From Actinomycetes bacterium (lineage in GTDB: Bacteria; Actinomycetota; Acidimicrobiia; Acidimicrobiales; Bog-793), in assembly GCA_021809425.1 (NCBI GenBank), contig JAKBAA010000010.1:1-56858 (forward strand): a DNA stretch of 56,858 bases, given 5' to 3'. Positions 1 through 56,858 of this stretch are shown here, in pieces. The notes below the pieces were generated by a model, which searched no databases, was not told the DNA's origin, and saw nothing but the letters and a program-made list of their open reading frames with translations. The position numbers and the translations under genes are program-made. Position 1 is the stretch's first letter. Each line of letters begins with the position of its first letter.

Positions 1-49
1 TTCCGGCGCAGTGCCCGGGCGGTGATGGCTGCCGGGGGCGGCCGGTTCG

Positions 50-77
50 CTCAACTCTCACCTCGTTGCGGTCGATA
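50..77 (+). promoter_or_regulatory. Possible sigma-28 (FliA/WhiG-type) promoter
   Basis: CTCAAC at 50-55 is followed after 15 nt by GTCGATA at 71-77. This resembles the flagellar sigma-28 pattern of a CTCAAG-like -35 and a GCCGATA-like -10. It lies 46 nt before the TTG start of the PAS-GGDEF-EAL gene, and a motility link would suit a cyclic-di-GMP enzyme. A match this short in GC-rich DNA can arise by chance. Confidence 0.3.
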
Positions 78-123
78 GGAACGCAGTCCGCCCGTGTAGT
101 CCGCCCGTGTCGACGAGGTCACC

Positions 124-1878
124 TTGAGGGAGCTTCGAACCGAGCCACCGGAGTCGACCGAGCGGTCGCTTTCCGAGCTGCGCGAGCTGTGCGTCGAGAA
201 CCTGCTCGCTTGCGGAGAGGAGCGTGTGTTCTTCAAGGACCGTCGCGGCAGGCGCATCCTCGTGAGCGCCGGCTCGTTGGCGGGCCTGGCGCGGGGTGGT
301 CGGCCGGACGAGGTGATCGGCATGACCGACGTCGAGCTGTTCAACGGCGACTTCGCCGAGGCGGCAGCGGCGGACGACCGGCGGATCCTCGAGACCGGCG
401 AGACGATCGTGCGCAAGGTCCGCAGCGTGGACGTGCCGGGTCACGGCGAGATGTGGGTGCAGACCACCAAGATGCCGCTGCGGGATCGGGCCGGTCGCAT
501 CATCGGGACGTTCGGGATCACGAAGGACCTGACCGCCCAGGTGCGCGCCGAGCGGGCGCTCGAGCACCTGGCGCTCCACGACCCGCTGACCGGGCTGCCC
601 AACCGGGCGCTCATCCTGGACCGGATCAGCCAGATGGTGGCGCGTGCGCGCCGCAACGATCTGCGGAGCGCCGTGCTGTTCCTCGACCTGGACGACTTCA
701 AGGAGATCAACGACAGCCTGGGCCATCAGGCGGGCGACCAGCTGCTCGTTGCCGTCGGCCGTCGCCTTGCCGAGGTGGTGCGGGCGAGCGACACGGTCGG
801 GCGTCTCGGCGGAGACGAGTTCGTGGTGCTGGTCGACGGGGACCCAGAAGGGACGGCGGTCGAGCAGGTGGGGCCACGGTTCCTGGAGGCGTTGCACCGC
901 CCGTTCCCGCTCGACGCCGCCGACCAGCCGGTGGCGGTGTCGGCCAGCATCGGGATCGCCGAGGTGGCCGGGCAGGAGCCGGCCGAGCTGTTGCGCCAGG
1001 CCGACGTCGCCCTGTACCGGGCAAAGGCGACCGGGAAGCGCCGGGCGGTGCTGTTCGCCCCGACCATGAACTCGGCCGTCCAGCAGCGACGCCAGCTGGT
1101 GCTCGACCTCGAGGTCGCCTTGGAGCGCGACGAGTTCTTCCTGCTGTACCAGCCGATCATCGACCTGTCGTCGAAGTCGGTCACCGGGGTCGAGGCCCTG
1201 CTGCGCTGGCGCCACCCCGAGCGAGGCGTGGTGGCGCCGGCCGACTTCGTCGGCGAGCTCGAGCGGACCGGGATGATCGGGGCAGTCGGAGCCTTCGTGC
1301 TCGAGTCGGCCTGCCGCCAGGCGGCCATCTGGCAGGCGGCGGGGCATCGCTGCGCGATGGCCGTCAACGTGTCGGCCGAGCAGCTGGCCCAGGACCGGCT
1401 GTACGACGACGTGGTGGCCGCCCTCGGGCGCAGCGGGCTCGACCCGGCCCGGCTGGTGCTCGAGCTGACGGAGTCGGCGGTGATCGGCGACCGGCCGGAG
1501 ACCCGCTCGCAGCTGACCGGCCTGCGGGAGCTGGGGGTGCGCGTCGCGGTGGACGACTTTGGCACCGGCTACTCGTCGCTCGCCTACCTGCACCGGTTCC
1601 CGGTGGACATCCTGAAGATCGACCGGTCCTTCGTGGCTGACGTGGCGACCTCGAACGAGTCGGCCGCCGTGGTGCATGCCCTGGTCGAGCTGGCGCGCGC
1701 CCTCGGGCTGCAGACGGTGGCCGAGGGAATCGAGGAGCGGGCACAGCTCAGCTGGTTCGAGCGCGAGCAGGTGGAGGTAGGCCAGGGCTTCCTGTTCTCC
1801 GAGCCGGTGGAGCCGGGCTCGGTCGAGGCGATGCTGGTGGCCGGCGCGCCGGCAGTGACCGCCGGCCGGAGCAGCTAG
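124..1878 (+). CDS. PAS-GGDEF-EAL cyclic-di-GMP signalling protein
   Basis: Cytoplasmic 584-residue protein with no membrane segment or signal peptide. A PAS/PAC-like sensor region covers about residues 30-150. A diguanylate cyclase domain follows, with an intact GGDEF motif at residues 229-233 and an RxxD product-inhibition site (RASD) five residues before it. A phosphodiesterase domain has EALLRW at 357-362, a DDFGTGYSS loop at 477-485, LKIDRSF and VAEGIEE. Both catalytic sites look complete, so it could make or degrade cyclic-di-GMP; which activity dominates cannot be read from sequence. The start is TTG, chosen because GAGGT precedes it by 4 nt and the ORF opens there. A convergent gene overlaps its last 4 bases. 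Confidence 0.92.
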   Translation: MRELRTEPPESTERSLSELRELCVENLLACGEERVFFKDRRGRRILVSAGSLAGLARGGRPDEVIGMTDVELFNGDFAEAAAADDRRILETGETIVRKVRSVDVPGHGEMWVQTTKMPLRDRAGRIIGTFGITKDLTAQVRAERALEHLALHDPLTGLPNRALILDRISQMVARARRNDLRSAVLFLDLDDFKEINDSLGHQAGDQLLVAVGRRLAEVVRASDTVGRLGGDEFVVLVDGDPEGTAVEQVGPRFLEALHRPFPLDAADQPVAVSASIGIAEVAGQEPAELLRQADVALYRAKATGKRRAVLFAPTMNSAVQQRRQLVLDLEVALERDEFFLLYQPIIDLSSKSVTGVEALLRWRHPERGVVAPADFVGELERTGMIGAVGAFVLESACRQAAIWQAAGHRCAMAVNVSAEQLAQDRLYDDVVAALGRSGLDPARLVLELTESAVIGDRPETRSQLTGLRELGVRVAVDDFGTGYSSLAYLHRFPVDILKIDRSFVADVATSNESAAVVHALVELARALGLQTVAEGIEERAQLSWFEREQVEVGQGFLFSEPVEPGSVEAMLVAGAPAVTAGRSS

Positions 1879-2426
1879 CCCACCGGGAGCACCTCGGCGC
1901 CGTCGGGGAGATCGACCTCGAACACGTTGTTGACGGCGGCGATGTACTGGTACTGGCCGACGGTGGCCGTCAGCTCGACGAGCCAGCGATCGCTGCGGGC
2001 GGCGACGAGAGCAGCGAAACGGTCGTCGGCCACCCGGTTGGTGCGGAGCAGCTCGCGGACGAAGTCGACGACCCGGCGCTCGTCGTCGACGAGGTGGTCG
2101 GTGTCGGCACGGTCGCGGATCGCCGTGATGGCAGCCTCGCTGACACCGGCGTCTCGGGCGAGGCCGACGTGGGCGGCCCATTCGAACGGGCCGTCCTTCT
2201 CACGGGCGACCGACAGGATGGCCAGCTCCCGCTCGGCCTTGGTGAGGGTCGAGCCGAGCCGGACCTGGGCTCCGGCCCGCATCACCTTCTCGGCGAGGCC
2301 GGGGGAATGGAGCAGCACGGCGAACGGACCGGCGACGTGGTGGAGCACGTCGAGGATGGCGTCGAGCTCGGCGTGCTGGTCGGCCGGCAGGTCGTCCTTG
2401 GACAAGAGCAGGTTGATGCGTGCCAC
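1875..2426 (-). CDS. AhpD-like / carboxymuconolactone decarboxylase family protein
   Basis: Protein of 183 residues. The core segment EWAAHVGLARDAGVSEAAI matches the helical AhpD/CMD fold seen in carboxymuconolactone decarboxylases and alkylhydroperoxidase-like proteins. The CxxC pair of true AhpD peroxidases is absent, so peroxidase activity is not supported and the function stays open. I place the start at the GTG at 2426 because an AGGGGGG ribosome-binding site precedes it by 5 nt; the frame stays open further upstream, but that extension is proline- and arginine-rich and has no homology that I recognise. It is divergent from the gcv operon. Family assignment is fairly secure, substrate unknown. 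Confidence 0.8.
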   Translation of the reverse strand: MARINLLLSKDDLPADQHAELDAILDVLHHVAGPFAVLLHSPGLAEKVMRAGAQVRLGSTLTKAERELAILSVAREKDGPFEWAAHVGLARDAGVSEAAITAIRDRADTDHLVDDERRVVDFVRELLRTNRVADDRFAALVAARSDRWLVELTATVGQYQYIAAVNNVFEVDLPDGAEVLPVG

Positions 2427-2477
2427 GTGGCCCCCCTGTCGTCGTGGTGGTGCGCCCATGGTCGCGCTCGGCAGCCC

Positions 2478-2507
2478 TTGACGCCCGGCCGGGCCGGCGA
2501 CCAGCAT
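2478..2507 (+). promoter_or_regulatory. Probable sigma-70-type promoter of the gcv operon
   Basis: TTGACG at 2478-2483 and CAGCAT at 2502-2507 are separated by 18 bp. Transcription would begin near 2514, shortly before the glycine aptamer. The -35 is near-consensus and the -10 is weak. Confidence 0.45.
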
Positions 2508-2533
2508 GGGCGGAGCGATCGAAGGCGACCACC

Positions 2534-2615
2534 ACGGGAGAGCCCCCGCCACGAGCGGGGCGCCGAAGGGGCAACCTCCCCGGAATCTCTCAGGCGGAAG
2601 GACCGTGGCGGCCGA
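2534..2615 (+). promoter_or_regulatory. Glycine riboswitch aptamer (single copy)
   Basis: The conserved blocks of the glycine aptamer occur in order: GGAGAG at 2537-2542, GCGCCGAAGGGGCAA near 2560-2574, and AATCTCTCAGGCGGAAGGACC near 2584-2604. It sits about 65 nt before gcvT, the classic target. Glycine riboswitches often have two tandem aptamers; I see no second copy of the GCCGAAGG and CTCTCAGGC blocks before the gcvT start, so this looks like a singlet. A GC-rich stretch around 2625-2640 that can pair (GGCGCC..GGTCGCC) may form the expression platform. In other bacteria glycine binding switches gcv expression on, and that is the expected behaviour here. Confidence 0.93.
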
Positions 2616-2677
2616 CAGACGCTGGACGGCGCCGGTCGCCGGACAGGCGGGGACGGATCGGACGCGAGGTTCCGCCC

Positions 2678-3826
2678 ATGGTCAGCGACCCGCCGCTGCG
2701 CCACACGCCGCTCGAGGCGGTCCACGAACGGTTGGGTGCCCGCTTCACGGCGTTCGCCGGCTGGCGGCTCCCGGTGCGCTACGGGAGCGAGCTCGCCGAG
2801 CACCATGCGGTGCGCCGTGCAGCCGGGGTGTTCGACCTGTCCCACATGGCCGAGCTGGTCGTCGAGGGGGCGGCTGCGGCGACGGTGGTCGACGCCACCT
2901 TGGTGGGGTCCTTCGCCGAGCTGGCGATCGGGCGGGCCCGCTACTCGTTGTGCTGCGAAGAGGGAGGGGGCGTGGTGGACGACGTGGTGGTCTACCGGAC
3001 CGCCACCGACCGCTTCCTGGTGGTGGCCAACGCCGGCAACCGGCAGCCGGTCGCCGAGGCGCTCGAGGCGGCAGCGGTTGGCCGCCCGGCGGCCGTGGTG
3101 GACCGGACCGACGAGCTGGCCCTCGTCGCCGTTCAGGGGCCACGTGCCGCCGAGGTGGTCCGCCGGTTGGCGACCCCGGCGGGGGCCGCCCGTGTGGGCG
3201 GGCTGGCCGGGTACGGGTGCGCCGAGGTCGAGCTGGCCGGGGTGCCGGCGCTGGTCGGCCGAACCGGGTACACCGGGGAGGACGGGTTCGAATGCTTCGT
3301 GGCGGCCCCGGCCGGCGCCGCCCTGTTCGAGGCGGTGCTCGCCGCCGGCCGGGACGACGGCGTCGTGCCGGCCGGCCTGGCAGCTCGCGACTCGCTACGG
3401 CTGGAGGCGGGGATGGCCCTGTACGGCAACGAGCTGTCCCGGGACGTCCACCCCGACGAGGCGGGGTTGGGCCGGCTGGTCCGGCTGGACAAGCCGGCGG
3501 CGTTCCCGGGCCGGCCGGCGCTGGAGCGCCGGCTGGCCGATCCGGCAGGTCCCCGGCGTCGCCTGGTCGGCCTGGCCGGCAACGGCCGGAGGGCCGGCCG
3601 GCACGGGTACGCCGTGGTCGCCGCCGACCGTCCGGACCAGCCGGTCGGCCGGGTGACGAGCGGTGCGCTGTCGCCGACGCTCGGACGGCCGATCGCCATG
3701 GCCTACGTGGACGCAGGTCAGGCCGCACTCGGGACGCAGCTGGAGATCGACGTGCGTGGCGACCGGGCCGAGGTCGAGGTGACACCCCTTCCCTTCTACC
3801 GGCGCCGTGGCGCAGACGGAGCGTAA
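2678..3826 (+). CDS. gcvT: Glycine cleavage system T protein (aminomethyltransferase)
   Basis: Protein of 382 residues, usual GcvT length. GcvT transfers the methylene group from the aminomethyl-lipoyl arm of GcvH to tetrahydrofolate, releasing ammonia. The N-terminus (HTPLEAVHERLGARFTAFAGW), the segment FDLSHMAELVVEG, GRTGYTGEDGFEC, RDSLRLEAGMALYG and the C-terminal barrel with VTSGALSPTLGRPIAMAYV are all typical. The ATG at 2678 follows GAGGT and lies downstream of the riboswitch. It ends 2 bp before gcvP, so the two are co-transcribed. No gcvH or lpd gene is present in the window. A relative, YgfZ, lies at 56132, but that one carries the KGCYxGQE signature and this one does not. Confidence 0.95.
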   Translation: MVSDPPLRHTPLEAVHERLGARFTAFAGWRLPVRYGSELAEHHAVRRAAGVFDLSHMAELVVEGAAAATVVDATLVGSFAELAIGRARYSLCCEEGGGVVDDVVVYRTATDRFLVVANAGNRQPVAEALEAAAVGRPAAVVDRTDELALVAVQGPRAAEVVRRLATPAGAARVGGLAGYGCAEVELAGVPALVGRTGYTGEDGFECFVAAPAGAALFEAVLAAGRDDGVVPAGLAARDSLRLEAGMALYGNELSRDVHPDEAGLGRLVRLDKPAAFPGRPALERRLADPAGPRRRLVGLAGNGRRAGRHGYAVVAADRPDQPVGRVTSGALSPTLGRPIAMAYVDAGQAALGTQLEIDVRGDRAEVEVTPLPFYRRRGADGA

Positions 3827-3828
3827 CG

Positions 3829-6726
3829 ATGACCGACGTCGAGCGCGCCCTTCCCCGGCTCAGCGACCTGGTCGGTGGCCGACCGCCCTTCGTCGATCGC
3901 CACGTCGGGCCGGGCGGGGCCGACTCGGCGGCGATGCTGGCCGAGCTGGGACTGGCGAGCCTGTCGGCGCTGCTCGATGCCGCCCTTCCGCCGGCGATCC
4001 GGCTGGCCCGCCCCCTCGCCCTGCCGCCGCCGGTGTCCGAGGGAGAGGTGGTCGCCGAGCTTCGAGCGCTGGCCGGGGAGAACGCCACGTGGACGTCGCT
4101 CATCGGGATGGGCTACGCCGGCACGATCACCCCGGCGGTGCTCCGCCGGAACGTGCTCGAGAACCCGGCCTGGTACAGCGCCTACACCCCCTACCAGGCG
4201 GAGATCAGTCAGGGGCGCCTGGAGGCGTTGCTGACGTTCCAGACGATGGTCGGCGACCTGACCGGGCTGGAGGTGGCCAACGCCTCCCTGCTCGACGAGG
4301 CGAGCGCCGCCGCCGAGGCGATGGAGATGTGCCGGGCGGCGGCGCGGGCGGGGGAGGGCGGCGTGTGCTTCGTCGACGCCGCCTGTCACCCGCCGACCAT
4401 CGAGGTGGTGCGGACCCGCGCCGCGGCGCGCCGGGTGACGGTGGTGGTCGGCGATCCGGAGGTCGATCTGGGCGAGGGTCCGGCGCCGTTCGGCGTGCTG
4501 CTGCAGCACCCCGGCACGGCCGGCGAGGTACGCGACCTGGCTCCGGTCGTGGCGGCAGCCCATGCCCGCGGCGCCCTGGTCGCCGTCGCCGCCGACCTGC
4601 TCGCCTGCACCCTGGTGGTGCCCCCCGGCGAGCTGGGGGCCGACCTGGCGGTGGGGTCGACCCAGCGCTTCGGCGTGCCGCTCTTCTACGGGGGCCCGCA
4701 CGCCGCCTACCTGGCGGCCCGCCCCGACCTGCTGCGGCTGGTGCCCGGCCGTCTGGTCGGTCGGTCGCGTGACGCCGAGGGGCGCCCGGCGTTGCGCCTG
4801 GCGCTGCAGACGCGCGAGCAGCACATCCGGCGCGAGCGGGCCACCAGCAACATCTGCACCGCCCAGGCGCTGCTGGCGGTGATGGCCGGGTCGTACGCCG
4901 TCTACCACGGCCCGGACGGTCTGCGGGCGATCGCCGCCCGGGTGCACCGCCTGACGGTGCTCCTCGCCGAGGGGCTCCGCCGGGCCGGCTGGACGGTAGC
5001 GCCGGCGGCCTACTTCGACACGGTCGCCGTCGACGCCGGCGAGCGGGCCGAGGCGGTCGTCGCTGCCGCCGCCGCCCGGCGGATCAACCTTCGCCGGCAC
5101 CCCGACGGGCGCCTCGGGATCAGCCTGGACGAGACGTCGACGGAGGAGCTCGTCGGCCAGCTGCTCGACTGCTTCGACGCCGCCGGCGTCGACCTGGCAC
5201 AGCTCGACCAGGTCGCCGAGAGCCCGCTCGGTCGTCACCTGCGGACCAGCCCGTACCTGGAGGCGCCCGTCTTCCACGCCTACCGGTCGGAGACGGCGAT
5301 GGTTCGCTACCTTCGCCGGCTGGCCGACCGCGACCTGGCGCTCGACCGGGCGATGATCCCGCTCGGGTCGTGCACGATGAAGCTGAACGGGGCTGCCGAG
5401 CTGAGCGCCCTGTCGCTTCCCGGCTTCGCCGACCTCCACCCGTTCGCCCCGCCCGACCAGGCGGCCGGCTACCGGCGGATGATCGGCGAGCTCGAGGGGT
5501 GGCTGGCGGAGATCACCGGCTACGACACCGTGTCGGTGCAGCCCAATGCGGGCTCCCAGGGAGAGCTGGCCGGCCTGCTGGCGATCCGGGCCTACCTGGC
5601 GGCGCAGGGCGACGGCGGTCGCGACCTGTGCCTGCTGCCGACGTCAGCCCACGGCACCAACGCGGCGAGCGCCGCCATGGCCGGGCTACGGGTGGTGCCG
5701 GTGGCCTGCGACGCCGACGGCAACGTCGACCTCGACGACCTCGACAGCAAGCTGGCGGCCAACCCCGGCGCCGTGGCGGCGGCCATGCTGACGTACCCGT
5801 CGACCAGCGGGGTGTACGAGGAGGCGATCGTCGAGATCTGCTCCCGCGTCCATGCCGCAGGCGGCCAGGTGTACCTGGACGGGGCAAACCTGAACGCGCT
5901 CGCCGGCTGGTCGCGCCTCGGCGAGCTCGGGGGTGACGTGTCGCACGTCAACCTGCACAAGACGTTCTGCATCCCGCACGGCGGCGGCGGTCCGGGCGTC
6001 GGGCCGATCGGGGTCAAGGCCCACCTGTCCCCGTTCCTGCCTGGCTCGGCTGGCTTCGCCGGGCTGCTGGAGGGCCGAAGGGGGGGAGCGGTCGCCGGCG
6101 CCCCGTTCGGGTCGCCCGGCGTGCTGTCGATCTCGTGGGCCTACCTCCGGCTGATGGGTGCCGAAGGTCTGGCGGCCGCTACGGCCGGGGCCGTGCTGGC
6201 GGCCAACTACGTGGCACGCCGGCTGGCCCCGCACTACCGGGTCCGCTACACCGGCCGCAACGGCCTGGTCGCCCACGAGTGTGTGCTCGACCTTGCCGAG
6301 CTGACGGCGCGCACCGGGGTGACCAACGAGGACGTCGCCAAGCGGCTCGTCGACTACGGGTTCCACGCCCCGACCATGTCGTTCCCGATCGCCGGCTGCC
6401 TGATGGTCGAGCCGACCGAGTCGGAGCCGAAGGCCGAGCTCGACCGGTTCTGCCGGGCGATGATCGCCATCCGGCACGAGATCGACGAGATCGCCTCGGG
6501 GTCGGTGGCGCTCGAGCAGAGCGCCCTCCGCCGCGCCCCCCACACGGCGGCCGCCGTCACCGACGACCGGTGGGACCGCCCGTACGACCGCCGCCGTGCC
6601 GCCTTCCCGCTCGGTGACGGGGCGGACAAGTACTGGCCGCCGGTGGCCCGAGTCGACAACGTCGCCGGCGACCGCCACCCGGTGCTGCGCTGGTCGCCGG
6701 GCGGGCCGGATGCCGAGGGCGGCTGA
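3829..6726 (+). CDS. gcvP: Glycine dehydrogenase (decarboxylating), glycine cleavage P protein
   Basis: Protein of 965 residues, the full fused form (the two-gene form has halves of about 450 residues). This PLP enzyme decarboxylates glycine and passes the aminomethyl group to lipoyl-GcvH. The N-terminal half carries GYAGTITPAVLRRNVLENPAWY and the C-terminal half the cofactor-binding site, with the PLP lysine at about K711 in NLHKTFCIPHGGGGPG. The start ATG is 2 bp after the gcvT stop and both genes share the glycine riboswitch. The stop lies in a small inverted repeat that also holds the stop of the convergent dioxygenase gene. All expected regions are present. Confidence 0.96.
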   Translation: MTDVERALPRLSDLVGGRPPFVDRHVGPGGADSAAMLAELGLASLSALLDAALPPAIRLARPLALPPPVSEGEVVAELRALAGENATWTSLIGMGYAGTITPAVLRRNVLENPAWYSAYTPYQAEISQGRLEALLTFQTMVGDLTGLEVANASLLDEASAAAEAMEMCRAAARAGEGGVCFVDAACHPPTIEVVRTRAAARRVTVVVGDPEVDLGEGPAPFGVLLQHPGTAGEVRDLAPVVAAAHARGALVAVAADLLACTLVVPPGELGADLAVGSTQRFGVPLFYGGPHAAYLAARPDLLRLVPGRLVGRSRDAEGRPALRLALQTREQHIRRERATSNICTAQALLAVMAGSYAVYHGPDGLRAIAARVHRLTVLLAEGLRRAGWTVAPAAYFDTVAVDAGERAEAVVAAAAARRINLRRHPDGRLGISLDETSTEELVGQLLDCFDAAGVDLAQLDQVAESPLGRHLRTSPYLEAPVFHAYRSETAMVRYLRRLADRDLALDRAMIPLGSCTMKLNGAAELSALSLPGFADLHPFAPPDQAAGYRRMIGELEGWLAEITGYDTVSVQPNAGSQGELAGLLAIRAYLAAQGDGGRDLCLLPTSAHGTNAASAAMAGLRVVPVACDADGNVDLDDLDSKLAANPGAVAAAMLTYPSTSGVYEEAIVEICSRVHAAGGQVYLDGANLNALAGWSRLGELGGDVSHVNLHKTFCIPHGGGGPGVGPIGVKAHLSPFLPGSAGFAGLLEGRRGGAVAGAPFGSPGVLSISWAYLRLMGAEGLAAATAGAVLAANYVARRLAPHYRVRYTGRNGLVAHECVLDLAELTARTGVTNEDVAKRLVDYGFHAPTMSFPIAGCLMVEPTESEPKAELDRFCRAMIAIRHEIDEIASGSVALEQSALRRAPHTAAAVTDDRWDRPYDRRRAAFPLGDGADKYWPPVARVDNVAGDRHPVLRWSPGGPDAEGG

Positions 6727-6738
6727 GCCTCAGCTGCC
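6718..6738. terminator. Small inverted repeat at the gcvP/dioxygenase convergent junction
   Basis: GGCGGCTGAG and CTCAGCTGCC form 10-bp arms with one mismatch around a single base. The element spans both stop codons, whose genes are only 3 bp apart. It might act as a weak two-way terminator. There is no T-tract. Confidence 0.3.
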
Positions 6739-7674
6739 GGCCGGGGCGAGGACGACGTCGCGTTCCACCGAGTACCAGGTGCCGCCCGCCCCGATCGGCG
6801 CGCCCGGCTCGTCCAGTCCGCTGGCCCCGCCCGTCTGGCTGGCCCCGCCCGTCTGGCTGGCCCCGCCCGTCTGGCTGGCAGGGTGCGGTTCGAAGTGACA
6901 GATGAGCGAGTCCTTCACCCCGAACACGGCGTCGCTGTCGAGGTAGGCGCTCTCGTCGTCGAACCAGTGGGTGGTGACCGTCCGGTAGCCGGGGGCCGAC
7001 ACGATGAGGTGGACGTGGGCTGGCCGCCACGGGTGGCGGGCAGCAGCGCGGAGCAGGGCGCCGACCGGGCCGTCGTCGGGGACGGTGTAGTCGGTCGGTC
7101 GGAGCGTCCAGAACGAGAAGTTCCCGCCGCTGTCGGTGTGGAAGCGCCCGCGCAGGTTGGTGTCGGGCTGGTCGGGGTCCTCGACGGCGTACCGGCCGTT
7201 GGCGGCGTTCTGCCACACGTCGAGCAGGGCGCCGGCCACCGGTCGGCCGTCGGAGGAGAGCACCCGACCGGCGATGCGAGCCGGCCGTCCCGGTCCGGCC
7301 ACCTCCACGATCGAGCTGCCGAGCGGGCGCTCGGGGGCGTCGGGCACGTAGAACGGCCCGAGCACGGTCGACTCGGTCGTACCGGGTGCGCCGGTGTGGT
7401 CGAGCAGGTCGACGAGCATCGACACGCCGAGGGTGTCGGACAGCAGGATCAGCTCCTGGCGGTGCGCCGTGCACGTCTGGCCCGCCCGGGTGAGGAAGTC
7501 GACGGCGGCCGCCCACTCGTCGACGGTGAGGCCCGTCTCGGTGACGTAGCCGTGGAGGTGGCGGACGAGCTCCTCGAGCAGGAACCGGAGCCGGTCGTCG
7601 GGCGTTCGGGCGAAGCTGGCTGCCGCACGAGCCGTCAGCTGAGCGGGCGTCGTCGCCGACGCGGCGTCGGTCAT
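6730..7674 (-). CDS. Intradiol ring-cleavage dioxygenase, hydroxyquinol 1,2-dioxygenase type
   Basis: Protein of 314 residues. Intradiol dioxygenases use non-haem Fe(III) to open catechol-type rings between the two hydroxyls. An N-terminal helical dioxygenase domain is followed by the catalytic domain with LGPFYVPDAP, NLRGRFHTD and the segments carrying the two Tyr and two His iron ligands (TDYTVPDDGPVG and HPWRPAHVH). The RQELILLSDTLGVSMLVD segment and DGPVGALL resemble hydroxyquinol (1,2,4-trihydroxybenzene) dioxygenases more than catechol ones; substrate is an inference. The C-terminus carries three exact 18-bp repeats coding ASQTGG, an unusual insertion between the core and the last strand. 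The ATG at 7674 is preceded by TACCGT with a 6-nt gap, suggesting a leaderless transcript. No maleylacetate reductase or monooxygenase gene is adjacent. Confidence 0.85.
   Translation of the reverse strand: MTDAASATTPAQLTARAAASFARTPDDRLRFLLEELVRHLHGYVTETGLTVDEWAAAVDFLTRAGQTCTAHRQELILLSDTLGVSMLVDLLDHTGAPGTTESTVLGPFYVPDAPERPLGSSIVEVAGPGRPARIAGRVLSSDGRPVAGALLDVWQNAANGRYAVEDPDQPDTNLRGRFHTDSGGNFSFWTLRPTDYTVPDDGPVGALLRAAARHPWRPAHVHLIVSAPGYRTVTTHWFDDESAYLDSDAVFGVKDSLICHFEPHPASQTGGASQTGGASQTGGASGLDEPGAPIGAGGTWYSVERDVVLAPAGS
6821..6874. repeat. Three exact 18-bp tandem repeats inside the dioxygenase gene
   Basis: The unit CTGGCCCCGCCCGTCTGG occurs at 6821-6838, 6839-6856 and 6857-6874. Read on the minus strand it adds (ASQTGG)3 in frame near the C-terminus. 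Confidence 0.95.
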
Positions 7675-7712
7675 GGCGGCACGGTAGCCGCCCGACCGCC
7701 CCCGTGCCGGGG

Positions 7713-8840
7713 TCAACGTCTCGGGCGGCAGTCAGCCGGGAACGTTGCCAGCGGCGAGGTAAGGAAGCGCCAGCCGAAGTAGGCGGCGGCCACCCGCTCG
7801 GCGCCGCGGACGGCTGCCGGGTCGTCGAGGCGCGCCTCGTCGGCGCATGCGGCTGCCACGACGGTGGCCGGTCGGGCGGCGGCGCCGAGCCGGAGCAGGC
7901 GGCTGTCGAAGCTGGCGTACAGGTCCCAGGCGGCCACGTTGACCCTGCCGCCGGCGCAGACCGGTCGGGGGAACGCCTCGTTGGTGGCTGCCGCCGCCCA
8001 GCACTCGTCGACGGCCGGCAGTCCGGTGGCCGGCAGCAGCGGCGTGCGGGCCACCCGGTCCGCCTCGGCCAGGGCGAGCGGGCCGCCCGGCCGGGTGAGG
8101 CGAGCGAGCGGGGCGAACGGGACGAGGACCGACGGCGTTCCGACCCCGTAGGGCCCGACCTGGTAGCTCGAGAAGGTGAGCTGCAGGCCGAACGGGGTGA
8201 CGGCCCACGCCTGGAAGTTGACGAGCCGCGCCTCCGTGCCGGCGTCGAGCATGGTCGTCGGGTCGAGAGCGACCCCGAGCTGGCGTCGCAGCAGCTGCCG
8301 GCTCTCCCTCGACAGGAACGGCAGGTACCGGTCGCCGGTCCGGAAGATGCCCGGCAGGTGCCACCGGGCGCCGTTGGCCATGTCGAAGGTGTCGGTCGTC
8401 ACGAGTGACACGCTGTGGGCGGCGCCTGCCGGGAAGGTCGACGTGCGCTCGGTGAAGCCCACGACGTCGGGCGTCACGATGTCGGTCTGGACGGTTGCCT
8501 CGATGGTCGACGCCCCCGTCCCCTTCGGGAGGGGTCCGGCGGGCAGCTGGCGGACGAACCCGGCCACCATGGCGTCGGCCTCGCCGCGCAACGTCGCGTC
8601 GATCCGGCGAGCGGCGGCGGTACGGCCGACCACCACCGCGTAGGCGACGTCGGCCCGCCAGGGGGACGGGCGGCTTCCGTGCTCGGAGATGCGCGCCTCC
8701 CGTATGGCCGGTGTTGCGGCCGGTGTGGCGGCCGGCGTGGCGGCCGGCGTGGCGGCGGCGGTGCCGACGCCGACCCCGGCGAGCAGCCCGGCGAGGACCC
8801 CGGCGAGGACCCCGGCGAGGACGGGGGGGCGCCGGCCCAC
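7713..8840 (-). CDS. Secreted DUF3298 (RsiV-like) domain protein, downstream copy
   Basis: Protein of 375 residues if it starts at the GTG at 8840, one base after the stop of its upstream paralogue. The N-terminus (arginines followed by an AGVLAG-type hydrophobic repeat) looks like a signal peptide, followed by an ATPA repeat. The mature part carries the DUF3298 pattern also found in the extracytoplasmic part of RsiV: an acidic LxxIFRTG segment, then NFQAWAVTPFGLQLTF and a YQVGPYGVGTPSVLVPF strand. The transmembrane anti-sigma portion of RsiV is absent, so anti-sigma activity is not supported. Cysteines near the C-terminus could form disulfides. Function unknown; probably a cell-surface or lipid/peptidoglycan-associated protein. 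Confidence 0.75.
   Translation of the reverse strand: MGRRPPVLAGVLAGVLAGLLAGVGVGTAAATPAATPAATPAATPAIREARISEHGSRPSPWRADVAYAVVVGRTAAARRIDATLRGEADAMVAGFVRQLPAGPLPKGTGASTIEATVQTDIVTPDVVGFTERTSTFPAGAAHSVSLVTTDTFDMANGARWHLPGIFRTGDRYLPFLSRESRQLLRRQLGVALDPTTMLDAGTEARLVNFQAWAVTPFGLQLTFSSYQVGPYGVGTPSVLVPFAPLARLTRPGGPLALAEADRVARTPLLPATGLPAVDECWAAAATNEAFPRPVCAGGRVNVAAWDLYASFDSRLLRLGAAARPATVVAAACADEARLDDPAAVRGAERVAAAYFGWRFLTSPLATFPADCRPRR
8707..8822. repeat. 12-bp tandem repeats coding the signal peptide and linker
   Basis: GCCGGCGTGGCG-type units at about 8707-8760 code (ATPA)n on the minus strand, and CCGGCGAGGACC-type units at about 8776-8822 code (VLAG)n, which forms the hydrophobic core of the signal peptide. 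Both unit lengths keep the frame. Confidence 0.85.
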
Positions 8841-8841
8841 C

Positions 8842-10053
8842 TCAGCCCACCGGCAGCCCGCGCGACGGCGGACAGCGGGCCGGCCAGCCGGCGAGGGCGG
8901 TGGCGGCCGGGAACGGCCAGCCGTAGTAGCGGTCGACCAGCCCCACCCAGCTCCGGGCGTCGGCCGTCGGCAGCGCGAAGGTGGCGCCGAGCAGGCAGAG
9001 TGCCGACCGCACCGTCGCCGGCGTCGCCGCCGGGCCGGCGCCGAGAAGGACGTCGCCGTAGCCGCCCAGCCCGTACCAGGCGGCGGCATTGAGCCGGCCG
9101 TCGGCGCACGACATGGCCGCTGGAGCGGTTGCCGTGGCCGTCTGGTAGCACTCGTCGACGCTCGACGGCACGGTCGCCGGCAGGAGCGGCATCCGGACGT
9201 GGGCGAGCCGGGCGGCGTATGCAAGCGGGCCGGCGGGCCGGGCGACGCCGGCGAGGTCGGCGAAGGGAAGGACGACGGTCGGCGCCCCGATCACGTACGG
9301 GCCGACGGCGTCGTCCCCGAAGGCGACCTCCAGCCCGAACGGCGTGAGCGCCCAGCCGGCGAAGTTGGCTGCTCGCGGGGCCGTTCCGGGGTCGACCATC
9401 GCCGCAGGGAGGGCGGCCGGCGGGTACTGGACGGCGAGATGGGCACGGGTCAGCCGTGACAGGACCCCCAGGTAGCCCGCGCCCGGCCGGAACAGGGAGG
9501 CGAGCGTCAGCCTGCTCCCGGTCGGGGCGTCGAACGTGATGGTGGCGACCGTGTCGTACGGGTGGGCGGCGCCGGCGTCGAAGGTGGTGGAGCGTTCGGT
9601 GAAGGCCACGTAGCCGGACGACACGAGGCTGGTGTCGAAGCGGACGCTCAGGGTCGACACCGGCGGCAACCCCTTCGGCACCGGTCCGTCGCCGAGCTGG
9701 TGGCGGAAGGCGGCCACCTCCCGGTTGGCCATGGCTGCAAGGGCGGCGTCCACCCGGGCGGTCCCCGCCGCGGTGCCCCCGCGGAGCACCGGGACCTCGA
9801 TGCTGGCCTGCCACGGGGCCGGGCTCGTGCCGTGCTCGCTGCGCGCCGCCAGCGCCAGCGCCAGCGCCGGTGCCGCCACAGCTGCCGGTGCCACCGACGG
9901 CCGGGCGGCGAGGGCCACCGACGGCCGGGCGGCGAGGGCCACCGACGGCCGGGCGGCGAGGGCCACCGCCGGGAGCCCGGCGAGGAAGGCGGCGCCGGCG
10001 AGCGTCGTAGCCAGGCGGGAGATCGGGCGACGACCGGGGCGGCGGTGCTGCAC
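8842..10053 (-). CDS. Secreted DUF3298 (RsiV-like) domain protein, upstream copy
   Basis: Protein of 403 residues, paralogous along its full mature length to the next gene: compare TFDAGAAHPYDTVATITF with TFPAGAAHSVSLVTTDTF. The start GTG at 10053 gives an N-terminus with RRPGRRP followed by a hydrophobic stretch (LAGAAFLAGLPAVALAA), a plausible signal peptide. Three 24-bp repeats then code (RPSVALAA)3. The DUF3298 region includes LTLASLFRPGAGYLGVLSRL and VGPYVIGAPTVVLPF. TAGACT lies 8 nt before the GTG, suggesting a leaderless mRNA. The pair probably arose by local duplication and is transcribed as one unit. Function unknown. Confidence 0.75.
   Translation of the reverse strand: MQHRRPGRRPISRLATTLAGAAFLAGLPAVALAARPSVALAARPSVALAARPSVAPAAVAAPALALALAARSEHGTSPAPWQASIEVPVLRGGTAAGTARVDAALAAMANREVAAFRHQLGDGPVPKGLPPVSTLSVRFDTSLVSSGYVAFTERSTTFDAGAAHPYDTVATITFDAPTGSRLTLASLFRPGAGYLGVLSRLTRAHLAVQYPPAALPAAMVDPGTAPRAANFAGWALTPFGLEVAFGDDAVGPYVIGAPTVVLPFADLAGVARPAGPLAYAARLAHVRMPLLPATVPSSVDECYQTATATAPAAMSCADGRLNAAAWYGLGGYGDVLLGAGPAATPATVRSALCLLGATFALPTADARSWVGLVDRYYGWPFPAATALAGWPARCPPSRGLPVG
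9891..9968. repeat. Three 24-bp tandem repeats after a signal peptide
   Basis: The 24-bp unit beginning CCACCGACGGCCGGGCGG occurs exactly at 9891, 9915 and 9939. On the minus strand it adds (RPSVALAA)3 in frame immediately after the predicted signal peptide of the upstream DUF3298 protein. Confidence 0.95.
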
Positions 10054-10208
10054 AGGGCGGCAGTCTAGGGGTGGGCCACGGCGGCAGACGGGCGGACGTT
10101 GCCCGATCGCCGGGGCGGGCGGGCCCCGCTGCACTACGCTTGCGCCGCGTCGAATCGCAAGCAACCTGCCGGCCCGGCAAGGGTCGCGGACCACAGGGAG
10201 TGGGTCAC

Positions 10209-12110
10209 ATGGGTCGCAGCTACACCCGGCTTACCGAGCCGCTCGTTCGGGACGGTGGCACCCTCCGTCCGGCCAGCTGGGACGAGGCCCTCGGGCGGGC
10301 GGCCGCCGGCTTCGCCCGTCACCAGGGGACCCCGGCCGCCTTCGGCATGTTCAGCTGCTCGAAGTCGACCAACGAGGTCAACTACCTCGCCCAGAAGTTC
10401 ACCCGGTCGGTGATGGGCAGCAACAACATCGACAGCTGTAACCGCACCTGACACGCTCCGAGCGTCGCCGGTCTGGCGGCAGTGTTCGGGGCAGGCGGCG
10501 GGACGAGCTCGTACGAGGAGATCGAGCACGCCGACCTGATCGTGCTGTGGGGGTCGAATGCCCGTGAGGCGCACCCGATCTTCTTCCATCACCTGCTGAA
10601 GGGGTTGCGCAACGGGGCGAAGATGTACGCCGTCGACCCGCGGCGGACGTCGTCGGCCCAGTGGGCGGACGCCTGGCTCGGCCTCGACGTGGGCTCGGAC
10701 ATCGCCCTGGCCAACACGATCGCTCGTGAGATCATCCACGCCGGCCTGGTGAACACCGAGTTCGTGGCGCGGGCCACGACGGGTTTCGACGAGTACGCCG
10801 CCGACGTCGAGCGGTGGACGCTCGACGAGGGGGAGCGGGTGACCGGCGTGCCGGCCGAGGTGATCGCGGCGTTGGCCCACGACTACGCGCGGGCCGGGCG
10901 CGCCCAGCTGTGCTGGACGCTGGGCATCACCGAGCACCACACGGCGACCGACAACGTCCTCGCCTTGTGCAACCTGTCGTTGCTGACCGGCCACGTGGGC
11001 CGGTACGGGTCGGGCCTTGTGCCGCTGCGCGGCCAGAACAACGTCCAGGGCGGCGGCGACATGGGTGCGCTGCCGAACAAGTTCCCCGGGTTCCAGGACG
11101 TCGAGTCGGAGGAGATCCGGGCGAAGTTCGAGGCGCGGTGGGGGCGGACGCTGCACCGTGAGCGCGGCTGGCACCTCGCCCAGATGTTCGAGGCGATCGA
11201 GCGGCGGGAGCTGCGGGCGCTGTACGTGCTCGGCGAGAACCCGATCGACTCCGAGGCGGACACCCGCAGGGCGAGCGCGGCCCTCGGCGAGCTCGACCAC
11301 CTGGTTGTCCAGGACATCTTCCTCACCCGCACCGCCGAGCTGGCCGACGTGGTGCTGCCGGCATCGGTGAGCACGTTCGAGTCGGACGGCACCGTCACCT
11401 CGAGCGAGCGTCGCGTCCAGCGGACCCGGCGCGCCCTCGCCCTGCCGGGCGACGCCCGGGAGGACCTCGACATCCTGTGCGCCCTGGCTGCCCGCCTCGG
11501 CCACGACTGGGGCCGGCCGACGGCGGAGGAGGTGTGGGACGAGCTGCGGTCGCTGTCGCCGATGCACGCCGGCATGAGCTACCGCCGCCTCGAGGAGCTC
11601 GGCGGGATCCAGTGGCCGTGCTGGGACGAGGAGCATCCGGGTGACAAGTTCCTGCACGGCCGGCTGTGGGCCGAGCCGCGCGAGGGGCCACCGGCGCCCT
11701 TCTTCGCCGTCGAGTGGGTGCCGCCGATCGACGAGCTGACCGACGAGTTCCCGATGCGGCTCACGACCGGTCGGCGGCTCGACTCGTACAACACGGGTGT
11801 CCAGACGGGTGGCTACCGCAGCCCGCTGCGGCGCCCCGAGACGCTCGACCTGTCGCCCGAGGACATGGGGCGGCTGGGCGTGAAGGAGGGTGACGTCGTG
11901 CGCATCACGTCGCGCCGGGGCGCCATCACGGCGCCCGTCCACGCCGACCCGGCGCTGCGGCCGGGGCTGGCGTTCATGACGTTCCACTTCCCGGACGAGA
12001 CGGAGACCAACGTGTTGACGCGCGACGACTGGGACCCCAAGTCGGGGACGGCCGAGTTCAAGGCGACGGCGATCCGCGTCGAGCGGCTGGCCGCCGAGGT
12101 GGTCGGCTGA
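10209..12110 (+). CDS. Selenocysteine formate dehydrogenase, catalytic (molybdopterin) subunit lacking its N-terminal Fe-S domain
   Basis: This gene has an in-frame TGA at 10449-10451 (codon 81) that reads as selenocysteine: the context CNRT-U-HAPSVAGLAAVFG matches the Mo/W-ligand site of formate dehydrogenases, where Cys homologues have C. With Sec the protein has 633 residues. A hairpin with the GGUCU loop follows the TGA at the same distance as in E. coli fdhF. The rest is a molybdopterin oxidoreductase: LWGSNAREAHPIFFHH, LRGQNNVQGGGDMGALPN, and a dinucleotide-binding C-terminus (RLTTGRRLDSYNTGVQTGGY). The usual N-terminal CxxCxxxC [4Fe-4S] domain is missing here and is found at the end of the third gene. 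Start ATG follows AGGGAGTGG. The stop overlaps the next ATG by one base. Without Sec insertion it would end at residue 80. Confidence 0.93.
10449..10480 (+). promoter_or_regulatory. Bacterial SECIS element: UGA codon plus SelB-binding hairpin
   Basis: The UGA at 10449-10451 is followed by 18 nt and then the loop GGUCU at 10470-10474. Six pairs flank the loop: GUCGCC at 10464-10469 with GGCGGC at 10475-10480, including one U-G. The E. coli fdhF SECIS has the same GGUCU loop 18 nt after its UGA. This directs SelB-bound Sec-tRNA to the codon and implies selA, selB, selC and selD elsewhere in the genome. Confidence 0.9.
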
Positions 12111-13981
12111 TGGACCTGCGCGTGACCAGGGTGCCGGCGACGGCGGACGAGCGGTCGGCGGTGGACGCGGTGCTCGGGGAGCCCGAGTCGGGGTGGGCCG
12201 GCGGCGAGCGGGCGGCGGTCGACGGGCACGTCGCCTTCGGCGGGCTGCGGCGTGCCGAGGAACGCCGCCACCTGCTGCTGCCGGCGCTCCATGCCCTGCA
12301 GGACCGGGTCGGCTGGGTCAGCGAGGGCGGCCTCGGCTACGTGTGCACCCGACTGGACCTGGCCCCGGCGGTCGCCTATGGCGTGGCCAGCGCCTACGCC
12401 CTGTTGGCGACCGAGCCGGCCGGCCAGGTCGTGCTGCACGTGTGCGACGACGTCGCTTGCCGGGCGGCCACGGGGGACCCGGCGCCGCTGCTCGAGGCGA
12501 ACCTCGGCCCGACCGGCGGGACCGGACCGGTGAGCTGGCAGCCGAGCCCGTGCCTGGGCTACTGCGAGCACGGCTCGGCGGCGCTCGTGCTCCGGGCGGG
12601 CACCGACGGTGGGCGGGCGACGGTCGCCCCGTTCGACGTCGCCCGCCAGGGCGAGCTGGTAGCGCTCGGCGACCGCCTCGACGTGCAGGCGCTTCCGACG
12701 CCGCTCGCCCTGGTGCCTCAGCTCGAGCGGGGCGACCCGTCGGTCCGGCTGCTGCGCCGGGTCGGGCGGGTGGACGTGGCCTCGATCGACGCCTACCGGG
12801 CGGCCGGCGGCTACGAGGCGCTGCGGCGCGCGGTCGAGCTCGGCCCGGCCGGGGTGATCGCCGAGCTGAAGGATGCCAAGCTGCTCGGCCGCGGCGGCGC
12901 TGCGTTCCCGACCGGGGTCAAGTGGGAGACGGTCGCCCGAAACCCGCGCCGCCCGCACTACGTCGTGGCCAACGCCGACGAGTCGGAGCCCGGCACGTTC
13001 AAGGACCGGGTGCTGCTCGAGCACGATCCGTTCGCGCTGGTCGAGGCGCTCACCATCGCCGGGCTGACGATGGGTGCCGAGCAGGGGTTCCTGTACCTGC
13101 GAGGCGAGTACCCGCTCGCCGAGCAGCGGCTCACCCACGCCGCCGAAGCGGCCCGCCGGCGGGGGCTGCTCGGGGAGGACGTGATGGGGTCGGGGCTGCG
13201 CTTCGACCTCGAGCTGCGCCGGGGCGCCGGGGCGTACATCGCCGGGGAGGAGACGGCCCTGCTCAACTCGATCGAGGGCCGCCGGCCGGAGCCGCGCAAC
13301 AAGCCGCCGTTCCCGGCCGACCACGGCCTGTTCGACCGACCAACCGGGATCAACAACGTCGAGACGCTGCTGTGCGTGCTCGACGTCCTGACCGGGGGAT
13401 CGGCAGCGTTCGCTTCCACGGGCACGCCCCAGTCGACCGGCACCCGGCTGTTCTGCCTGTCCGGCAAGGTGGCGAGCCCGGGACTGTACGAGGTGCCGCT
13501 CGGCACGTCGCTGCGGTCGCTGCTGGAGCAGGCCGGCGGAGTGGCCGACGGCCGGCCGCTGCAGGCGATCCTGCTCGGCGGTGCCGCCGGCGGGTTCGTC
13601 GGGCCGGACGAGCTGGACCTCGAGCTGTCGTTCGAGGGCGCCCGGGCCGCGGGGGCCACGCTCGGATCGGGCGTCGTCGTCGTGCTCGACGACACGGTCG
13701 ACCTGACCGTGCTGCTCCGCCGGATCGCCCAGTTCTTCCGGGACGAGTCGTGCGGCCAGTGCGTGCCGTGCCGGGTCGGCACCCAGCGTCAGGAGGAGGT
13801 GCTCGCCCGCCTGCTCGCCGGGCGGGCGGGCGGCGTCCTCGCCGGCGAGCGGGCGCTGCTCGCCGACCTCGACGCCGTGCTGCGGGACGCCTCGATCTGC
13901 GGGCTCGGCCAGACGGCCAGCGCGGCGGTCACCTCGGCGGTGCGCCGAGGTCTCGTCGCCGGCCTCCAGGAGGGATCGTGA
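12110..13981 (+). CDS. Formate dehydrogenase NAD-linked subunit, NuoE-NuoF fusion (FdsG-FdsB type)
   Basis: Protein of 623 residues combining two complex I-type modules. Residues about 25-160 are NuoE-like, with [2Fe-2S] ligands in CDDVAC and CLGYC. Residues about 200-620 are NuoF-like: LLGRGGAAFPTGVKWE binds FMN, ANADESEPGTFKDR and the GAGAYIAGEETALLNSIEG loop belong to the NADH site, and ESCGQCVPCRVGT holds the [4Fe-4S] ligands. It would pass electrons from formate oxidation to NAD+, or in reverse for CO2 reduction. The ATG overlaps the stop of the catalytic gene by one base, and the next gene overlaps its stop. NuoE-NuoF fusions are known in soluble NAD-dependent formate dehydrogenases and hydrogenases. 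Confidence 0.92.
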   Translation: MDLRVTRVPATADERSAVDAVLGEPESGWAGGERAAVDGHVAFGGLRRAEERRHLLLPALHALQDRVGWVSEGGLGYVCTRLDLAPAVAYGVASAYALLATEPAGQVVLHVCDDVACRAATGDPAPLLEANLGPTGGTGPVSWQPSPCLGYCEHGSAALVLRAGTDGGRATVAPFDVARQGELVALGDRLDVQALPTPLALVPQLERGDPSVRLLRRVGRVDVASIDAYRAAGGYEALRRAVELGPAGVIAELKDAKLLGRGGAAFPTGVKWETVARNPRRPHYVVANADESEPGTFKDRVLLEHDPFALVEALTIAGLTMGAEQGFLYLRGEYPLAEQRLTHAAEAARRRGLLGEDVMGSGLRFDLELRRGAGAYIAGEETALLNSIEGRRPEPRNKPPFPADHGLFDRPTGINNVETLLCVLDVLTGGSAAFASTGTPQSTGTRLFCLSGKVASPGLYEVPLGTSLRSLLEQAGGVADGRPLQAILLGGAAGGFVGPDELDLELSFEGARAAGATLGSGVVVVLDDTVDLTVLLRRIAQFFRDESCGQCVPCRVGTQRQEEVLARLLAGRAGGVLAGERALLADLDAVLRDASICGLGQTASAAVTSAVRRGLVAGLQEGS

Positions 13982-14943
13982 CCATCACCAGCCCCACGGC
14001 GGCCGACCCGACCCCGGTGTCGCTCCGGCGCCGGATCGAGCTGTCGGTCGACGGCCAGCCGGTGACGGTGCACGAGGGCGACACCCTCCTCGACGCCTGT
14101 CGCCAGGTCGGCGTCGAGGTGCCGACCCTCTGCTTCCTCGAGACGCTCGCCCCGGTCAACGTGTGCCGGGTGTGCGTCGTCGAGGTCGAAGGGTCCCGGA
14201 CCCTCGTGCCGTCGTGCTCGCGCAAGGCAGAGCCTGGCATGTCCGTCCAGACGGCCTCCGACCGGGTCCGGACGAGCCGCCGCATGGTGCTCGAGCTGCT
14301 CGCCTCGTCGGTCGACCTGTCGCTTGCCGGCGACGACGTCCAACGCTGGATCGCCGAGTACGGCGCCCGTGCCGACCGTCACGGCCCGGCTGCGGCGCCG
14401 GCGGCGGCCGGCGAGCGGGATCGGGCACGCCCTGGCCACCACCACGTCGGGGACGGCTTGTCGGCGGCCACCGTCCACCAGCCGGCCAAGCGGGACAACG
14501 AGCTGTACCAGCGTGACTACTCCCGCTGCATCCTCTGCTACAAGTGCGTCGAGGCGTGCGGCGAGGACGCCCAGAACACCTTCGCCATCGCGGTTGCCGG
14601 GCGCGGCTTCGACGCCCGGATCTCGACCGAGTTCGACGTCGGCCTGCCCGACTCGGCGTGCGTGTACTGCGGCAACTGCATCGCCGTGTGCCCCACCGGT
14701 GCCCTCATGTTCACCTCCGAGGCCGACCTGCGAGCCGAGGGCGCCTGGGACGAGGACCGCCAGCAGGTGACCCGGACCGTGTGCCCGTACTGCGGCGTCG
14801 GGTGCAACCTCGAGCTGCACGTCCAGGACAACACGATCGTCAAGGTGACCTCGCCGCTCGACCACGAGGTGACGTCGGGCAACCTGTGCGTGAAGGGCCG
14901 CTTCGGCTTCCAGTTCGCCCAGGCGCGCCGGGCGGCAGACTGA
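13978..14943 (+). CDS. Formate dehydrogenase Fe-S subunit: ferredoxin domains plus the detached N-terminal [4Fe-4S] domain of the catalytic subunit
   Basis: Protein of 321 residues that looks like the front half of an FdsA/NuoG-type large subunit. A plant-type [2Fe-2S] domain comes first (CFLETLAPVNVCRVC then SC). The NuoG His-Cys3 [4Fe-4S] motif expected next is absent; that stretch has no cysteines. Two ferredoxin clusters follow (CILCYKCVEAC from residue 184, and CVYCGNCIAVCP). The end (TVCPYCGVGCNLELHV ... GNLCVKGRFGF) is the N-terminal [4Fe-4S] domain of molybdopterin formate dehydrogenases, stopping where the first gene of the operon would continue. The two polypeptides therefore together make one FdhA. 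GTG at 13978 follows a strong GGAGG and overlaps the upstream stop by 4 bases. Confidence 0.9.
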   Translation: MTITSPTAADPTPVSLRRRIELSVDGQPVTVHEGDTLLDACRQVGVEVPTLCFLETLAPVNVCRVCVVEVEGSRTLVPSCSRKAEPGMSVQTASDRVRTSRRMVLELLASSVDLSLAGDDVQRWIAEYGARADRHGPAAAPAAAGERDRARPGHHHVGDGLSAATVHQPAKRDNELYQRDYSRCILCYKCVEACGEDAQNTFAIAVAGRGFDARISTEFDVGLPDSACVYCGNCIAVCPTGALMFTSEADLRAEGAWDEDRQQVTRTVCPYCGVGCNLELHVQDNTIVKVTSPLDHEVTSGNLCVKGRFGFQFAQARRAAD

Positions 14944-14948
14944 CGGGG

Positions 14949-14971
14949 CCGCCCCGGGGCCCCCGGGGCGG
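14949..14971. terminator. Bidirectional GC-rich hairpin terminator
   Basis: CCGCCCCGGGG and CCCCGGGGCGG form 11-bp perfect arms around one base, between the convergent formate dehydrogenase operon (ends 14943) and the lysozyme-like gene (ends 14977). A TT follows but there is no long T-tract. Confidence 0.5.
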
Positions 14972-14976
14972 TTCGG

Positions 14977-15792
14977 TCAACCGAGCTTCTGGAGGGTGTC
15001 GAACACCGCCTTCGTGATGTGGGAGCGCGCCTCGGGGACGCCGTTCGCCCGGTAGTAGGCAAGCTTGTCGGCGGCGATCCCGAACCAGCCGCCGCGCGCC
15101 GGTACGACGAGGATGGCGTCTTCGTTGTTGGGGTCGGCGTCGAGCCAGATCATGTCCTCCTCCTCGGGGAGCGGTCGGGGGTGGGGCTGGTGCGTCGTCG
15201 GGCCGGGGACGTGGCGGGCGAACAGCGCCGCCAGCTGGGCGCCGGTACCGTCGAAGCGGGAGAGGTCGACGGCGCCCGAGATGCCGGCGATGCTGCCGGC
15301 GTCGGTGTACTGCCACAGCGTCGGGACCCCTGGGGGCGAGGCCACGCCGTAGTCGGCCAGCCAGAGCGGGTAGCCCCACGGGGCGCCGGGGAGGTGGGAG
15401 AGGAAGCTGGGGCTCGAGTACAGCCCGGTCGACAGGCCGAGCCCGGCGATCGCCTCGCACATGGCCCGAGTCGCCGTGGCCACCCCCGGCCACGGCCCCT
15501 CGTCGAGCTCGCTGTCCACCCAGACGAACCCGACGGCGTCGAGGTGGTGCTGCAGCAGGGTCAGCTGGGCGACCACCGGCGTCGCCGGATGGAGGAAGTG
15601 GTAGCCGGCCACCGGCAGCCCGACGCCGCGGAACCCGGCGAGGTCGCCGGCGGCGAACGGGTTGACGTACGCCGTAGCGGCACCCCCCTCCGTCAGCTTG
15701 ACGATGGCCCCACCGACCCCTGCGGCCTTGACGGCGGCGTAGTCGATGGGGTGGGCGTTGTTCGACGACACGTCCACCACGAGCACCGACAC
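14977..15792 (-). CDS. GH25 lysozyme-like (N-acetylmuramidase) domain protein
   Basis: Protein of 271 residues. The N-terminus VLVVDVSSNN and the segments GAIVKLTEG, GYHFLHPAT, FVWVDSELDEGPW, TGLYSSPSFL, LWLADYG and LWQYTDAGSIAGISGAVDLSRFDG match the beta/alpha barrel of glycoside hydrolase family 25, with the catalytic-region acids in DSELDEG. GH25 enzymes cleave the peptidoglycan glycan chain. There is no signal peptide, as in phage endolysins that need a holin. After a proline-rich linker comes a domain of about 60 residues (DMIWLDADPNNEDAILVV onward) that I do not recognise. No other phage gene is nearby. It may be a domesticated or relict endolysin. Confidence 0.8.
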   Translation of the reverse strand: MSVLVVDVSSNNAHPIDYAAVKAAGVGGAIVKLTEGGAATAYVNPFAAGDLAGFRGVGLPVAGYHFLHPATPVVAQLTLLQHHLDAVGFVWVDSELDEGPWPGVATATRAMCEAIAGLGLSTGLYSSPSFLSHLPGAPWGYPLWLADYGVASPPGVPTLWQYTDAGSIAGISGAVDLSRFDGTGAQLAALFARHVPGPTTHQPHPRPLPEEEDMIWLDADPNNEDAILVVPARGGWFGIAADKLAYYRANGVPEARSHITKAVFDTLQKLG

Positions 15793-16015
15793 GCGCCCTC
15801 TCTACCCCCTTCGCCAGCCGGCAACCGCGCGGCCGGCCGGGCTTCCCGGTGTCAGCCGGGATTCCCGGTGGCGCTGCGTCACGGGTGTCGACCATCTGCC
15901 CGACGTCGCCACCGACCGGCAGCTGCCCGACCGTGTGGGGACAAGACTCAAGCATTGATCGAGAGTTACCGCGCCGGCGCAGCTCAGCGGCCTGAATGCC
16001 ATAAACCTCAGGTAG
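15793..16015. other. Intergenic region without a supported gene
   Basis: Between the lysozyme-like gene and the 3' end of the aldo/keto reductase gene, both on the minus strand. It contains GGGAATCCCGG/GGGAAGCCCGG-type short repeats on the minus strand near 15840-15870 and a stretch of lower GC near 15940-16020. No start with a ribosome-binding site and recognisable protein was found. It probably holds the promoter of the lysozyme-like gene. Confidence 0.5.
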
Positions 16016-16025
16016 AGGTCGATGG

Positions 16026-17018
16026 TTAGCGGGGGGTGTCACCCATGCGGTAGCCATGCGTGAGGTCGTCCAGCCGGGACCGCAGGTCGCCGTCGAGGCG
16101 CACGTCGACGGCAGCCAGCGAGGCGTCCAGCTGGTCGGGTCGGCTGGCGCCGATGATGGGGGCGGTGACCAACGGGTTGGCCAGCACCCAGGCGACGGCG
16201 AGGGTGACGAGCGGCATGCCGGCCTCGGCCGCGAGGGCGGTGAGCTGCTCGACCGTGTCGAACTCCCGGTCGTGCCAGTAGCGGTCCTGGTAGCGACTGG
16301 CAGCGGTGCCGAGGGTGAAGCGGCTGTCCGCGGGTGGCGGCGCCGAGCGGTCGTGCTTTCCCGACAGCAGGCCACCGGCGAGCGGGTTGTAGGGGATCAC
16401 GCCGATCCCCTCCTCTTCGCAGTAGGGGAGCAGCTCACGCTCGATCTGGCGGAAGAGCAGGTTGTAGCGCGGCTGGACCGAGGCGAACCGCTCGAGCCGG
16501 AGCGTGTCGCTGCGGCCGACGGCCCGGGCGAGCTGGAAGGCGAGGAAGTTGGAGCAGCCCACGTAGCGGACCTTTCCGAGGCGAACGAGGTCGTCGAGCG
16601 CACGGAGGGTCTCGTCGATCGGGGTGGCCGGGTCGTACCCGTGGAGCTGGTAGAGGTCCAGGTGATCGGTCTGCAGCCGGCGGAGCGAGGCGTCGACGGC
16701 AGCGACGATGTGCTGGCGCGAGTTGCCGCCGTCGAACGGGGCCGGTCCGGTGCGGCCGAAGCACTTCGTGGCGACGACGAACCGGTCCCGCTTGCCCTTG
16801 AGCCACCGGCCGAGGAACTCCTCGGTGCGCCCCACCGTCGTCAGGTCCCCGCCGAGCGGGTAGACGTCGGAGGTGTCGACGAAGTCGACGCCTCCTTCGG
16901 CGGCGCGGTCGAGGACGGCGACCGACGTCGCCTCGTCGCACTGCAGGCCGAAGGTCATCGTGCCGAGGCACAGCCGCGAAACCTGCAGGCCGGTCCGTCC
17001 GAGGCGGGTGTGGTCCAT
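16026..17018 (-). CDS. Aldo/keto reductase
   Basis: Protein of 330 residues, typical family length. It reduces aldehydes or ketones with NADPH. All four catalytic residues are visible: Asp and Tyr in VDTSDVYPLG, Lys in VVATKCFGRTG, and His in LYQLHGYDP. The N-terminus LGRTGLQVSRLCLGTMTFG and the PYNPLAGGLLSGK loop are those of the YajO/Tas-like subgroup. The ATG at 17018 is preceded by TAGCGT (17025-17030) with a 6-nt gap, which suggests a leaderless transcript. It stands alone, divergent from alaS. Substrate unknown. Confidence 0.9.
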   Translation of the reverse strand: MDHTRLGRTGLQVSRLCLGTMTFGLQCDEATSVAVLDRAAEGGVDFVDTSDVYPLGGDLTTVGRTEEFLGRWLKGKRDRFVVATKCFGRTGPAPFDGGNSRQHIVAAVDASLRRLQTDHLDLYQLHGYDPATPIDETLRALDDLVRLGKVRYVGCSNFLAFQLARAVGRSDTLRLERFASVQPRYNLLFRQIERELLPYCEEEGIGVIPYNPLAGGLLSGKHDRSAPPPADSRFTLGTAASRYQDRYWHDREFDTVEQLTALAAEAGMPLVTLAVAWVLANPLVTAPIIGASRPDQLDASLAAVDVRLDGDLRSRLDDLTHGYRMGDTPR

Positions 17019-17080
17019 GGCCCGACGCTACCGGCCGCCGTTCGGGCCCGGCCCGCTCGGAGGGGGTCGCCGGCGTTGGG

Positions 17081-17086
17081 TATCCT
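17081..17086 (+). promoter_or_regulatory. -10 box (TATCCT) ahead of the alaS leader
   Basis: TATCCT ends 7 nt before an ATG at 17094. This spacing matches other probable leaderless starts in the window, and would place the transcription start at or next to the leader ORF. Confidence 0.5.
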
Positions 17087-17093
17087 GGCCAGG

Positions 17094-17135
17094 ATGCCCG
17101 AACCCAGGGTCCCTGCGGTCGCGCCCGTCGGGTGA
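17094..17135 (+). CDS. Possible 13-codon leader peptide upstream of alaS
   Basis: The short ORF MPEPRVPAVAPVG begins 7 nt after the TATCCT box and ends 76 bp before the alaS GTG. It contains two alanine codons (both GCG) within a run rich in Pro and Val. It could be translated as a leaderless upstream ORF and so influence alaS expression, but no mutually exclusive hairpins were worked out. It may also be chance. Confidence 0.3.
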   Translation: MPEPRVPAVAPVG

Positions 17136-17211
17136 CGGGGCGTGGTCGTCGGTTCCCCGGGTTCCCCGTGACGAGCCGGTCGTGTGCCGGAGCAAGGACG
17201 AGGGGAGCGAC

Positions 17212-19836
17212 GTGACGAGCTGGGACGCCGACCGGCTGCGCCGTGCCTTCACGGCCTTCTTCGTCGACCGCGGCCACACGTCGGTGCCCTCGGCCGGCCT
17301 CATCCCGCACGATCCGCGGGCGCCGATGTTCACGAACGCCGGGATGAACCAGTTCATCCCGTACTTCCTCGGCGAGGAGCCGGCGGCCTACCAGCGGGCC
17401 ACGACCGTGCAGCGCTGCGTCCGGGTCCGGGGGAAGCACGACGACATCGAGCTGATCGGCCGCACCTCGCGGCACCTCACGTTCTTCGAGATGCTCGGCA
17501 ACTTCAGCTTCGGCGACTACTTCAAGCCGGATGCCATCTCGTTCGCCTGGTCGTTCCTCACCGGCGAGCTGGGGCTCGACCCGGAGCGGCTGTGGGTGAC
17601 GGTGTACGAGGAGGACGACGAGGCGGCCGAGCTGTGGCGCGACCGGATCGGCGTCCCGGACGAGCGCATCCAGCGGATGGGTGACGACAACTTCTGGATG
17701 ATGGGCGACACCGGGCCGTGCGGCCCGTGCTCCGAGCTGTACTACGACCGGGGCGAGCCCTTCGGCGCGCCCGGCGGCCCGGTGGGGGGCGGCGAGGAGC
17801 GCTTCGTCGAGATCTGGAACCTCGTGTTCATGCAGTACGACCGCGACGGCGAGGGCAACCTCTCGCCGCTGCCGCGCCCGAACATCGACACCGGGGCCGG
17901 TCTCGAGCGGCTGCTCACCGTCCTGCAGGAGGCACCCTCGGTCTGGGAGACCAACGTCTTGCGGGCGCTCATCGGGCGTGCCGAGGCGCTCACCGGCCGG
18001 CGCTACGGCGAGGACGCCGAGGTCGACGTCGCCCTGCGCATCCTGGCCGACCACGCCCGGTCGATGGCGTTCCTCGTGTCCGACGGCGTGTTCCCGTCGA
18101 ACGAGGGCCGCGGCTACGTGCTGCGCCGGATCATCCGCCGAGCGGTGCTGCGTGCATACCAGCACGGCTCGTCCGAGGTGGTCCTGCCGCCCCTGCTCGA
18201 GCAGGTGGTCGCCGAGATGGGCGACGCCTACCCGAAGCTCGCCGCCGACGCCGGCCTCGTCGAGAAGGTGGTGGCGCACGAGGAGGAGGCGTTCCGAAGG
18301 ACGCTGCGGCAGGGGACGGCGCTCCTCGAGGAGGAGCTGGCCGGCGGCGCCCCCACGCTCTCCGGCGCGGTGGCCTTCCGGCTGCACGACACGTTCGGGT
18401 TCCCGATCGACCTCACGACCGAGCTCAGCCACGACCGCGGCGTGGACGTCGACCGGTCCGGGTTCGAGGCCGAGATGGCCGCCCAACGCGCCCGCGCCCG
18501 TGCGGCGGCCCGCGGCGAGGGCGGCCCGGAGGAGGACGCCGGTCCGTGGCGGGCGCTGCTCGAGCAGTTCGGGCCGACCCGGTTCGTGGGCTACGAGGCA
18601 ACCTCGACGACGGCACGGGTGCTGTCGGTGGTGCCCCACGTCGGCCCTCCTCCGGAGGTGGGCGACCGGGTGCCGCCCGGCGCGCTGCTCGACGTGGTGC
18701 TCGACCGCACCCCGTTCTACGCCGAGGGCGGCGGCCAGGTGGGCGACACCGGCGAGCTGGTGGGGCCGACCGGGCGCTTCCTCGTGCTCGACACGAACCG
18801 GGCGGCCGAGGGGCTGACGCGCCACGTCGGCATCGTCGAGGCCGGCGAGCTGCTCGAGGGCGAGGAGGCCGAGGCGGTGGTCGACGCCGACCGCCGGTCG
18901 GCCATCCGGCGCAACCACACCGGGACCCACCTCGTCCACTGGGCGCTGCGCCAGGTGCTCGGCGAGCACGTCCAGCAGCAGGGCTCGCTCGTGGCACCGG
19001 ACCGGCTGCGGTTCGACTTCAGCCACTTCGGCCCGCTCACTGGCGCCGAGCTGGCGACGGTCGAGGACCTGGTCAACGACCAGATCCTCTCGGACGCCCC
19101 GGTGCGTGCGTACGAGGCCGCTCGGGACGAGGCCGAGGCGGCCGGCGCCATCGCCTTCTTCGGCGACAAGTACGGCGACGTGGTCCGCGTCATCGAGGCC
19201 GGGTCGTCCTCGGTCGAGCTGTGCGGCGGCACCCACGTCCACGCCCTCGGCCAGATCGGCGCCTTCCGGATCGTTGCCGAGTCGTCGATCGGCGCCAACA
19301 CCCGCCGGCTGTTCGCCACGACCGGGCGTGCCACCATCGACGAGCTGCGGCGGGTCGAGCGGCTCGTTGCCGAGGCGGCGGCGGCGCTGCACGTGTCCCC
19401 GGGCGACCTCGTCCCGGCCGCCACCCGTCTGGGCGACCGGGTGAAGGAGCTCGAGGCTGCCGCCGCCGAGACGCTCGGGCGACAGCTGCGGGACGACGCG
19501 GCGGCGCTCGCCGCCGGGGCGGACGCCGGCGTGGTGGTGGCGCGCCGCGACGGCCTGGAAGCGGCGGCGCTGCGCGAGCTGGCGCTCGAGGTGCGCTCCC
19601 GGGACGGGGTGCAGGCCGTCGGGCTCGTGGGGGCGCCGTCGGAGGCCAAGGTGGCGGTCGTGGTCGCCCTGCGCAAGGAGGCCGGGCTCGATGCCCGGCC
19701 CGTGGCGACGGCGGCTGCGCGCGCCGTCGGCGGCGGCGGCGGCGGCTCGCCCGAGCTGGCGACCGCCGGCGGGCGGGACCCGGGTGGCATCGACGCCGCC
19801 CTCGAGGCGCTGCGCGCCGGCCTTGGGCGCCACTGA
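17212..19836 (+). CDS. alaS: Alanyl-tRNA synthetase
   Basis: Protein of 874 residues, normal AlaRS length. It charges tRNA-Ala in the cytoplasm. The class II catalytic core has FFVDRGHTSVPSAGL, FTNAGMNQF and GDTGPCGPCSEL. The editing domain has the zinc-binding HxxxH at H569/H573 and the CGGTHV motif with C671 and H675, so mischarged Ser or Gly can be cleared. The C-terminal C-Ala domain with a glycine-rich linker (GGGGGGSPELATAGG) is present. I chose the GTG at 17212, preceded by AGGGGAGC, because the protein then begins at the family's usual N-terminus. ruvX and aroE follow with overlaps. Confidence 0.97.
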   Translation: MTSWDADRLRRAFTAFFVDRGHTSVPSAGLIPHDPRAPMFTNAGMNQFIPYFLGEEPAAYQRATTVQRCVRVRGKHDDIELIGRTSRHLTFFEMLGNFSFGDYFKPDAISFAWSFLTGELGLDPERLWVTVYEEDDEAAELWRDRIGVPDERIQRMGDDNFWMMGDTGPCGPCSELYYDRGEPFGAPGGPVGGGEERFVEIWNLVFMQYDRDGEGNLSPLPRPNIDTGAGLERLLTVLQEAPSVWETNVLRALIGRAEALTGRRYGEDAEVDVALRILADHARSMAFLVSDGVFPSNEGRGYVLRRIIRRAVLRAYQHGSSEVVLPPLLEQVVAEMGDAYPKLAADAGLVEKVVAHEEEAFRRTLRQGTALLEEELAGGAPTLSGAVAFRLHDTFGFPIDLTTELSHDRGVDVDRSGFEAEMAAQRARARAAARGEGGPEEDAGPWRALLEQFGPTRFVGYEATSTTARVLSVVPHVGPPPEVGDRVPPGALLDVVLDRTPFYAEGGGQVGDTGELVGPTGRFLVLDTNRAAEGLTRHVGIVEAGELLEGEEAEAVVDADRRSAIRRNHTGTHLVHWALRQVLGEHVQQQGSLVAPDRLRFDFSHFGPLTGAELATVEDLVNDQILSDAPVRAYEAARDEAEAAGAIAFFGDKYGDVVRVIEAGSSSVELCGGTHVHALGQIGAFRIVAESSIGANTRRLFATTGRATIDELRRVERLVAEAAAALHVSPGDLVPAATRLGDRVKELEAAAAETLGRQLRDDAAALAAGADAGVVVARRDGLEAAALRELALEVRSRDGVQAVGLVGAPSEAKVAVVVALRKEAGLDARPVATAAARAVGGGGGGSPELATAGGRDPGGIDAALEALRAGLGRH

Positions 19837-20395
19837 GCCAGCACCGCCCGCTCGCGGCGGCCGGGTCGTGGCCCTCGACCTCGGGGCGGCACGGATCGGC
19901 GTCGCCGTCTCGGACGGTCGGCGACGGGTGGCCTCCCCCTACGAGGTGCTCGCCCGCACCGGGGACGAGGCGAGCGACAACCAGGCGATCGCACGTCTGG
20001 TCGAGGAGGTCGGCGCCACCACCGTCGTCGTCGGCCTCCCGGTCCAGCTCGACGGGCGCGTCGGCACGGCCGCCGCCGCTGCGCTCGCCGTGGTGGACCG
20101 CCTCCGTGCCGACCTCGGCGCGCGGCTCGGCGTCGAGGTGGTCACGGCCGACGAGCGGCTCAGCACCGTCGAGGCGCACCGGCGGCGTGTCGAGCAGCTG
20201 CGTGCCCGTGACGCCGCCCGCCGTGGCGGCCGTGGCGGGCGCGCCGGGACGCCCGGTCGCAGTGCCGGTCGCCGGCCGGTGGTCGACCACGTGGCGGCCG
20301 CCGTGTTCCTCCAGTCGTGGCTCGACCGGTCGCTGCCCGACCCGACGCTGCCCGACCCGACGCTGCCCGACCCGACGTGGCCCGACCCGTCGTGA
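19823..20395 (+). CDS. ruvX: RuvX/YqgF-type Holliday junction resolvase-like nuclease
   Basis: Protein of about 190 residues from the TTG at 19823, overlapping alaS by 14 bases; a GTG at 19868 would start only two residues before the conserved core. The RNase H-like fold is shown by ALDLGAARIGVAVSD, VVVGLPVQLDGRVG, VVTADERLSTVEA and VDHVAAAVFLQSWLD, whose acidic residues bind metal. The family is implicated in pre-16S rRNA 5'-end processing and possibly in junction resolution. The gene is longer than the usual 140-150 codons because of an arginine/glycine-rich insert (RRGGRGGRAG) and a C-terminal (LPDPT)n tail coded by 15-bp repeats. alaS-ruvX adjacency is common in bacteria. Confidence 0.88.
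   Translation: MGATEPAPPARGGRVVALDLGAARIGVAVSDGRRRVASPYEVLARTGDEASDNQAIARLVEEVGATTVVVGLPVQLDGRVGTAAAAALAVVDRLRADLGARLGVEVVTADERLSTVEAHRRRVEQLRARDAARRGGRGGRAGTPGRSAGRRPVVDHVAAAVFLQSWLDRSLPDPTLPDPTLPDPTWPDPS
20331..20390. repeat. Four 15-bp tandem repeats at the 3' end of ruvX
   Basis: CGCTGCCCGACCCGA occurs at 20331, 20346 and 20361, with a variant at 20376. It codes the (LPDPT) tail of RuvX and abuts the aroE start. Confidence 0.95.
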
Positions 20396-21321
20396 TCCAG
20401 GTGGCACCGGGCCGGTGGCCGGGGGGCGCCACCCGCTTCGCCGGGGTGATCGGCGACCCGGTGCGCCACTCGCTCTCGCCGGCGCTCCACAACGCCGCCT
20501 ATGCCGCCCTCGGTCTCGACTGGGCCTACGGGGCGTTCCCGGTGGCGCCCTGGCAGGTCGACGACGCCGTCGCAGGGGCCGCGGCGCTCGGCTTCGTCGG
20601 GCTGTCGGTCACGATGCCCCACAAGGAGGCCGTGCTGCGCCGAGCCGACCAGGTGACGCCGGTGGTCCGGCAGCTCGGCGCCGCCAACACGCTGCGCTTC
20701 GAGCGCGGCCAGGTGGCGGCGGCGTCGACCGACGGCGAGGGGCTCGTTGCCGACCTGCGGGCGGCCGGCTTCGAGCCGTCGGGCGCCACCACCGTCGTGC
20801 TTGGCGCCGGCGGTGCCGCGCGTGCAGCCATCCTGGCGCTCGCCGGTGCCGGTGCCCGCCAGGTCGTCGTCGTCAACCGCACCGAGGACCGGGCCCAGGC
20901 GGCGGTCGCGCTGGCGGGCGACGCCGGCGTGCTCGCCGGTGCCGAGGCCATCGGCGACGCCGCCCTCGTCGTCAAGGCGACCCCGGTCGGCATGCCGCTC
21001 GGCGCGCCCGCCGGCGACCGACCGGGCGGTGGACCGAGCAGTGCCCCGGCGGCCGACGCCGGGGCGTCGCTCGGGGGGCGCTGCCGGCCGGGCCAGCTCG
21101 TCGTCGACCTCGTCTACCACCCCCCCCGCACCCCGTTCCTCGAGGCAGCGGCGGCAGCCGGCGCCACGGTGCGCAACGGGCTCGGCATGCTCGTCCACCA
21201 GGCAGCCCTCCAGGTGGCCTGGTGGACGGGGGAGGCGCCGCCGCTCGACGCCCTGTGGGCCGCCGTCGGAGAGGCGGCGTCCCCGGTGGGGTCGGCGATC
21301 CCCCCTTCCGACCGGCGCTGA
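20392..21321 (+). CDS. aroE: Shikimate dehydrogenase
   Basis: Protein of 309 residues. It reduces 3-dehydroshikimate to shikimate with NADPH, for chorismate and aromatic amino acids. The substrate-binding start (GVIGDPVRHSLSPALHNAA), the catalytic lysine in SVTMPHKEAV, AANTL, the nucleotide-binding VLGAGGAARAAILAL with the NRT motif after it, and the C-terminal NGLGMLVHQAALQ are all present. The GTG at 20392 overlaps the ruvX stop in a GTGA pattern. A low-complexity insert (around PAGDRPGGGPSSAPAADAG) precedes the final strands. alaS-ruvX-aroE form one transcription unit. Confidence 0.95.
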   Translation: MIQVAPGRWPGGATRFAGVIGDPVRHSLSPALHNAAYAALGLDWAYGAFPVAPWQVDDAVAGAAALGFVGLSVTMPHKEAVLRRADQVTPVVRQLGAANTLRFERGQVAAASTDGEGLVADLRAAGFEPSGATTVVLGAGGAARAAILALAGAGARQVVVVNRTEDRAQAAVALAGDAGVLAGAEAIGDAALVVKATPVGMPLGAPAGDRPGGGPSSAPAADAGASLGGRCRPGQLVVDLVYHPPRTPFLEAAAAAGATVRNGLGMLVHQAALQVAWWTGEAPPLDALWAAVGEAASPVGSAIPPSDRR

Positions 21322-21448
21322 CGCCGCCCGCCTGGCCGCCCGGCTGCCGTTCCTGCCATGAAGCTGGCACGGCAATGCAGATGATCTGGCTGGTCTCGGC
21401 GGACGTGCCGTTCAGTACAATGCCGTGAAAAGGGCAAGGGGGCCGACG
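21322..21448 (+). promoter_or_regulatory. Promoter region of the TetR-family gene
   Basis: A good -10 (TACAAT, 21416-21421) would start transcription near 21428. The sequence GGCACGGCAATGC (about 21366-21378) and the nearby TGCCGTTCAGTACAATGCCGTG, which overlaps the -10, share GCACGGCA/TGCCGT half-sites. These may be operator sites for autoregulation by the TetR protein. AAGGGGG, 6 nt before the TTG at 21449, supports that start over the GTG at 21425. Confidence 0.45.
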
Positions 21449-22141
21449 TTGGCGGAACAGGACGAGGAGGCGAGCGGCTCGGAGGGGCGATGGGCGCGCC
21501 GCAAGGAGGTCACCCGGGCCGCCATCGTGTCGTCGGCGCTGCGCCTGTTCGATGCACAGGGGTTCCAGGCGACGACCGTCCAGCAGATCGCCGAGGCCGC
21601 CCAGGTGTCCGAGCGGACCTTCTTCCGTTACTTCGAGTCGAAGGAGGACCTCCTCCTGACCGACCTCGTCGCCATGCTCACCGAGGCGGCCACGTGCCTC
21701 GCCCTCCGCCCGCTCGGCGAGGCGCCGCTCGAGGCCATCCACCAGTCGATCCGGTCCGCCGCCCTCCCCGGCCGTGACGGCGGCCTGGCCGCCATCGCCG
21801 CCGCCCCGTCGTGGACCCTCCCGTCCAACCCGGCTCGTCTCGTCCGGGTGTTCATGGAGTGGGAGGACCGGCTGAGCAGGATCCTCGTCGGCCGCTTCGT
21901 CGCCGAGGGGGCCGATCCGACCGCCCCGGAGGTCCAGCTGCGGGCCGCCGTGATCGCCCGGGCGGCCGTCGCCGCCACCCGCAGCTCGATGCGCCACGTC
22001 CGTGCCTATCCTCGCGACGGCCGCTTCGGGGGCGCAGCGATCGGCGACGTGCTGGCAGCGGCGTTCGCCGTCGTTGCCGATGGCTGCCGCCCACCGGCAG
22101 TGGCCGGGACGAGACGAACACACGTTCGCCCGGCGCGCTAG
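21449..22141 (+). CDS. TetR-family transcriptional regulator
   Basis: Protein of 230 residues from the TTG at 21449. The GTG at 21425 would add 8 residues but lies upstream of the expected transcription start, while the TTG has AAGGGGG at good distance. The N-terminal helix-turn-helix domain is clear: ALRLFDAQGFQATTVQQIAEAAQVSERTFFRYFESKEDLL, which I split here as the TTVQQIAEAAQVSERTFFRY recognition region. The C-terminal ligand domain resembles the MftR/AcrR-like group with many alanines. Neighbours are an AlkB-type oxygenase 9 bp downstream and rarA, so it might control a small repair operon, or only itself. The ligand is unknown. Confidence 0.88.
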   Translation: MAEQDEEASGSEGRWARRKEVTRAAIVSSALRLFDAQGFQATTVQQIAEAAQVSERTFFRYFESKEDLLLTDLVAMLTEAATCLALRPLGEAPLEAIHQSIRSAALPGRDGGLAAIAAAPSWTLPSNPARLVRVFMEWEDRLSRILVGRFVAEGADPTAPEVQLRAAVIARAAVAATRSSMRHVRAYPRDGRFGGAAIGDVLAAAFAVVADGCRPPAVAGTRRTHVRPAR

Positions 22142-22144
22142 CCT
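22139..22144 (+). promoter_or_regulatory. -10 box (TAGCCT) of a leaderless AlkB-type gene
   Basis: TAGCCT ends 6 nt before the GTG start at 22151 and overlaps the TetR stop codon. It may give the oxygenase its own leaderless transcript. Confidence 0.45.
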
Positions 22145-22150
22145 TTCGGG

Positions 22151-22789
22151 GTGGGTGCCGTCCAGGGGACGTTCCTCGACCTCGACCTCGACGCAGGCGA
22201 CCGGGTCGCCCTCGGCCGGCTGTCGGAGGGCGTCGAGCACGTCGACCTCGGTCGTGGCGCCTGGCTGGACCTGCGGCGCAGCTTCTGCTCGGGTGCCAGC
22301 GGCCTGCTCGAGCGGCTGGTGGCGGCCGTGCCTTGGCGGGAGGAGCGGCGGCGCATGTACGAGCGGATGGTCGACGTGCCCCGGCTGCTCGCCTTCTACG
22401 ATGCGCACAGCGAGCTGCCCGACGCCGCCCTCTCGTCCATGCGCGCCGCGGTCGTCGACCACTACGGCAGCTGCTCGGGCGGACCGGTGGCCACGGTGGG
22501 GCTGTGCCTGTACCGGGACGGCCGTGACAGCGTCGCCTGGCACGGCGACCGGATCGGGCGGGGGGCGACGGAGGACACGCTCGTGGCGATCGTGTCGCTC
22601 GGGGCCACCCGGCGCTTCCTGGTGCGACCCCGCGGCGGCGGCCCGACCCGGCGGTTCGAGCTCGGCTCCGGCGACCTGCTGGTGATGGGGGGCAGCTGCC
22701 AGCGCACGTTCGAGCACGCCGTGCCGAAGACGGCGCGACCGGTCGGGCCTCGCTGCAGCATCCAGCTTCGCCCGGCTGGTGTCCGCTGA
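22151..22789 (+). CDS. AlkB-like 2-oxoglutarate/Fe(II)-dependent oxygenase
   Basis: Protein of 212 residues. AlkB enzymes oxidatively remove methyl groups from damaged bases. Iron ligands are visible as the WHGD motif (H131, D133) and the distal His in QRTFEHAVPK (H189); RCSIQLR carries the arginine that binds 2-oxoglutarate. LGATRRFLVRP and GDLLVMGGSCQ fit the AlkB/ALKBH2 strand pattern. The N-terminal nucleotide-recognition lid (PWREERRRMYERMVDVPRL) is like that of actinobacterial AlkB homologues. It is cotranscribed or closely linked with the TetR gene before it and rarA after it, a context that suits DNA repair. Substrate preference is not known. Confidence 0.9.
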   Translation: MGAVQGTFLDLDLDAGDRVALGRLSEGVEHVDLGRGAWLDLRRSFCSGASGLLERLVAAVPWREERRRMYERMVDVPRLLAFYDAHSELPDAALSSMRAAVVDHYGSCSGGPVATVGLCLYRDGRDSVAWHGDRIGRGATEDTLVAIVSLGATRRFLVRPRGGGPTRRFELGSGDLLVMGGSCQRTFEHAVPKTARPVGPRCSIQLRPAGVR

Positions 22790-22823
22790 GCAGCCAGGGG
22801 GCGGGGCGGTCAGGATGGCAGGG

Positions 22824-24266
22824 ATGGCCGAACGACCACGCAGCGGGCGGGGACCGGAGGGAGCGAGCCTGTTCGACGCCGCGGCCGCCGAGGAGCTGGC
22901 CCGGCACGCCCCGCTGGCGTCCCGGCTGCGCCCACGGCGCCTCGAGGACGTCGTCGGGCAGCGCCAGCTGCTGTCCGCGGGCGCCCCGTTCCGTTCCCTC
23001 GTCGAGACCGACCGGCTGTCGTCGGCGGTGCTGTTCGGACCTCCCGGGACCGGCAAGACGACCGTGGCGCACCTCGTCGCCGAGGCGTCCGCCAAGGCGT
23101 TCGTCCCGCTGTCGGCCGTGAGCGCCGGGGTGAAGGAGGTGCGTGACGTGCTCGAGTCGGCACGCCGGCGCCTCGGCGAGGAGGGGCGCGGGACGATCCT
23201 GTTCCTCGACGAGATCCACCGGTTCTCGAGGGCCCAGCAGGACGCCCTGCTGCACGGTGTCGAGGACGGGACCGTGGTGCTGATCGGTGCGACCACCGAG
23301 AACCCGTTCTTCTCGCTCAACGCCCCGTTGCTCAGCCGGTCGACCCTTTGGCGCTTCGAGCTGCTCTCGGCTCCCGAGCTGGCCTCGCTCGCGCACGCCG
23401 CCGCCGAGCTCGAGGGGGTGGACCTCGACGAGGGGGCGGCCGAGGTGGCGGCAGCCCTCGCCGAGGGGGACGCCCGGGCGCTGCTCACCACGCTCGAGGT
23501 GGCGATCGCCGTCGCCGTCAGCCGGCGGGGCGCCGCTCGCGGGAGCGAGGTGCCGGCGCGCGTCGGCCTCGCCGAGGTCGAGGCGGCCCGCACGACCCGA
23601 GCGATCCGCTTCGGGCGCGACGAGCACTACGACGTCACGAGCGCCTTCATCAAGTCGATCCGTGGCTCCGACCCGGACGCCGGGCTCTACTGGCTGGCAC
23701 GCCTGCTCGAGTCCGGCGAGGACCCCCGCTTCGTGGCCCGCCGCCTGGTCATCCTCGCCAGCGAGGACGTCGGGATGGCCGATCCGACGGGTCTGCTCGT
23801 CGCCGAGGCGGCGGCGGCCGCCCTCGACCGGGTCGGCCTTCCCGAAGCCGGGCTCAACCTCGCCCAGGCGGTCGTCCACCTGGCGCTCGCCCCGAAGTCG
23901 AACCGGGCGGCAGCCGCCTGGTGGGCGGCGCAGGCCGACGTGCGAGCGCGGCCGGCCGGTTCCGTCCCGGCCGAGCTGCGCGATTCGCACTATCCCGGCG
24001 CCGACGCCCTCGGCCACGGGCGCGGCTACCGCTACCCCCACGACGACCCGCGCGGCTGGGTGGACGCCGTCTACCTGCCCGCCGACCTCGTCGGGCGGCG
24101 CTACTACGTCCCGTCGGGCCACGGCGCCGAGGGCCCGCTCGGCGAGCGCCTCGAGGCGCTGCGGGCCGGTGCCGACTCCGGCAGGCCCTCCGGCCCTCCC
24201 GGCGCTCCCGACACCCCGGGGAGCGGCACGGACGGCACGGACGGCACGGACGGCACGGCGGGCTGA
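22824..24266 (+). CDS. rarA: Replication-associated recombination protein A (RarA/MgsA) AAA ATPase
   Basis: Protein of 480 residues from the ATG at 22824; earlier in-frame starts exist at 22779 and 22815. RarA is a clamp-loader-like tetrameric ATPase acting at stalled replication forks. LFDAAAAEELARHAPLASRL and RRLEDVVGQRQLL are the family's N-terminal signature. The Walker A GPPGTGKT is at residues 72-79, Walker B is ILFLDEIHRF, and GATTENPFFSLNAPLLSRS is the sensor 1 region. The C-terminal part (SAFIKSIRGSDPDAGLYWLARLLESGEDP) forms the oligomerisation domain. The last residues are a (GTD)n repeat. The 3' end overlaps the convergent sensor kinase gene by 163 bp. Confidence 0.95.
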   Translation: MAERPRSGRGPEGASLFDAAAAEELARHAPLASRLRPRRLEDVVGQRQLLSAGAPFRSLVETDRLSSAVLFGPPGTGKTTVAHLVAEASAKAFVPLSAVSAGVKEVRDVLESARRRLGEEGRGTILFLDEIHRFSRAQQDALLHGVEDGTVVLIGATTENPFFSLNAPLLSRSTLWRFELLSAPELASLAHAAAELEGVDLDEGAAEVAAALAEGDARALLTTLEVAIAVAVSRRGAARGSEVPARVGLAEVEAARTTRAIRFGRDEHYDVTSAFIKSIRGSDPDAGLYWLARLLESGEDPRFVARRLVILASEDVGMADPTGLLVAEAAAAALDRVGLPEAGLNLAQAVVHLALAPKSNRAAAAWWAAQADVRARPAGSVPAELRDSHYPGADALGHGRGYRYPHDDPRGWVDAVYLPADLVGRRYYVPSGHGAEGPLGERLEALRAGADSGRPSGPPGAPDTPGSGTDGTDGTDGTAG

Positions 24267-25720
24267 CCGGCGTCGCCGGCAGCGTCTCCCCGGGTGACGG
24301 GCAGCTGGACGACGAAGCGGGCACCGGGGTCGCCGTCGGTGACGGTGACCGAGCCACCGTGGGCCCGGGCGATCTCGCGGACGATGGCCAGCCCGAGGCC
24401 GGCGCCGGCCGAGCCGAACGGGCGGGCGGCGTCGAGGCGGACGAAGCGCTCGAAGATCCGTTCCCGCCACGGCTCCGGCACGCCCGGCCCGTCGTCGGCG
24501 ACCTCGACGACGACCGTGCCACCGTCGTGGCGCACGCCGAAGGACACGGTACGGGCCGCGTGGCGCTCGGCGTTGTCGGCAAGGTTGGCGACGAGGCGGC
24601 TCAGCTGGTGCCCGTCGCCGAGCACCCGCCCGGCCCCGACGCCACGGACCGAGACGTCGACGCGGCCGTGGCGCCGCAGGCGGTCGGCCTCGGCCAGCAC
24701 CACCTCGTCGACGTCCACCTCGTCGACGTGCAACGGAACGAGCCCCTCGTCGAATCGGGCCAGGGTCAGCAGGTCGGCGACGAGCGAGGTGAGCCGCCCG
24801 ATCTCGGCGACGGCACCGCCGAGCAGCGCCGGCGTGTCCGGTCCGGGGTGGGCGGCGGCCACCTCCAGCTGGGTGCGCAGCGAGGCAAGCGGGTTGCGCA
24901 GCTCGTGGGAGACGTCGGCGACCAGCTGGCGCTGGCGCTCGGCGGCGGCCTCCAGCCGACCCAGCATGGCGTTCATGGTGTGGGCCAGCCGGCCGATCTC
25001 GTCGCGCCCGGCCGGCTCGGGCACCCTGCGGTGGAGCTCGGTCGGCACGAGCGCCTCCACCTCGGAGCGGATCGCCTCCACCGGTCGGAGCGCCCAGCCG
25101 GCGAGCACGGCGACGAGCCCGCCGACCACGAGGAGCACGACCGGGAGCAGCACGGTGAGGGCGAGGCTCGCCGTGTCGACGGCATGGTCGCTCACCCCGA
25201 GCGAGTCGGCGACGAGCACGGTGCGCGGTGCACCGGACTGGCGGAGGCCGACGGCGGCCACGGCGAAGCGGGAGTCGCTCGGCAGGGACAGGTGCGGGTG
25301 GCGGCGGCGGCGCAGGTGGAGCAGCACGTTGGTCGCCGTCAGGCGCTGGCCCGGGGCCGGTCGAAGCGGCACCATGACGGCCTGGCCGGCGACGTTCGGG
25401 CTGGCTGCCAGCACGGCACCACCCGGCCCGATCACCTGTGCGGCCATCTCCTCCACCGACACCGGGAGGCGCCGGGGCAGGTGGCCGCGCAGCTGGATGA
25501 ACGAGGCGATGTCGAGCGCCTCGGCGGTCGCCGTGCTCGTCACGCTCTCGGTGAGGGAGCGCTGGAGCAGGGCGACGAGGCCCAGACCGCCGAGGCCGAG
25601 CACGGTGCCGACGATGACGACGGCGGCGGCGGCGGCCCGCAGCCGGACGGAGGCGAGCAGCCGCGTCAGGTGGGTGCGCAGGCCGGGCGGCCGTTCGGGC
25701 GGCGCCACGGGGGCGATCAC
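24104..25720 (-). CDS. Sensor histidine kinase of a two-component system
   Basis: Protein of 538 residues. The first membrane helix is at about 25-45 (AAAAVVIVGTVLGLGGLGLVALLQ), then an extracytoplasmic sensor region of about 130 residues, then a second helix (LTVLLPVVLLVVGGLVAVLAG) and a HAMP linker. The dimerisation domain has the phosphorylated His at about H272 in ADVSHELRNPLASLRTQLE. The ATPase domain has NLADNAERHA, DDGPGVP, FVRLDAARPFGSAGAGLGL. The GTG at 25720 overlaps the regulator's stop in a GTGA pattern. The tail of about 50 residues after the ATPase domain is low-complexity and lies antisense to the end of rarA. It resembles MprB-type EnvZ-class kinases; the signal is unknown. 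Confidence 0.92.
   Translation of the reverse strand: MIAPVAPPERPPGLRTHLTRLLASVRLRAAAAAVVIVGTVLGLGGLGLVALLQRSLTESVTSTATAEALDIASFIQLRGHLPRRLPVSVEEMAAQVIGPGGAVLAASPNVAGQAVMVPLRPAPGQRLTATNVLLHLRRRRHPHLSLPSDSRFAVAAVGLRQSGAPRTVLVADSLGVSDHAVDTASLALTVLLPVVLLVVGGLVAVLAGWALRPVEAIRSEVEALVPTELHRRVPEPAGRDEIGRLAHTMNAMLGRLEAAAERQRQLVADVSHELRNPLASLRTQLEVAAAHPGPDTPALLGGAVAEIGRLTSLVADLLTLARFDEGLVPLHVDEVDVDEVVLAEADRLRRHGRVDVSVRGVGAGRVLGDGHQLSRLVANLADNAERHAARTVSFGVRHDGGTVVVEVADDGPGVPEPWRERIFERFVRLDAARPFGSAGAGLGLAIVREIARAHGGSVTVTDGDPGARFVVQLPVTRGDAAGDAGQPAVPSVPSVPSVPLPGVSGAPGGPEGLPESAPARSASRRSPSGPSAPWPDGT
24225..24260. repeat. Four 9-bp tandem repeats at the rarA 3' end
   Basis: GGCACGGAC occurs at 24225, 24234 and 24243, with a variant at 24252. 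On the plus strand it codes the GTDGTDGTDGT tail of RarA and on the minus strand the VPSVPSVPSVP part of the kinase tail, since the two genes overlap here. Confidence 0.92.
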
Positions 25721-26388
25721 GGCACGGCGACGAAGCGGTAGCCGGCCCCGCGCACCGTCTGGATCGAGTGGGTGCCGAACGGGGCGTCGATCTTGCGCCG
25801 GAGGTAGCCGACGTACACCTCGACCAGGTTCGGGTCGCCCTCGAACCCCTTGCCCCACACCTCGTCGAGGAGCTCCGCCTTGCTGGCCACCCGTCCGCTC
25901 CGGGCGACGAGGGCGCCTAGCAGGGCAAGCTCGCGCCGCGACAGCGAGATGACCTCGTCGCCGAGCCGGCAGTTCCCGGTTCGGTAGTCGAGGCGCAGGA
26001 CGCCCGCCTGGACGACGCCGGCGTCACCCGGCGATCGGCGGACCAATGCCCGCAGGTGCGCGTGCAGGACGATGTAGGAGAACGGCTTGGTCAGGTAATC
26101 GTCCGCCCCTGCGTCCAGCGCCTCGGCCTGGTCCCACTCGCCGTCCTTGGCCGTCAGCATCAGGATCGGCGTGCGGACCCCGGCGGCGCGCAGCTCCTGG
26201 CAGATGCGGAACCCGTTGACCTTGGGGAGCAGGATGTCGCACACGATCACGTCGAGCGACGGGTCGGCGGCGAGGACGAGCCCGTCGGCGCCGTCGGCCG
26301 CCTCGAGCGCCACGTGGCCCTCGGCCCGCAGGCCCCGGGCCAGCGCGTCGCGCAGGCGTTCCTCGTCTTCGATGAGGAGGACCTTCAC
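25717..26388 (-). CDS. OmpR-family response regulator
   Basis: Protein of 223 residues. The receiver domain has acidic residues in IEDEE, the phospho-acceptor D51 in VIVCDILLPKVNG, and the conserved Lys in LTKPFSY. The C-terminal winged helix (ELALLGALVARSGRVASKAELLDEVWG ... VYVGYLRRKI ... IQTVRGAGYRF, quoted in pieces) binds DNA. It overlaps the downstream kinase gene by 4 bases, so the two form a cognate pair. The start is the GTG at 26388. It is divergent from the rodA-like gene, which it could regulate, though no operator was identified. Confidence 0.94.
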   Translation of the reverse strand: MKVLLIEDEERLRDALARGLRAEGHVALEAADGADGLVLAADPSLDVIVCDILLPKVNGFRICQELRAAGVRTPILMLTAKDGEWDQAEALDAGADDYLTKPFSYIVLHAHLRALVRRSPGDAGVVQAGVLRLDYRTGNCRLGDEVISLSRRELALLGALVARSGRVASKAELLDEVWGKGFEGDPNLVEVYVGYLRRKIDAPFGTHSIQTVRGAGYRFVAVP

Positions 26389-26443
26389 GGCACTGCATCC
26401 GAGCAGGTCCGGCGCCCGCCGTCCAGGCGCATGGGTGGACCGG

Positions 26444-26449
26444 TATCGT
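26444..26449 (+). promoter_or_regulatory. -10 box (TATCGT) of a leaderless SEDS gene
   Basis: TATCGT ends 8 nt before the GTG at 26458, with no ribosome-binding site between. An in-frame ATG at 26431 lies upstream of this box and is therefore less likely to be the start. Confidence 0.45.
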
Positions 26450-26457
26450 GGTCGGCC

Positions 26458-27642
26458 GTGGCGGCCCACCTGCTCGACCGGGGCGGCCGCGTACGCGCCC
26501 GGCGCGAGGAGCGCGGGGCGCTGTCGCTGCTGCGCCACATCGACCTCGTGCTCGTCGGCGCCACCTTTGCCGTGGCGCTGATCGGCGTGGTGATGGTGTA
26601 CTCGGCGACCCGGTCGGTGTTCCCGCTCGAGCCGACCTACTACGTGAAGCGCCAGATCCTCTACCTCGTCGTCGGCGTGGCCCTCGGCGTCGGGTGCGCC
26701 GTCGTCGACTACCGCCGGCTCGAGGAGCTCGGGTACGTGCTGTACGGGGCGATCGTCCTGTCGCTGGTCGCCGTGTTCGCCGTGGGCCGCAGCATCGGGG
26801 CCGGCTCGGGGGCGGCGAGCTCGGCCACGACCGTCCGGGAGATCCCGCTCGGCCCGTTCCAGTTCCAGCCGTCCGAGTTCGGGGTGCTCGGGGTGATCGT
26901 CGCCATCGGCCTGTACGTCCACCGCCACGAGAAGGAGCTGACCCTCAAGCGGCTCGCCGCCATCACCGGCCTGGCGGCGGTACCGATGGTGCTCGTGTTC
27001 AAGCAGCCCGACGTCGGCACGACGGTGATCATCGCCATCGTCTTCGCCGGCCTGCTCGTCTTCGCCGGGGTGCGGGCCCGCTACCTGCTCGGCTTCGCCC
27101 TGCTGGCCGGAGGCGGCATCGCCGCGCTGTTCGGGCTCCACCTGCTCCACGGCTACGAGCTGCAGCGCTTCAGCTGCTTCCTCCACCCCAACCAGAACGT
27201 GTCGGGAGCCTGCTACGAGCTGAACGTCGTGAAGGAGGCCATCGGCGCCGGCGGGCTGCACGGCACCGGGCTGTTCAAGGGGGCGGTGACCAACCTGCAG
27301 TACGTGCCCGAGCAGTACGCCGACTTCATCTTCTCGGCGGTCGGCGAGCAGGGCGGCTTCATCGGCGGCGTCATCCTGCTCGGGCTGTACGCCGTGATGT
27401 CCCTGCGCATCTTCCGGGCGATGCAGCTGGCGCGGGACACGCTCGGCAGGATGATCTGCGGGGGGGCGCTCGTCTTCCTCGTGTTCTCCGTCTTCCAGAA
27501 CGTCGGCATGAACGTCGGCATCATGCCGATCACCGGCATCCCACTGCCGTTCGTCTCCTACGGCGGGTCGGCGATGCTGGCGTTCTTCGCCATGGTCGGC
27601 CTCGTCGTCAACGTCGAGATGCGCCGGCTGCGGGGGCGTTAG
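26458..27642 (+). CDS. rodA: RodA/FtsW-family (SEDS) peptidoglycan glycosyltransferase, shorter copy
   Basis: Integral membrane protein of 394 residues with about 10 predicted membrane segments. SEDS proteins polymerise lipid II into glycan strands together with a class B penicillin-binding protein. Family markers are FQFQPSEFGVLGVIVAIGLY, KQPDVGTTVIIAIVF, the extracellular loop with GGLHGTGLFKGAVTNLQYVPEQYADFIFS (shown here in shortened form as YVPEQYADFIFS) and the C-terminal PITGIPLPFVSYGGSAMLA. Its length fits RodA. The start is a GTG 8 nt after TATCGT. No penicillin-binding protein, mreB or mreC gene is adjacent. The stop overlaps the start of the DUF151 gene. Confidence 0.9.
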   Translation: MAAHLLDRGGRVRARREERGALSLLRHIDLVLVGATFAVALIGVVMVYSATRSVFPLEPTYYVKRQILYLVVGVALGVGCAVVDYRRLEELGYVLYGAIVLSLVAVFAVGRSIGAGSGAASSATTVREIPLGPFQFQPSEFGVLGVIVAIGLYVHRHEKELTLKRLAAITGLAAVPMVLVFKQPDVGTTVIIAIVFAGLLVFAGVRARYLLGFALLAGGGIAALFGLHLLHGYELQRFSCFLHPNQNVSGACYELNVVKEAIGAGGLHGTGLFKGAVTNLQYVPEQYADFIFSAVGEQGGFIGGVILLGLYAVMSLRIFRAMQLARDTLGRMICGGALVFLVFSVFQNVGMNVGIMPITGIPLPFVSYGGSAMLAFFAMVGLVVNVEMRRLRGR

Positions 27643-28199
27643 TGGTGCCCCCACCCGAAGAGGTCGCCGAGCAGGTCGCCGAGGAGGACGCCGTGTCGGC
27701 TGCACCACCGGAGGCGTACGTGCCGGTGCGCTTCGCCGACGTGGTGGTGCCGCTGCCGAGCACCAACCCGGTGGTCGTGCTCGAGGAGGTGGACCCGCCG
27801 GGTCGACGCCTGCACATCCCGATCGGGCTGCCCGAGGGGGTTTCGATCGCCTACGCCGCCCGGTCCATGTCGACCCCCCGCCCGCTCACCCACGACCTCG
27901 TGACGTCGCTCCTCGAGTCGTTCGGGCTGGTGCTCGAGGTGGTGCGGATCACCGGGGTACGCGGGACGTCGTTCACGGCGGAGCTCGTCGCCTCGGGCCC
28001 GGGCGGTACCCGGACGCTGGACTGCCGGCCGTCCGACGGGATCGCCCTGGCGCTTCGTCAGCGGCTGTTCGTGCCGGTCGTCGCAGCCGTGGCCGTCCTC
28101 GAGGCGGCCGGCGTGGCGCCGGCGGGGGAGACCGGGCCGGACGGGCCGGAGGTCGACGAGGTGAGCACCCGGGACGCCCCGCCGGCGTCGGGCAGCTGA
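27642..28199 (+). CDS. Bifunctional nuclease (DUF151) domain protein
   Basis: Protein of 185 residues. LPSTNPVVVLEEVDPPGRRLHIPIG, in two parts, and the segment RPLTHDLVTSLLESFG followed by ITGVRGTSFTAEL and CRPSDGIALALR match the DUF151 domain. Plant and bacterial members have been reported to have DNase and RNase activity, so nuclease function is possible but not shown for this protein. It begins at a GTG overlapping the rodA-like stop by one base, so it is cotranscribed. Its last 45 codons overlap the convergent SEDS gene; that tail (AGETGPDGPEVDEVSTRDAP) is low-complexity. Confidence 0.85.
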   Translation: MVPPPEEVAEQVAEEDAVSAAPPEAYVPVRFADVVVPLPSTNPVVVLEEVDPPGRRLHIPIGLPEGVSIAYAARSMSTPRPLTHDLVTSLLESFGLVLEVVRITGVRGTSFTAELVASGPGGTRTLDCRPSDGIALALRQRLFVPVVAAVAVLEAAGVAPAGETGPDGPEVDEVSTRDAPPASGS

Positions 28200-29524
28200 T
28201 TGGCCTCGTTCGAGATCCGCATCAGGACGGCCAGCAGGATGTAGTTGGCGACGAGCGACGAGCCACCGTAGGAGACGAACGGCAGGGTGACCCCGGTCAG
28301 CGGGAGCAGCCGGGTCACGCCGGCCATGATGAAGAAGCCCTGGAAGCCGAGGATGGCGGCGAGGCCGACAGCGGTCAGCTTGGCGAACTCCGATCGTGCC
28401 CGCACGGCGGCCCGGAGGCCGCTCATCACCATGACCAGGAAGGCGATGGCGACGGCGGACGTCCCGACGAGGCCGAGCTCCTCGCCGATCACCGAGAAGA
28501 TGAAGTCGCTGTTGGCGACCGGCACCACCTGGGCGGCCGTGCCGAGGCCGAGCCCGGTGCCGAACCAGCCGCCCCGGCCGAGGGCCAGCTCGCCCTGGAC
28601 CGGCTGGAGGCCGATGCCGTTGCCGTTGTCGTAGTACTTCCACGGGTTCAGCCACACCTCGATGCGCTGGTTGACCTGGCCCAGCACGTGGCTGGCCAGG
28701 AAGGTGACCACGGCGAACACGACCAGGCCGATGAGCACGTAGGTCCACCGCCCGGTCGTCACCCAGATCATGGTGAGGAAGGCGCAGAACAAGATGAGCG
28801 AGAACCCGATGTCGTGCTCGACGAGGATGATGAGCAGCGACATCACCCCGGCGACGGCGATCGGCCCGAACGCCCGCAGGTCGGGCAGCAGGTGGTTGCC
28901 GACGCGCCGGGTGCGCAGGGTGAGCAGCTCCCGCTTCTCGACGAAGTAGGAGGCGAAGAACAGGACGAGCAGCAGCTTTGCCACCTCGACCGGCTGGAAC
29001 TCGAACGAGTGGAAGTGGACCCAGAGGCGCGCCCCGCCGACGCTCAGGCCGAGCTTCGGGATCATCGGCGACACGAGGAGGGCGAAGGCGGCGACCAGGG
29101 TCAGGTAGCGGTAGCGCTCGAGGTCACGGGAGCGCCGGACGACGAGCAGGGTGACCAGGTACAGGACGAGGCCGACGACCGTCCACAGGAGCTGGCCACG
29201 CGGGTTGTTGACGTAGTTGTAGTTGGCCGGGTTGCGGTAGGTGATCTCGGTCAGGAAGACGTAGCCGAGCCCGTTCAGGAAGAGCGCCACCGGCATGAGC
29301 ACCGGGTCGGCGTCGGGGACCAGCACACGGTTGACCAGCTGCACGCCCACCCCGAAGGCGGCGAGCGCCACGACGAAGTCGAGGACGTGGGACGGCAGCC
29401 GGTCGGTGAGGGCCAGCGATAGGAGGAGGTCGGCGAGGAGCACGGCGACGCCGGCGACGAACAGCAGGCCGAGCTCGCCCCGCCGCCTCGGCACCCCGCC
29501 ACGCGCGCTCCGGGCGAGGATCAC
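28058..29524 (-). CDS. FtsW/RodA-family (SEDS) peptidoglycan glycosyltransferase, longer copy
   Basis: Integral membrane protein of 488 residues, with about 12 membrane segments. It carries two or three extra N-terminal helices as in many actinobacterial RodA/FtsW proteins. FQPVEVAKLLLVLFFASYF, the LVEHDIGFSLILF helix, WKYYDNGNGIGLQPVQGELALG split around the catalytic loop, VANSDFIFSVIGEELGLVG and PLTGVTLPFVSYGGSSLVANY mark the family. Which of the two SEDS copies serves division or elongation cannot be decided here. The GTG start is 7 nt after TATCCT (29532-29537, minus strand), suggesting a leaderless mRNA. The Ser/Thr/Ala-rich cytoplasmic tail is coded antisense to the DUF151 gene over 142 bp. 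Confidence 0.9.
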   Translation of the reverse strand: MILARSARGGVPRRRGELGLLFVAGVAVLLADLLLSLALTDRLPSHVLDFVVALAAFGVGVQLVNRVLVPDADPVLMPVALFLNGLGYVFLTEITYRNPANYNYVNNPRGQLLWTVVGLVLYLVTLLVVRRSRDLERYRYLTLVAAFALLVSPMIPKLGLSVGGARLWVHFHSFEFQPVEVAKLLLVLFFASYFVEKRELLTLRTRRVGNHLLPDLRAFGPIAVAGVMSLLIILVEHDIGFSLILFCAFLTMIWVTTGRWTYVLIGLVVFAVVTFLASHVLGQVNQRIEVWLNPWKYYDNGNGIGLQPVQGELALGRGGWFGTGLGLGTAAQVVPVANSDFIFSVIGEELGLVGTSAVAIAFLVMVMSGLRAAVRARSEFAKLTAVGLAAILGFQGFFIMAGVTRLLPLTGVTLPFVSYGGSSLVANYILLAVLMRISNEANQLPDAGGASRVLTSSTSGPSGPVSPAGATPAASRTATAATTGTNSR

Positions 29525-29586
29525 GGCGACGAGGATACAGGTGCCATCCGCCCGAACGGGGTTGGCGCTCCTCTAGCCTCGTGGAG

Positions 29587-31713
29587 GTGACGCAGGAGGC
29601 GGAGATGGCCCAGCAGCTTTGTGCGTCGAGCGACCCGCCCGGGCCTGCGGGCTTCGGGCCCGACCGGTTCCTCAACCGGGAGCTCTCCTGGCTGGAATTC
29701 GCCGACCGGCTGCTCGACCTGGCGAGCGACCCGCGGCGCCCGCTGCTCGAACGGGTGAAGTTCCTGGCCATCTTCTCGACGGGCTGCGACGAGTTCTTCC
29801 AGGTCCGGGTGGCCGGGCTGCACGACCAGGTGGCTGCCGGGCTGCGCAAGCGGTCGGCCGACGGCCGGAGCGCCTCGGAGCAGCTCAAGGTGCTGCGCGA
29901 GAAGGCGGCTGCCCTCGTCGAGCGGCAGTCGGCCATCTTCGTCGACGAGGTCCGGCCGGCCCTGCAGGCGGCCGGCATCCGCGTCACCGACTACGACCAG
30001 CTCGACGAGGCGTCGCGGCGCCGCTTCGCCATGGTCTTCGAGCGGGAGATCTACCCGGTCCTCACCCCGCTCGCCGTCGACCCGGGCCACCCGTTCCCGT
30101 ACATCTCCAACCTGTCGCTCAACCTGGCCGTGCTGGTGGAGGATCCGCGTCGGGACGACCGGCGCTTCGCCCGGGTCAAGATCCCCACCTTGCTGCCCCG
30201 CTTCGTGACCATCCCCGAGGGTGGCGACCTCGTGCCGCTCGAGCAGGTGATCGCCGGCAACATCGCCCACCTGTTCCCCGACATGACGGTCGGCGACCAC
30301 TACACGTTCCGGGTCACCCGCAACGCCGACCTCGACCTCGAGGAGGGCGAGGCCGACGACCTGTTGGCCGCCGTCGAGGTCGAGCTCCGCCGGCGCCGCT
30401 TCGGGCGTGCCGTCCGCCTCGAGGTCGAGCCCGGGGTGAGCCGGGAGGTGCTGGAGCTGCTGCTCGACGAGCTCGAGCTGTCCCCCGAGGACGTCTACGC
30501 CACGGCGGCACCGCTCGACCTCGGCCAGCTGTGGCAGATCGCCTCGCTCGACCGGCCCGACCTGCAGGAGCCGCCGTGGGCGCCGATGACCCCGCCCCGG
30601 CTCGCCACGGCGGGCGACGAGCCGGTGGACCTGTTCGCGGCGCTCCGCGAGCGGGACGTGCTCGTCCACCACCCCTACGACTCGTTCGCCACCTCCGTCG
30701 AGGCGTTCCTCCAGCAGGCGGCCGACGACCCGGACGTGCTGGCCATCAAGCAGACCCTGTACCGCACCTCCGGCGATGCCACGATCGTGGCCGCCCTGGC
30801 GCGGGCAGCCGAGGCGGGAAAGCAGGTGGCGGCCCTCGTCGAGGTCAAGGCCCGCTTCGACGAGCAGCGCAACATCGTCTGGGCACGCCAGCTGGAGCAG
30901 GCCGGCGTCCACGTCGTGTACGGGGTGGTCGGCCTGAAGACCCACGCCAAGGTGATCCTCGTGGTGCGCCGCGAGGAGGACGGCATGCGCTGCTACTGCC
31001 ACGTGGGCACCGGCAATTACAACGCCGACACGGCCCGGGCCTACGAGGACATCGGGCTGCTGTCGACCGACCCGGCGCTCGGCGAGGACCTGATCGACCT
31101 GTTCAACCACCTGACCGGCTTCTCCCGGCCGACCCGTTCCCGCTTGCTCGTCGTGGCCCCGGAGCGGTTCCGCCCGTGGTTCGTCGAGCAGGTGGCAGCC
31201 GAGGCCGACAAGGGGCGCGACGGGCGGATCGTCGTCAAGTGCAACGGGCTGACCGATCCGGGGGTGATCGACGCCCTGTACAGCGCCTCCCAGGCGGGCG
31301 TGCCGATCGACCTGGCCGTCCGGAGCGTCTGCTCGCTCCGTCCGGGCGTGCCCGGGCTGTCGGAGACGATCCGGGTCCGCTCGCTCGTCGGCCGGTTCCT
31401 CGAGCACTCCCGGCTCTACCGATTCGGCAACCCGCCCGATGCCCGGTACTTCATCGGCTCGGGCGACCTGATGGAGCGCAACCTCGACCGGCGGATCGAG
31501 GCGCTGGCGCCGGTGCGGGACCCGGAGCTGTGCCAGCGGCTGGAGGACGTGCTGACCCTCGTGCTGGAGGACGACACCGCCACCTGGGAGCTCGGGGCGG
31601 ACGGTGGTTGGCGTCGAGTGGCCGAGGTACGTGGCGTGTCGGCCCAGCGCCGGCTCCAGGAGCTGGCCGTCGAGCGGCATCGCCGCCGGCGGCTGCCCGA
31701 GAGCCTCGACTGA
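29587..31713 (+). CDS. ppk1: Polyphosphate kinase 1
   Basis: Protein of 708 residues from the GTG at 29587; it would be 702 from the ATG at 29605. PPK1 makes long-chain polyphosphate from ATP reversibly, through a phosphohistidine. RFLNRELSWLEFADRLLDLA is the signature N-terminus. The catalytic phospholipase D-like domains show VGLKTHAKVILVVRRE (with the phospho-accepting His) and CHVGTGNYNADTARAYEDIG, then the second motif region with YFIGSGDLMERNLDRRIEAL. The start is ambiguous: TAGCCT at 29574-29579 fits a leaderless GTG at 29587, but AGGAGG sits 5 nt before the ATG at 29605. It is followed 6 bp later by the exopolyphosphatase gene. Confidence 0.95.
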   Translation: MTQEAEMAQQLCASSDPPGPAGFGPDRFLNRELSWLEFADRLLDLASDPRRPLLERVKFLAIFSTGCDEFFQVRVAGLHDQVAAGLRKRSADGRSASEQLKVLREKAAALVERQSAIFVDEVRPALQAAGIRVTDYDQLDEASRRRFAMVFEREIYPVLTPLAVDPGHPFPYISNLSLNLAVLVEDPRRDDRRFARVKIPTLLPRFVTIPEGGDLVPLEQVIAGNIAHLFPDMTVGDHYTFRVTRNADLDLEEGEADDLLAAVEVELRRRRFGRAVRLEVEPGVSREVLELLLDELELSPEDVYATAAPLDLGQLWQIASLDRPDLQEPPWAPMTPPRLATAGDEPVDLFAALRERDVLVHHPYDSFATSVEAFLQQAADDPDVLAIKQTLYRTSGDATIVAALARAAEAGKQVAALVEVKARFDEQRNIVWARQLEQAGVHVVYGVVGLKTHAKVILVVRREEDGMRCYCHVGTGNYNADTARAYEDIGLLSTDPALGEDLIDLFNHLTGFSRPTRSRLLVVAPERFRPWFVEQVAAEADKGRDGRIVVKCNGLTDPGVIDALYSASQAGVPIDLAVRSVCSLRPGVPGLSETIRVRSLVGRFLEHSRLYRFGNPPDARYFIGSGDLMERNLDRRIEALAPVRDPELCQRLEDVLTLVLEDDTATWELGADGGWRRVAEVRGVSAQRRLQELAVERHRRRRLPESLD

Positions 31714-31719
31714 CCCCGG

Positions 31720-33306
31720 ATGCGCCTGGCCGCCCTGGACCTCGGGAGCAACTCGTTCCACCTGCTCGTCGTCGAGGCGCGTCTCGACGGCAGCTTCGTC
31801 CCGCTCGCCCGCGAGCGCGAGATGCTCCGCCTCGGCGACCGGGTCGCGCGCGACGGCGAGCTCGGCAGCGAGGCCATCGCCGCCGCCGTCGACGTCGTGC
31901 GCCGGATGAAGGCGGTGGCCGACGCCCAGCGGGCCGACGAGGTGGTGGCGCTCGGCACGGCCGCCCTGCGCGAGGCGCGCGACGGCGTCGAGCTCGCCGA
32001 CCGCATCCGCGAGGCGACCGGGATCGAGATCGAGGTGGTGGACGGGCTGCGCGAGGCCGAGCTCGTCTTCCGGGCGGTCCGCTCGAGCGTGCTCATCGAG
32101 CCGGCGCCGGCCCTCGCCGCCGACCTCGGCGGGGGCAGCCTCGAGCTGATGGTCGGCGACCGCTCCGGGCTGGCCTTCGCCGCGAGCCTCCGCCTCGGCG
32201 TGGGCCGGCTGACGGCCGAGCTGGTGCACACCGACCCGCTGTCGCGCCGGGACCTCGCCCGGCTCCACGAGCGGGTTGCCGCCGAGCTCGCCCCGGCGAT
32301 GCGCGGCGAGATCGCCGACCTCGCGCCCAAGCTGCTCGTCGGGTCGTCCGGCACGTTCCTGTCGCTCGCCCGCATGGCGATCGCCGAGCGCGACGGCCAG
32401 CTGCCGGACGCGCTCAACCAGCTGACCGTGCCGTCGGCCGCCTTCGAGGCGCTCGGCCGCCGCCTCGCCGGCACGACCGCCGACGACCGCCAGCGGATGC
32501 CCGGCTGCGACGTCCGCCGGGCCGAGCTGGTGCCGGCCGGCCTGGTGGTGCTCGAGGAGCTGTTCGCGGCGAGCGGCCTCGACGAGCTGACCCTCAGCGA
32601 GTGGGCGCTGCGCGAGGGCGCGGTCCTCGAGGCGATCGGCGCCCACGACCGGGCCGAGCTGGGGGACGACCCGCGGGCGTTGCGGCGCTTCTCGGTGCTC
32701 TCCCTGTGCCGCCGCTGCAACTGGCGGCCCCGGCACGCCCGCCAGGTCGCCGCCGTCGCCGTCGAGCTGTTCGACGCCCTTTCCGACCGCCACGGGCTCG
32801 GGCCGGACGACCGGGAGCTGCTCGAGCTGGGCGCCCTGCTCCACGACATCGGCGAGCACGTCGCCCGGACCGGCCACGACCGCCACAGTGCCTACCTGAT
32901 CGAGAACGGCGGCCTGCGCGGCTTTTCACCCGACGAGATCAAGATCCTGTCGGTGCTCGCCCGCTACCACATCCGCGGCACCCCCAAGGCGTCGTTCGGG
33001 GCGTTCGGCGGTCTGTCCCGCCCCGACCGGCTGCGCGCCACGGGGCTCACCGCCCTGCTCCGCCTGGCCGACGCCCTCGACGCCTCGCACGCCGCCCGCG
33101 TCGAGCACTGCGAGATCGGCAGCGCCGGCGACGCCCTCGAGCTCGCCGTGGCCGCCCGCGGGGACGCCGAGCTCGAGCAGTGGATGTTCTGGCGCAAGAA
33201 GGACCTGTTCGAGCGTCACTTCGGCGTCGAGCTGCGCCTCCGGCTCGACGAGCACGGCTCGCACGTGATCGACCTGCTCCACGAGGACGCCTCCGGGCTC
33301 GCCTGA
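31720..33306 (+). CDS. ppx: Exopolyphosphatase / pppGpp phosphohydrolase (Ppx/GppA family) with C-terminal HD domain
   Basis: Protein of 528 residues. The N-terminal ASKHA-fold phosphatase has LAALDLGSNSFHLLVVEA (phosphate loop), VVALGTAALREARDG, DLGGGSLELMVG and SSGTFLSLARMA. From about residue 325 a C-terminal domain follows with an HD signature (LLHDIGEHVARTGHDRHSAYL). Members degrade polyphosphate from its ends or hydrolyse pppGpp. It is immediately downstream of ppk1, so polyphosphate synthesis and breakdown are coexpressed. The HD pair looks intact, so the extra domain may be catalytic, but no activity can be assigned to it from sequence. Confidence 0.93.
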   Translation: MRLAALDLGSNSFHLLVVEARLDGSFVPLAREREMLRLGDRVARDGELGSEAIAAAVDVVRRMKAVADAQRADEVVALGTAALREARDGVELADRIREATGIEIEVVDGLREAELVFRAVRSSVLIEPAPALAADLGGGSLELMVGDRSGLAFAASLRLGVGRLTAELVHTDPLSRRDLARLHERVAAELAPAMRGEIADLAPKLLVGSSGTFLSLARMAIAERDGQLPDALNQLTVPSAAFEALGRRLAGTTADDRQRMPGCDVRRAELVPAGLVVLEELFAASGLDELTLSEWALREGAVLEAIGAHDRAELGDDPRALRRFSVLSLCRRCNWRPRHARQVAAVAVELFDALSDRHGLGPDDRELLELGALLHDIGEHVARTGHDRHSAYLIENGGLRGFSPDEIKILSVLARYHIRGTPKASFGAFGGLSRPDRLRATGLTALLRLADALDASHAARVEHCEIGSAGDALELAVAARGDAELEQWMFWRKKDLFERHFGVELRLRLDEHGSHVIDLLHEDASGLA

Positions 33307-33350
33307 GGACCGGTCCTGCCGCCGAGCAGCCAGCCGGCCGGACGGCTGCA

Positions 33351-33368
33351 GGCCGGGCGGTCCCGGCC
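33351..33368. terminator. Hairpin between convergent ppx and flippase-like genes
   Basis: GGCCGGG (33351-33357) and CCCGGCC (33362-33368) form a perfect 7-bp stem with a 4-nt loop, in the 70-bp gap between two convergent genes. No T-tract follows. It may terminate both. Confidence 0.4.
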
Positions 33369-33376
33369 CGAACCGG

Positions 33377-34600
33377 TCAGGCGCCCCCGCCGGGAGGGTC
33401 GGTGGGCGGACCGCCTCCGGACCGTTCCCCGGCTGGCTCGTCCGGCTCGTCCTCGGTCGGCTGGGCCTCCACCGCCATGTCGTGCAGGGCCTGGCGCCGG
33501 GCCCGCAGGCCGGCACCTCGGGGCACGCGCAGCGAGACGTAGGCGGCCGTCCCGATCGGGATGGGCAGCCAGAAATTGACCAGCCGCCAGCCGATCACGG
33601 CGAGGGTCGCGAGCCCGCGGGTGACTCCCGAGCTGACGAGCAGGGCCGGGGCGACGCTGTCGATGATGCCGAGACCGCCCGGGAACACCGGCAGGACGGC
33701 GAGCACGTTGGCGATGCCGTAGGCGGCGAACAGCTCGATCGGGTCGACCACCTTGCCGAGGGCGGCCACGAAGGCCCAGAGGGAGCCGGCGTCGAGCAGC
33801 CAGTTGAGCGCCGCCCACAGGATCGCCCGCCGCAGCACGGCCGGCTGGGTGGCGAGCTGGCGCAACGACGCCGCCAGGTGCCGGACGAGACGCTCGAGGC
33901 GGCTTCCGCCGACGAGCGGGATCCGGTCGCCGATGGCCCCCACGAGGCGAACGGCGTGCTCCTCGCCCCGGGTGAAGGCGAGGACGACGACGCCGATGAG
34001 CAGGATGGCGAGCATCCCGACGAGCGCCACCACCACGTAGATCGGGTGGAACCCGGCGAGCGGGATCGACACGACGAGGGCGCACCACAGCAGCACGTTG
34101 AGCACGATCGCCGAGCCCATGCCCTGGGTGGCCATGGCGAACGCGGCCGTGCGCCCCTCGACGCCGTACGAGGTGGTGAGCCGGTAGCCGAGCCCGGCGC
34201 TCGCCGCCGAGCCGCCCGGCACCACGTGGGAGATGGCGTTGCCGGCGAGGTCGATGCGCAGCAGCGTCCACAGCCCCGGGGCGTCCGGTGGCAGGAGCAC
34301 CTTGGTGAGCAGCGAGTAGGCGAGGAGCGCCGCCGCCTCGAGCAGGACGCCGGCGACCAGCCAGCCGACGTCGAGCTGCGACAGGATCGACAGGTGGTGG
34401 CTGGCCCCGACCAGCTCGGGGACGACGAGGTACTCGACGACGAGTGCCACCAGGAACAGCGTGAGACCGTGCCGGAGCGGCTTCGGGATGCGCGAGCGCC
34501 ACGAGGCTCGTTCGTCCCCAGCCGCACGCGGCTCCGGCGCCCCGGCCGGTGGCGCAACCGGTGGCGCGACGGGCGCGCCGTCGACAGGCTCCGGCCGCAT
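33377..34600 (-). CDS. Lysylphosphatidylglycerol synthase transmembrane/UPF0104 family flippase-like protein
   Basis: Membrane protein of 407 residues with about 8 predicted helices. The central segment SHVVPGGSAASAGLGYRL and the last helices (AVLPVFPGGLGIIDSVAPALL) fit the LPG_synthase_TM (UPF0104) family, which includes the flippase part of MprF and the AglD-like proteins of lipid-linked glycan export. The catalytic aminoacyl-transferase domain of MprF is absent. The N-terminus (about 35 residues) and the C-terminus are proline-rich and probably cytoplasmic. It is divergent from a polyprenol-P-mannose synthase, which suggests a role in moving lipid-linked sugars, an inference. CACCAT precedes the ATG by 6 nt. 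Confidence 0.82.
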   Translation of the reverse strand: MRPEPVDGAPVAPPVAPPAGAPEPRAAGDERASWRSRIPKPLRHGLTLFLVALVVEYLVVPELVGASHHLSILSQLDVGWLVAGVLLEAAALLAYSLLTKVLLPPDAPGLWTLLRIDLAGNAISHVVPGGSAASAGLGYRLTTSYGVEGRTAAFAMATQGMGSAIVLNVLLWCALVVSIPLAGFHPIYVVVALVGMLAILLIGVVVLAFTRGEEHAVRLVGAIGDRIPLVGGSRLERLVRHLAASLRQLATQPAVLRRAILWAALNWLLDAGSLWAFVAALGKVVDPIELFAAYGIANVLAVLPVFPGGLGIIDSVAPALLVSSGVTRGLATLAVIGWRLVNFWLPIPIGTAAYVSLRVPRGAGLRARRQALHDMAVEAQPTEDEPDEPAGERSGGGPPTDPPGGGA

Positions 34601-34646
34601 CCCGCCATGGTGGCACGCCCGAACCGGCGGCTGGTGGTACGCCGAC

Positions 34647-34652
34647 TAGGGT
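34647..34652 (+). promoter_or_regulatory. -10 box (TAGGGT) of a leaderless glycosyltransferase gene
   Basis: TAGGGT ends 6 nt before the GTG at 34659, with no ribosome-binding site between. Confidence 0.5.
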
Positions 34653-34658
34653 AAGCGT

Positions 34659-35405
34659 GTGCGGAGCCTGGTCGTCCTCCCGACCTACAACGAGGCGGCG
34701 AACATCACCCGGATCCTCGAGTCGGTGCGGCACGCCTGCCCGCAGGCCGGCGTTCTCGTCGTCGACGACTCGAGCCCCGACGGCACGGCCGACCTCGTGA
34801 AGCACGCCGCCGAGGATCTCGGCGGGATCGACCTGTTGGTGCGACCGGCCAAGGCCGGCCTGGGCAATGCCTACAAGGCCGGGTTCGGTTGGGGGCTCGA
34901 GCACGGCTACGAGGCGTTCGTCGAGATGGACAGCGACTTCTCGCACGACCCGGCCGACCTGCCCCGCCTGCTGGCGCCGCTCGAGGCGGGCCAGGCGGAG
35001 CTGGCGATCGGCTCCCGCTACGTCCCGGGCGGCGCGATCCCCAACTGGTCGGTCAGCCGGCGCCTGCTGTCGCGCTGCGGCAACCTCTACGCCAAGCACG
35101 CCCTCGGGCTCGGCGTCGAGGACTCGACGGCGGGCTACCGGGCCTACGCACGGACGCTCCTCGAGCGGATCGACTTCGCGTCGGTCCGGGCCGACTCGTA
35201 CGGTTTCCAGATCGAGATGACCTACTTCTCGATCCTTGCCGGCGCGAAGGTGGCCGAGGTGCCGATCCGGTTCGTCGACCGGGTCGAGGGCGACTCGAAG
35301 ATGTCGCGCCACACCGTCACCGAGGCGCTGCTGATCGTCACCGGGCTCGCCGCCCGCCGGCTCCTCAGGGCCGCACGGCGGCGGCGAGGAGCGCCTGCAG
35401 CTTGA
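34659..35405 (+). CDS. Polyprenol monophosphomannose synthase (GT2, Ppm1/Dpm1 type)
   Basis: Protein of 248 residues, cytoplasmic GT-A fold with no membrane segments. It would transfer mannose from GDP-mannose to polyprenyl phosphate, giving the donor for lipoglycans and protein mannosylation. Markers are VVLPTYNEAANITRI, VVDDSSPDGTADLV (nucleotide and metal binding), VEMDSDFSHDPADLPRLL, IGSRYVPGG, and RVEGDSKMSRHTV. The start GTG is leaderless by the TAGGGT spacing. The 3' end overlaps the convergent menF gene by 41 bp. The acyltransferase domain fused to the mycobacterial Ppm1 is absent. The sugar and lipid specificities are inferred from family. Confidence 0.9.
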   Translation: MRSLVVLPTYNEAANITRILESVRHACPQAGVLVVDDSSPDGTADLVKHAAEDLGGIDLLVRPAKAGLGNAYKAGFGWGLEHGYEAFVEMDSDFSHDPADLPRLLAPLEAGQAELAIGSRYVPGGAIPNWSVSRRLLSRCGNLYAKHALGLGVEDSTAGYRAYARTLLERIDFASVRADSYGFQIEMTYFSILAGAKVAEVPIRFVDRVEGDSKMSRHTVTEALLIVTGLAARRLLRAARRRRGAPAA

Positions 35406-36753
35406 GCTGCGTCTCGGCCAGCTCGGCGGCCGGGTCCGACCCGTCGACGATGCCGACGCCGGCGAGCAGCCGGGCGCGAGTGCCCTCGACGAGGGCACTG
35501 CGGATGCCCACCCAGAAGGCGCCGTCGCCGCTCCCCTCGAGGTAGCCGACCGGGCCGGCGTAGCGGTCGCGGTCGATGCCCTCGTGGGCGGCCAGGTAGG
35601 CCAACGCGGCTTCCCGCGGCCAGCCCCCGACGGCCGGCGTCGGATGGAGGGTGGCGGCGAGCTCCAGGGCGCTCGCCGGCGCGACGAGGCGCCCGGAGAT
35701 GGTGCTGGCGAGGTGCGACACGTTGCGCAGCTCGACCAGCGTCGGCTCGTCGGAGGCCGCCAGCTCGTGGCAGTACGTGCCAAGATCGGCAAGGATCGCC
35801 CGGACGACGACGGCGTGCTCGGCGCGGTCCTTGCCCGACGACCGCAGCCCGTCGGCGAGCCGGTCGTCCTCGTCCGGGTCGCCGCTGCGGGCGACCGTCC
35901 CGGCGAGCGGCACCGACCGCACGGCGTCGCCGCTGCGGGCGCACAGCAGCTCCGGGCTGGCCCCGACGAAGCCGTCGACGGCAAAGGTGGCGCACGACGG
36001 GTGGAGCGCTCGCAGCCGCTCGACGAGGTCGTGCTGGCGCAGCGGGCGGTTGGCCACGATCGAGACCTCGCGGGCGAGCACCACCTTCTCGAGCCCGCCC
36101 CACCCGGCGCGGATCGCCGCCACCGCCCCGGCGACGCGGCGGGAGAAGTCGGCATGGGGCCGCGCCGACGACAGCTCGAAGCCGTCCGGCGGGGTCCCGG
36201 CGTCCCCGGCTGCCCCCTCCCTGGTTGCCCCCGCGCCGTCGTCCTCGGAACCGGCGACCTCGGAACCGGCGATCTCGGCGAGCAGCCGCTCGAGCTCCGG
36301 TCCGGGGGAGCAGCCGGCAAGCCGGGCGGCGAGCAGCTCGGCGGTCGCCGGGCTGGCGACGACGACGAGGCGCGGCGCCGCCGTCGCAGTGCCCATGGTG
36401 ACGGTGACCACCGGGACGGTGAGGCGGCCCGGCGCCGACGGGTCGAAGGGGAGGGCGCCGACGGCGATGGCCGACGGACCGAGCTCGGCGAGCAGCCGGC
36501 TGGCCTCGGTGGCGGCCCCGGGGGCGCCGAGCCCGTCCGGGAGCTCGAGGTGCGCGGCGACGCCGCACCCGAGGAGGGCGAAGGAGTCGCCTTCCACCAG
36601 CCGGCCGGCTCGCCGGGCGAGGCGGCGCACGGCGGCCACGGCGGCGTCGCCGACCGGCACGCTGGCGGCGACGAGCGGCGCCGACCCGGCCGGCGAGGGC
36701 CGGTCCAAGGTGGCGGGAAGGAGGGTGCCGCCAGGGGTGGCGTTGGCCGTCAC
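35365..36753 (-). CDS. menF: Isochorismate synthase (MenF/EntC type)
   Basis: Protein of 462 residues. It turns chorismate into isochorismate for menaquinone or for siderophores; the neighbouring menG favours menaquinone. The chorismate-binding fold has EKVVLAREVSI, FVGASPELLCARSG, VPLAGTVARSGD, LHPTPAVGGWPREAAL and RYAGPVGYLEG. The GTG at 36753 overlaps the stop of menG (TGA), so they are coupled. A low-complexity insert near residues 160-190 (SEVAGSEVAGSEDDGAGA) includes a 15-bp tandem repeat at 36244-36273. The menD, menH, menC, menE and menB genes are not in the window. Confidence 0.92.
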   Translation of the reverse strand: MTANATPGGTLLPATLDRPSPAGSAPLVAASVPVGDAAVAAVRRLARRAGRLVEGDSFALLGCGVAAHLELPDGLGAPGAATEASRLLAELGPSAIAVGALPFDPSAPGRLTVPVVTVTMGTATAAPRLVVVASPATAELLAARLAGCSPGPELERLLAEIAGSEVAGSEDDGAGATREGAAGDAGTPPDGFELSSARPHADFSRRVAGAVAAIRAGWGGLEKVVLAREVSIVANRPLRQHDLVERLRALHPSCATFAVDGFVGASPELLCARSGDAVRSVPLAGTVARSGDPDEDDRLADGLRSSGKDRAEHAVVVRAILADLGTYCHELAASDEPTLVELRNVSHLASTISGRLVAPASALELAATLHPTPAVGGWPREAALAYLAAHEGIDRDRYAGPVGYLEGSGDGAFWVGIRSALVEGTRARLLAGVGIVDGSDPAAELAETQLKLQALLAAAVRP

Positions 36754-37412
36754 GACCGGTCGTCGGCGCGGGTGGCGCAGACGAGCTGGGCGACGCCGCC
36801 GGTGAGGCGCTGGTGGGCCACCGCCCGGAAGCCGGCCGCCTCGAGCAGCGCGGCGAGCCGCTCGGCCGTCGGCAGGTAGGCGACGGAGCGAGGGAGGTAC
36901 CCGTAGGCAGGCCCGTCGGAGAGGAGCGCGCCGAGGCGGGGGACGACCGACCGGAACCACACGGCGTGGCCGATCCGGAGCAGCGGGCTGGCCGGCGTGT
37001 CGACCTCGAGGATGGACAGCCGGCCGCCGGGCCGCACCACCCGCGCCACCTCGGCGAGCGTGGCGGGGAGGTCGGCGAGGTTGCGCAGGCCGAACCCGCT
37101 GACCACGCCGTCGAGGCTGCCGTCGCCGAACGGGAGGCGGACGGCGTCGGCCTGGACGGCCGGACCGTGGCCGGGGGGGGCAGCGGCGAGCATGCCGAAC
37201 GACAGGTCGGCCCCGACCGGGCGGTGCCCGGCGCTGCGGGCGGCCGCCACGAGGTCGCCGGTGCCGCAGGCGAGGTCGAGCACGAGCGACCTCGCCGGCA
37301 GGCCGAGGCAGGCGACGGCGTGCCGCCGCCAACCCTGGTCCAGGCCGAAGGTCATCAGCCGGTTGACGAGGTCGTAGCGGGGCGCGATCCGGTCGAACAT
37401 GTCCCGGACCAT
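36750..37412 (-). CDS. menG: Demethylmenaquinone methyltransferase (MenG/UbiE)
   Basis: Protein of 220 residues from the ATG at 37412; the GTG at 37418 is an equal candidate, and AAGGTGG lies just upstream. It methylates demethylmenaquinone with S-adenosylmethionine in the last step of menaquinone synthesis. MVRDMFDRIAPRYDLVNRLM, the SAM site LDLACGTGDLVAAARSAG, GADLSFGML, DAVRLPFGDGSLDGV and SGFGLRNLADLPATLAEVAR are typical. It is followed by menF with a 4-base overlap and preceded by a small membrane protein gene in the same direction. Confidence 0.93.
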   Translation of the reverse strand: MVRDMFDRIAPRYDLVNRLMTFGLDQGWRRHAVACLGLPARSLVLDLACGTGDLVAAARSAGHRPVGADLSFGMLAAAPPGHGPAVQADAVRLPFGDGSLDGVVSGFGLRNLADLPATLAEVARVVRPGGRLSILEVDTPASPLLRIGHAVWFRSVVPRLGALLSDGPAYGYLPRSVAYLPTAERLAALLEAAGFRAVAHQRLTGGVAQLVCATRADDRS

Positions 37413-37465
37413 CGCCACCTTGTCGTCCCCGACCGGCAGCGCTGCCCGATCGGTGCCCGTCGTGC

Positions 37466-37840
37466 TCAGCGGAACCAGAGCTTGTAGTAGTTCCGGCTCA
37501 TCGGGTGCAGGAGCAGGGCGACGAGGGCCACCTGGAAGATCAGGTTGAGCAGGCCCCCGGCGAACAGGCTGCCGGTGACGACCACGAGGAGGACGAGCGG
37601 GGCGAACGCCGCAGCCAGGGCGACCACGTAGCCCCACTTGCGCTCGTTGGCGATGCCGAAGCCGCCGACGGCGTCGAGGGCGAGCAGGGCCAGCTCGAGG
37701 AGCAGGCCGATGCCGCCGGCGCCGATCCCGAAGATGAGGCCGAGGGCGGCGTTCCAGTAGAGGAGCGCCACGGCGATCTGCAGGGTCTGCGGCTGGCCAG
37801 AGGGGAACCACCGCCGCTGCTGGACGCTCGTGCGAGCCAT
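37466..37840 (-). CDS. Small membrane protein of unknown function
   Basis: Protein of 124 residues with three to four hydrophobic segments (from about LQIAVALLYWNAALGLIFGI, GLLLELALLALDAVGGFGIA, VALAAAFAPLVLLVVVTGSL and LLNLIFQVALVALLLH). It starts KaR-like (MARTSVQQRRWFPSGQPQ) and ends NYYKLWFR. The ATG at 37840 is preceded at 6 nt by CAGACT, a possible -10. It is upstream of menG in the same direction with a 53-bp gap. I do not recognise the family, though the shape is like that of small actinobacterial membrane proteins. Confidence 0.7.
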   Translation of the reverse strand: MARTSVQQRRWFPSGQPQTLQIAVALLYWNAALGLIFGIGAGGIGLLLELALLALDAVGGFGIANERKWGYVVALAAAFAPLVLLVVVTGSLFAGGLLNLIFQVALVALLLHPMSRNYYKLWFR

Positions 37841-38132
37841 GGCCACAGTCTGCCAGCTCCCGCGCCCCGGGGGCGGTCGCGCCCGCTCTGCCGTGCTGCG
37901 GCGCTGCCCCGAGGGGCACCCTGTGGTAGGCGGCACGCCGCTGCGGGTAGGGACCGACCGGGCACGGTGCTCAGGCGGGTTCGGGCGGGTCGAGGGAGGC
38001 ACCAGAGGCATGCAAGTGGTCGGCACCGCTCGGGCGGCCGGCGCGGCGCCCGGGCGGCCGGTGCCGGCCGGCCACCCTTCGGCGGCCCCCGGACGTTCGT
38101 GGCCCGTCCGGGCAGGCAGGGGAGCGCGCTAG

Positions 38133-39134
38133 GTGCCCGGCCGCTGGCGATCGCAGTCGATCAACGTCCAGTCCCTTCTCGTCGAGGCCTGTTGGCGTCC
38201 GATGGTGGGCGATGTTGCCGGCGACTTCCACGACGTGCTCGACCTGCGAGACGGCCGCATCGGCCTCGTCGTCGGCGACGTCGCAGGGTTCGGTCCGGTG
38301 GCGGCCGAGCGCGCCGAGGACCTACGCGGGGCGATCGCCGTCGCCTTCCGCCGCACCGACCGGCCCGAGCGGGTGCTCGGCGCGCTCGACGAGCGGATGG
38401 ACGCCACCGGCGAGCTGTTCGCCACGATGGCCTGCGCCGTGCTCGACCCGGCGACCCGGACGGTCGAGGTGGCAAATGCCGGTCACCCACCCATCCTTTT
38501 CGCCGACCGCTTCGAGGCGCGCTTGCTCGACGGGCCGGTGCAGCCGCCGCTCGGGTTGGCGGGCGAGCGGCGGTCGGTCGGCTATGCCGTGCCGGGCGAC
38601 GCCGCACTGTTCCTGTACACCGACGGCCTTGTCGAGCGGCGCGGCGAGCGCCTCGACGGGGCGCTCGCCACGCTGGTCGAGGTGGCGCGGGGCCTGCACG
38701 GCTCGGCAGCATCGGCCGCCGAGCTCGCCCGCCGTGCGACCGGTCGGCTCGGACAGCCCGCCGACGACGCCACCGTCGTGTCGGTCCGCTTCCTGCCCGA
38801 GGGCGTCCGCCGCGGTGGCGGACCGGTGGCGGCGATCGGCCCGGCCCGCCAGCAGGTGGTGCTGCGCGTCTACCTCGATCCCCGTGACCTCCGCTCCATG
38901 CGGACCGAGTCGGTGGTCAACGAGCTCGTGCTCCGGGCACGACGTGACCTCGACGTGCGGGCCGAGGTGGTCGACATCGCCGTGCCCGGCGTCGACGTCG
39001 AGACCGACGGCGTGCTCGCCTCGCCGACGATCGTGCGGGCCGCCCCGCTGCCGCGCATCCGCGTCATCGGCTGCGCCCGCGACGCCGAGGAGCTCGCCCG
39101 TGCCCTGCAGCTGCCGCTCGACGAGGAGGCTTGA
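38133..39134 (+). CDS. SpoIIE/PP2C-type phosphatase fused to a C-terminal KaiB-like domain
   Basis: Protein of 333 residues with two parts. Residues about 15-225 are a SpoIIE/RsbU-type Ser/Thr phosphatase with all metal-binding motifs: GDFHD (D31, D34), VVGDVAGFG (D49), LYTDGLVE (D164) and DDATVV (D211, D212). Residues about 240-325 are a thioredoxin-like domain matching KaiB (and the SasA sensor domain): QVVLRVYLDP, RAEVVDIAVPG, LASPTIVRAAPLPRIRVIG, with the ASPT proline and the later prolines conserved. The kaiC gene begins 3 bp after the stop, so they are cotranscribed. SpoIIE phosphatases usually dephosphorylate STAS anti-anti-sigma factors; KaiB and SasA bind KaiC. The natural inference is a phosphatase recruited or switched by KaiC. 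GTG at 38133 follows GGGGAG. The KaiB call is by eye. Confidence 0.85.
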   Translation: MPGRWRSQSINVQSLLVEACWRPMVGDVAGDFHDVLDLRDGRIGLVVGDVAGFGPVAAERAEDLRGAIAVAFRRTDRPERVLGALDERMDATGELFATMACAVLDPATRTVEVANAGHPPILFADRFEARLLDGPVQPPLGLAGERRSVGYAVPGDAALFLYTDGLVERRGERLDGALATLVEVARGLHGSAASAAELARRATGRLGQPADDATVVSVRFLPEGVRRGGGPVAAIGPARQQVVLRVYLDPRDLRSMRTESVVNELVLRARRDLDVRAEVVDIAVPGVDVETDGVLASPTIVRAAPLPRIRVIGCARDAEELARALQLPLDEEA

Positions 39135-39137
39135 GCC

Positions 39138-40592
39138 TTGTCCCTCCCACACCCGCCCCAGGTGGAACGCCTGGCGGTCGGTATCCCCGGGCTCGAGCTC
39201 GTCACCGGCGGAGGGCTCCCGCGCAACCGGCTGAGCCTGGTTGCCGGCACGGCCGGTAGCGGCAAGACCGTGTTCGCCTCCCAGTTCCTCGCCTCTGGTA
39301 TCACCGGGGCGGGCGACGCCGGGGTGTACGTCACCTTGGAGGAGCGACCTGAGGCGATCCGGCGCAACATGGCGTCGCTCGGCTGGGACATCGCTGCCTG
39401 GGAGGCCGAGGGTCGGTGGGCGTTCGTCGACGCCTCGCCGCGCCACCAGATCGACACGGTGTTCACCGGGTCGGACTTCGACCTCGGGCCGTTGCTCGCC
39501 CGCATCGCCACGGCCGTCGCCTCCGTCGGTGCCCGTCGGGTGGCGCTCGACTCGATCGGCGCCCTTGTGGCGCAGTTCGAGCACGTCTACCCGGCTCGCC
39601 AGGCGCTGTTCCAGCTGGCCCAGGCGCTCGAGCAGGCGGGGGTGACGACCGTGATGACCACCGACCGGCTCGACGACTACGGGCCGCTCACCCAGCTCGG
39701 CTTCGAGGAGTTCATCGCCGACAACGTCATCATCTTGCGCAACGCGCTCGAGGGGGAGAAGCGGCGCCGAACCCTCGAGGTGCTGAAGCTGCGGGGCGGC
39801 TCGCACCTCCGGGGGGAGCACCTGTTCACCCTCGTGGGTGGACAGGGCATGGTGGTGGTCCCGGTGGCGGTCACCTCGATCGGCTACGCCAGCTCCACCC
39901 GGCGGCTCACCTCGGGCGTGTCGTCCCTCGACGACATGCTGCGTGGCGGCCTGTTCGAGAAGTCGCTGTGGCTCGTCGCCGGGGCCACCGGAACGGGCAA
40001 GTCGCTGCTGACGGCTCAATTCGTGGCCGGAGGGGTGGCGGCGGGGGAACGGTGCCTGCTGCACTCGTTCGAGGAGAGCCACGCCCAGCTGGTCCGCAAC
40101 GCCGCGGCGTGGGGCGTCGACCTCGAGTCGATGGAGGCAAGCGGCAGCCTCCAGGTCGTCGCCGAGGCCCCCGAGGCGGCCTCGCTGGAGGACCACCTGC
40201 AGCGCATGAAGGCGGCCATCGACCGGTTCGAGCCCGACCGGGTGGCCATCGACAGCCTGACGGCGCTGCAGCGGATCGCCACGGTGAAGAGCTTCCGGGA
40301 GTACGTGCTCGGCCTCACCTTTCACATCAAGCTTCGCTCGATGCTCGGCATGGTGACGAGCACCAGCCAGGACGTCCTCCGGGCCGAGGCGACGAACGAC
40401 CTGCACATCTCGACGATCAGCGACGTCATCACGCTGCTCCACTATCTCCCGGTCGGCGGCGAGCTCCAGCGGGGTGTGCAGATCCTCAAGATGCGCGGCT
40501 CCGATCACGACAAGGCAGTGCGCCGCTTCCAGATCACCGGCCGTGGCATGGAGATCGCTGAGCCCTTTGCCGATATCGACCGGCTGTTCTGA
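39138..40592 (+). CDS. kaiC: KaiC-like circadian clock ATPase/autokinase, two RecA domains
   Basis: Protein of 484 residues. The CI half has Walker A GTAGSGKT (37-44), catalytic E68/E69 in VTLEERPEAI, VMTTDRLDDYGPLTQLGFEE, RNALEGEKRRRTLEVLKLRG. The CII half has Walker A GATGTGKS (282-289), E312/E313 in HSFEESHAQLVRNA, DSLTALQRIA, and the phosphorylation dyad S425/T426 in DLHISTISDVITLLHY, aligned with S431/T432 of cyanobacterial KaiC. KMRGSDHDKAVRRFQI is also conserved. The chain stops near IAEPFADIDRLF, so the C-terminal tail and A-loop that cyanobacterial KaiA binds are missing, as in KaiA-independent systems. TTG at 39138 is supported by AGGAGG at 39125-39130. Length 484 versus 519 in Synechococcus. 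Confidence 0.94.
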   Translation: MSLPHPPQVERLAVGIPGLELVTGGGLPRNRLSLVAGTAGSGKTVFASQFLASGITGAGDAGVYVTLEERPEAIRRNMASLGWDIAAWEAEGRWAFVDASPRHQIDTVFTGSDFDLGPLLARIATAVASVGARRVALDSIGALVAQFEHVYPARQALFQLAQALEQAGVTTVMTTDRLDDYGPLTQLGFEEFIADNVIILRNALEGEKRRRTLEVLKLRGGSHLRGEHLFTLVGGQGMVVVPVAVTSIGYASSTRRLTSGVSSLDDMLRGGLFEKSLWLVAGATGTGKSLLTAQFVAGGVAAGERCLLHSFEESHAQLVRNAAAWGVDLESMEASGSLQVVAEAPEAASLEDHLQRMKAAIDRFEPDRVAIDSLTALQRIATVKSFREYVLGLTFHIKLRSMLGMVTSTSQDVLRAEATNDLHISTISDVITLLHYLPVGGELQRGVQILKMRGSDHDKAVRRFQITGRGMEIAEPFADIDRLF

Positions 40593-40637
40593 CTGGTCAC
40601 GTCCGCCGCACCGTCGCGGGCGCGGGGCCGCGGTCGG

Positions 40638-41663
40638 CTACCGGCCGGCGCCGGCCGAGCCGGCGAGCTGGCCGCAGGCTGCGGCGATGTCGCGCCCGCG
40701 TGTCGCCCGCACCGTGACGTTCACGCCGCGCCGGTCCAGCTCGTCCCGGAACCGGCGGACGGCCGCCGCCGAGGAGCCCACGGCGAGGTAGCCGGGGGTC
40801 GGGTTGAGCGGGATGAGGTTGACATGGGCGTGCAGCGGCCGGGCGATGGCCGCCAGCTCGTCGGCGTCGTCCGTACGGTCGTTGACCCCGGCGATGAGCG
40901 CCCACTCGAACGACAGCCGGCGGTGGGTGCGCTCGACGTAGCGGGCGCAGGCGGCGCGCACGGTGTCGAGCGGGTAGCGCCGGTTGAGCGGCACCAGGCG
41001 GCTACGGAGCTCGTCGTTGGCGGCATGCAGCGACACGGCGAGGCTCACCTGGAGCGGCTCTCCGGCCAGCCGTTCGATGCCCGGCACCACGCCGACGGTC
41101 GACAGGGTCAGGTTGCGGGCGCCGATGCCGATGTCGACCACGATGGAGCGGACGGCAGCGAGCACGCGGTCGTAGTTGGCGAGCGGCTCGCCCATCCCCA
41201 TGAACACGACGTGGTCGAGCCGCCGCCCCTCCTCCCGGGCGGCACGGGCCGCCCGGACCACCTGCTCGACGATCTCGCCACGCTGCAGGTGGCGTCCGAA
41301 CCCGCCCTGCCCGGTGGCGCAGAACGAGCAGGCCATGGCGCATCCCGCCTGCGAGGAGACACACACCGTCGCCCGCCTCGGGTAGCGCATGAGCACTGTC
41401 TCGACGACGGCCCCGTCGTGGAGGCGGAACAGCCACTTGTCGGTCGCCCCGTCGTCGGCGCGCCGGGCGTCGGCGAGCTCGAGGGCCGGCGCCAGCTCGG
41501 GGAGCGCCGCCAGGTGCCGACGCAGGGGGACGGGCAGCGTCGACAGCTCGTCCGGCTGGGCGAGCTGTCGATAGAGGCCGTCGTGCAGCTGCCGGGCGCG
41601 GAAGGCCGGCTCGCCCGGCAGCAGGTCGGCGAGGCCGTCGAGGTCGTGGTCGTACCGGCTCAT
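40638..41663 (-). CDS. rlmN: 23S rRNA (adenine2503-C2)-methyltransferase, radical SAM
   Basis: Protein of 341 residues. It methylates A2503 of 23S rRNA, and in some bacteria A37 of tRNAs. Radical SAM cysteines are in CAMACSFCATGQGGFGR, with VCVSSQAGCAM before it; VVFMGMGEPLANYDRVLAAV, LTLSTVGVVPGIERLA, VSLHAANDELRSRLVPLNRR and HVNLIPLNPTPGY follow the family order. The catalytic cysteine near the C-terminus lies in RDIAAACGQLAG. The ATG at 41663 overlaps the mshD stop by 4 bases, so it is cotranscribed with the upstream mycothiol synthase. Confidence 0.96.
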   Translation of the reverse strand: MSRYDHDLDGLADLLPGEPAFRARQLHDGLYRQLAQPDELSTLPVPLRRHLAALPELAPALELADARRADDGATDKWLFRLHDGAVVETVLMRYPRRATVCVSSQAGCAMACSFCATGQGGFGRHLQRGEIVEQVVRAARAAREEGRRLDHVVFMGMGEPLANYDRVLAAVRSIVVDIGIGARNLTLSTVGVVPGIERLAGEPLQVSLAVSLHAANDELRSRLVPLNRRYPLDTVRAACARYVERTHRRLSFEWALIAGVNDRTDDADELAAIARPLHAHVNLIPLNPTPGYLAVGSSAAAVRRFRDELDRRGVNVTVRATRGRDIAAACGQLAGSAGAGR

Positions 41664-42643
41664 GCGTCCGGCGCTCGTGCGCCGCCGAGGGGGTCGGTCG
41701 CCTCGACGTGCCCGCCGTAGACCCGGTCGACGTGGTCCTCGACGAAGCCGGCGCTGCGGTACAGGCGCAGGGCCGGCGCGTTGCCGGCGTCGACGTAGAG
41801 GGTCACCTGGCGGGCCCCCACCGAGAAGAGGTGCTGGCAGCCGACGGCCAGCAGGGAGGCACCGAGACCGGTCCCCTGGTAGGCCGGGGCGACCCCGAGG
41901 ACGTAGATCTCGCCCACCTCCGGTGTGGCCAGCTCGCGCTTCGTCCAGCAGAAGCCGGCCAGGCCCCCGCCCCCGTCGCCCCCGTCGCCGTCGCCGTCGA
42001 CCACCAGGAACCCGTCGGGATCGAACCAGTCGAGCGCCTCGTGCGCCCGCACCGTCGCCTCGTCCCAGCTGCCCTGGTCGGGGTGGCCGGCGAAGGCGGC
42101 GTTGTTGACGGCCAGCCAGGCCCGCTCGTCGGTGCCCGGGCGGAACGGTCGGGCGCGCACCCGGGCCGCCCTGGCGGCAAGCGCACCGTCGAGGGGCAGC
42201 GGGCGGCGCAGCTGCAGGAGCTCCCGGACCGGCCGCAGGGCGAGCGAGGCCGCCACGTCGTCGTCGGACGGTCCGGCGACCGGCACGAACCACTGGAGCG
42301 ACCCGCCCCCACCGGCGGCGACGGCGACGAGGGCGCGCCGGGCGACCGCAGCGCGCAGGCGTTCGGCGCCGGGCACCTCGGCGACCGCCATCTCGAGATC
42401 CCAACCGGACGGGCCGCGGCGGAGCTGGCCGTAGGCCGAGAGGGTGCCCGGTCGACCGGGCGCCGGAACGAGCAGGGCGGCGAAGCCGGGCACGCTGCCC
42501 GGCGCCCGCCGCTCCTCGTCGAGCTCGAGCCAGCGCGCCTCCCCGAGCGCCGCGTGCCCGCCGCGCCCCGCCGAGGCGGCGAGCGCCGCCACCTCGGCGT
42601 AGGCGCGGTCGTCGAGGCGCCGGCGGAGCTCGACGGAGGTCAC
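41660..42643 (-). CDS. mshD: Mycothiol synthase (two GNAT domains)
   Basis: Protein of 327 residues, near the length of MshD. It acetylates Cys-GlcN-Ins with acetyl-CoA in the last step of mycothiol synthesis, the low-molecular-weight thiol of Actinobacteria. The C-terminal active GNAT domain shows FRPGTDERAWLAVNNAAFAGHPDQGSW, AGFCWTKRE, GEIYVLGVAPAYQGTGLGASLL (acetyl-CoA binding) and LYVDAGNAPALRLYRSAGF. The N-terminal GNAT domain is degenerate. A run of GD residues (DGDGDGGDGGGG) comes from short 9-bp repeats. mshA, mshB and mshC are not in the window. Its presence is one of the best indicators of an actinobacterium. Confidence 0.92.
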   Translation of the reverse strand: MTSVELRRRLDDRAYAEVAALAASAGRGGHAALGEARWLELDEERRAPGSVPGFAALLVPAPGRPGTLSAYGQLRRGPSGWDLEMAVAEVPGAERLRAAVARRALVAVAAGGGGSLQWFVPVAGPSDDDVAASLALRPVRELLQLRRPLPLDGALAARAARVRARPFRPGTDERAWLAVNNAAFAGHPDQGSWDEATVRAHEALDWFDPDGFLVVDGDGDGGDGGGGLAGFCWTKRELATPEVGEIYVLGVAPAYQGTGLGASLLAVGCQHLFSVGARQVTLYVDAGNAPALRLYRSAGFVEDHVDRVYGGHVEATDPLGGARAPDA

Positions 42644-42676
42644 GGGTGCAGGCTAGGCGGCAACGGCGGAAGGCTC

Positions 42677-42751
42677 TGCGGCCCCGGCTGCCCGCCGTGC
42701 GGCCCCGGCTGCCCGCCGTGCGGCCCCGGCTGCCCGCCGTGCGGCCCCGGC
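42677..42751. repeat. 21-bp tandem repeats upstream of nth
   Basis: TGCGGCCCCGGCTGCCCGCCG begins at 42677, 42698 and 42719, with a 13-base partial copy at 42740. The array is noncoding and ends just before the nth -10 box, so it could modulate that promoter or mshD's 5' flank. Confidence 0.95.
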
Positions 42752-42755
42752 TCGC

Positions 42756-42761
42756 TACGAT
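42756..42761 (+). promoter_or_regulatory. -10 box (TACGAT) of a leaderless nth gene
   Basis: TACGAT ends 6 nt before the GTG at 42768. There is no ribosome-binding site between them. Confidence 0.5.
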
Positions 42762-42767
42762 CCGGCG

Positions 42768-43418
42768 GTGCCCCGCCAGCTGAGCGCCAAGCGACGGGCC
42801 GGCGTCGTCGTCGAGCGGCTGGCCGCAAGCTACCCGGGGAGCGCCGCCGAGCTGTGCGCGCTGGCCCACGGCGATCCCTTCGAGCTGCTCGTCGCGACGA
42901 TCCTGTCGGCGCAGTGCACCGACGCACGGGTCAACGAGGTGACGCCGCGCCTGTTCGCCGCCTATCGCGGTCCCGCCGAGCTGGCCGGCGCCGACCCGGC
43001 GGCGCTCGAGGAGCTCATCCGGTCGACCGGCTTCTTCCGGGCCAAGGCGGCGAGCCTGCTCGGCATGTCGGCGGCGCTCGTGGAGCGCTTCGCCTGCGAG
43101 GTGCCCCAGGCCATCGACGACCTCGTCACGCTGCCCGGCGTCGGTCGCAAGACGGCCAACGTCGTCCGCTCGGTCGCCTTCGGCGTCCCGGGCCTGCCGG
43201 TCGACACCCACGTGAAGCGGCTCTCGAAGCGGCTCGGGCTGACCGTGCACGAGGACCCCGAGAAGATCGAGACCGATCTCTGCGCCCTCGTGCCGAAGGC
43301 CGAGTGGGGGGCGCTCAGCCTGCGTCTCATCCTCCACGGCCGGGCCGTCTGCGTGGCCCGGCGCCCGCGTTGCGGCGAGTGCGTGCTCGCCGACGTCTGC
43401 CCATCCGCCTCGCTGTAG
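42768..43418 (+). CDS. nth: Endonuclease III (base excision repair glycosylase/AP lyase)
   Basis: Protein of 216 residues. It removes oxidised pyrimidines and cleaves the abasic site. LLVATILSAQCTDARVNEV starts the fold; the catalytic lysine region is STGFFRAKA, helix-hairpin-helix is LPGVGRKTANVV, and the catalytic aspartate lies in VDTHVKRLSKRLG. Four cysteines at C-x6-C-x2-C-x5-C spacing (CVARRPRCGECVLADVC) bind the [4Fe-4S] cluster. It is probably transcribed as a leaderless mRNA and lies upstream of the SbcD-like gene. Confidence 0.96.
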   Translation: MPRQLSAKRRAGVVVERLAASYPGSAAELCALAHGDPFELLVATILSAQCTDARVNEVTPRLFAAYRGPAELAGADPAALEELIRSTGFFRAKAASLLGMSAALVERFACEVPQAIDDLVTLPGVGRKTANVVRSVAFGVPGLPVDTHVKRLSKRLGLTVHEDPEKIETDLCALVPKAEWGALSLRLILHGRAVCVARRPRCGECVLADVCPSASL

Positions 43419-43443
43419 CACCCCGGTGGCATCATCGGCCGCC

Positions 43444-44721
43444 ATGGACGACCTGCGGCTGCTGCACGCCGCCGACCTGCACGTCGACAGCCCGATGCGA
43501 GGCCTCGCCGCCTACGACGGCGCGCCGGTCGACGAGGTCCGTTCGGCGACGCGACGGGCCCTGTCGGCCCTCGTCGACGAGGCGGTCCGGCGCTCGGTCC
43601 ACGCCGTCCTGCTCGCCGGCGACCTGTACGACGGGACGTGGCGCGACTTCAACACCGGCCTGTTCGTCGCGAGCGAGCTGGCCCGGCTCCACGATGCCGG
43701 CATCCCGGTCGTGCTCGTCCACGGCAACCACGACGCCGAGAGCCAGTTGACGCGTCGGCTGCGGCTCCCGCCCAACGTCACCGTGCTCGGCTCGTCCGCC
43801 CCGGAGACGACCCTGCTCGACGACCTCGGCGTGGCGGTGCACGGTCAGAGCTACCCGACGCGGGCTGTCGTCGATGACCTCGCCGCCGGCTACCCGGAGG
43901 CCGACCCGGGGCTGCTCAACGTCGGGCTGCTCCACACCTGCCTCGACGGCACGCTCGGCCACCAGCCGTACGCGCCGTGCTCGACGCGCGCCTTGCGGGC
44001 GAAGCGCTACGACTACTGGGCGCTCGGTCACGTCCACGAGCACCGGGTGGTCGAGCGCGATCCGCTGATCGTGTTCCCGGGCAACCTGCAGGGCCGCCAC
44101 GTGCGGGAGGCCGGCCCGAAGGGCGCCGTGCTCGCGACCTTCCGCGGCCGGCAGGGCTCGGTGGAGCAGCTCGTCGTCGACCAGGTCCGGTGGGAGCAGC
44201 CGGAGGTGGACTGCACGGGGGCGTCCGATGTGGACGAGGTGCTCGACCGCTGCCGGTCCGTCCTCGAGGTGGCGGCGGACGTGGACCGCCGTTGCGTCGC
44301 CGTGCGCCTCGTGCTCGGCGGGACGACCCGGTGCGACGCCGCCCTGCGCAGCCGTCAGGAGTGGCTCACGGCGGAGGTGCGCGCGGCCTCGCTCGCGACG
44401 GGTGGGGCACCGCTGCTCGTCGAGCAGGTCGTGCTGGCGACGGCGCCCGCCCGGCCGCTGCTCGACCCCGGTGGAGGCGGCCTCGGGGGCGAGCTTGCCC
44501 GTGTGCTCGACGAGCTGCGCCCGAGCCTCGCCGCGGTGGTGGCGGACGAGGCCGGCCGGCTGGCGCCGCTCGCCTCGCTGCGCGCCCAGCTGCGTGCCCT
44601 GTGCGATCTCGAGGCGACCGGGCTCGGCGACGAGGCCCTGCCCGGCTTGCTCGACGACGCCGCGGCCCTGCTCCTCGAGCGGCTGGCGGCTGCGGCCGAG
44701 GGGCGGTCCCGTGCGCATTGA
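43444..44721 (+). CDS. SbcD/YhaO-like DNA repair exonuclease (calcineurin-like phosphoesterase)
   Basis: Protein of 425 residues. The Mre11-like nuclease has the five metal-binding motifs: LLHAADLHVDSP, LLAGDLYDGT, LVHGNHDAES, LLHTCLDG and LGHVHEH. The C-terminal 200 residues are less conserved. Such nucleases pair with SMC-like ATPases and act on DNA ends. The next gene, overlapping by 11 bases, codes that ATPase. CATCAT at 43432-43437 is 6 nt before the ATG. The pair is more like Bacillus YhaO-YhaN than E. coli SbcCD, based on N-terminal signature and length. Confidence 0.9.
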   Translation: MDDLRLLHAADLHVDSPMRGLAAYDGAPVDEVRSATRRALSALVDEAVRRSVHAVLLAGDLYDGTWRDFNTGLFVASELARLHDAGIPVVLVHGNHDAESQLTRRLRLPPNVTVLGSSAPETTLLDDLGVAVHGQSYPTRAVVDDLAAGYPEADPGLLNVGLLHTCLDGTLGHQPYAPCSTRALRAKRYDYWALGHVHEHRVVERDPLIVFPGNLQGRHVREAGPKGAVLATFRGRQGSVEQLVVDQVRWEQPEVDCTGASDVDEVLDRCRSVLEVAADVDRRCVAVRLVLGGTTRCDAALRSRQEWLTAEVRAASLATGGAPLLVEQVVLATAPARPLLDPGGGGLGGELARVLDELRPSLAAVVADEAGRLAPLASLRAQLRALCDLEATGLGDEALPGLLDDAAALLLERLAAAAEGRSRAH

Positions 44722-47700
44722 GCGGCTGGACCTCGTGGCGTTCGGTCCCTTCACCGCCGCCTCCCTCGACCTCTCGGCACCGGGGCTGCAGGTCGTGTAC
44801 GGGCCGAACGAGGCGGGCAAGTCGACGGCGCGCGCTGCGGTGTCGACGCTGCTGTACGACTTCGAGCTGCGCAGCCGGTACGCCTTCGTGCACCCGCTCG
44901 CCAAGCTGGAGCTGGCGGGCCGCCTCGTCGGGGAGGACGGCGTGGCGCTCGAGGTGGTCCGCCACAAGCGCAACAAGGACCCGCTGGTCGAGGCCGGCAG
45001 CGGTGCCCCGGTGGCGCCGGCCCGTTGGGCGGGGCTGCTGCAGGGGGTGGACCGGGAGCGGTTCGAGGCGCTGTGCAGCCTTGGCTGGCAGGAGCTGCTC
45101 GAGGGCACGGCGGGGCTCGTCGCCGACGGCGGCCTGCTCGGCGAGGCGCTGTTCTCCGCCGGTCTCGGCGTGCGCGAGCTCGGCGGGGTGCTCGCCGAGC
45201 TCGATGCCGAGGCGAGCGCCCGGTACGCGCCCCGGGCGTCGCGGCGGGAGGTGAACGAGGCGCTGCATGCCGCCAGGGAGGCTCGCCGGCGTGCCACCGA
45301 GCGGTCGGTCCGCCCCGAGCGCTACGAGGAGGTACGGCGGGCGCACGAGGAGGCGACGACCGCCCTCCGGGGCTGCGAGTCGTCCCGCAGCGCGCTCGAG
45401 CGCCGCCACCTCGCGCTGCTCACCCTGCGCGGGGCGTTGCCGGCCCTGCAGGCGCGTGGCGCCGTCCTTGCCGAGCGGGACGCCCTGCTGGCCGAGGTCG
45501 GTGGCCGGCGGACGCCGGCCAGCTGGGCCCGGCGGGTCGCCGCGGCGGCCGAGGAGCGCCAGGCGGCCCGCGCGTCGAGCGCGTCGGCAGCGGCCCAGGT
45601 GCGCCAGCTCGACGAGCGGCAGGCCGGCGTGGTCGTGGCGACGGACGTGCTGGCCGAGGCCGACCGGATCGACGCGCTCGGCGAGAAGGTGGCGGCGTAC
45701 CTCGAGGGTCGCGCCGACCGGGGCCGCCTCGAGGACACCCGGCGCCAGGCCGAGCGGGACGCGCTGGCGCTGCTCGGGCTGCTGTGCGGGCGCGGCGCCG
45801 GCCGGTCGCTGGAGCTCGCCCGGGCGGCGCTGGCGGCCCGCGCCGCCGTGGGCGCCGCGCGCGAGGCGTGGGCGGCGGCCGAGGTGGCGCTCGGCCACCT
45901 CGAGGCGGAGGTCGGCGAGCTGGAGGGGGAGGCGGATGCCCACCGCCGTTCCCTCGCGTCGCTGCCGGACGCCCTCGATGTCACGCTGCTGCGCCAGCAC
46001 GTCGAGGCGACGCTTCGCCAGGGCGACCTGGACGCGGCGGTCGCCGACGCCCGGACGTCCCGCGCCCTCGCTGCCCGGGCGTCGACCCAGGCGGCCGGTC
46101 GGGTCGGCTGGGTGCTGTCGCAGGTCCCGGCGCGCCTCGCCGCCCCGTGGCCCACGCCGGCCGAGGTGGAGCGGGCGGTCGCCGACGCCGAGGAGTCGGC
46201 CCGCCAGGCGGCGTCGGCCGACGAGCGGGCGGAAGGCGAGCGCCGCCGCAGGGCGGCCCTCGCCGCGGAGCTGTCGGCGGTGGCGGCGGAGGGAGCGTTG
46301 CCGAGCGAGGCGGAGCTGGCGGCCACCCGGCAGCTCCGGGACGCACGCTGGGGGCTGGTCCGCGCCGCCTGGCTCGACGGGGTGGCGCCGACCGCGCTCG
46401 AGCCGGCCTATCCGGACGCGGCGTCGCTCGCCGCCGACCTGGAGCGGTCGAGCGCGGCGGCCGACGCGGCGGTCGACCGCCTCTGGCAGGCCGCCGATCG
46501 CACGGCGCGCCGTCAAGGTCTCGAGGTGGAGCTGGCGCGGGTGCAGGGGGCCATCGGGGCGGCCGAGGTGGAGGCGCGCACGGCGCGGGCCGTGGGTGCC
46601 GCCCACTTCGCCGCCTGGCGGGCCGCCTGGGCGAGCCTCGAGCCGCCCGTCCGGACGGAGGCCCTGCGGGCTTGGCGGGACGACCTCGACCGGCTGCGGG
46701 CCACCGACGGGGAGCACGTGGCGGCCCGGCTCGCCCATCGCCGCGCCGTCCGGGCCCGGCGAGAGGCTGCGGCGCGCCTGTCCGAGCTGCTGGCCGCCCA
46801 TGGCGTCACCCCGGTCGGCGGCGACGACCTGGCGCCGCTCGTCGACCAGGCCCGCCGCCTCGTCGACGCGGCCGACCGGACGGGGGTGCAGCGGCTCGAG
46901 GCGACGGCGGCGCTCACCCGTGCCGAGACCTCGCTCGGGGCCCGCCGGCGGGCGCTCGGCCAGGCGCGCGCCGCCGAGAAGGCGGCGGGCGACGACGTCC
47001 GATCGCTGCTCGAGCCGCTCGGTGCCCAGGCCGCGAGCGCCCGGGAGGCCGCGGCGGTCGTGTCCCAGCTGGGCGAGCTCGAGCGGCTCGTGGAGCGCCA
47101 CGACGAGCGGCTGGGGCGCATCCAGGGGATCGACGTCCGCTCGGCCTCGTTCGAACGCGAGCTGGCGGCGGTGCGTGTCGCGCTCGGGGCCGGCGATCCC
47201 GCCGAGCCGGGCCCGGCGACGGGCGATGCGGCGCGCGCCCTCGTCGCCCGGCTGACCGCCGCGCGCGAGCGGGAGGCGGCACGGGCGGCCCTCGCCGAGC
47301 AGCGTGCCGTGGCCGAAGCGGCCCAGGAGGCCGCGGCACGCGCCCTCGAGGGTCTCGGGGAGGCCCTGGCCGCCCTTGCGTCCGAGGCGGGGGTGGACGG
47401 AGCGGGCGACGCGCTCCTGGAGCCGCTCGAGCGCCGGGCAGCGGCCGTGCTGCGGCTCGAGGCGCTCGACGGCGAGCGGGTGCAGCTCGAGCACACCCTG
47501 GCTCAGCAGGCGGCCGGGCGTCCGGTGGCCGCCCTCGCGGCGGAGGCGGCCGGGCGGGGGCTGGTGGACGTCAATGCCGAGCTGGAGCGGTGCCGGCTCG
47601 AGCTGGAGGCGGCGCGTGAGCGCGAGGCGGCGGCGGCCGCCGAGGCGCAGGCGCTCGTGACCGAGCTTGCGGCCATGGACGGCACCGGCGCGGCGGCCGG

Positions 47701-48250
47701 CGAGACGGCGGTTGCCGAGCTCGAGCTGGGGCGCGCCCTCGAGGGCGCCGCCCAGTACGCCCGGCTGCTGCTCGCCCGCCACCTGGCCGACGAGGCCGTC
47801 CGCCGCTACCGGGAGGCGCACCAGGACCCGATCCTCGCCCGGGCGAGCGAGGCGCTCGCCCGCCTGACCGGGGGCCGGTGGCGGGCCGTCGTGGCCGAGG
47901 CGGACCGCAAGGGCGCCCCACGGCTGGCGGCGATCGGGGCGGGCGGTGACGAGCGCTCCGTCGGCGAGCTGTCGGAGGGCACCCGGGACCAGCTCTACCT
48001 GGCGCTCCGGCTGGCGGCCATCGAGGAGGCGTTCGCCCGGCACGGCCCGGTGCCGGTGGTCCTCGACGACGTGCTCGTCAACTTCGACAACGTCCGGGCG
48101 GCTGCCGCGCTGGCGGTGTTCGCGGCGCTGGCGGAGCGGGCCCAGGTGCTGCTGTTCACCCACCACCGTCACGTGGTCGAGCTGGCGCAGGCGTCGCTCG
48201 CAGCGGGGCGGTTCGCCCTCGTCGAGCTCAGCGGTCCCCGAGCGAGCTGA
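44711..48250 (+). CDS. YhaN-like AAA/SMC-type ATPase (SbcC/Rad50 relative)
   Basis: Protein of 1179 residues. The N-terminus (IERLDLVAFGPFTAASLDLS) and Walker A region VVYGPNEAGKSTARAA form one half of the ABC head. The middle 900 residues are alanine/arginine/glutamate-rich coiled coil with many ERD-type heptads. The C-terminus restores the head: ELSEGTRDQLYLALRLAAIE is the signature motif, PVVLDDVLVNFDNVRA is Walker B, LLFTHHRHVVELA the switch region. It lacks the CxxC zinc hook of Rad50/SbcC. It probably works with the upstream nuclease at DNA ends. Its GTG start overlaps that gene by 11 bases, and its 3' end overlaps a small antisense gene by 23 bp. Confidence 0.92.
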   Translation: MRIERLDLVAFGPFTAASLDLSAPGLQVVYGPNEAGKSTARAAVSTLLYDFELRSRYAFVHPLAKLELAGRLVGEDGVALEVVRHKRNKDPLVEAGSGAPVAPARWAGLLQGVDRERFEALCSLGWQELLEGTAGLVADGGLLGEALFSAGLGVRELGGVLAELDAEASARYAPRASRREVNEALHAAREARRRATERSVRPERYEEVRRAHEEATTALRGCESSRSALERRHLALLTLRGALPALQARGAVLAERDALLAEVGGRRTPASWARRVAAAAEERQAARASSASAAAQVRQLDERQAGVVVATDVLAEADRIDALGEKVAAYLEGRADRGRLEDTRRQAERDALALLGLLCGRGAGRSLELARAALAARAAVGAAREAWAAAEVALGHLEAEVGELEGEADAHRRSLASLPDALDVTLLRQHVEATLRQGDLDAAVADARTSRALAARASTQAAGRVGWVLSQVPARLAAPWPTPAEVERAVADAEESARQAASADERAEGERRRRAALAAELSAVAAEGALPSEAELAATRQLRDARWGLVRAAWLDGVAPTALEPAYPDAASLAADLERSSAAADAAVDRLWQAADRTARRQGLEVELARVQGAIGAAEVEARTARAVGAAHFAAWRAAWASLEPPVRTEALRAWRDDLDRLRATDGEHVAARLAHRRAVRARREAAARLSELLAAHGVTPVGGDDLAPLVDQARRLVDAADRTGVQRLEATAALTRAETSLGARRRALGQARAAEKAAGDDVRSLLEPLGAQAASAREAAAVVSQLGELERLVERHDERLGRIQGIDVRSASFERELAAVRVALGAGDPAEPGPATGDAARALVARLTAAREREAARAALAEQRAVAEAAQEAAARALEGLGEALAALASEAGVDGAGDALLEPLERRAAAVLRLEALDGERVQLEHTLAQQAAGRPVAALAAEAAGRGLVDVNAELERCRLELEAAREREAAAAAEAQALVTELAAMDGTGAAAGETAVAELELGRALEGAAQYARLLLARHLADEAVRRYREAHQDPILARASEALARLTGGRWRAVVAEADRKGAPRLAAIGAGGDERSVGELSEGTRDQLYLALRLAAIEEAFARHGPVPVVLDDVLVNFDNVRAAAALAVFAALAERAQVLLFTHHRHVVELAQASLAAGRFALVELSGPRAS

Positions 48251-48425
48251 CGAGCCGCTCGAGGCGCCGACCGGCGGTCACGAGCGAGCGCTCGACGGCG
48301 AACAGCTCACCGGCCACCCGCTCGTCCTTGTGGGACGCCGCCGCCTCCCCGAGCGAGGTCACCCGTCGGGTGAGCTGGTCGAGGCTCGAGGCGAGCGAGG
48401 AGAGCTCGGCGCGTTCGGGGGACAT
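48228..48425 (-). CDS. Small helical protein of unknown function
   Basis: Protein of 65 residues (MSPERAELSSLASSLDQLTR ... LVSSLGDR), mostly amphipathic helix with leucine heptads, likely a short coiled coil. The ATG at 48425 follows a good AAGGATGGGG ribosome-binding site, and codon-position GC pattern fits coding use. It lies convergent with the YhaN-like gene (23-bp overlap) and divergent from hisD. I do not recognise the family. Confidence 0.6.
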   Translation of the reverse strand: MSPERAELSSLASSLDQLTRRVTSLGEAAASHKDERVAGELFAVERSLVTAGRRLERLVSSLGDR

Positions 48426-48500
48426 CGCCCCATCCTTGCAAAGCCCCCGGGCGCCCGTGGCGGTGCGGCGGGTGTCGACGGGGGGTGGCGCCCGAGTGGG

Positions 48501-48506
48501 TACGCT
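48501..48506 (+). promoter_or_regulatory. -10 box (TACGCT) of the his operon
   Basis: TACGCT ends 6 nt before the hisD ATG at 48513, with no ribosome-binding site. The operon probably starts with a leaderless mRNA, leaving no room for a transcribed attenuator. Confidence 0.5.
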
Positions 48507-48512
48507 GCGACG

Positions 48513-49814
48513 ATGCTCCGCACGCTCGACCTTCGCGGCCGCCCGGCCGGCGCGCCGCTCGATCTTCCCCGGCCGGATCTCGGCGCCGAGGGGCCGGTGG
48601 CGCAGGTGCGAGAGATCCTGGCCGACGTCCGTCGGCGCGGCGACGAGGCCGTGCGCGAGCTGACGGCGCGCTTCGACCACGTCGAGCTGGACGAGCTGCG
48701 CGTGCCGACCGAGGCGCTCGAGGCGGCGGTGGCGTCGATCCCCGGCGAGCTACGGGTGGCGCTGACCGAGGCGCGCGACGCCATCTGGGCGTTCCACGCC
48801 CACCGCGGGTCGCCACCGCCGCCGTACGAGCGGGGCGGCATCGAGGTGACCCACCTCGAGCTGCCGGTCGACCGGGCCGGGGTGTACGCGCCGGGCGGGC
48901 TCGCCAAGTACCCGTCGAGCGTGCTGATGACCGCCGTGCCGGCCAAGGTGGCCGGGGTGGCGTCGGTGGCGTGCTGCGTGCCGCCCGGCCGGGACGGCCA
49001 GCTGCCGGTGGAGATCCTGGCGGCGGCGGCCCTGGCGGGGGTGGACGAGGTGTACCGGATCGGGGGTGCCCAGGCGATCGGCGCCCTCGCCTACGGGACG
49101 GCGTCGGTCCCCAAGGTGGACGTGATCGTGGGCCCCGGTTCGCGGTGGGTGTCGATCGCCCAGCGGGAGGTGCGCGGCGTGGTGGGCGTGCCGGCGGCGT
49201 TCGCCGGGCCGTCCGAGGTGGTGGTGGTCGCCGACGACACGACCCCGGCGAGCTGGGCGGCGATCGACGTGATCGTCCAGGCCGAGCACGGCCCGGACGG
49301 GCTGGCCTGGCTGATCACCTGGTCGGAGGCGACGGCGAGCGCAGTGGCCGAGGAGATCGACCGCCTGGTGGCGGCGTCGCCGCGGCGCGCCGAGACGGCC
49401 TCGACGCTGGAGCAGGGCGGCTACGTCGTCCTCACCGACGGCCCCGAGCAGGCGATGGAGGTGGCCAACGCCGTGGCGCCGGAGCACCTCGAGCTGCTCG
49501 TCGACGACGCCGAGGCGCTGCTGCCGCTCGTGCGCCACGCCGGTGCGGTGTTCCTCGGGCCTCGCTCGCCGGCGTCGATCGGCGACTACCTGGCCGGGCC
49601 GAGCCACGTCCTGCCGACCTTCGCCACCGCCCGGTTCGCGAGCGTGCTCGGCGTCGAGGACTTCGTCCGCCGGGTGCACGCCGTGCGGGTGCGCCACGAC
49701 GGGATCGCCCGGGTGGCCCACCACGTGGCGGCGATCGCCACGGCCGAGGGGTTGCCGGCGCACGCCGAGTCGGTGCGGCTGCGCGCCGGCGAGGCGACCT
49801 GGAGCGCGCCGTGA
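48513..49814 (+). CDS. hisD: Histidinol dehydrogenase
   Basis: Protein of 433 residues. It oxidises L-histidinol to histidine in two NAD-linked steps with a zinc ion. PVDRAGVYAPGGLAKYPSSV, VYRIGGAQAIGALAYGT, VDVIVGPGSRWVSIAQREV, FAGPSEVVVVADDT, QAEHGPDGLAWL (zinc ligands) and APEHLELLVDDA plus SIGDYLAGPSHVLPT match the family in order. First gene of the operon, probably leaderless. Its stop overlaps the hisC GTG by 4 bases. hisG and hisE are not in the window. Confidence 0.97.
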   Translation: MLRTLDLRGRPAGAPLDLPRPDLGAEGPVAQVREILADVRRRGDEAVRELTARFDHVELDELRVPTEALEAAVASIPGELRVALTEARDAIWAFHAHRGSPPPPYERGGIEVTHLELPVDRAGVYAPGGLAKYPSSVLMTAVPAKVAGVASVACCVPPGRDGQLPVEILAAAALAGVDEVYRIGGAQAIGALAYGTASVPKVDVIVGPGSRWVSIAQREVRGVVGVPAAFAGPSEVVVVADDTTPASWAAIDVIVQAEHGPDGLAWLITWSEATASAVAEEIDRLVAASPRRAETASTLEQGGYVVLTDGPEQAMEVANAVAPEHLELLVDDAEALLPLVRHAGAVFLGPRSPASIGDYLAGPSHVLPTFATARFASVLGVEDFVRRVHAVRVRHDGIARVAHHVAAIATAEGLPAHAESVRLRAGEATWSAP

Positions 49815-50923
49815 CCGCCGGCGACGAGGTGGGGGTGCCGCCGCGCGACGACGTGGCGGCGATGGAGGGGTACCACTCGCCCCAGCTCGAGGTGGACGTC
49901 CGGCTGAACACCAACGAGGCGCCGGAGGCGCCCCCGGCCGCCTTCGTTGCCCGTGCGGCCGAGCTCGTGGGCGCCGTCCGGTTCAACCGGTACCCCGACC
50001 GTGCCGCCGGGGAGCTGCGGGGGAGGCTCGGGGCGTCGCACGGGGTGGGTGTCGAGCGGGTGTTCTGCGCCAACGGGTCCAACGAGGTGCTCCAGTGCCT
50101 GCTGCTCGGCTACGGCGGGCCGGGTCGGTCGGCGGCGCTGTTCGAGCCGACCTACGCCCTGCACCGCCACCTGGCGGCGACCACCGGCACGGCCGTCCGG
50201 ACGGGGGAGCGCGACGGCGACTGGGCGATCGACCTCGCCGAGTGGGACCGGCTGCTCGCCGAGGGGCGGGCCGCCGGCCGGCACGACCCGGCGATCACCT
50301 TCGTGTGCTCGCCCAACAACCCGACCGGGCGGCTCGAGCCGGCGGACCGGCTGGCGGCGATCCTCGAGACCGCCCCGGGCCTCGTGGTCGTCGACGAGGC
50401 CTACGGGCAGTTCGCCCCACGCAGCGCCATCCAGCTGCTGGGTGACCACCCCCGCCTGGTGGTGGTGCGGACGTTCTCGAAGACCTGGTCGCTGGCCGGG
50501 CTCCGCCTCGGGTACGCCCTGGCCCACCCCGAGGTGGTCGCCGCACTGGAGGCGGTGGCGCTGCCGTACCACCTGGACGCCCTGAAGCAGGCGATGGGGT
50601 GCCTGGCGCTCGAGTACGAGGACGAGATGGTGGCACGGGTCGCCCGGCTCGTCACCGAGCGGCGGCGGCTCGTCGACGGGCTGGTGGCGATCGGCGCCAC
50701 GGTGGTCCCGTCGGACGCCAACTTCGTGCTGTTCTCGCTGCCGGGCGGCGACGGCCGGGCGCTGTGGAAACACCTGGTCGACCGGTCGGTCCTCGTGCGG
50801 GACGTGTCGTCCTGGCCGCGCCTCGCCGGCTACCTGCGGGTGACGGTGGGCACGGCGGGCGAGGACGACGCCTTCCTGGCGGCCGTCGCCGACTTCGCCG
50901 CCATGGCGTCGCGGTCGGCCTGA
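49811..50923 (+). CDS. hisC: Histidinol-phosphate aminotransferase
   Basis: Protein of 370 residues, fold-type I PLP enzyme. It transfers the amino group from glutamate to imidazole acetol phosphate. LNTNEAPEAPP, RFNRYPDRAAGELRGRL, FCANGSNEVLQCLL, FVCSPNNPTGRLEP, VVVDEAYGQF and RTFSKTWSLAGLRLGY (PLP lysine) are all present. The GTG start overlaps hisD's stop in a GTGA pattern. A short gap of 21 bp separates it from hisB. Confidence 0.96.
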   Translation: MTAGDEVGVPPRDDVAAMEGYHSPQLEVDVRLNTNEAPEAPPAAFVARAAELVGAVRFNRYPDRAAGELRGRLGASHGVGVERVFCANGSNEVLQCLLLGYGGPGRSAALFEPTYALHRHLAATTGTAVRTGERDGDWAIDLAEWDRLLAEGRAAGRHDPAITFVCSPNNPTGRLEPADRLAAILETAPGLVVVDEAYGQFAPRSAIQLLGDHPRLVVVRTFSKTWSLAGLRLGYALAHPEVVAALEAVALPYHLDALKQAMGCLALEYEDEMVARVARLVTERRRLVDGLVAIGATVVPSDANFVLFSLPGGDGRALWKHLVDRSVLVRDVSSWPRLAGYLRVTVGTAGEDDAFLAAVADFAAMASRSA

Positions 50924-50944
50924 GCGACGTGGGAGGCTAGGACG

Positions 50945-51559
50945 ATGACCGAGGGCGCCCGTGGGACCGGTCGCCGCCAGGCGACCCGGCACCGCCAGAC
51001 GAAGGAGTCGGACGTCCTCGTCGAGCTCGATCTCGACGGCGGCCCGGTCGAGGTGTCGACGGGGCTGCCGTTCTTCGACCACATGCTGCACCAGCTCGGC
51101 CGGCACGGCGGGCTGGGCCTGGTGGTGCGGGCGAGGGGCGACCTCGAGGTGGACGCCCACCACAGCGTGGAGGACACCGGGATCACCCTCGGCGAGGCGC
51201 TCCGGGCCGCCCTCGGGGACAAGGCGGGGGTCCGGCGGTTCGCCTCGGTGGCGGTGCCGCTGGACGAGGCGCTCGTCGAGGTCGCCCTCGACCTGTCGGG
51301 CCGGCCGTACCTGCACTACGAGGTGGCGCTGCCGCCCGACGCCACGCCGCTCGGGGCGCCGGGGTTCGAGGCGCAGCTGGCCGAGGAGTTCTGGCGCGCC
51401 CTCGTCACGGCCGCCGGGGTCACCCTGCACGTGACGCTGCGGCGGGGCCGCAACACCCACCACATCGTGGAGGCGTCGTTCAAGGCGGTGGCCCGTGCGC
51501 TGCGCGACGCCGTGCGGGTCGAGGGCGCCGACATCCCGTCGACGAAGGGCGTGCTGTAG
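50945..51559 (+). CDS. hisB: Imidazoleglycerol-phosphate dehydratase
   Basis: Protein of 204 residues. It dehydrates imidazoleglycerol phosphate, using manganese bound by clustered histidines. These are seen in FFDHMLHQLGRHG, DAHHSVEDTGITLG and RNTHHIVEASFKAVARALR. This is the single-function form; the phosphatase domain of the E. coli fusion is absent. Start ATG is preceded by GGGAGG at 50930-50935. The stop is 4 bp before hisH. Confidence 0.97.
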   Translation: MTEGARGTGRRQATRHRQTKESDVLVELDLDGGPVEVSTGLPFFDHMLHQLGRHGGLGLVVRARGDLEVDAHHSVEDTGITLGEALRAALGDKAGVRRFASVAVPLDEALVEVALDLSGRPYLHYEVALPPDATPLGAPGFEAQLAEEFWRALVTAAGVTLHVTLRRGRNTHHIVEASFKAVARALRDAVRVEGADIPSTKGVL

Positions 51560-51563
51560 CCGG

Positions 51564-52199
51564 ATGCTGGCGGTTCTCGACTACGGGATCGGCAACCTGG
51601 CGTCCGCCGAGAAGGCGCTGCGGCGCCTCACGGGCGACGTCCGGCTGGTGCGGGCGCCCGAGGAGGCCGAGGGGGCGACCGGGGTGGTGCTGCCCGGGGT
51701 GGGCGCCTTCGGGGCGTGCGCCCGGGCGCTGCGCTCGAGCGGGCTCGACGCCGTCGCCCGGGCGGCGTTCGACGGCGGGACGCCGTTCCTCGGGATCTGC
51801 GTCGGGTTCCAGCTGATGTTCCAGGCGAGCGACGAGACCCCGGGAGAGCCCGGCCTCGGGCTGCTGCCCGGGCGGGTCCGGCGGCTGGTGGGGACGGTGA
51901 AGCACCCGCAGATGCAGTGGAACCGCCTCGAGCGGGTGGCCGGTCGGTCGTCGGCGATGCTGGAGGGCCTCGGGCCGTCGCCATGGATGTACTTCGTGCA
52001 CTCCTACGCCCCGGTGCCCGACGACGACGACCTGGTCGTGGCGACCTGCGACTACGGTGGCCCGGTGGTGGCGGCCGTCGAGGCGGGGCGGTGCTGGGGC
52101 ACCCAGTTCCACCCGGAGAAGTCCGGGCGGACCGGTCTGGCGCTGCTCGCCAACTTCGTGCGGGCGTGCGAGCCGGCGGCGGTCGGGGCGTCCCGGTGA
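51564..52199 (+). CDS. hisH: Imidazole glycerol phosphate synthase, glutamine amidotransferase subunit
   Basis: Protein of 211 residues, class I glutamine amidotransferase. It makes ammonia from glutamine for HisF. The catalytic Cys lies in FLGICVGFQLMF, and His and Glu in CWGTQFHPEKSG. VLDYGIGNLASAEKAL and VLPGVGAFGACARAL are family hallmarks. The ATG at 51564 lies 4 bp after hisB. The stop overlaps the hisA GTG by 4 bases. Confidence 0.96.
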   Translation: MLAVLDYGIGNLASAEKALRRLTGDVRLVRAPEEAEGATGVVLPGVGAFGACARALRSSGLDAVARAAFDGGTPFLGICVGFQLMFQASDETPGEPGLGLLPGRVRRLVGTVKHPQMQWNRLERVAGRSSAMLEGLGPSPWMYFVHSYAPVPDDDDLVVATCDYGGPVVAAVEAGRCWGTQFHPEKSGRTGLALLANFVRACEPAAVGASR

Positions 52200-53020
52200 G
52201 CCCCGGCGGGACGGTGGGCCCCGGCGGGACGGACGGGCCGGCCGGCGGCTTCCGGTGCATCCCCGCGATCGACCTCCGCGGCGGGCGCTGCGTGCGCCTG
52301 CTGCGCGGTGACTTCGCCGAGGAGACCGTCTACGGCGATCCGCTCGCCCAGGCGCTCGCCTACGAGGCGGCCGGGGCGGCGCTGCTGCACGTGGTCGACC
52401 TCGACGCCGCCCGCAGCGGGCAGCCGTCGGCGGAGAACCGGGCGGCGGTGGCGGCGATCGTCGAAGGGTGCGCCGTCCCGGTGCAGCTGGGCGGGGGGAT
52501 CCGCGACGAGGGGGCCGCCGAGGCGGCGCTGTCGGCGGGGATCGCCCGGGTGGTCGTCGGTACGGCCGGTGTCGAGGACCCGGCGCTCGTCCGGCGGCTC
52601 GCCGAGCGGCACCCCGGGCGGGTCCTCGCCGGCCTGGACCACCGCCGGACCGACGGTGGCCGGCGGGTGGTGGCCGTGCGGGGCTGGGTGGAGGAGAGCG
52701 GGATCGACCTCGAGGACGCCCTGGCGGTGCTCGACGGGGCGCCGCTCGCCGGGGTGGTCGTCACCGACATCACCCGCGACGGGACGCTCGAGGGGCCGGA
52801 CCTGGCCGGGTACGAGGTGGCGCTGTCGGCCACCTCGACGCCGGTCGTCGCCTCGGGGGGTGTCGGCACGCTCGACCATCTGCGACGCCTCGCCGGGCTC
52901 ACGACGGCAGGCCGCCGCCTCGCCGGGGTGGTGGTCGGCAGGGCGCTCCTGTCCGGCGCCCTCGACCTGGGCGAGGCGCTGGCGGCGACGGCCGCCGCCG
53001 CCGGGTCCGGGGCGGCGTGA
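52196..53020 (+). CDS. hisA: Phosphoribosyl isomerase HisA (possibly the dual HisA/TrpF enzyme PriA)
   Basis: Protein of 274 residues, beta/alpha barrel. It isomerises ProFAR to PRFAR. Asp in IPAIDLRGG, the second acid in [11 protein letters not shown] and [13 protein letters not shown] then [11 protein letters not shown] are present. Many actinobacteria use a dual-substrate PriA that also does the TrpF step; the RGWVEES loop allows that but is not diagnostic. The N-terminal extension of about 20 residues carries [15 protein letters not shown] from a near-repeat. It starts at a GTG overlapping hisH in a GTGA pattern. Confidence 0.93.
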
Positions 53021-53805
53021 TGCGGGCCGTGCGGATCGTGCCGTGCCTCGACGTGGACGCCGGCCGCGTGGTGAAGGGGACGAGCTTCGTCGACCTGCGC
53101 GACGCCGGCGACCCGGTCGAGCTGGCGCGCCGCTACGACGAGGAGGGGGCCGACGAGCTGGTCTTCCTCGACATCACCGCCTCGTCGGACGGTCGCTCGA
53201 CGATGGTCGAGGTGGTCGAGCGGACGGCCGAGCAGGTGTTCATCCCGCTGACCGTCGGGGGCGGCGTGCGCACGATGGAGGACGCCACCCGGCTGCTGCG
53301 CGCCGGTGCCGACAAGGTGGCGGTCAACTCGGCGGCCCTCGCCCGCCCGGCGCTCGTGGCCGAGCTTGCCGAGGTGTTCGGCAGCCAGTGCGTGGTGGTG
53401 GCGATCGACGCCAAGCGCCGGCCGGGCGGGGTGGGCTTCGAGGTCCACACCCACGGTGGCCGTCGCCCGACCGGGATGGACGCCCTCGAGTGGGCGGTCG
53501 AGGCGGCCCGTCTCGGCGCCGGGGAGCTGCTCGTCACCTCGATGGACCGGGACGGCACCGAGGCCGGCTACGACCTCGAGCTGACCGGGGCGATCGCCGA
53601 GTCGGTCAACGTTCCGGTCGTGGCCTCCGGCGGGGTGGGCAGCCTCGAGCACCTCGCCGAGGGGGCCGAGCGGGCCGGCGCCGACGCCCTCCTCGCCGCG
53701 TCCATCTTCCACTACGGCCGGTACACGATCGCCGAGGCCAAGGCGTTCCTCGCCGGGCGCGGGGTCACGGTGCGCCCGATCGCCGGGGTGGCCGCCGGGG
53801 AGTGA
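53020..53805 (+). CDS. hisF: Imidazole glycerol phosphate synthase cyclase subunit
   Basis: Protein of 261 residues, beta/alpha barrel partner of HisH. It joins ammonia to PRFAR and cleaves it into imidazoleglycerol phosphate and AICAR. Catalytic aspartates are in [16 protein letters not shown] and [36 protein letters not shown] and [14 protein letters not shown] are typical. The ATG overlaps the hisA stop (TGATG). It ends 26 bp before the GroES-like gene. Confidence 0.97.
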
Positions 53806-53818
53806 CCCCGCCAGGCAC

Positions 53819-53824
53819 TACCGT
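53819..53824 (+). promoter_or_regulatory. Possible internal -10 box (TACCGT) in the his operon
   Basis: TACCGT ends 7 nt before the ATG of the GroES-like gene at 53832. It may allow the distal genes (groES-like, hisI, trpE, ygfZ) to be transcribed separately. Confidence 0.4.
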
Positions 53825-53831
53825 GCAGGCC

Positions 53832-54191
53832 ATGGAGCGCGACACGGGCTCGCCGGGCCTCGGCTTGGGCCTGGGCGACGACAAGCAGGCGATCACCATG
53901 CTGAACGACCGGGTGCTCGTCAAGGTGCCCGAGTCCGAGGGGGAGCGCCGGTCGCGTGCCGGGATCCTCATCCCGGCGACCGCCAAGGTGGCCCGCCGGC
54001 TGTCATGGGCCGACGTGATGGCGGTGGGACCCCACGTGCGCACGATCAAGGGCGGCGACAAGGTGCTGTTCAACCCGGAGGAGACCTTCGAGGTCGAGAT
54101 GCACGGCGAGGAGTACCTCATCCTGCGCGAGCGCGACCTGCACGCCGTGGCGGCCGCCCGGCTCGACGGCGGGACCGGGCTGTACCTGTGA
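53832..54191 (+). CDS. GroES-like (Cpn10) protein embedded in the his operon
   Basis: Protein of 119 residues. The Cpn10 beta-barrel pattern is clear: [40 protein letters not shown] in place of the mobile loop, [20 protein letters not shown] and [20 protein letters not shown]. Cpn10 normally caps the GroEL folding chamber. There is no groEL here. The N-terminal 20 residues ([20 protein letters not shown]) and the mobile-loop region differ from classic GroES: the usual GGIVLT-like segment is [15 protein letters not shown]. It may be a specialised relative rather than the main co-chaperonin. Its stop overlaps the hisI start by 4 bases. Confidence 0.85.
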
Positions 54192-54580
54192 GCGGTCCGG
54201 GCGCCGCCACGGCCGAGGCGTCGACGGTCCGCTTCGGGGCGGACGGGCTCGTCGTGGCCGTAGTGCAGGACGCCGAGCGCCGTGACGTGCTGATGGTCGG
54301 CTACATGGACGCCGAGGCGCTCCGCCGCACGCTCGGCACCGGCAGGACCTGGTTCTGGAGCCGCAGCCGGCAGGAGTACTGGTGCAAGGGCGAGACGTCG
54401 GGCAACCGCCAGCACGTGCGGCGGGTGACGGTCGACTGCGACGGCGACGCCGTGCTCGTCGAGGTGCACCAGGAGGGTGCCGGCGCCTGTCACACGGGGG
54501 AGCGCACCTGCTTCTACCGCGAGCTCGCGGCGGTCGCCGGGGAGGCGGCCGGCCCGGCCGGCCCGGGGAGCGCGCGCTGA
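54188..54580 (+). CDS. hisI: Phosphoribosyl-AMP cyclohydrolase
   Basis: Protein of 130 residues. It opens the purine ring of phosphoribosyl-AMP with a zinc ion. [68 protein letters not shown] contain the zinc cysteines (quoted in part). The HisE pyrophosphohydrolase domain fused in many bacteria is absent. It starts at a GTG overlapping the GroES-like stop, and trpE follows 1 bp after its stop. Confidence 0.96.
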
Positions 54581-54581
54581 G

Positions 54582-56135
54582 GTGGCCCACCTCGGCTTCG
54601 ACCGCTTCCTGGAGCTGCGCCGGGACCACAACGTGGTGCCGGTGTTCGAGGAGCGCCTCGCCGACGCCCTGACGCCGGTGGGCGCCTTCCGCTCGGTGGT
54701 GGGCGACGGGCCGGGCTTCCTGCTCGAGTCGGTGGAGAACGGGGAGCGCTGGAGCCGGTACTCCTTCGTCGGGCGCTCGCCGGCGGCGACCCTCGTGGCT
54801 GCCGACGGCCGGGTGGAGGTGATCCACGGGGCGGTGGACGGGGCGGTGCCGCTCGACGGCGGGGTGCTCGCCTGCCTGGAGGGCCTGCTCGCCCGCCACC
54901 GCTCGCCGCACCTCGAGGAGCTGCCGCCCTTCCACGGCGGCATCGTCGGCTACCTGGGCTACGACGTGGTGCGCGAGGTCGAGCACCTGCCGAAGGCGCC
55001 CCCGGACGATCGCGGCCTGCCGGACGCCGTCCTGTCGGTGGTCGGCGAGCTGGTCGCCTTCGACCACTGGCACAGCCGGGTGACCCTGGTCGACAACGCC
55101 GTGCTGGCCGGTGGCGTGGCCGAGGACGAGGCCGGCCTGCGCCGGCGCTACGACGCCTCCTGCCGGCGGATCGCCGTCCTGCGGGCGGACCTCGAGCGGC
55201 CGGTGCCCGAGGTGCTGACGGCGCCGCCCGACAAGGCGGCGCGCCTCGCGGACGGGGCGGTCCGGCGGACGATGACGAGCGAGGGCTACGCCCGGGCGGT
55301 CGAGGCGGTGAAGGAGTACATCCGGGCCGGCGACGCCTTCCAGGTGGTGCTGTCGCAACGCTTCGACGTCGAGCTCGGGGTCGACCCGTTCGACGTCTAC
55401 CGGGTGCTCCGCCAGGTGAACCCGAGCCCGTACATGTTCTTCCTGCGCCAGGGGGGTGTGAGCGTGGTCGGGGCGTCGCCCGAGCCGCTCGTCCAGCTGC
55501 GCCGCGGCAGGGTGGTGTCGCGGCCGATCGCCGGGACGCGCCGGCGGGGGGCGAGCGAGGAGGAGGACCGCAGGCTCGCCGCCGAGCTGGTCGAGCACCC
55601 GAAGGAGCTGGCCGAGCACGTCATGCTCGTCGACCTCGCCCGCAACGACGTCGGCCGTGTGGTGCGGTTCGGCACCGAGCAGGTGGACGAGCTGATGACG
55701 CTCGAGCGCTACAGCCACGTGATGCACCTCACCTCGCAGGTCTCCGGGGAGCTCCTCGAGGGCAAGGGGCCGATCGACGTGCTGCGGGCGACGCTGCCGG
55801 CGGGGACGGTGTCGGGGGCGCCGAAGGTGCGGGCGATGGAGATCATCGACGAGCTCGAGCCGACGCGGCGCGGGCCGTACGCCGGGGTGGTCGCCTACCT
55901 CGACTTCACCGGCGACCTGGACACGGCGATCACCATCCGCACCCTCGTGGTCGGGCCGGACGGGCGCGCCTCGGTGCAGGCCGGTGCCGGCATCGTCGCC
56001 GACAGCGACCCGCTCGCCGAGGACGCCGAGTGCCAGTCCAAGGCGGCAGCCATCCTGTCGGCCATTGCCGGGGCCCGGGCCCTGTCGGCCGAGCGCGCCG
56101 CCCTCGGCGGGACAGATCCGGACGGTTCGCCGTGA
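54582..56135 (+). CDS. trpE: Anthranilate synthase component I
   Basis: Protein of 517 residues. It turns chorismate and ammonia into anthranilate, the first step of tryptophan synthesis, working with TrpG. The N-terminal LLESVENGERWSRYSFVGRSP carries the tryptophan-feedback region. The catalytic part has AFQVVLSQRFDVE, YMFFLRQGGVSVVGASPEPL, RPIAGTRRRGASEEED, LVDLARNDVGRV, PAGTVSGAPKVRAMEIIDEL and AGAGIVADSDP. It is coupled to hisI, and its stop overlaps the next GTG by 4 bases. his and trp genes being mixed in one operon is seen in other actinobacteria. Confidence 0.96.
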   Translation: MAHLGFDRFLELRRDHNVVPVFEERLADALTPVGAFRSVVGDGPGFLLESVENGERWSRYSFVGRSPAATLVAADGRVEVIHGAVDGAVPLDGGVLACLEGLLARHRSPHLEELPPFHGGIVGYLGYDVVREVEHLPKAPPDDRGLPDAVLSVVGELVAFDHWHSRVTLVDNAVLAGGVAEDEAGLRRRYDASCRRIAVLRADLERPVPEVLTAPPDKAARLADGAVRRTMTSEGYARAVEAVKEYIRAGDAFQVVLSQRFDVELGVDPFDVYRVLRQVNPSPYMFFLRQGGVSVVGASPEPLVQLRRGRVVSRPIAGTRRRGASEEEDRRLAAELVEHPKELAEHVMLVDLARNDVGRVVRFGTEQVDELMTLERYSHVMHLTSQVSGELLEGKGPIDVLRATLPAGTVSGAPKVRAMEIIDELEPTRRGPYAGVVAYLDFTGDLDTAITIRTLVVGPDGRASVQAGAGIVADSDPLAEDAECQSKAAAILSAIAGARALSAERAALGGTDPDGSP

Positions 56136-56858
56136 CGGGCGCCCCGCCGGGGCGGCTGGACCGGTGGGCCACGGCCGAGGCGTTCGGATCGGGCGTGGTC
56201 GCCCGGGACGCCGTGCGCGACGTCGTGGTCGTGCGCGGGCCGGATGCCGGCAGCTTCCTGCAGGGCCAGTGCACCCAAGACCTGTCCGGGCTGGAGCCGG
56301 GCGGGGTGGCGGACGCCCTGGTGCTGTCGGTGCAGGGCAAGGTGGTGGCGCTCGTGCGCTGCTGGCGCAGGACGGCCGACGAGCTGGTGCTCGAGACGGC
56401 CGCCGGGTACGGAGAGGCGCTGGCCGAGCGTTTGCGGCGGTTCAAGATCCGGGTGAAGGTCGAGCTCGAGTGGGCGAGCTGGCCGCTCGTAGAGGTACGC
56501 GGGCCGGATGCCACGGCGCTGGCGGAGCCGGGCGGCTTCGGGATCGCCGTGCCGACCCGGTCGGGATGGCCGTCGCTCGACCTGCTCGGCGAGGCCACGG
56601 GGCTCGCCGACGGCGTGGCGCGGGGCGACGAGGCGACCTTCGAGGCGGCCCGCTGCGAGGCCGGCCTGCCGGCGATGGGCAGTGAGCTCGACGAGGGCAC
56701 CATCCCGTACGAGGCCGGCATCGTCGAGTGGACGGTCAGCTTCACGAAGGGCTGCTACACCGGTCAGGAGCTCGTGGCGCGCCTCGACGCCCGCGGGGCC
56801 CGGGTGCCACGCGTGCTGCGCGGCGTCGTCGGGCCCGGCGTCGTCGGGCCCGGCGTCG
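56132..56858 (+). CDS. ygfZ: YgfZ/GcvT-family folate-binding protein, cut by the window edge
   Basis: At least 242 residues, no stop before the end. Translation from GTG at 56132 gives DVVVVRGPDAGSFLQGQCTQ and GGVADALVLSVQGKVVALVR; near residue 208 comes the YgfZ signature KGCYTGQELVARLDARG. YgfZ uses tetrahydrofolate in Fe-S cluster assembly or repair. It differs from the true GcvT at 2678 by that signature. The last visible codons are a 15-bp tandem repeat giving GVVGP units. The start overlaps the trpE stop. Further codons lie beyond the window. Confidence 0.88.
   Translation, partial: MTGAPPGRLDRWATAEAFGSGVVARDAVRDVVVVRGPDAGSFLQGQCTQDLSGLEPGGVADALVLSVQGKVVALVRCWRRTADELVLETAAGYGEALAERLRRFKIRVKVELEWASWPLVEVRGPDATALAEPGGFGIAVPTRSGWPSLDLLGEATGLADGVARGDEATFEAARCEAGLPAMGSELDEGTIPYEAGIVEWTVSFTKGCYTGQELVARLDARGARVPRVLRGVVGPGVVGPGV
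56821..56858. repeat. 15-bp tandem repeat in the ygfZ-like gene, running off the window
   Basis: CGGCGTCGTCGGGCC begins at 56821 and 56836, and a partial copy begins at 56851. It codes (GVVGP)n in frame. The array may continue past the window. Confidence 0.85.

Follow-up and report, generated by a model that had tools for sequence, protein, structure and literature searches.

In some uncultured actinobacteria, a gene for a phosphatase fused to a KaiB-type domain adjoins kaiC, and this two-gene arrangement raises the question of whether the phosphatase reports the state of KaiC to the cell, acts on KaiC itself, or merely lies beside it. We analyzed one such unit within a 56,858-nucleotide stretch of actinobacterial DNA (the window), and its features are listed in Table 1.

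Table 1. Coordinates of the fusion-kaiC unit in the window.
Feature	Positions	Strand	Details and basis
Fusion gene (SpoIIE/RsbU-type PP2C + KaiB/SasA-N-type domain)	38133..39134	+	GTG start, 333 aa
PP2C domain	38172..38798	+	Pfam PF07228, residues 40-220, E 4e-33; alignments
KaiB/SasA-N-type thioredoxin-like domain	38838..39131	+	PDB searches, hhalign, AF2/Foldseek
kaiC, CI + CII RecA-type domains	39138..40592	+	TTG start, 484 aa
CI Walker A region (AGSGKT)	39252..39269	+	Translation; invariant
CII Walker A region (GTGKS)	39990..40004	+	Translation; G285, G287, K288, S289 invariant
S425-T426, phosphorylation-dyad equivalent	40410..40415	+	Alignment to solved KaiC; Ser-Thr in 6/6 copies

Translation confirms the span that the earlier note gave for the gene pair and the 3-bp gap between the two genes; kaiC is in the reading frame of the fusion, one codon past its stop. 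The same note described a SpoIIE phosphatase with a C-terminal KaiB/SasA-type domain, and Pfam, sequence searches of the PDB and structure prediction all bear this architecture out. The PP2C domain spans approximately residues 15-222 and the KaiB/SasA-N-type domain approximately residues 238-325. SpoIIE and KaiB are the only domains that Pfam detects in the protein, and the histidine kinase module by which a SasA would be recognized is absent. As only about 15 residues precede the PP2C domain, there is no space for an N-terminal sensor domain. The alignments show that the N-terminus is conserved (MPGRWR in five copies, M-P-x-R-W-R in all six), and the dN/dS values of the most closely related pair, L042 and L044, are low in all three parts of the unit (0.05/0.63, 0.08/0.45 and 0.05/0.63).

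The phosphatase domain is complete, as it covers positions 2-191 of the 192 in PF07228. Residues D31, D49, D164, D211 and D212 are invariant in an alignment of six orthologues, and D31, D49, D164 and D211/D212 are candidate metal ligands. Phe, Val or Tyr takes the place of the usual His of the GDVxGHG motif. The nearest solved relative is Rv1364c (3ke6), and the known substrates of RsbU/SpoIIE-type PP2C enzymes are STAS proteins. A model of the fusion, based on six sequences, has a mean pLDDT of 68.6 and a weak tail (10-residue means of 40-73, the last 28), and the 50 structure matches listed for it are PP2C proteins by title; for these two reasons the KaiB-type domain was modeled separately.

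Sequence searches, profile comparisons and the predicted structure all place this C-terminal domain in the KaiB family. Its PF07689 score in the window copy is 20.7 bits (E 3.4e-4) for the whole protein and 24.2 bits (E 2.8e-5) for the C-terminal 99 residues, both below the Pfam cut-off of 27 bits, a threshold that four of the six orthologues pass; the exceptions are L003 and the window copy. A phmmer search of the PDB with the domain returned KaiB-type chains as its best 11 sequences (best E 1.3e-5, last two 0.029 and 0.11): eight are named KaiB, two are called ‘circadian oscillation regulator’ and one is Lpp1115, titled Legionella KaiB in the structure search. A profile of the six fusion domains recovered the same 11 (best 1.5e-7), followed more weakly by SasA-N (0.008 and 0.022), and hhalign matched the fusion domains to 25 other actinobacterial KaiB domains with a probability score of 98.8 and an E-value of 1e-16. 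The separately modeled domain is predicted with a pLDDT of 93 to adopt the thioredoxin-like (fold-switched) topology, a state that AF2 tends to favor for KaiB generally; the best Foldseek matches of this model are KaiB structures (4kun, and fold-switched KaiB in 5jwo/5jwr). The domain is nonetheless divergent, as every fusion lacks the Asp of the IGDLS motif, which 24 of the 25 other KaiB domains keep. The position equivalent to G89 is Ala in 6/6 fusions versus 15 Gly, 6 Ala and 4 other residues in the comparison set; because six of those other domains also carry Ala, a role of this residue in locking the fold-switched state is no more than a suggestion. It could be argued that the tail, although thioredoxin-like, serves some other function and lies next to kaiC incidentally, given the sub-threshold Pfam score of the window copy, the lost Asp and the thioredoxins that stand close behind KaiB and SasA in the Foldseek list. 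However, KaiB chains top the phmmer, profile and structure lists, the hhalign match to other KaiB domains is strong, and the fusion co-occurs strictly with KaiC, which makes this explanation very improbable.

The window KaiC passes the NCBIfam model PRK09302 (552 bits against a cut-off of 408) and falls below the equivalog cut-off of TIGR02655 circ_KaiC (480.9 bits against 546.25). PF06745 matches the same genome at three further places, all much more weakly. The Walker A motifs, the Glu pairs E68E69 and E312E313, and S425T426, the equivalent of the S431-T432 dyad in cyanobacterial numbering, do not vary among five aligned copies, and the sixth copy, L040, has them as well. The protein had been called a full KaiC, and this stands for its double domain, Walker motifs, Glu pairs and S425/T426 but not for its C-terminus: the alignment to the 519-residue cyanobacterial chain ends at residue 489 of that chain, indicating that the window KaiC lacks the C-terminal A-loop and KaiA-binding tail.

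The fusion and kaiC are found together, in that order, at 6/6 loci, in the assembly of the window and in five other metagenome-assembled genomes, and this conserved order argues that the pairing is not due to chance. Within the family of the window, 5 of 35 genomes carry the fusion and the same five carry the window-type KaiC. A sixth family genome (G005) retains a decayed remnant of both genes, in which pieces of the phosphatase adjoin the C-terminal part of KaiC (residues 420-479). Among the five family carriers, no protein matches KaiB better than the fusion (23.9 to 36.4 bits), and the one further match, in G022, is partial (21 bits); that KaiC therefore has no good candidate KaiB other than the fusion. 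Beyond the family, a fusion profile run on a 395-genome sample of the class gave eight matches at E <= 1e-35, namely the window's own and seven that cover only the SpoIIE part; no further fusion appeared among the up to five scored candidates listed per genome, in a sample that evidently excludes the other known carriers. A search of genome contigs returned six loci, five of them fusions; the other, the planctomycete locus L045, was rejected as an ordinary GAF-SpoIIE protein. PF07689 matches 53 of 396 Actinomycetota genomes, 21 of them above the cut-off, and 15 of 294 Planctomycetota genomes. No fusion was present in 20 KaiB regions from 17 of those 21 Actinomycetota genomes, where a single SpoIIE gene adjoined kaiB (L110); in the remaining four genomes, and for some second KaiB matches, flanks of at most 1.5 kb were inspected. 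The 18 Planctomycetota regions contained no SpoIIE gene, and the 38 regions of both phyla thus gave no further fusion; SpoIIE genes were detected in them with a profile built from only five fusion phosphatases, and distant ones may therefore be missed. The plasmids searched with the KaiB domain gave no match.

The KaiC may be a non-timing sensor of ATP/ADP or redox state, or a scaffold, as could hold for many KaiC-family ATPases, with the docked fusion reporting energy state without a phosphorylation cycle. The absent KaiA-binding tail is consistent with such a role, and the KaiB-SasA competition of the cyanobacterial clock would be missing, as the five family carriers have no good KaiB apart from the fusion. 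Yet all six copies keep the CII Glu pair and the Ser-Thr dyad, neither of which would be required of a pure scaffold, and we consider this alternative decidedly unlikely.

Comparison of the fusion-kaiC loci revealed no third gene that any of them has in common with the window. This statement is limited, because the codon-position GC filter used to select genes passed over some real ones (the fusion in L042, and in L044 the fusion as well as kaiC) and the flanks of L041 and L043 are short. L041 does have its next gene in common with the relic locus of G005, a member of the same genus (86% identity). A unit of two genes always found together, with no third gene in common, could mean that the phosphatase acts on KaiC: the KaiB domain would bring it to the ring to dephosphorylate S425/T426, and the kinase-phosphatase pair would reset KaiC rather than report on it. 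The dyad is present in every KaiC copy, and its retention without the KaiA tail implies that phosphorylation needs another form of control. Nevertheless, KaiC of known clocks dephosphorylates itself by reversal of its kinase reaction, in which case no phosphatase is needed, and the enzyme is of a type whose known substrates are STAS proteins. In addition, KaiB is positioned on the CI ring (PMC6378743), whereas the phosphosites are in CII. We regard KaiC as the less likely substrate, although this reading is a serious rival.

A plausible target is an rsbV-rsbW-sigB-type operon (STAS, HATPase_c_2 and SigB/F/G-type sigma genes; the RsbW-like gene is a weak match), which is present elsewhere in the window genome, unlinked to the fusion-kaiC unit. 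The fusion query has eight further matches in this genome, in the phosphatase part where listed, and RsbV may thus have other phosphatases. In the distant actinobacterium G695, kaiC-kaiB-kaiB has a separate PAS-PAS-GAF-SpoIIE gene beside it, in a slot that is held by histidine kinases or GGDEF/EAL/HD enzymes at seven more of the ten loci scanned, as expected of an output position; the KaiC of these kaiC-kaiB-kaiB loci belongs to a different clade from the fusion-linked KaiC. The earlier proposal that the phosphatase forms the output arm of the system is thus partly supported, by this unfused gene run and by the operon. Neither outcome that the note named as refuting its reading was observed: the C-terminal domain does match KaiB and, more weakly, SasA-N, and the fusion and KaiC do co-occur.

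The reading that we favor, with somewhat better than even confidence, is a two-protein KaiC switch, in which a PP2C output enzyme docks on the CI ring as SasA does and acts on partner switching. The CI ring of the KaiC hexamer would hydrolyze ATP, and KaiC would autophosphorylate on S425/T426 without KaiA. The KaiB-type tail would bind the CI ring, like SasA-N and fold-switched KaiB, which would make one polypeptide both the KaiC reader and the output enzyme. Up to six PP2C domains could be gathered on the ring, or released from it, and their activity thereby switched, by analogy with phosphatases of the RsbU family, whose regulatory domains mediate their activation. The active enzyme would then dephosphorylate at least one STAS anti-anti-sigma protein, most simply the RsbV of the unlinked operon, and an alternative sigma factor would be freed. 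We count against this reading the divergence of the KaiB domain, its loss of the IGDLS Asp, the possible existence of other phosphatases for RsbV, the lack of linkage to the rsb operon, the weak match of its RsbW-like gene and the missed circ_KaiC cut-off. It is possible, albeit doubtful, that the unit forms a minimal two-protein KaiC timer, in which the work of KaiB, SasA and the response regulator falls to one polypeptide, the permanently fold-switched KaiB domain sits on the ring, and the PP2C domain is switched by the phosphorylation or ATPase state of KaiC to drive a sigma-factor partner switch. If so, the Kai clock and a SigB-type stress response would be joined in one pathway.

Collectively, the data suggest a clock-like switch whose signal reaches gene control through a phosphatase, where a histidine kinase would be usual. 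A domain that by analogy docks on KaiC, fused to an enzyme, names a specific output arm, and the type of enzyme points to alternative sigma factors; the unit shows the KaiB fold joined to an enzyme that is not a histidine kinase, and a system of only two genes is compact enough for rebuilding in the test tube. We found no description of a KaiB-SpoIIE-KaiC combination in the open-access literature, a scope that excludes subscription journals and preprints. In the same literature, the matches listed for KaiB with PP2C, and the sole match for KaiC and KaiB with partner switching, are unrelated by title, and the sole match for KaiC, KaiB and RsbU concerns the KaiA fold.

Several known systems resemble the unit in part. 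The KaiABC clock differs in that its KaiC has the C-terminal KaiA tail. M. extorquens AM1 (PMC8069551) also has a further gene beside its kai genes (kaiC1-kaiB2-kaiB1-kaiR1), but kaiB is separate there. An older link between clocks and RsbU, the KaiA C-terminal fold found in the RsbU N-terminus (PMC11372060), involves a domain unlike that of the fusion, which has only the short segment of about 15 residues ahead of PP2C. The RsbU/RsbP/SpoIIE phosphatases and Rv1364c share the PP2C type and Asp pattern of the fusion, whose regulatory part, unlike theirs, is a C-terminal KaiB-type domain; we know of no phosphatase of this type described with such a regulatory domain. KaiB itself belongs to the same domain family and provides the closest solved chains, with fold-switched KaiB among the best by structure, whereas the fusion domain is joined to an enzyme and carries the Asp and G89-position substitutions. 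SasA homologues outside cyanobacteria lack a KaiB-like domain according to Schmelling 2017 (PMC5520375). SasA, whose structures 1t4y and 6x61 are among the profile and structure matches of the fusion domain, is likewise an output enzyme with a covalently attached thioredoxin-like domain of KaiB type, and it reads KaiC, as we propose that the fusion does. In SasA, however, this domain is N-terminal rather than C-terminal, the output is a histidine kinase rather than a PP2C phosphatase, and the system includes the separate KaiB for which the family carriers of the fusion have no good candidate.

The fusion-kaiC unit of the window is real and conserved, and it represents, as far as searched, a putative new variant of a KaiC output system. 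The earlier note had placed two genes 3 bp apart, the first encoding a phosphatase fused to a KaiB-like domain and the second KaiC, and their coordinates are confirmed (see table); both genes lie in one reading frame. The SpoIIE phosphatase domain described for the first gene is complete (PF07228, E 4e-33 in Pfam), and an alignment reveals that residues D31, D49, D164, D211 and D212, among which we presume the PP2C metal ligands to lie, are invariant in all six fusion copies (the window's own and five from other MAGs). The RsbU-RsbW protein Rv1364c is its closest relative among solved sequences. Phosphatases of this kind commonly carry a GDVxGHG motif, the histidine position of which is occupied by Phe, Val or Tyr in five aligned copies. 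The N-terminus of the fusion protein is too short for a sensor domain.

The C-terminal domain scores 20.7 bits against PF07689 within the whole protein and 24.2 bits alone, both under the Pfam cut-off of 27, and its assignment to the KaiB family was therefore tested in four further ways. Each on its own, four of the six orthologues pass this cut-off. A single-sequence search of the PDB returned KaiB-type sequences as its top 11 matches, with nearly full-length alignments and a best E of 1.3e-5. When the six fusion domains were combined into a profile, the same 11 sequences ranked first (best E 1.5e-7), followed by SasA-N (0.008, 0.022) and then thioredoxins (0.05, 0.08). Profile-profile comparison with 25 KaiB domains from other actinobacterial loci gave a probability of 98.8 and an E of 1e-16. 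An AlphaFold2 model of the domain, built from these 31 sequences, has a mean pLDDT of 93 and a strand-helix-strand-strand-strand-helix order; in Foldseek, its ranks 1-9 are all KaiB, headed by Legionella KaiB (4kun) and by fold-switched KaiB (5jwo, 5jwr); SasA-N (1t4y) ranks 11th, closely followed by thioredoxins. Because AlphaFold2 favours the fold-switched state for KaiB in any case, the model supports membership of the KaiB family and not a permanently switched state. The proposed KaiB/SasA-N identity thus holds, with KaiB ranked above SasA-N. The domain is divergent: within the IGDLS motif, the Asp following the conserved Gly is lost in all six fusions and present in 24 of the 25 other domains, and the position equivalent to G89 is Ala in every fusion, as compared to 15 Gly, 6 Ala and 4 other residues elsewhere. 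G89A is one change in a fold-switched KaiB mutant, according to PMC6378743.

The partner KaiC scores 552 bits against PRK09302 (above the cut-off of 408) and 481 bits against TIGR02655 circ_KaiC (under the cut-off of 546). Its description as a full double-domain KaiC stands in part: two Walker A motifs, two Glu pairs and the S425-T426 dyad are invariant in five aligned copies and also occur in the sixth (L040), but the chain stops at the equivalent of residue 489 of the 519 in cyanobacterial KaiC, and the C-terminal tail is therefore missing. A tree was built of 22 KaiCs, of which six are the partners of the fusions and 16 come from other actinobacterial loci; in it the partners form one clade (100/100) with a long stem within the larger of two groups; the smaller comprises loci with two kaiB genes. 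The window's genome yielded a single two-domain KaiC, with much weaker PF06745 matches at three further places.

Coordinates of the fusion-kaiC unit and related features
Feature	Location	Positions	Strand	Remarks
Fusion gene	window	38133-39134	+	333 aa; SpoIIE and KaiB-type domains
kaiC	window	39138-40592	+	484 aa; two-domain KaiC
Two neighbouring genes	window	29581-33306	+	presumably polyphosphate kinase and Ppx/GppA phosphatase
Decayed fusion-kaiC relic	L046 (G005:C32)	about 2166-2860	-	phosphatase pieces in several frames; KaiC residues 420-479
rsbV-rsbW-SigB/F/G-type operon	L076 (G000:C154)	315-1830	-	STAS, RsbW-like and sigma genes, consecutive
kaiC-kaiB-kaiB-(PAS-PAS-GAF-SpoIIE)	L110 (G695:C2)	5319-9740	-	one tight run; another actinobacterial family
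kai-adjoining PAS histidine kinases	L109, L111, L115			
kai-adjoining GGDEF-EAL gene	L121	5790-8078		
kai-adjoining GGDEF-EAL gene	L123	8327-10204		
kai-adjoining PAS-GGDEF-HD gene	L114	4407-6209		
kai-adjoining PAS-GGDEF gene	L122	4961-6181		
kai-adjoining oxidoreductase gene	L125			
KaiB gene of G639	L125	7869-8174	-	best non-fusion match to fusion-domain profile, 50 bits

Among 60 relatives' genomes, the full fusion occurs in the window's own and four others, and a search of further genomes' contigs added L040; the five other carriers are MAGs (four 'Actinomycetes bacterium', one 'Acidimicrobiaceae bacterium'). The fusion and KaiC do co-occur in relatives: within the window's family both are found in the same 5 of 35 genomes (E <= 1e-45 and E <= 1e-40, respectively), and kaiC lies directly 3' of the fusion gene at all six loci. 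No third gene common to the window and the other copies' surroundings was found within the limits of flank length and gene filter. The closest pair, L042 and L044, shows low dN/dS by a simple counting method in each of the three parts (0.05/0.63, 0.08/0.45 and 0.05/0.63). G005, a sixth genome that belongs to the genus of carrier G022, retains only a relic, with the KaiC remnant beside the phosphatase pieces; neither the KaiB domain nor the earlier part of KaiC was matched there, and the gene next after it is the same as that following the unit in G022. In a class sample of 395 genomes that held no other known carrier, with up to five candidates scored in each genome listed, the full fusion appeared in the window's genome only.

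KaiB exceeds the cut-off in 21 of 396 Actinomycetota genomes, and 20 KaiB regions from 17 of these contain no SpoIIE fusion. In Planctomycetota, where KaiB occurs in 15 of 294 genomes (E <= 1e-6), 18 KaiB regions contain no SpoIIE. A domain scan covered ten hand-picked genes adjoining kai genes, from ten of the 20 actinobacterial regions; that of L116 gave no match. An unfused phosphatase beside kai genes exists at L110, where the PP2C holds the place taken by a histidine kinase at other loci. As GGDEF-EAL, PAS-GGDEF-HD and PAS-GGDEF genes also adjoin these loci, the output enzyme looks exchangeable, cyclic-di-GMP enzymes included. The KaiC beside the KaiB gene of L125 has a Ser-Ala dyad.

The search for STAS and anti-sigma genes elsewhere in the window's genome yielded, at E <= 0.001, five matches to STAS and eighteen to HATPase_c_2, a portion of the HATPase_c_2 ones scoring below the cut-off. 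A possible target of the fusion phosphatase is the L076 partner-switching operon, which is unlinked to the window; its STAS and sigma genes exceed the cut-offs of TIGR00377 (anti-sigma factor antagonist) and TIGR02980 (SigB/SigF/SigG), and its RsbW-like gene reaches E about 1e-8 with RsbW models, at scores far below their thresholds, and matches nothing in Pfam at 1e-5. By eye, no phosphatase gene was recognised in the 3.3 kb around it.

Evidence for the parts of the unit, drawn from sequence, is strong, and we infer a circuit linking fusion, KaiC and output. The KaiB-type domain would dock the phosphatase on the CI ring of KaiC, the state of which would determine phosphatase activity; the substrate could be a STAS protein or KaiC. 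PMC6378743 describes fsKaiB and SasA contesting one and the same CI site and the KaiB ring resting on CI, so the fusion would have a place to bind. In each of the five family carriers the fusion gives the best KaiB match, at 23.9 to 36.4 bits; a second one occurs in G022 alone and is partial, with 21 bits. As these carriers show no good separate KaiB, the domain would have to double as KaiB, if such a role exists.

The earlier note knew of no such architecture, and no description of a KaiB-phosphatase fusion was found among the papers listed from an open-access library, so that the unit is undescribed as far as searched. According to Schmelling et al. 2017 (PMC5520375), non-cyanobacterial SasA homologues have no KaiB-like domain, and central output factors are absent outside cyanobacteria. 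Other papers report kaiC1-kaiB2-kaiB1-kaiR1 in M. extorquens AM1 (PMC8069551) and the C-terminal fold of KaiA recurring in RsbU (PMC11372060). The most economical reading of the fusion is a SasA with its kinase replaced by a phosphatase: whereas the output enzyme of SasA is a histidine kinase, that of the fusion would be a PP2C phosphatase.
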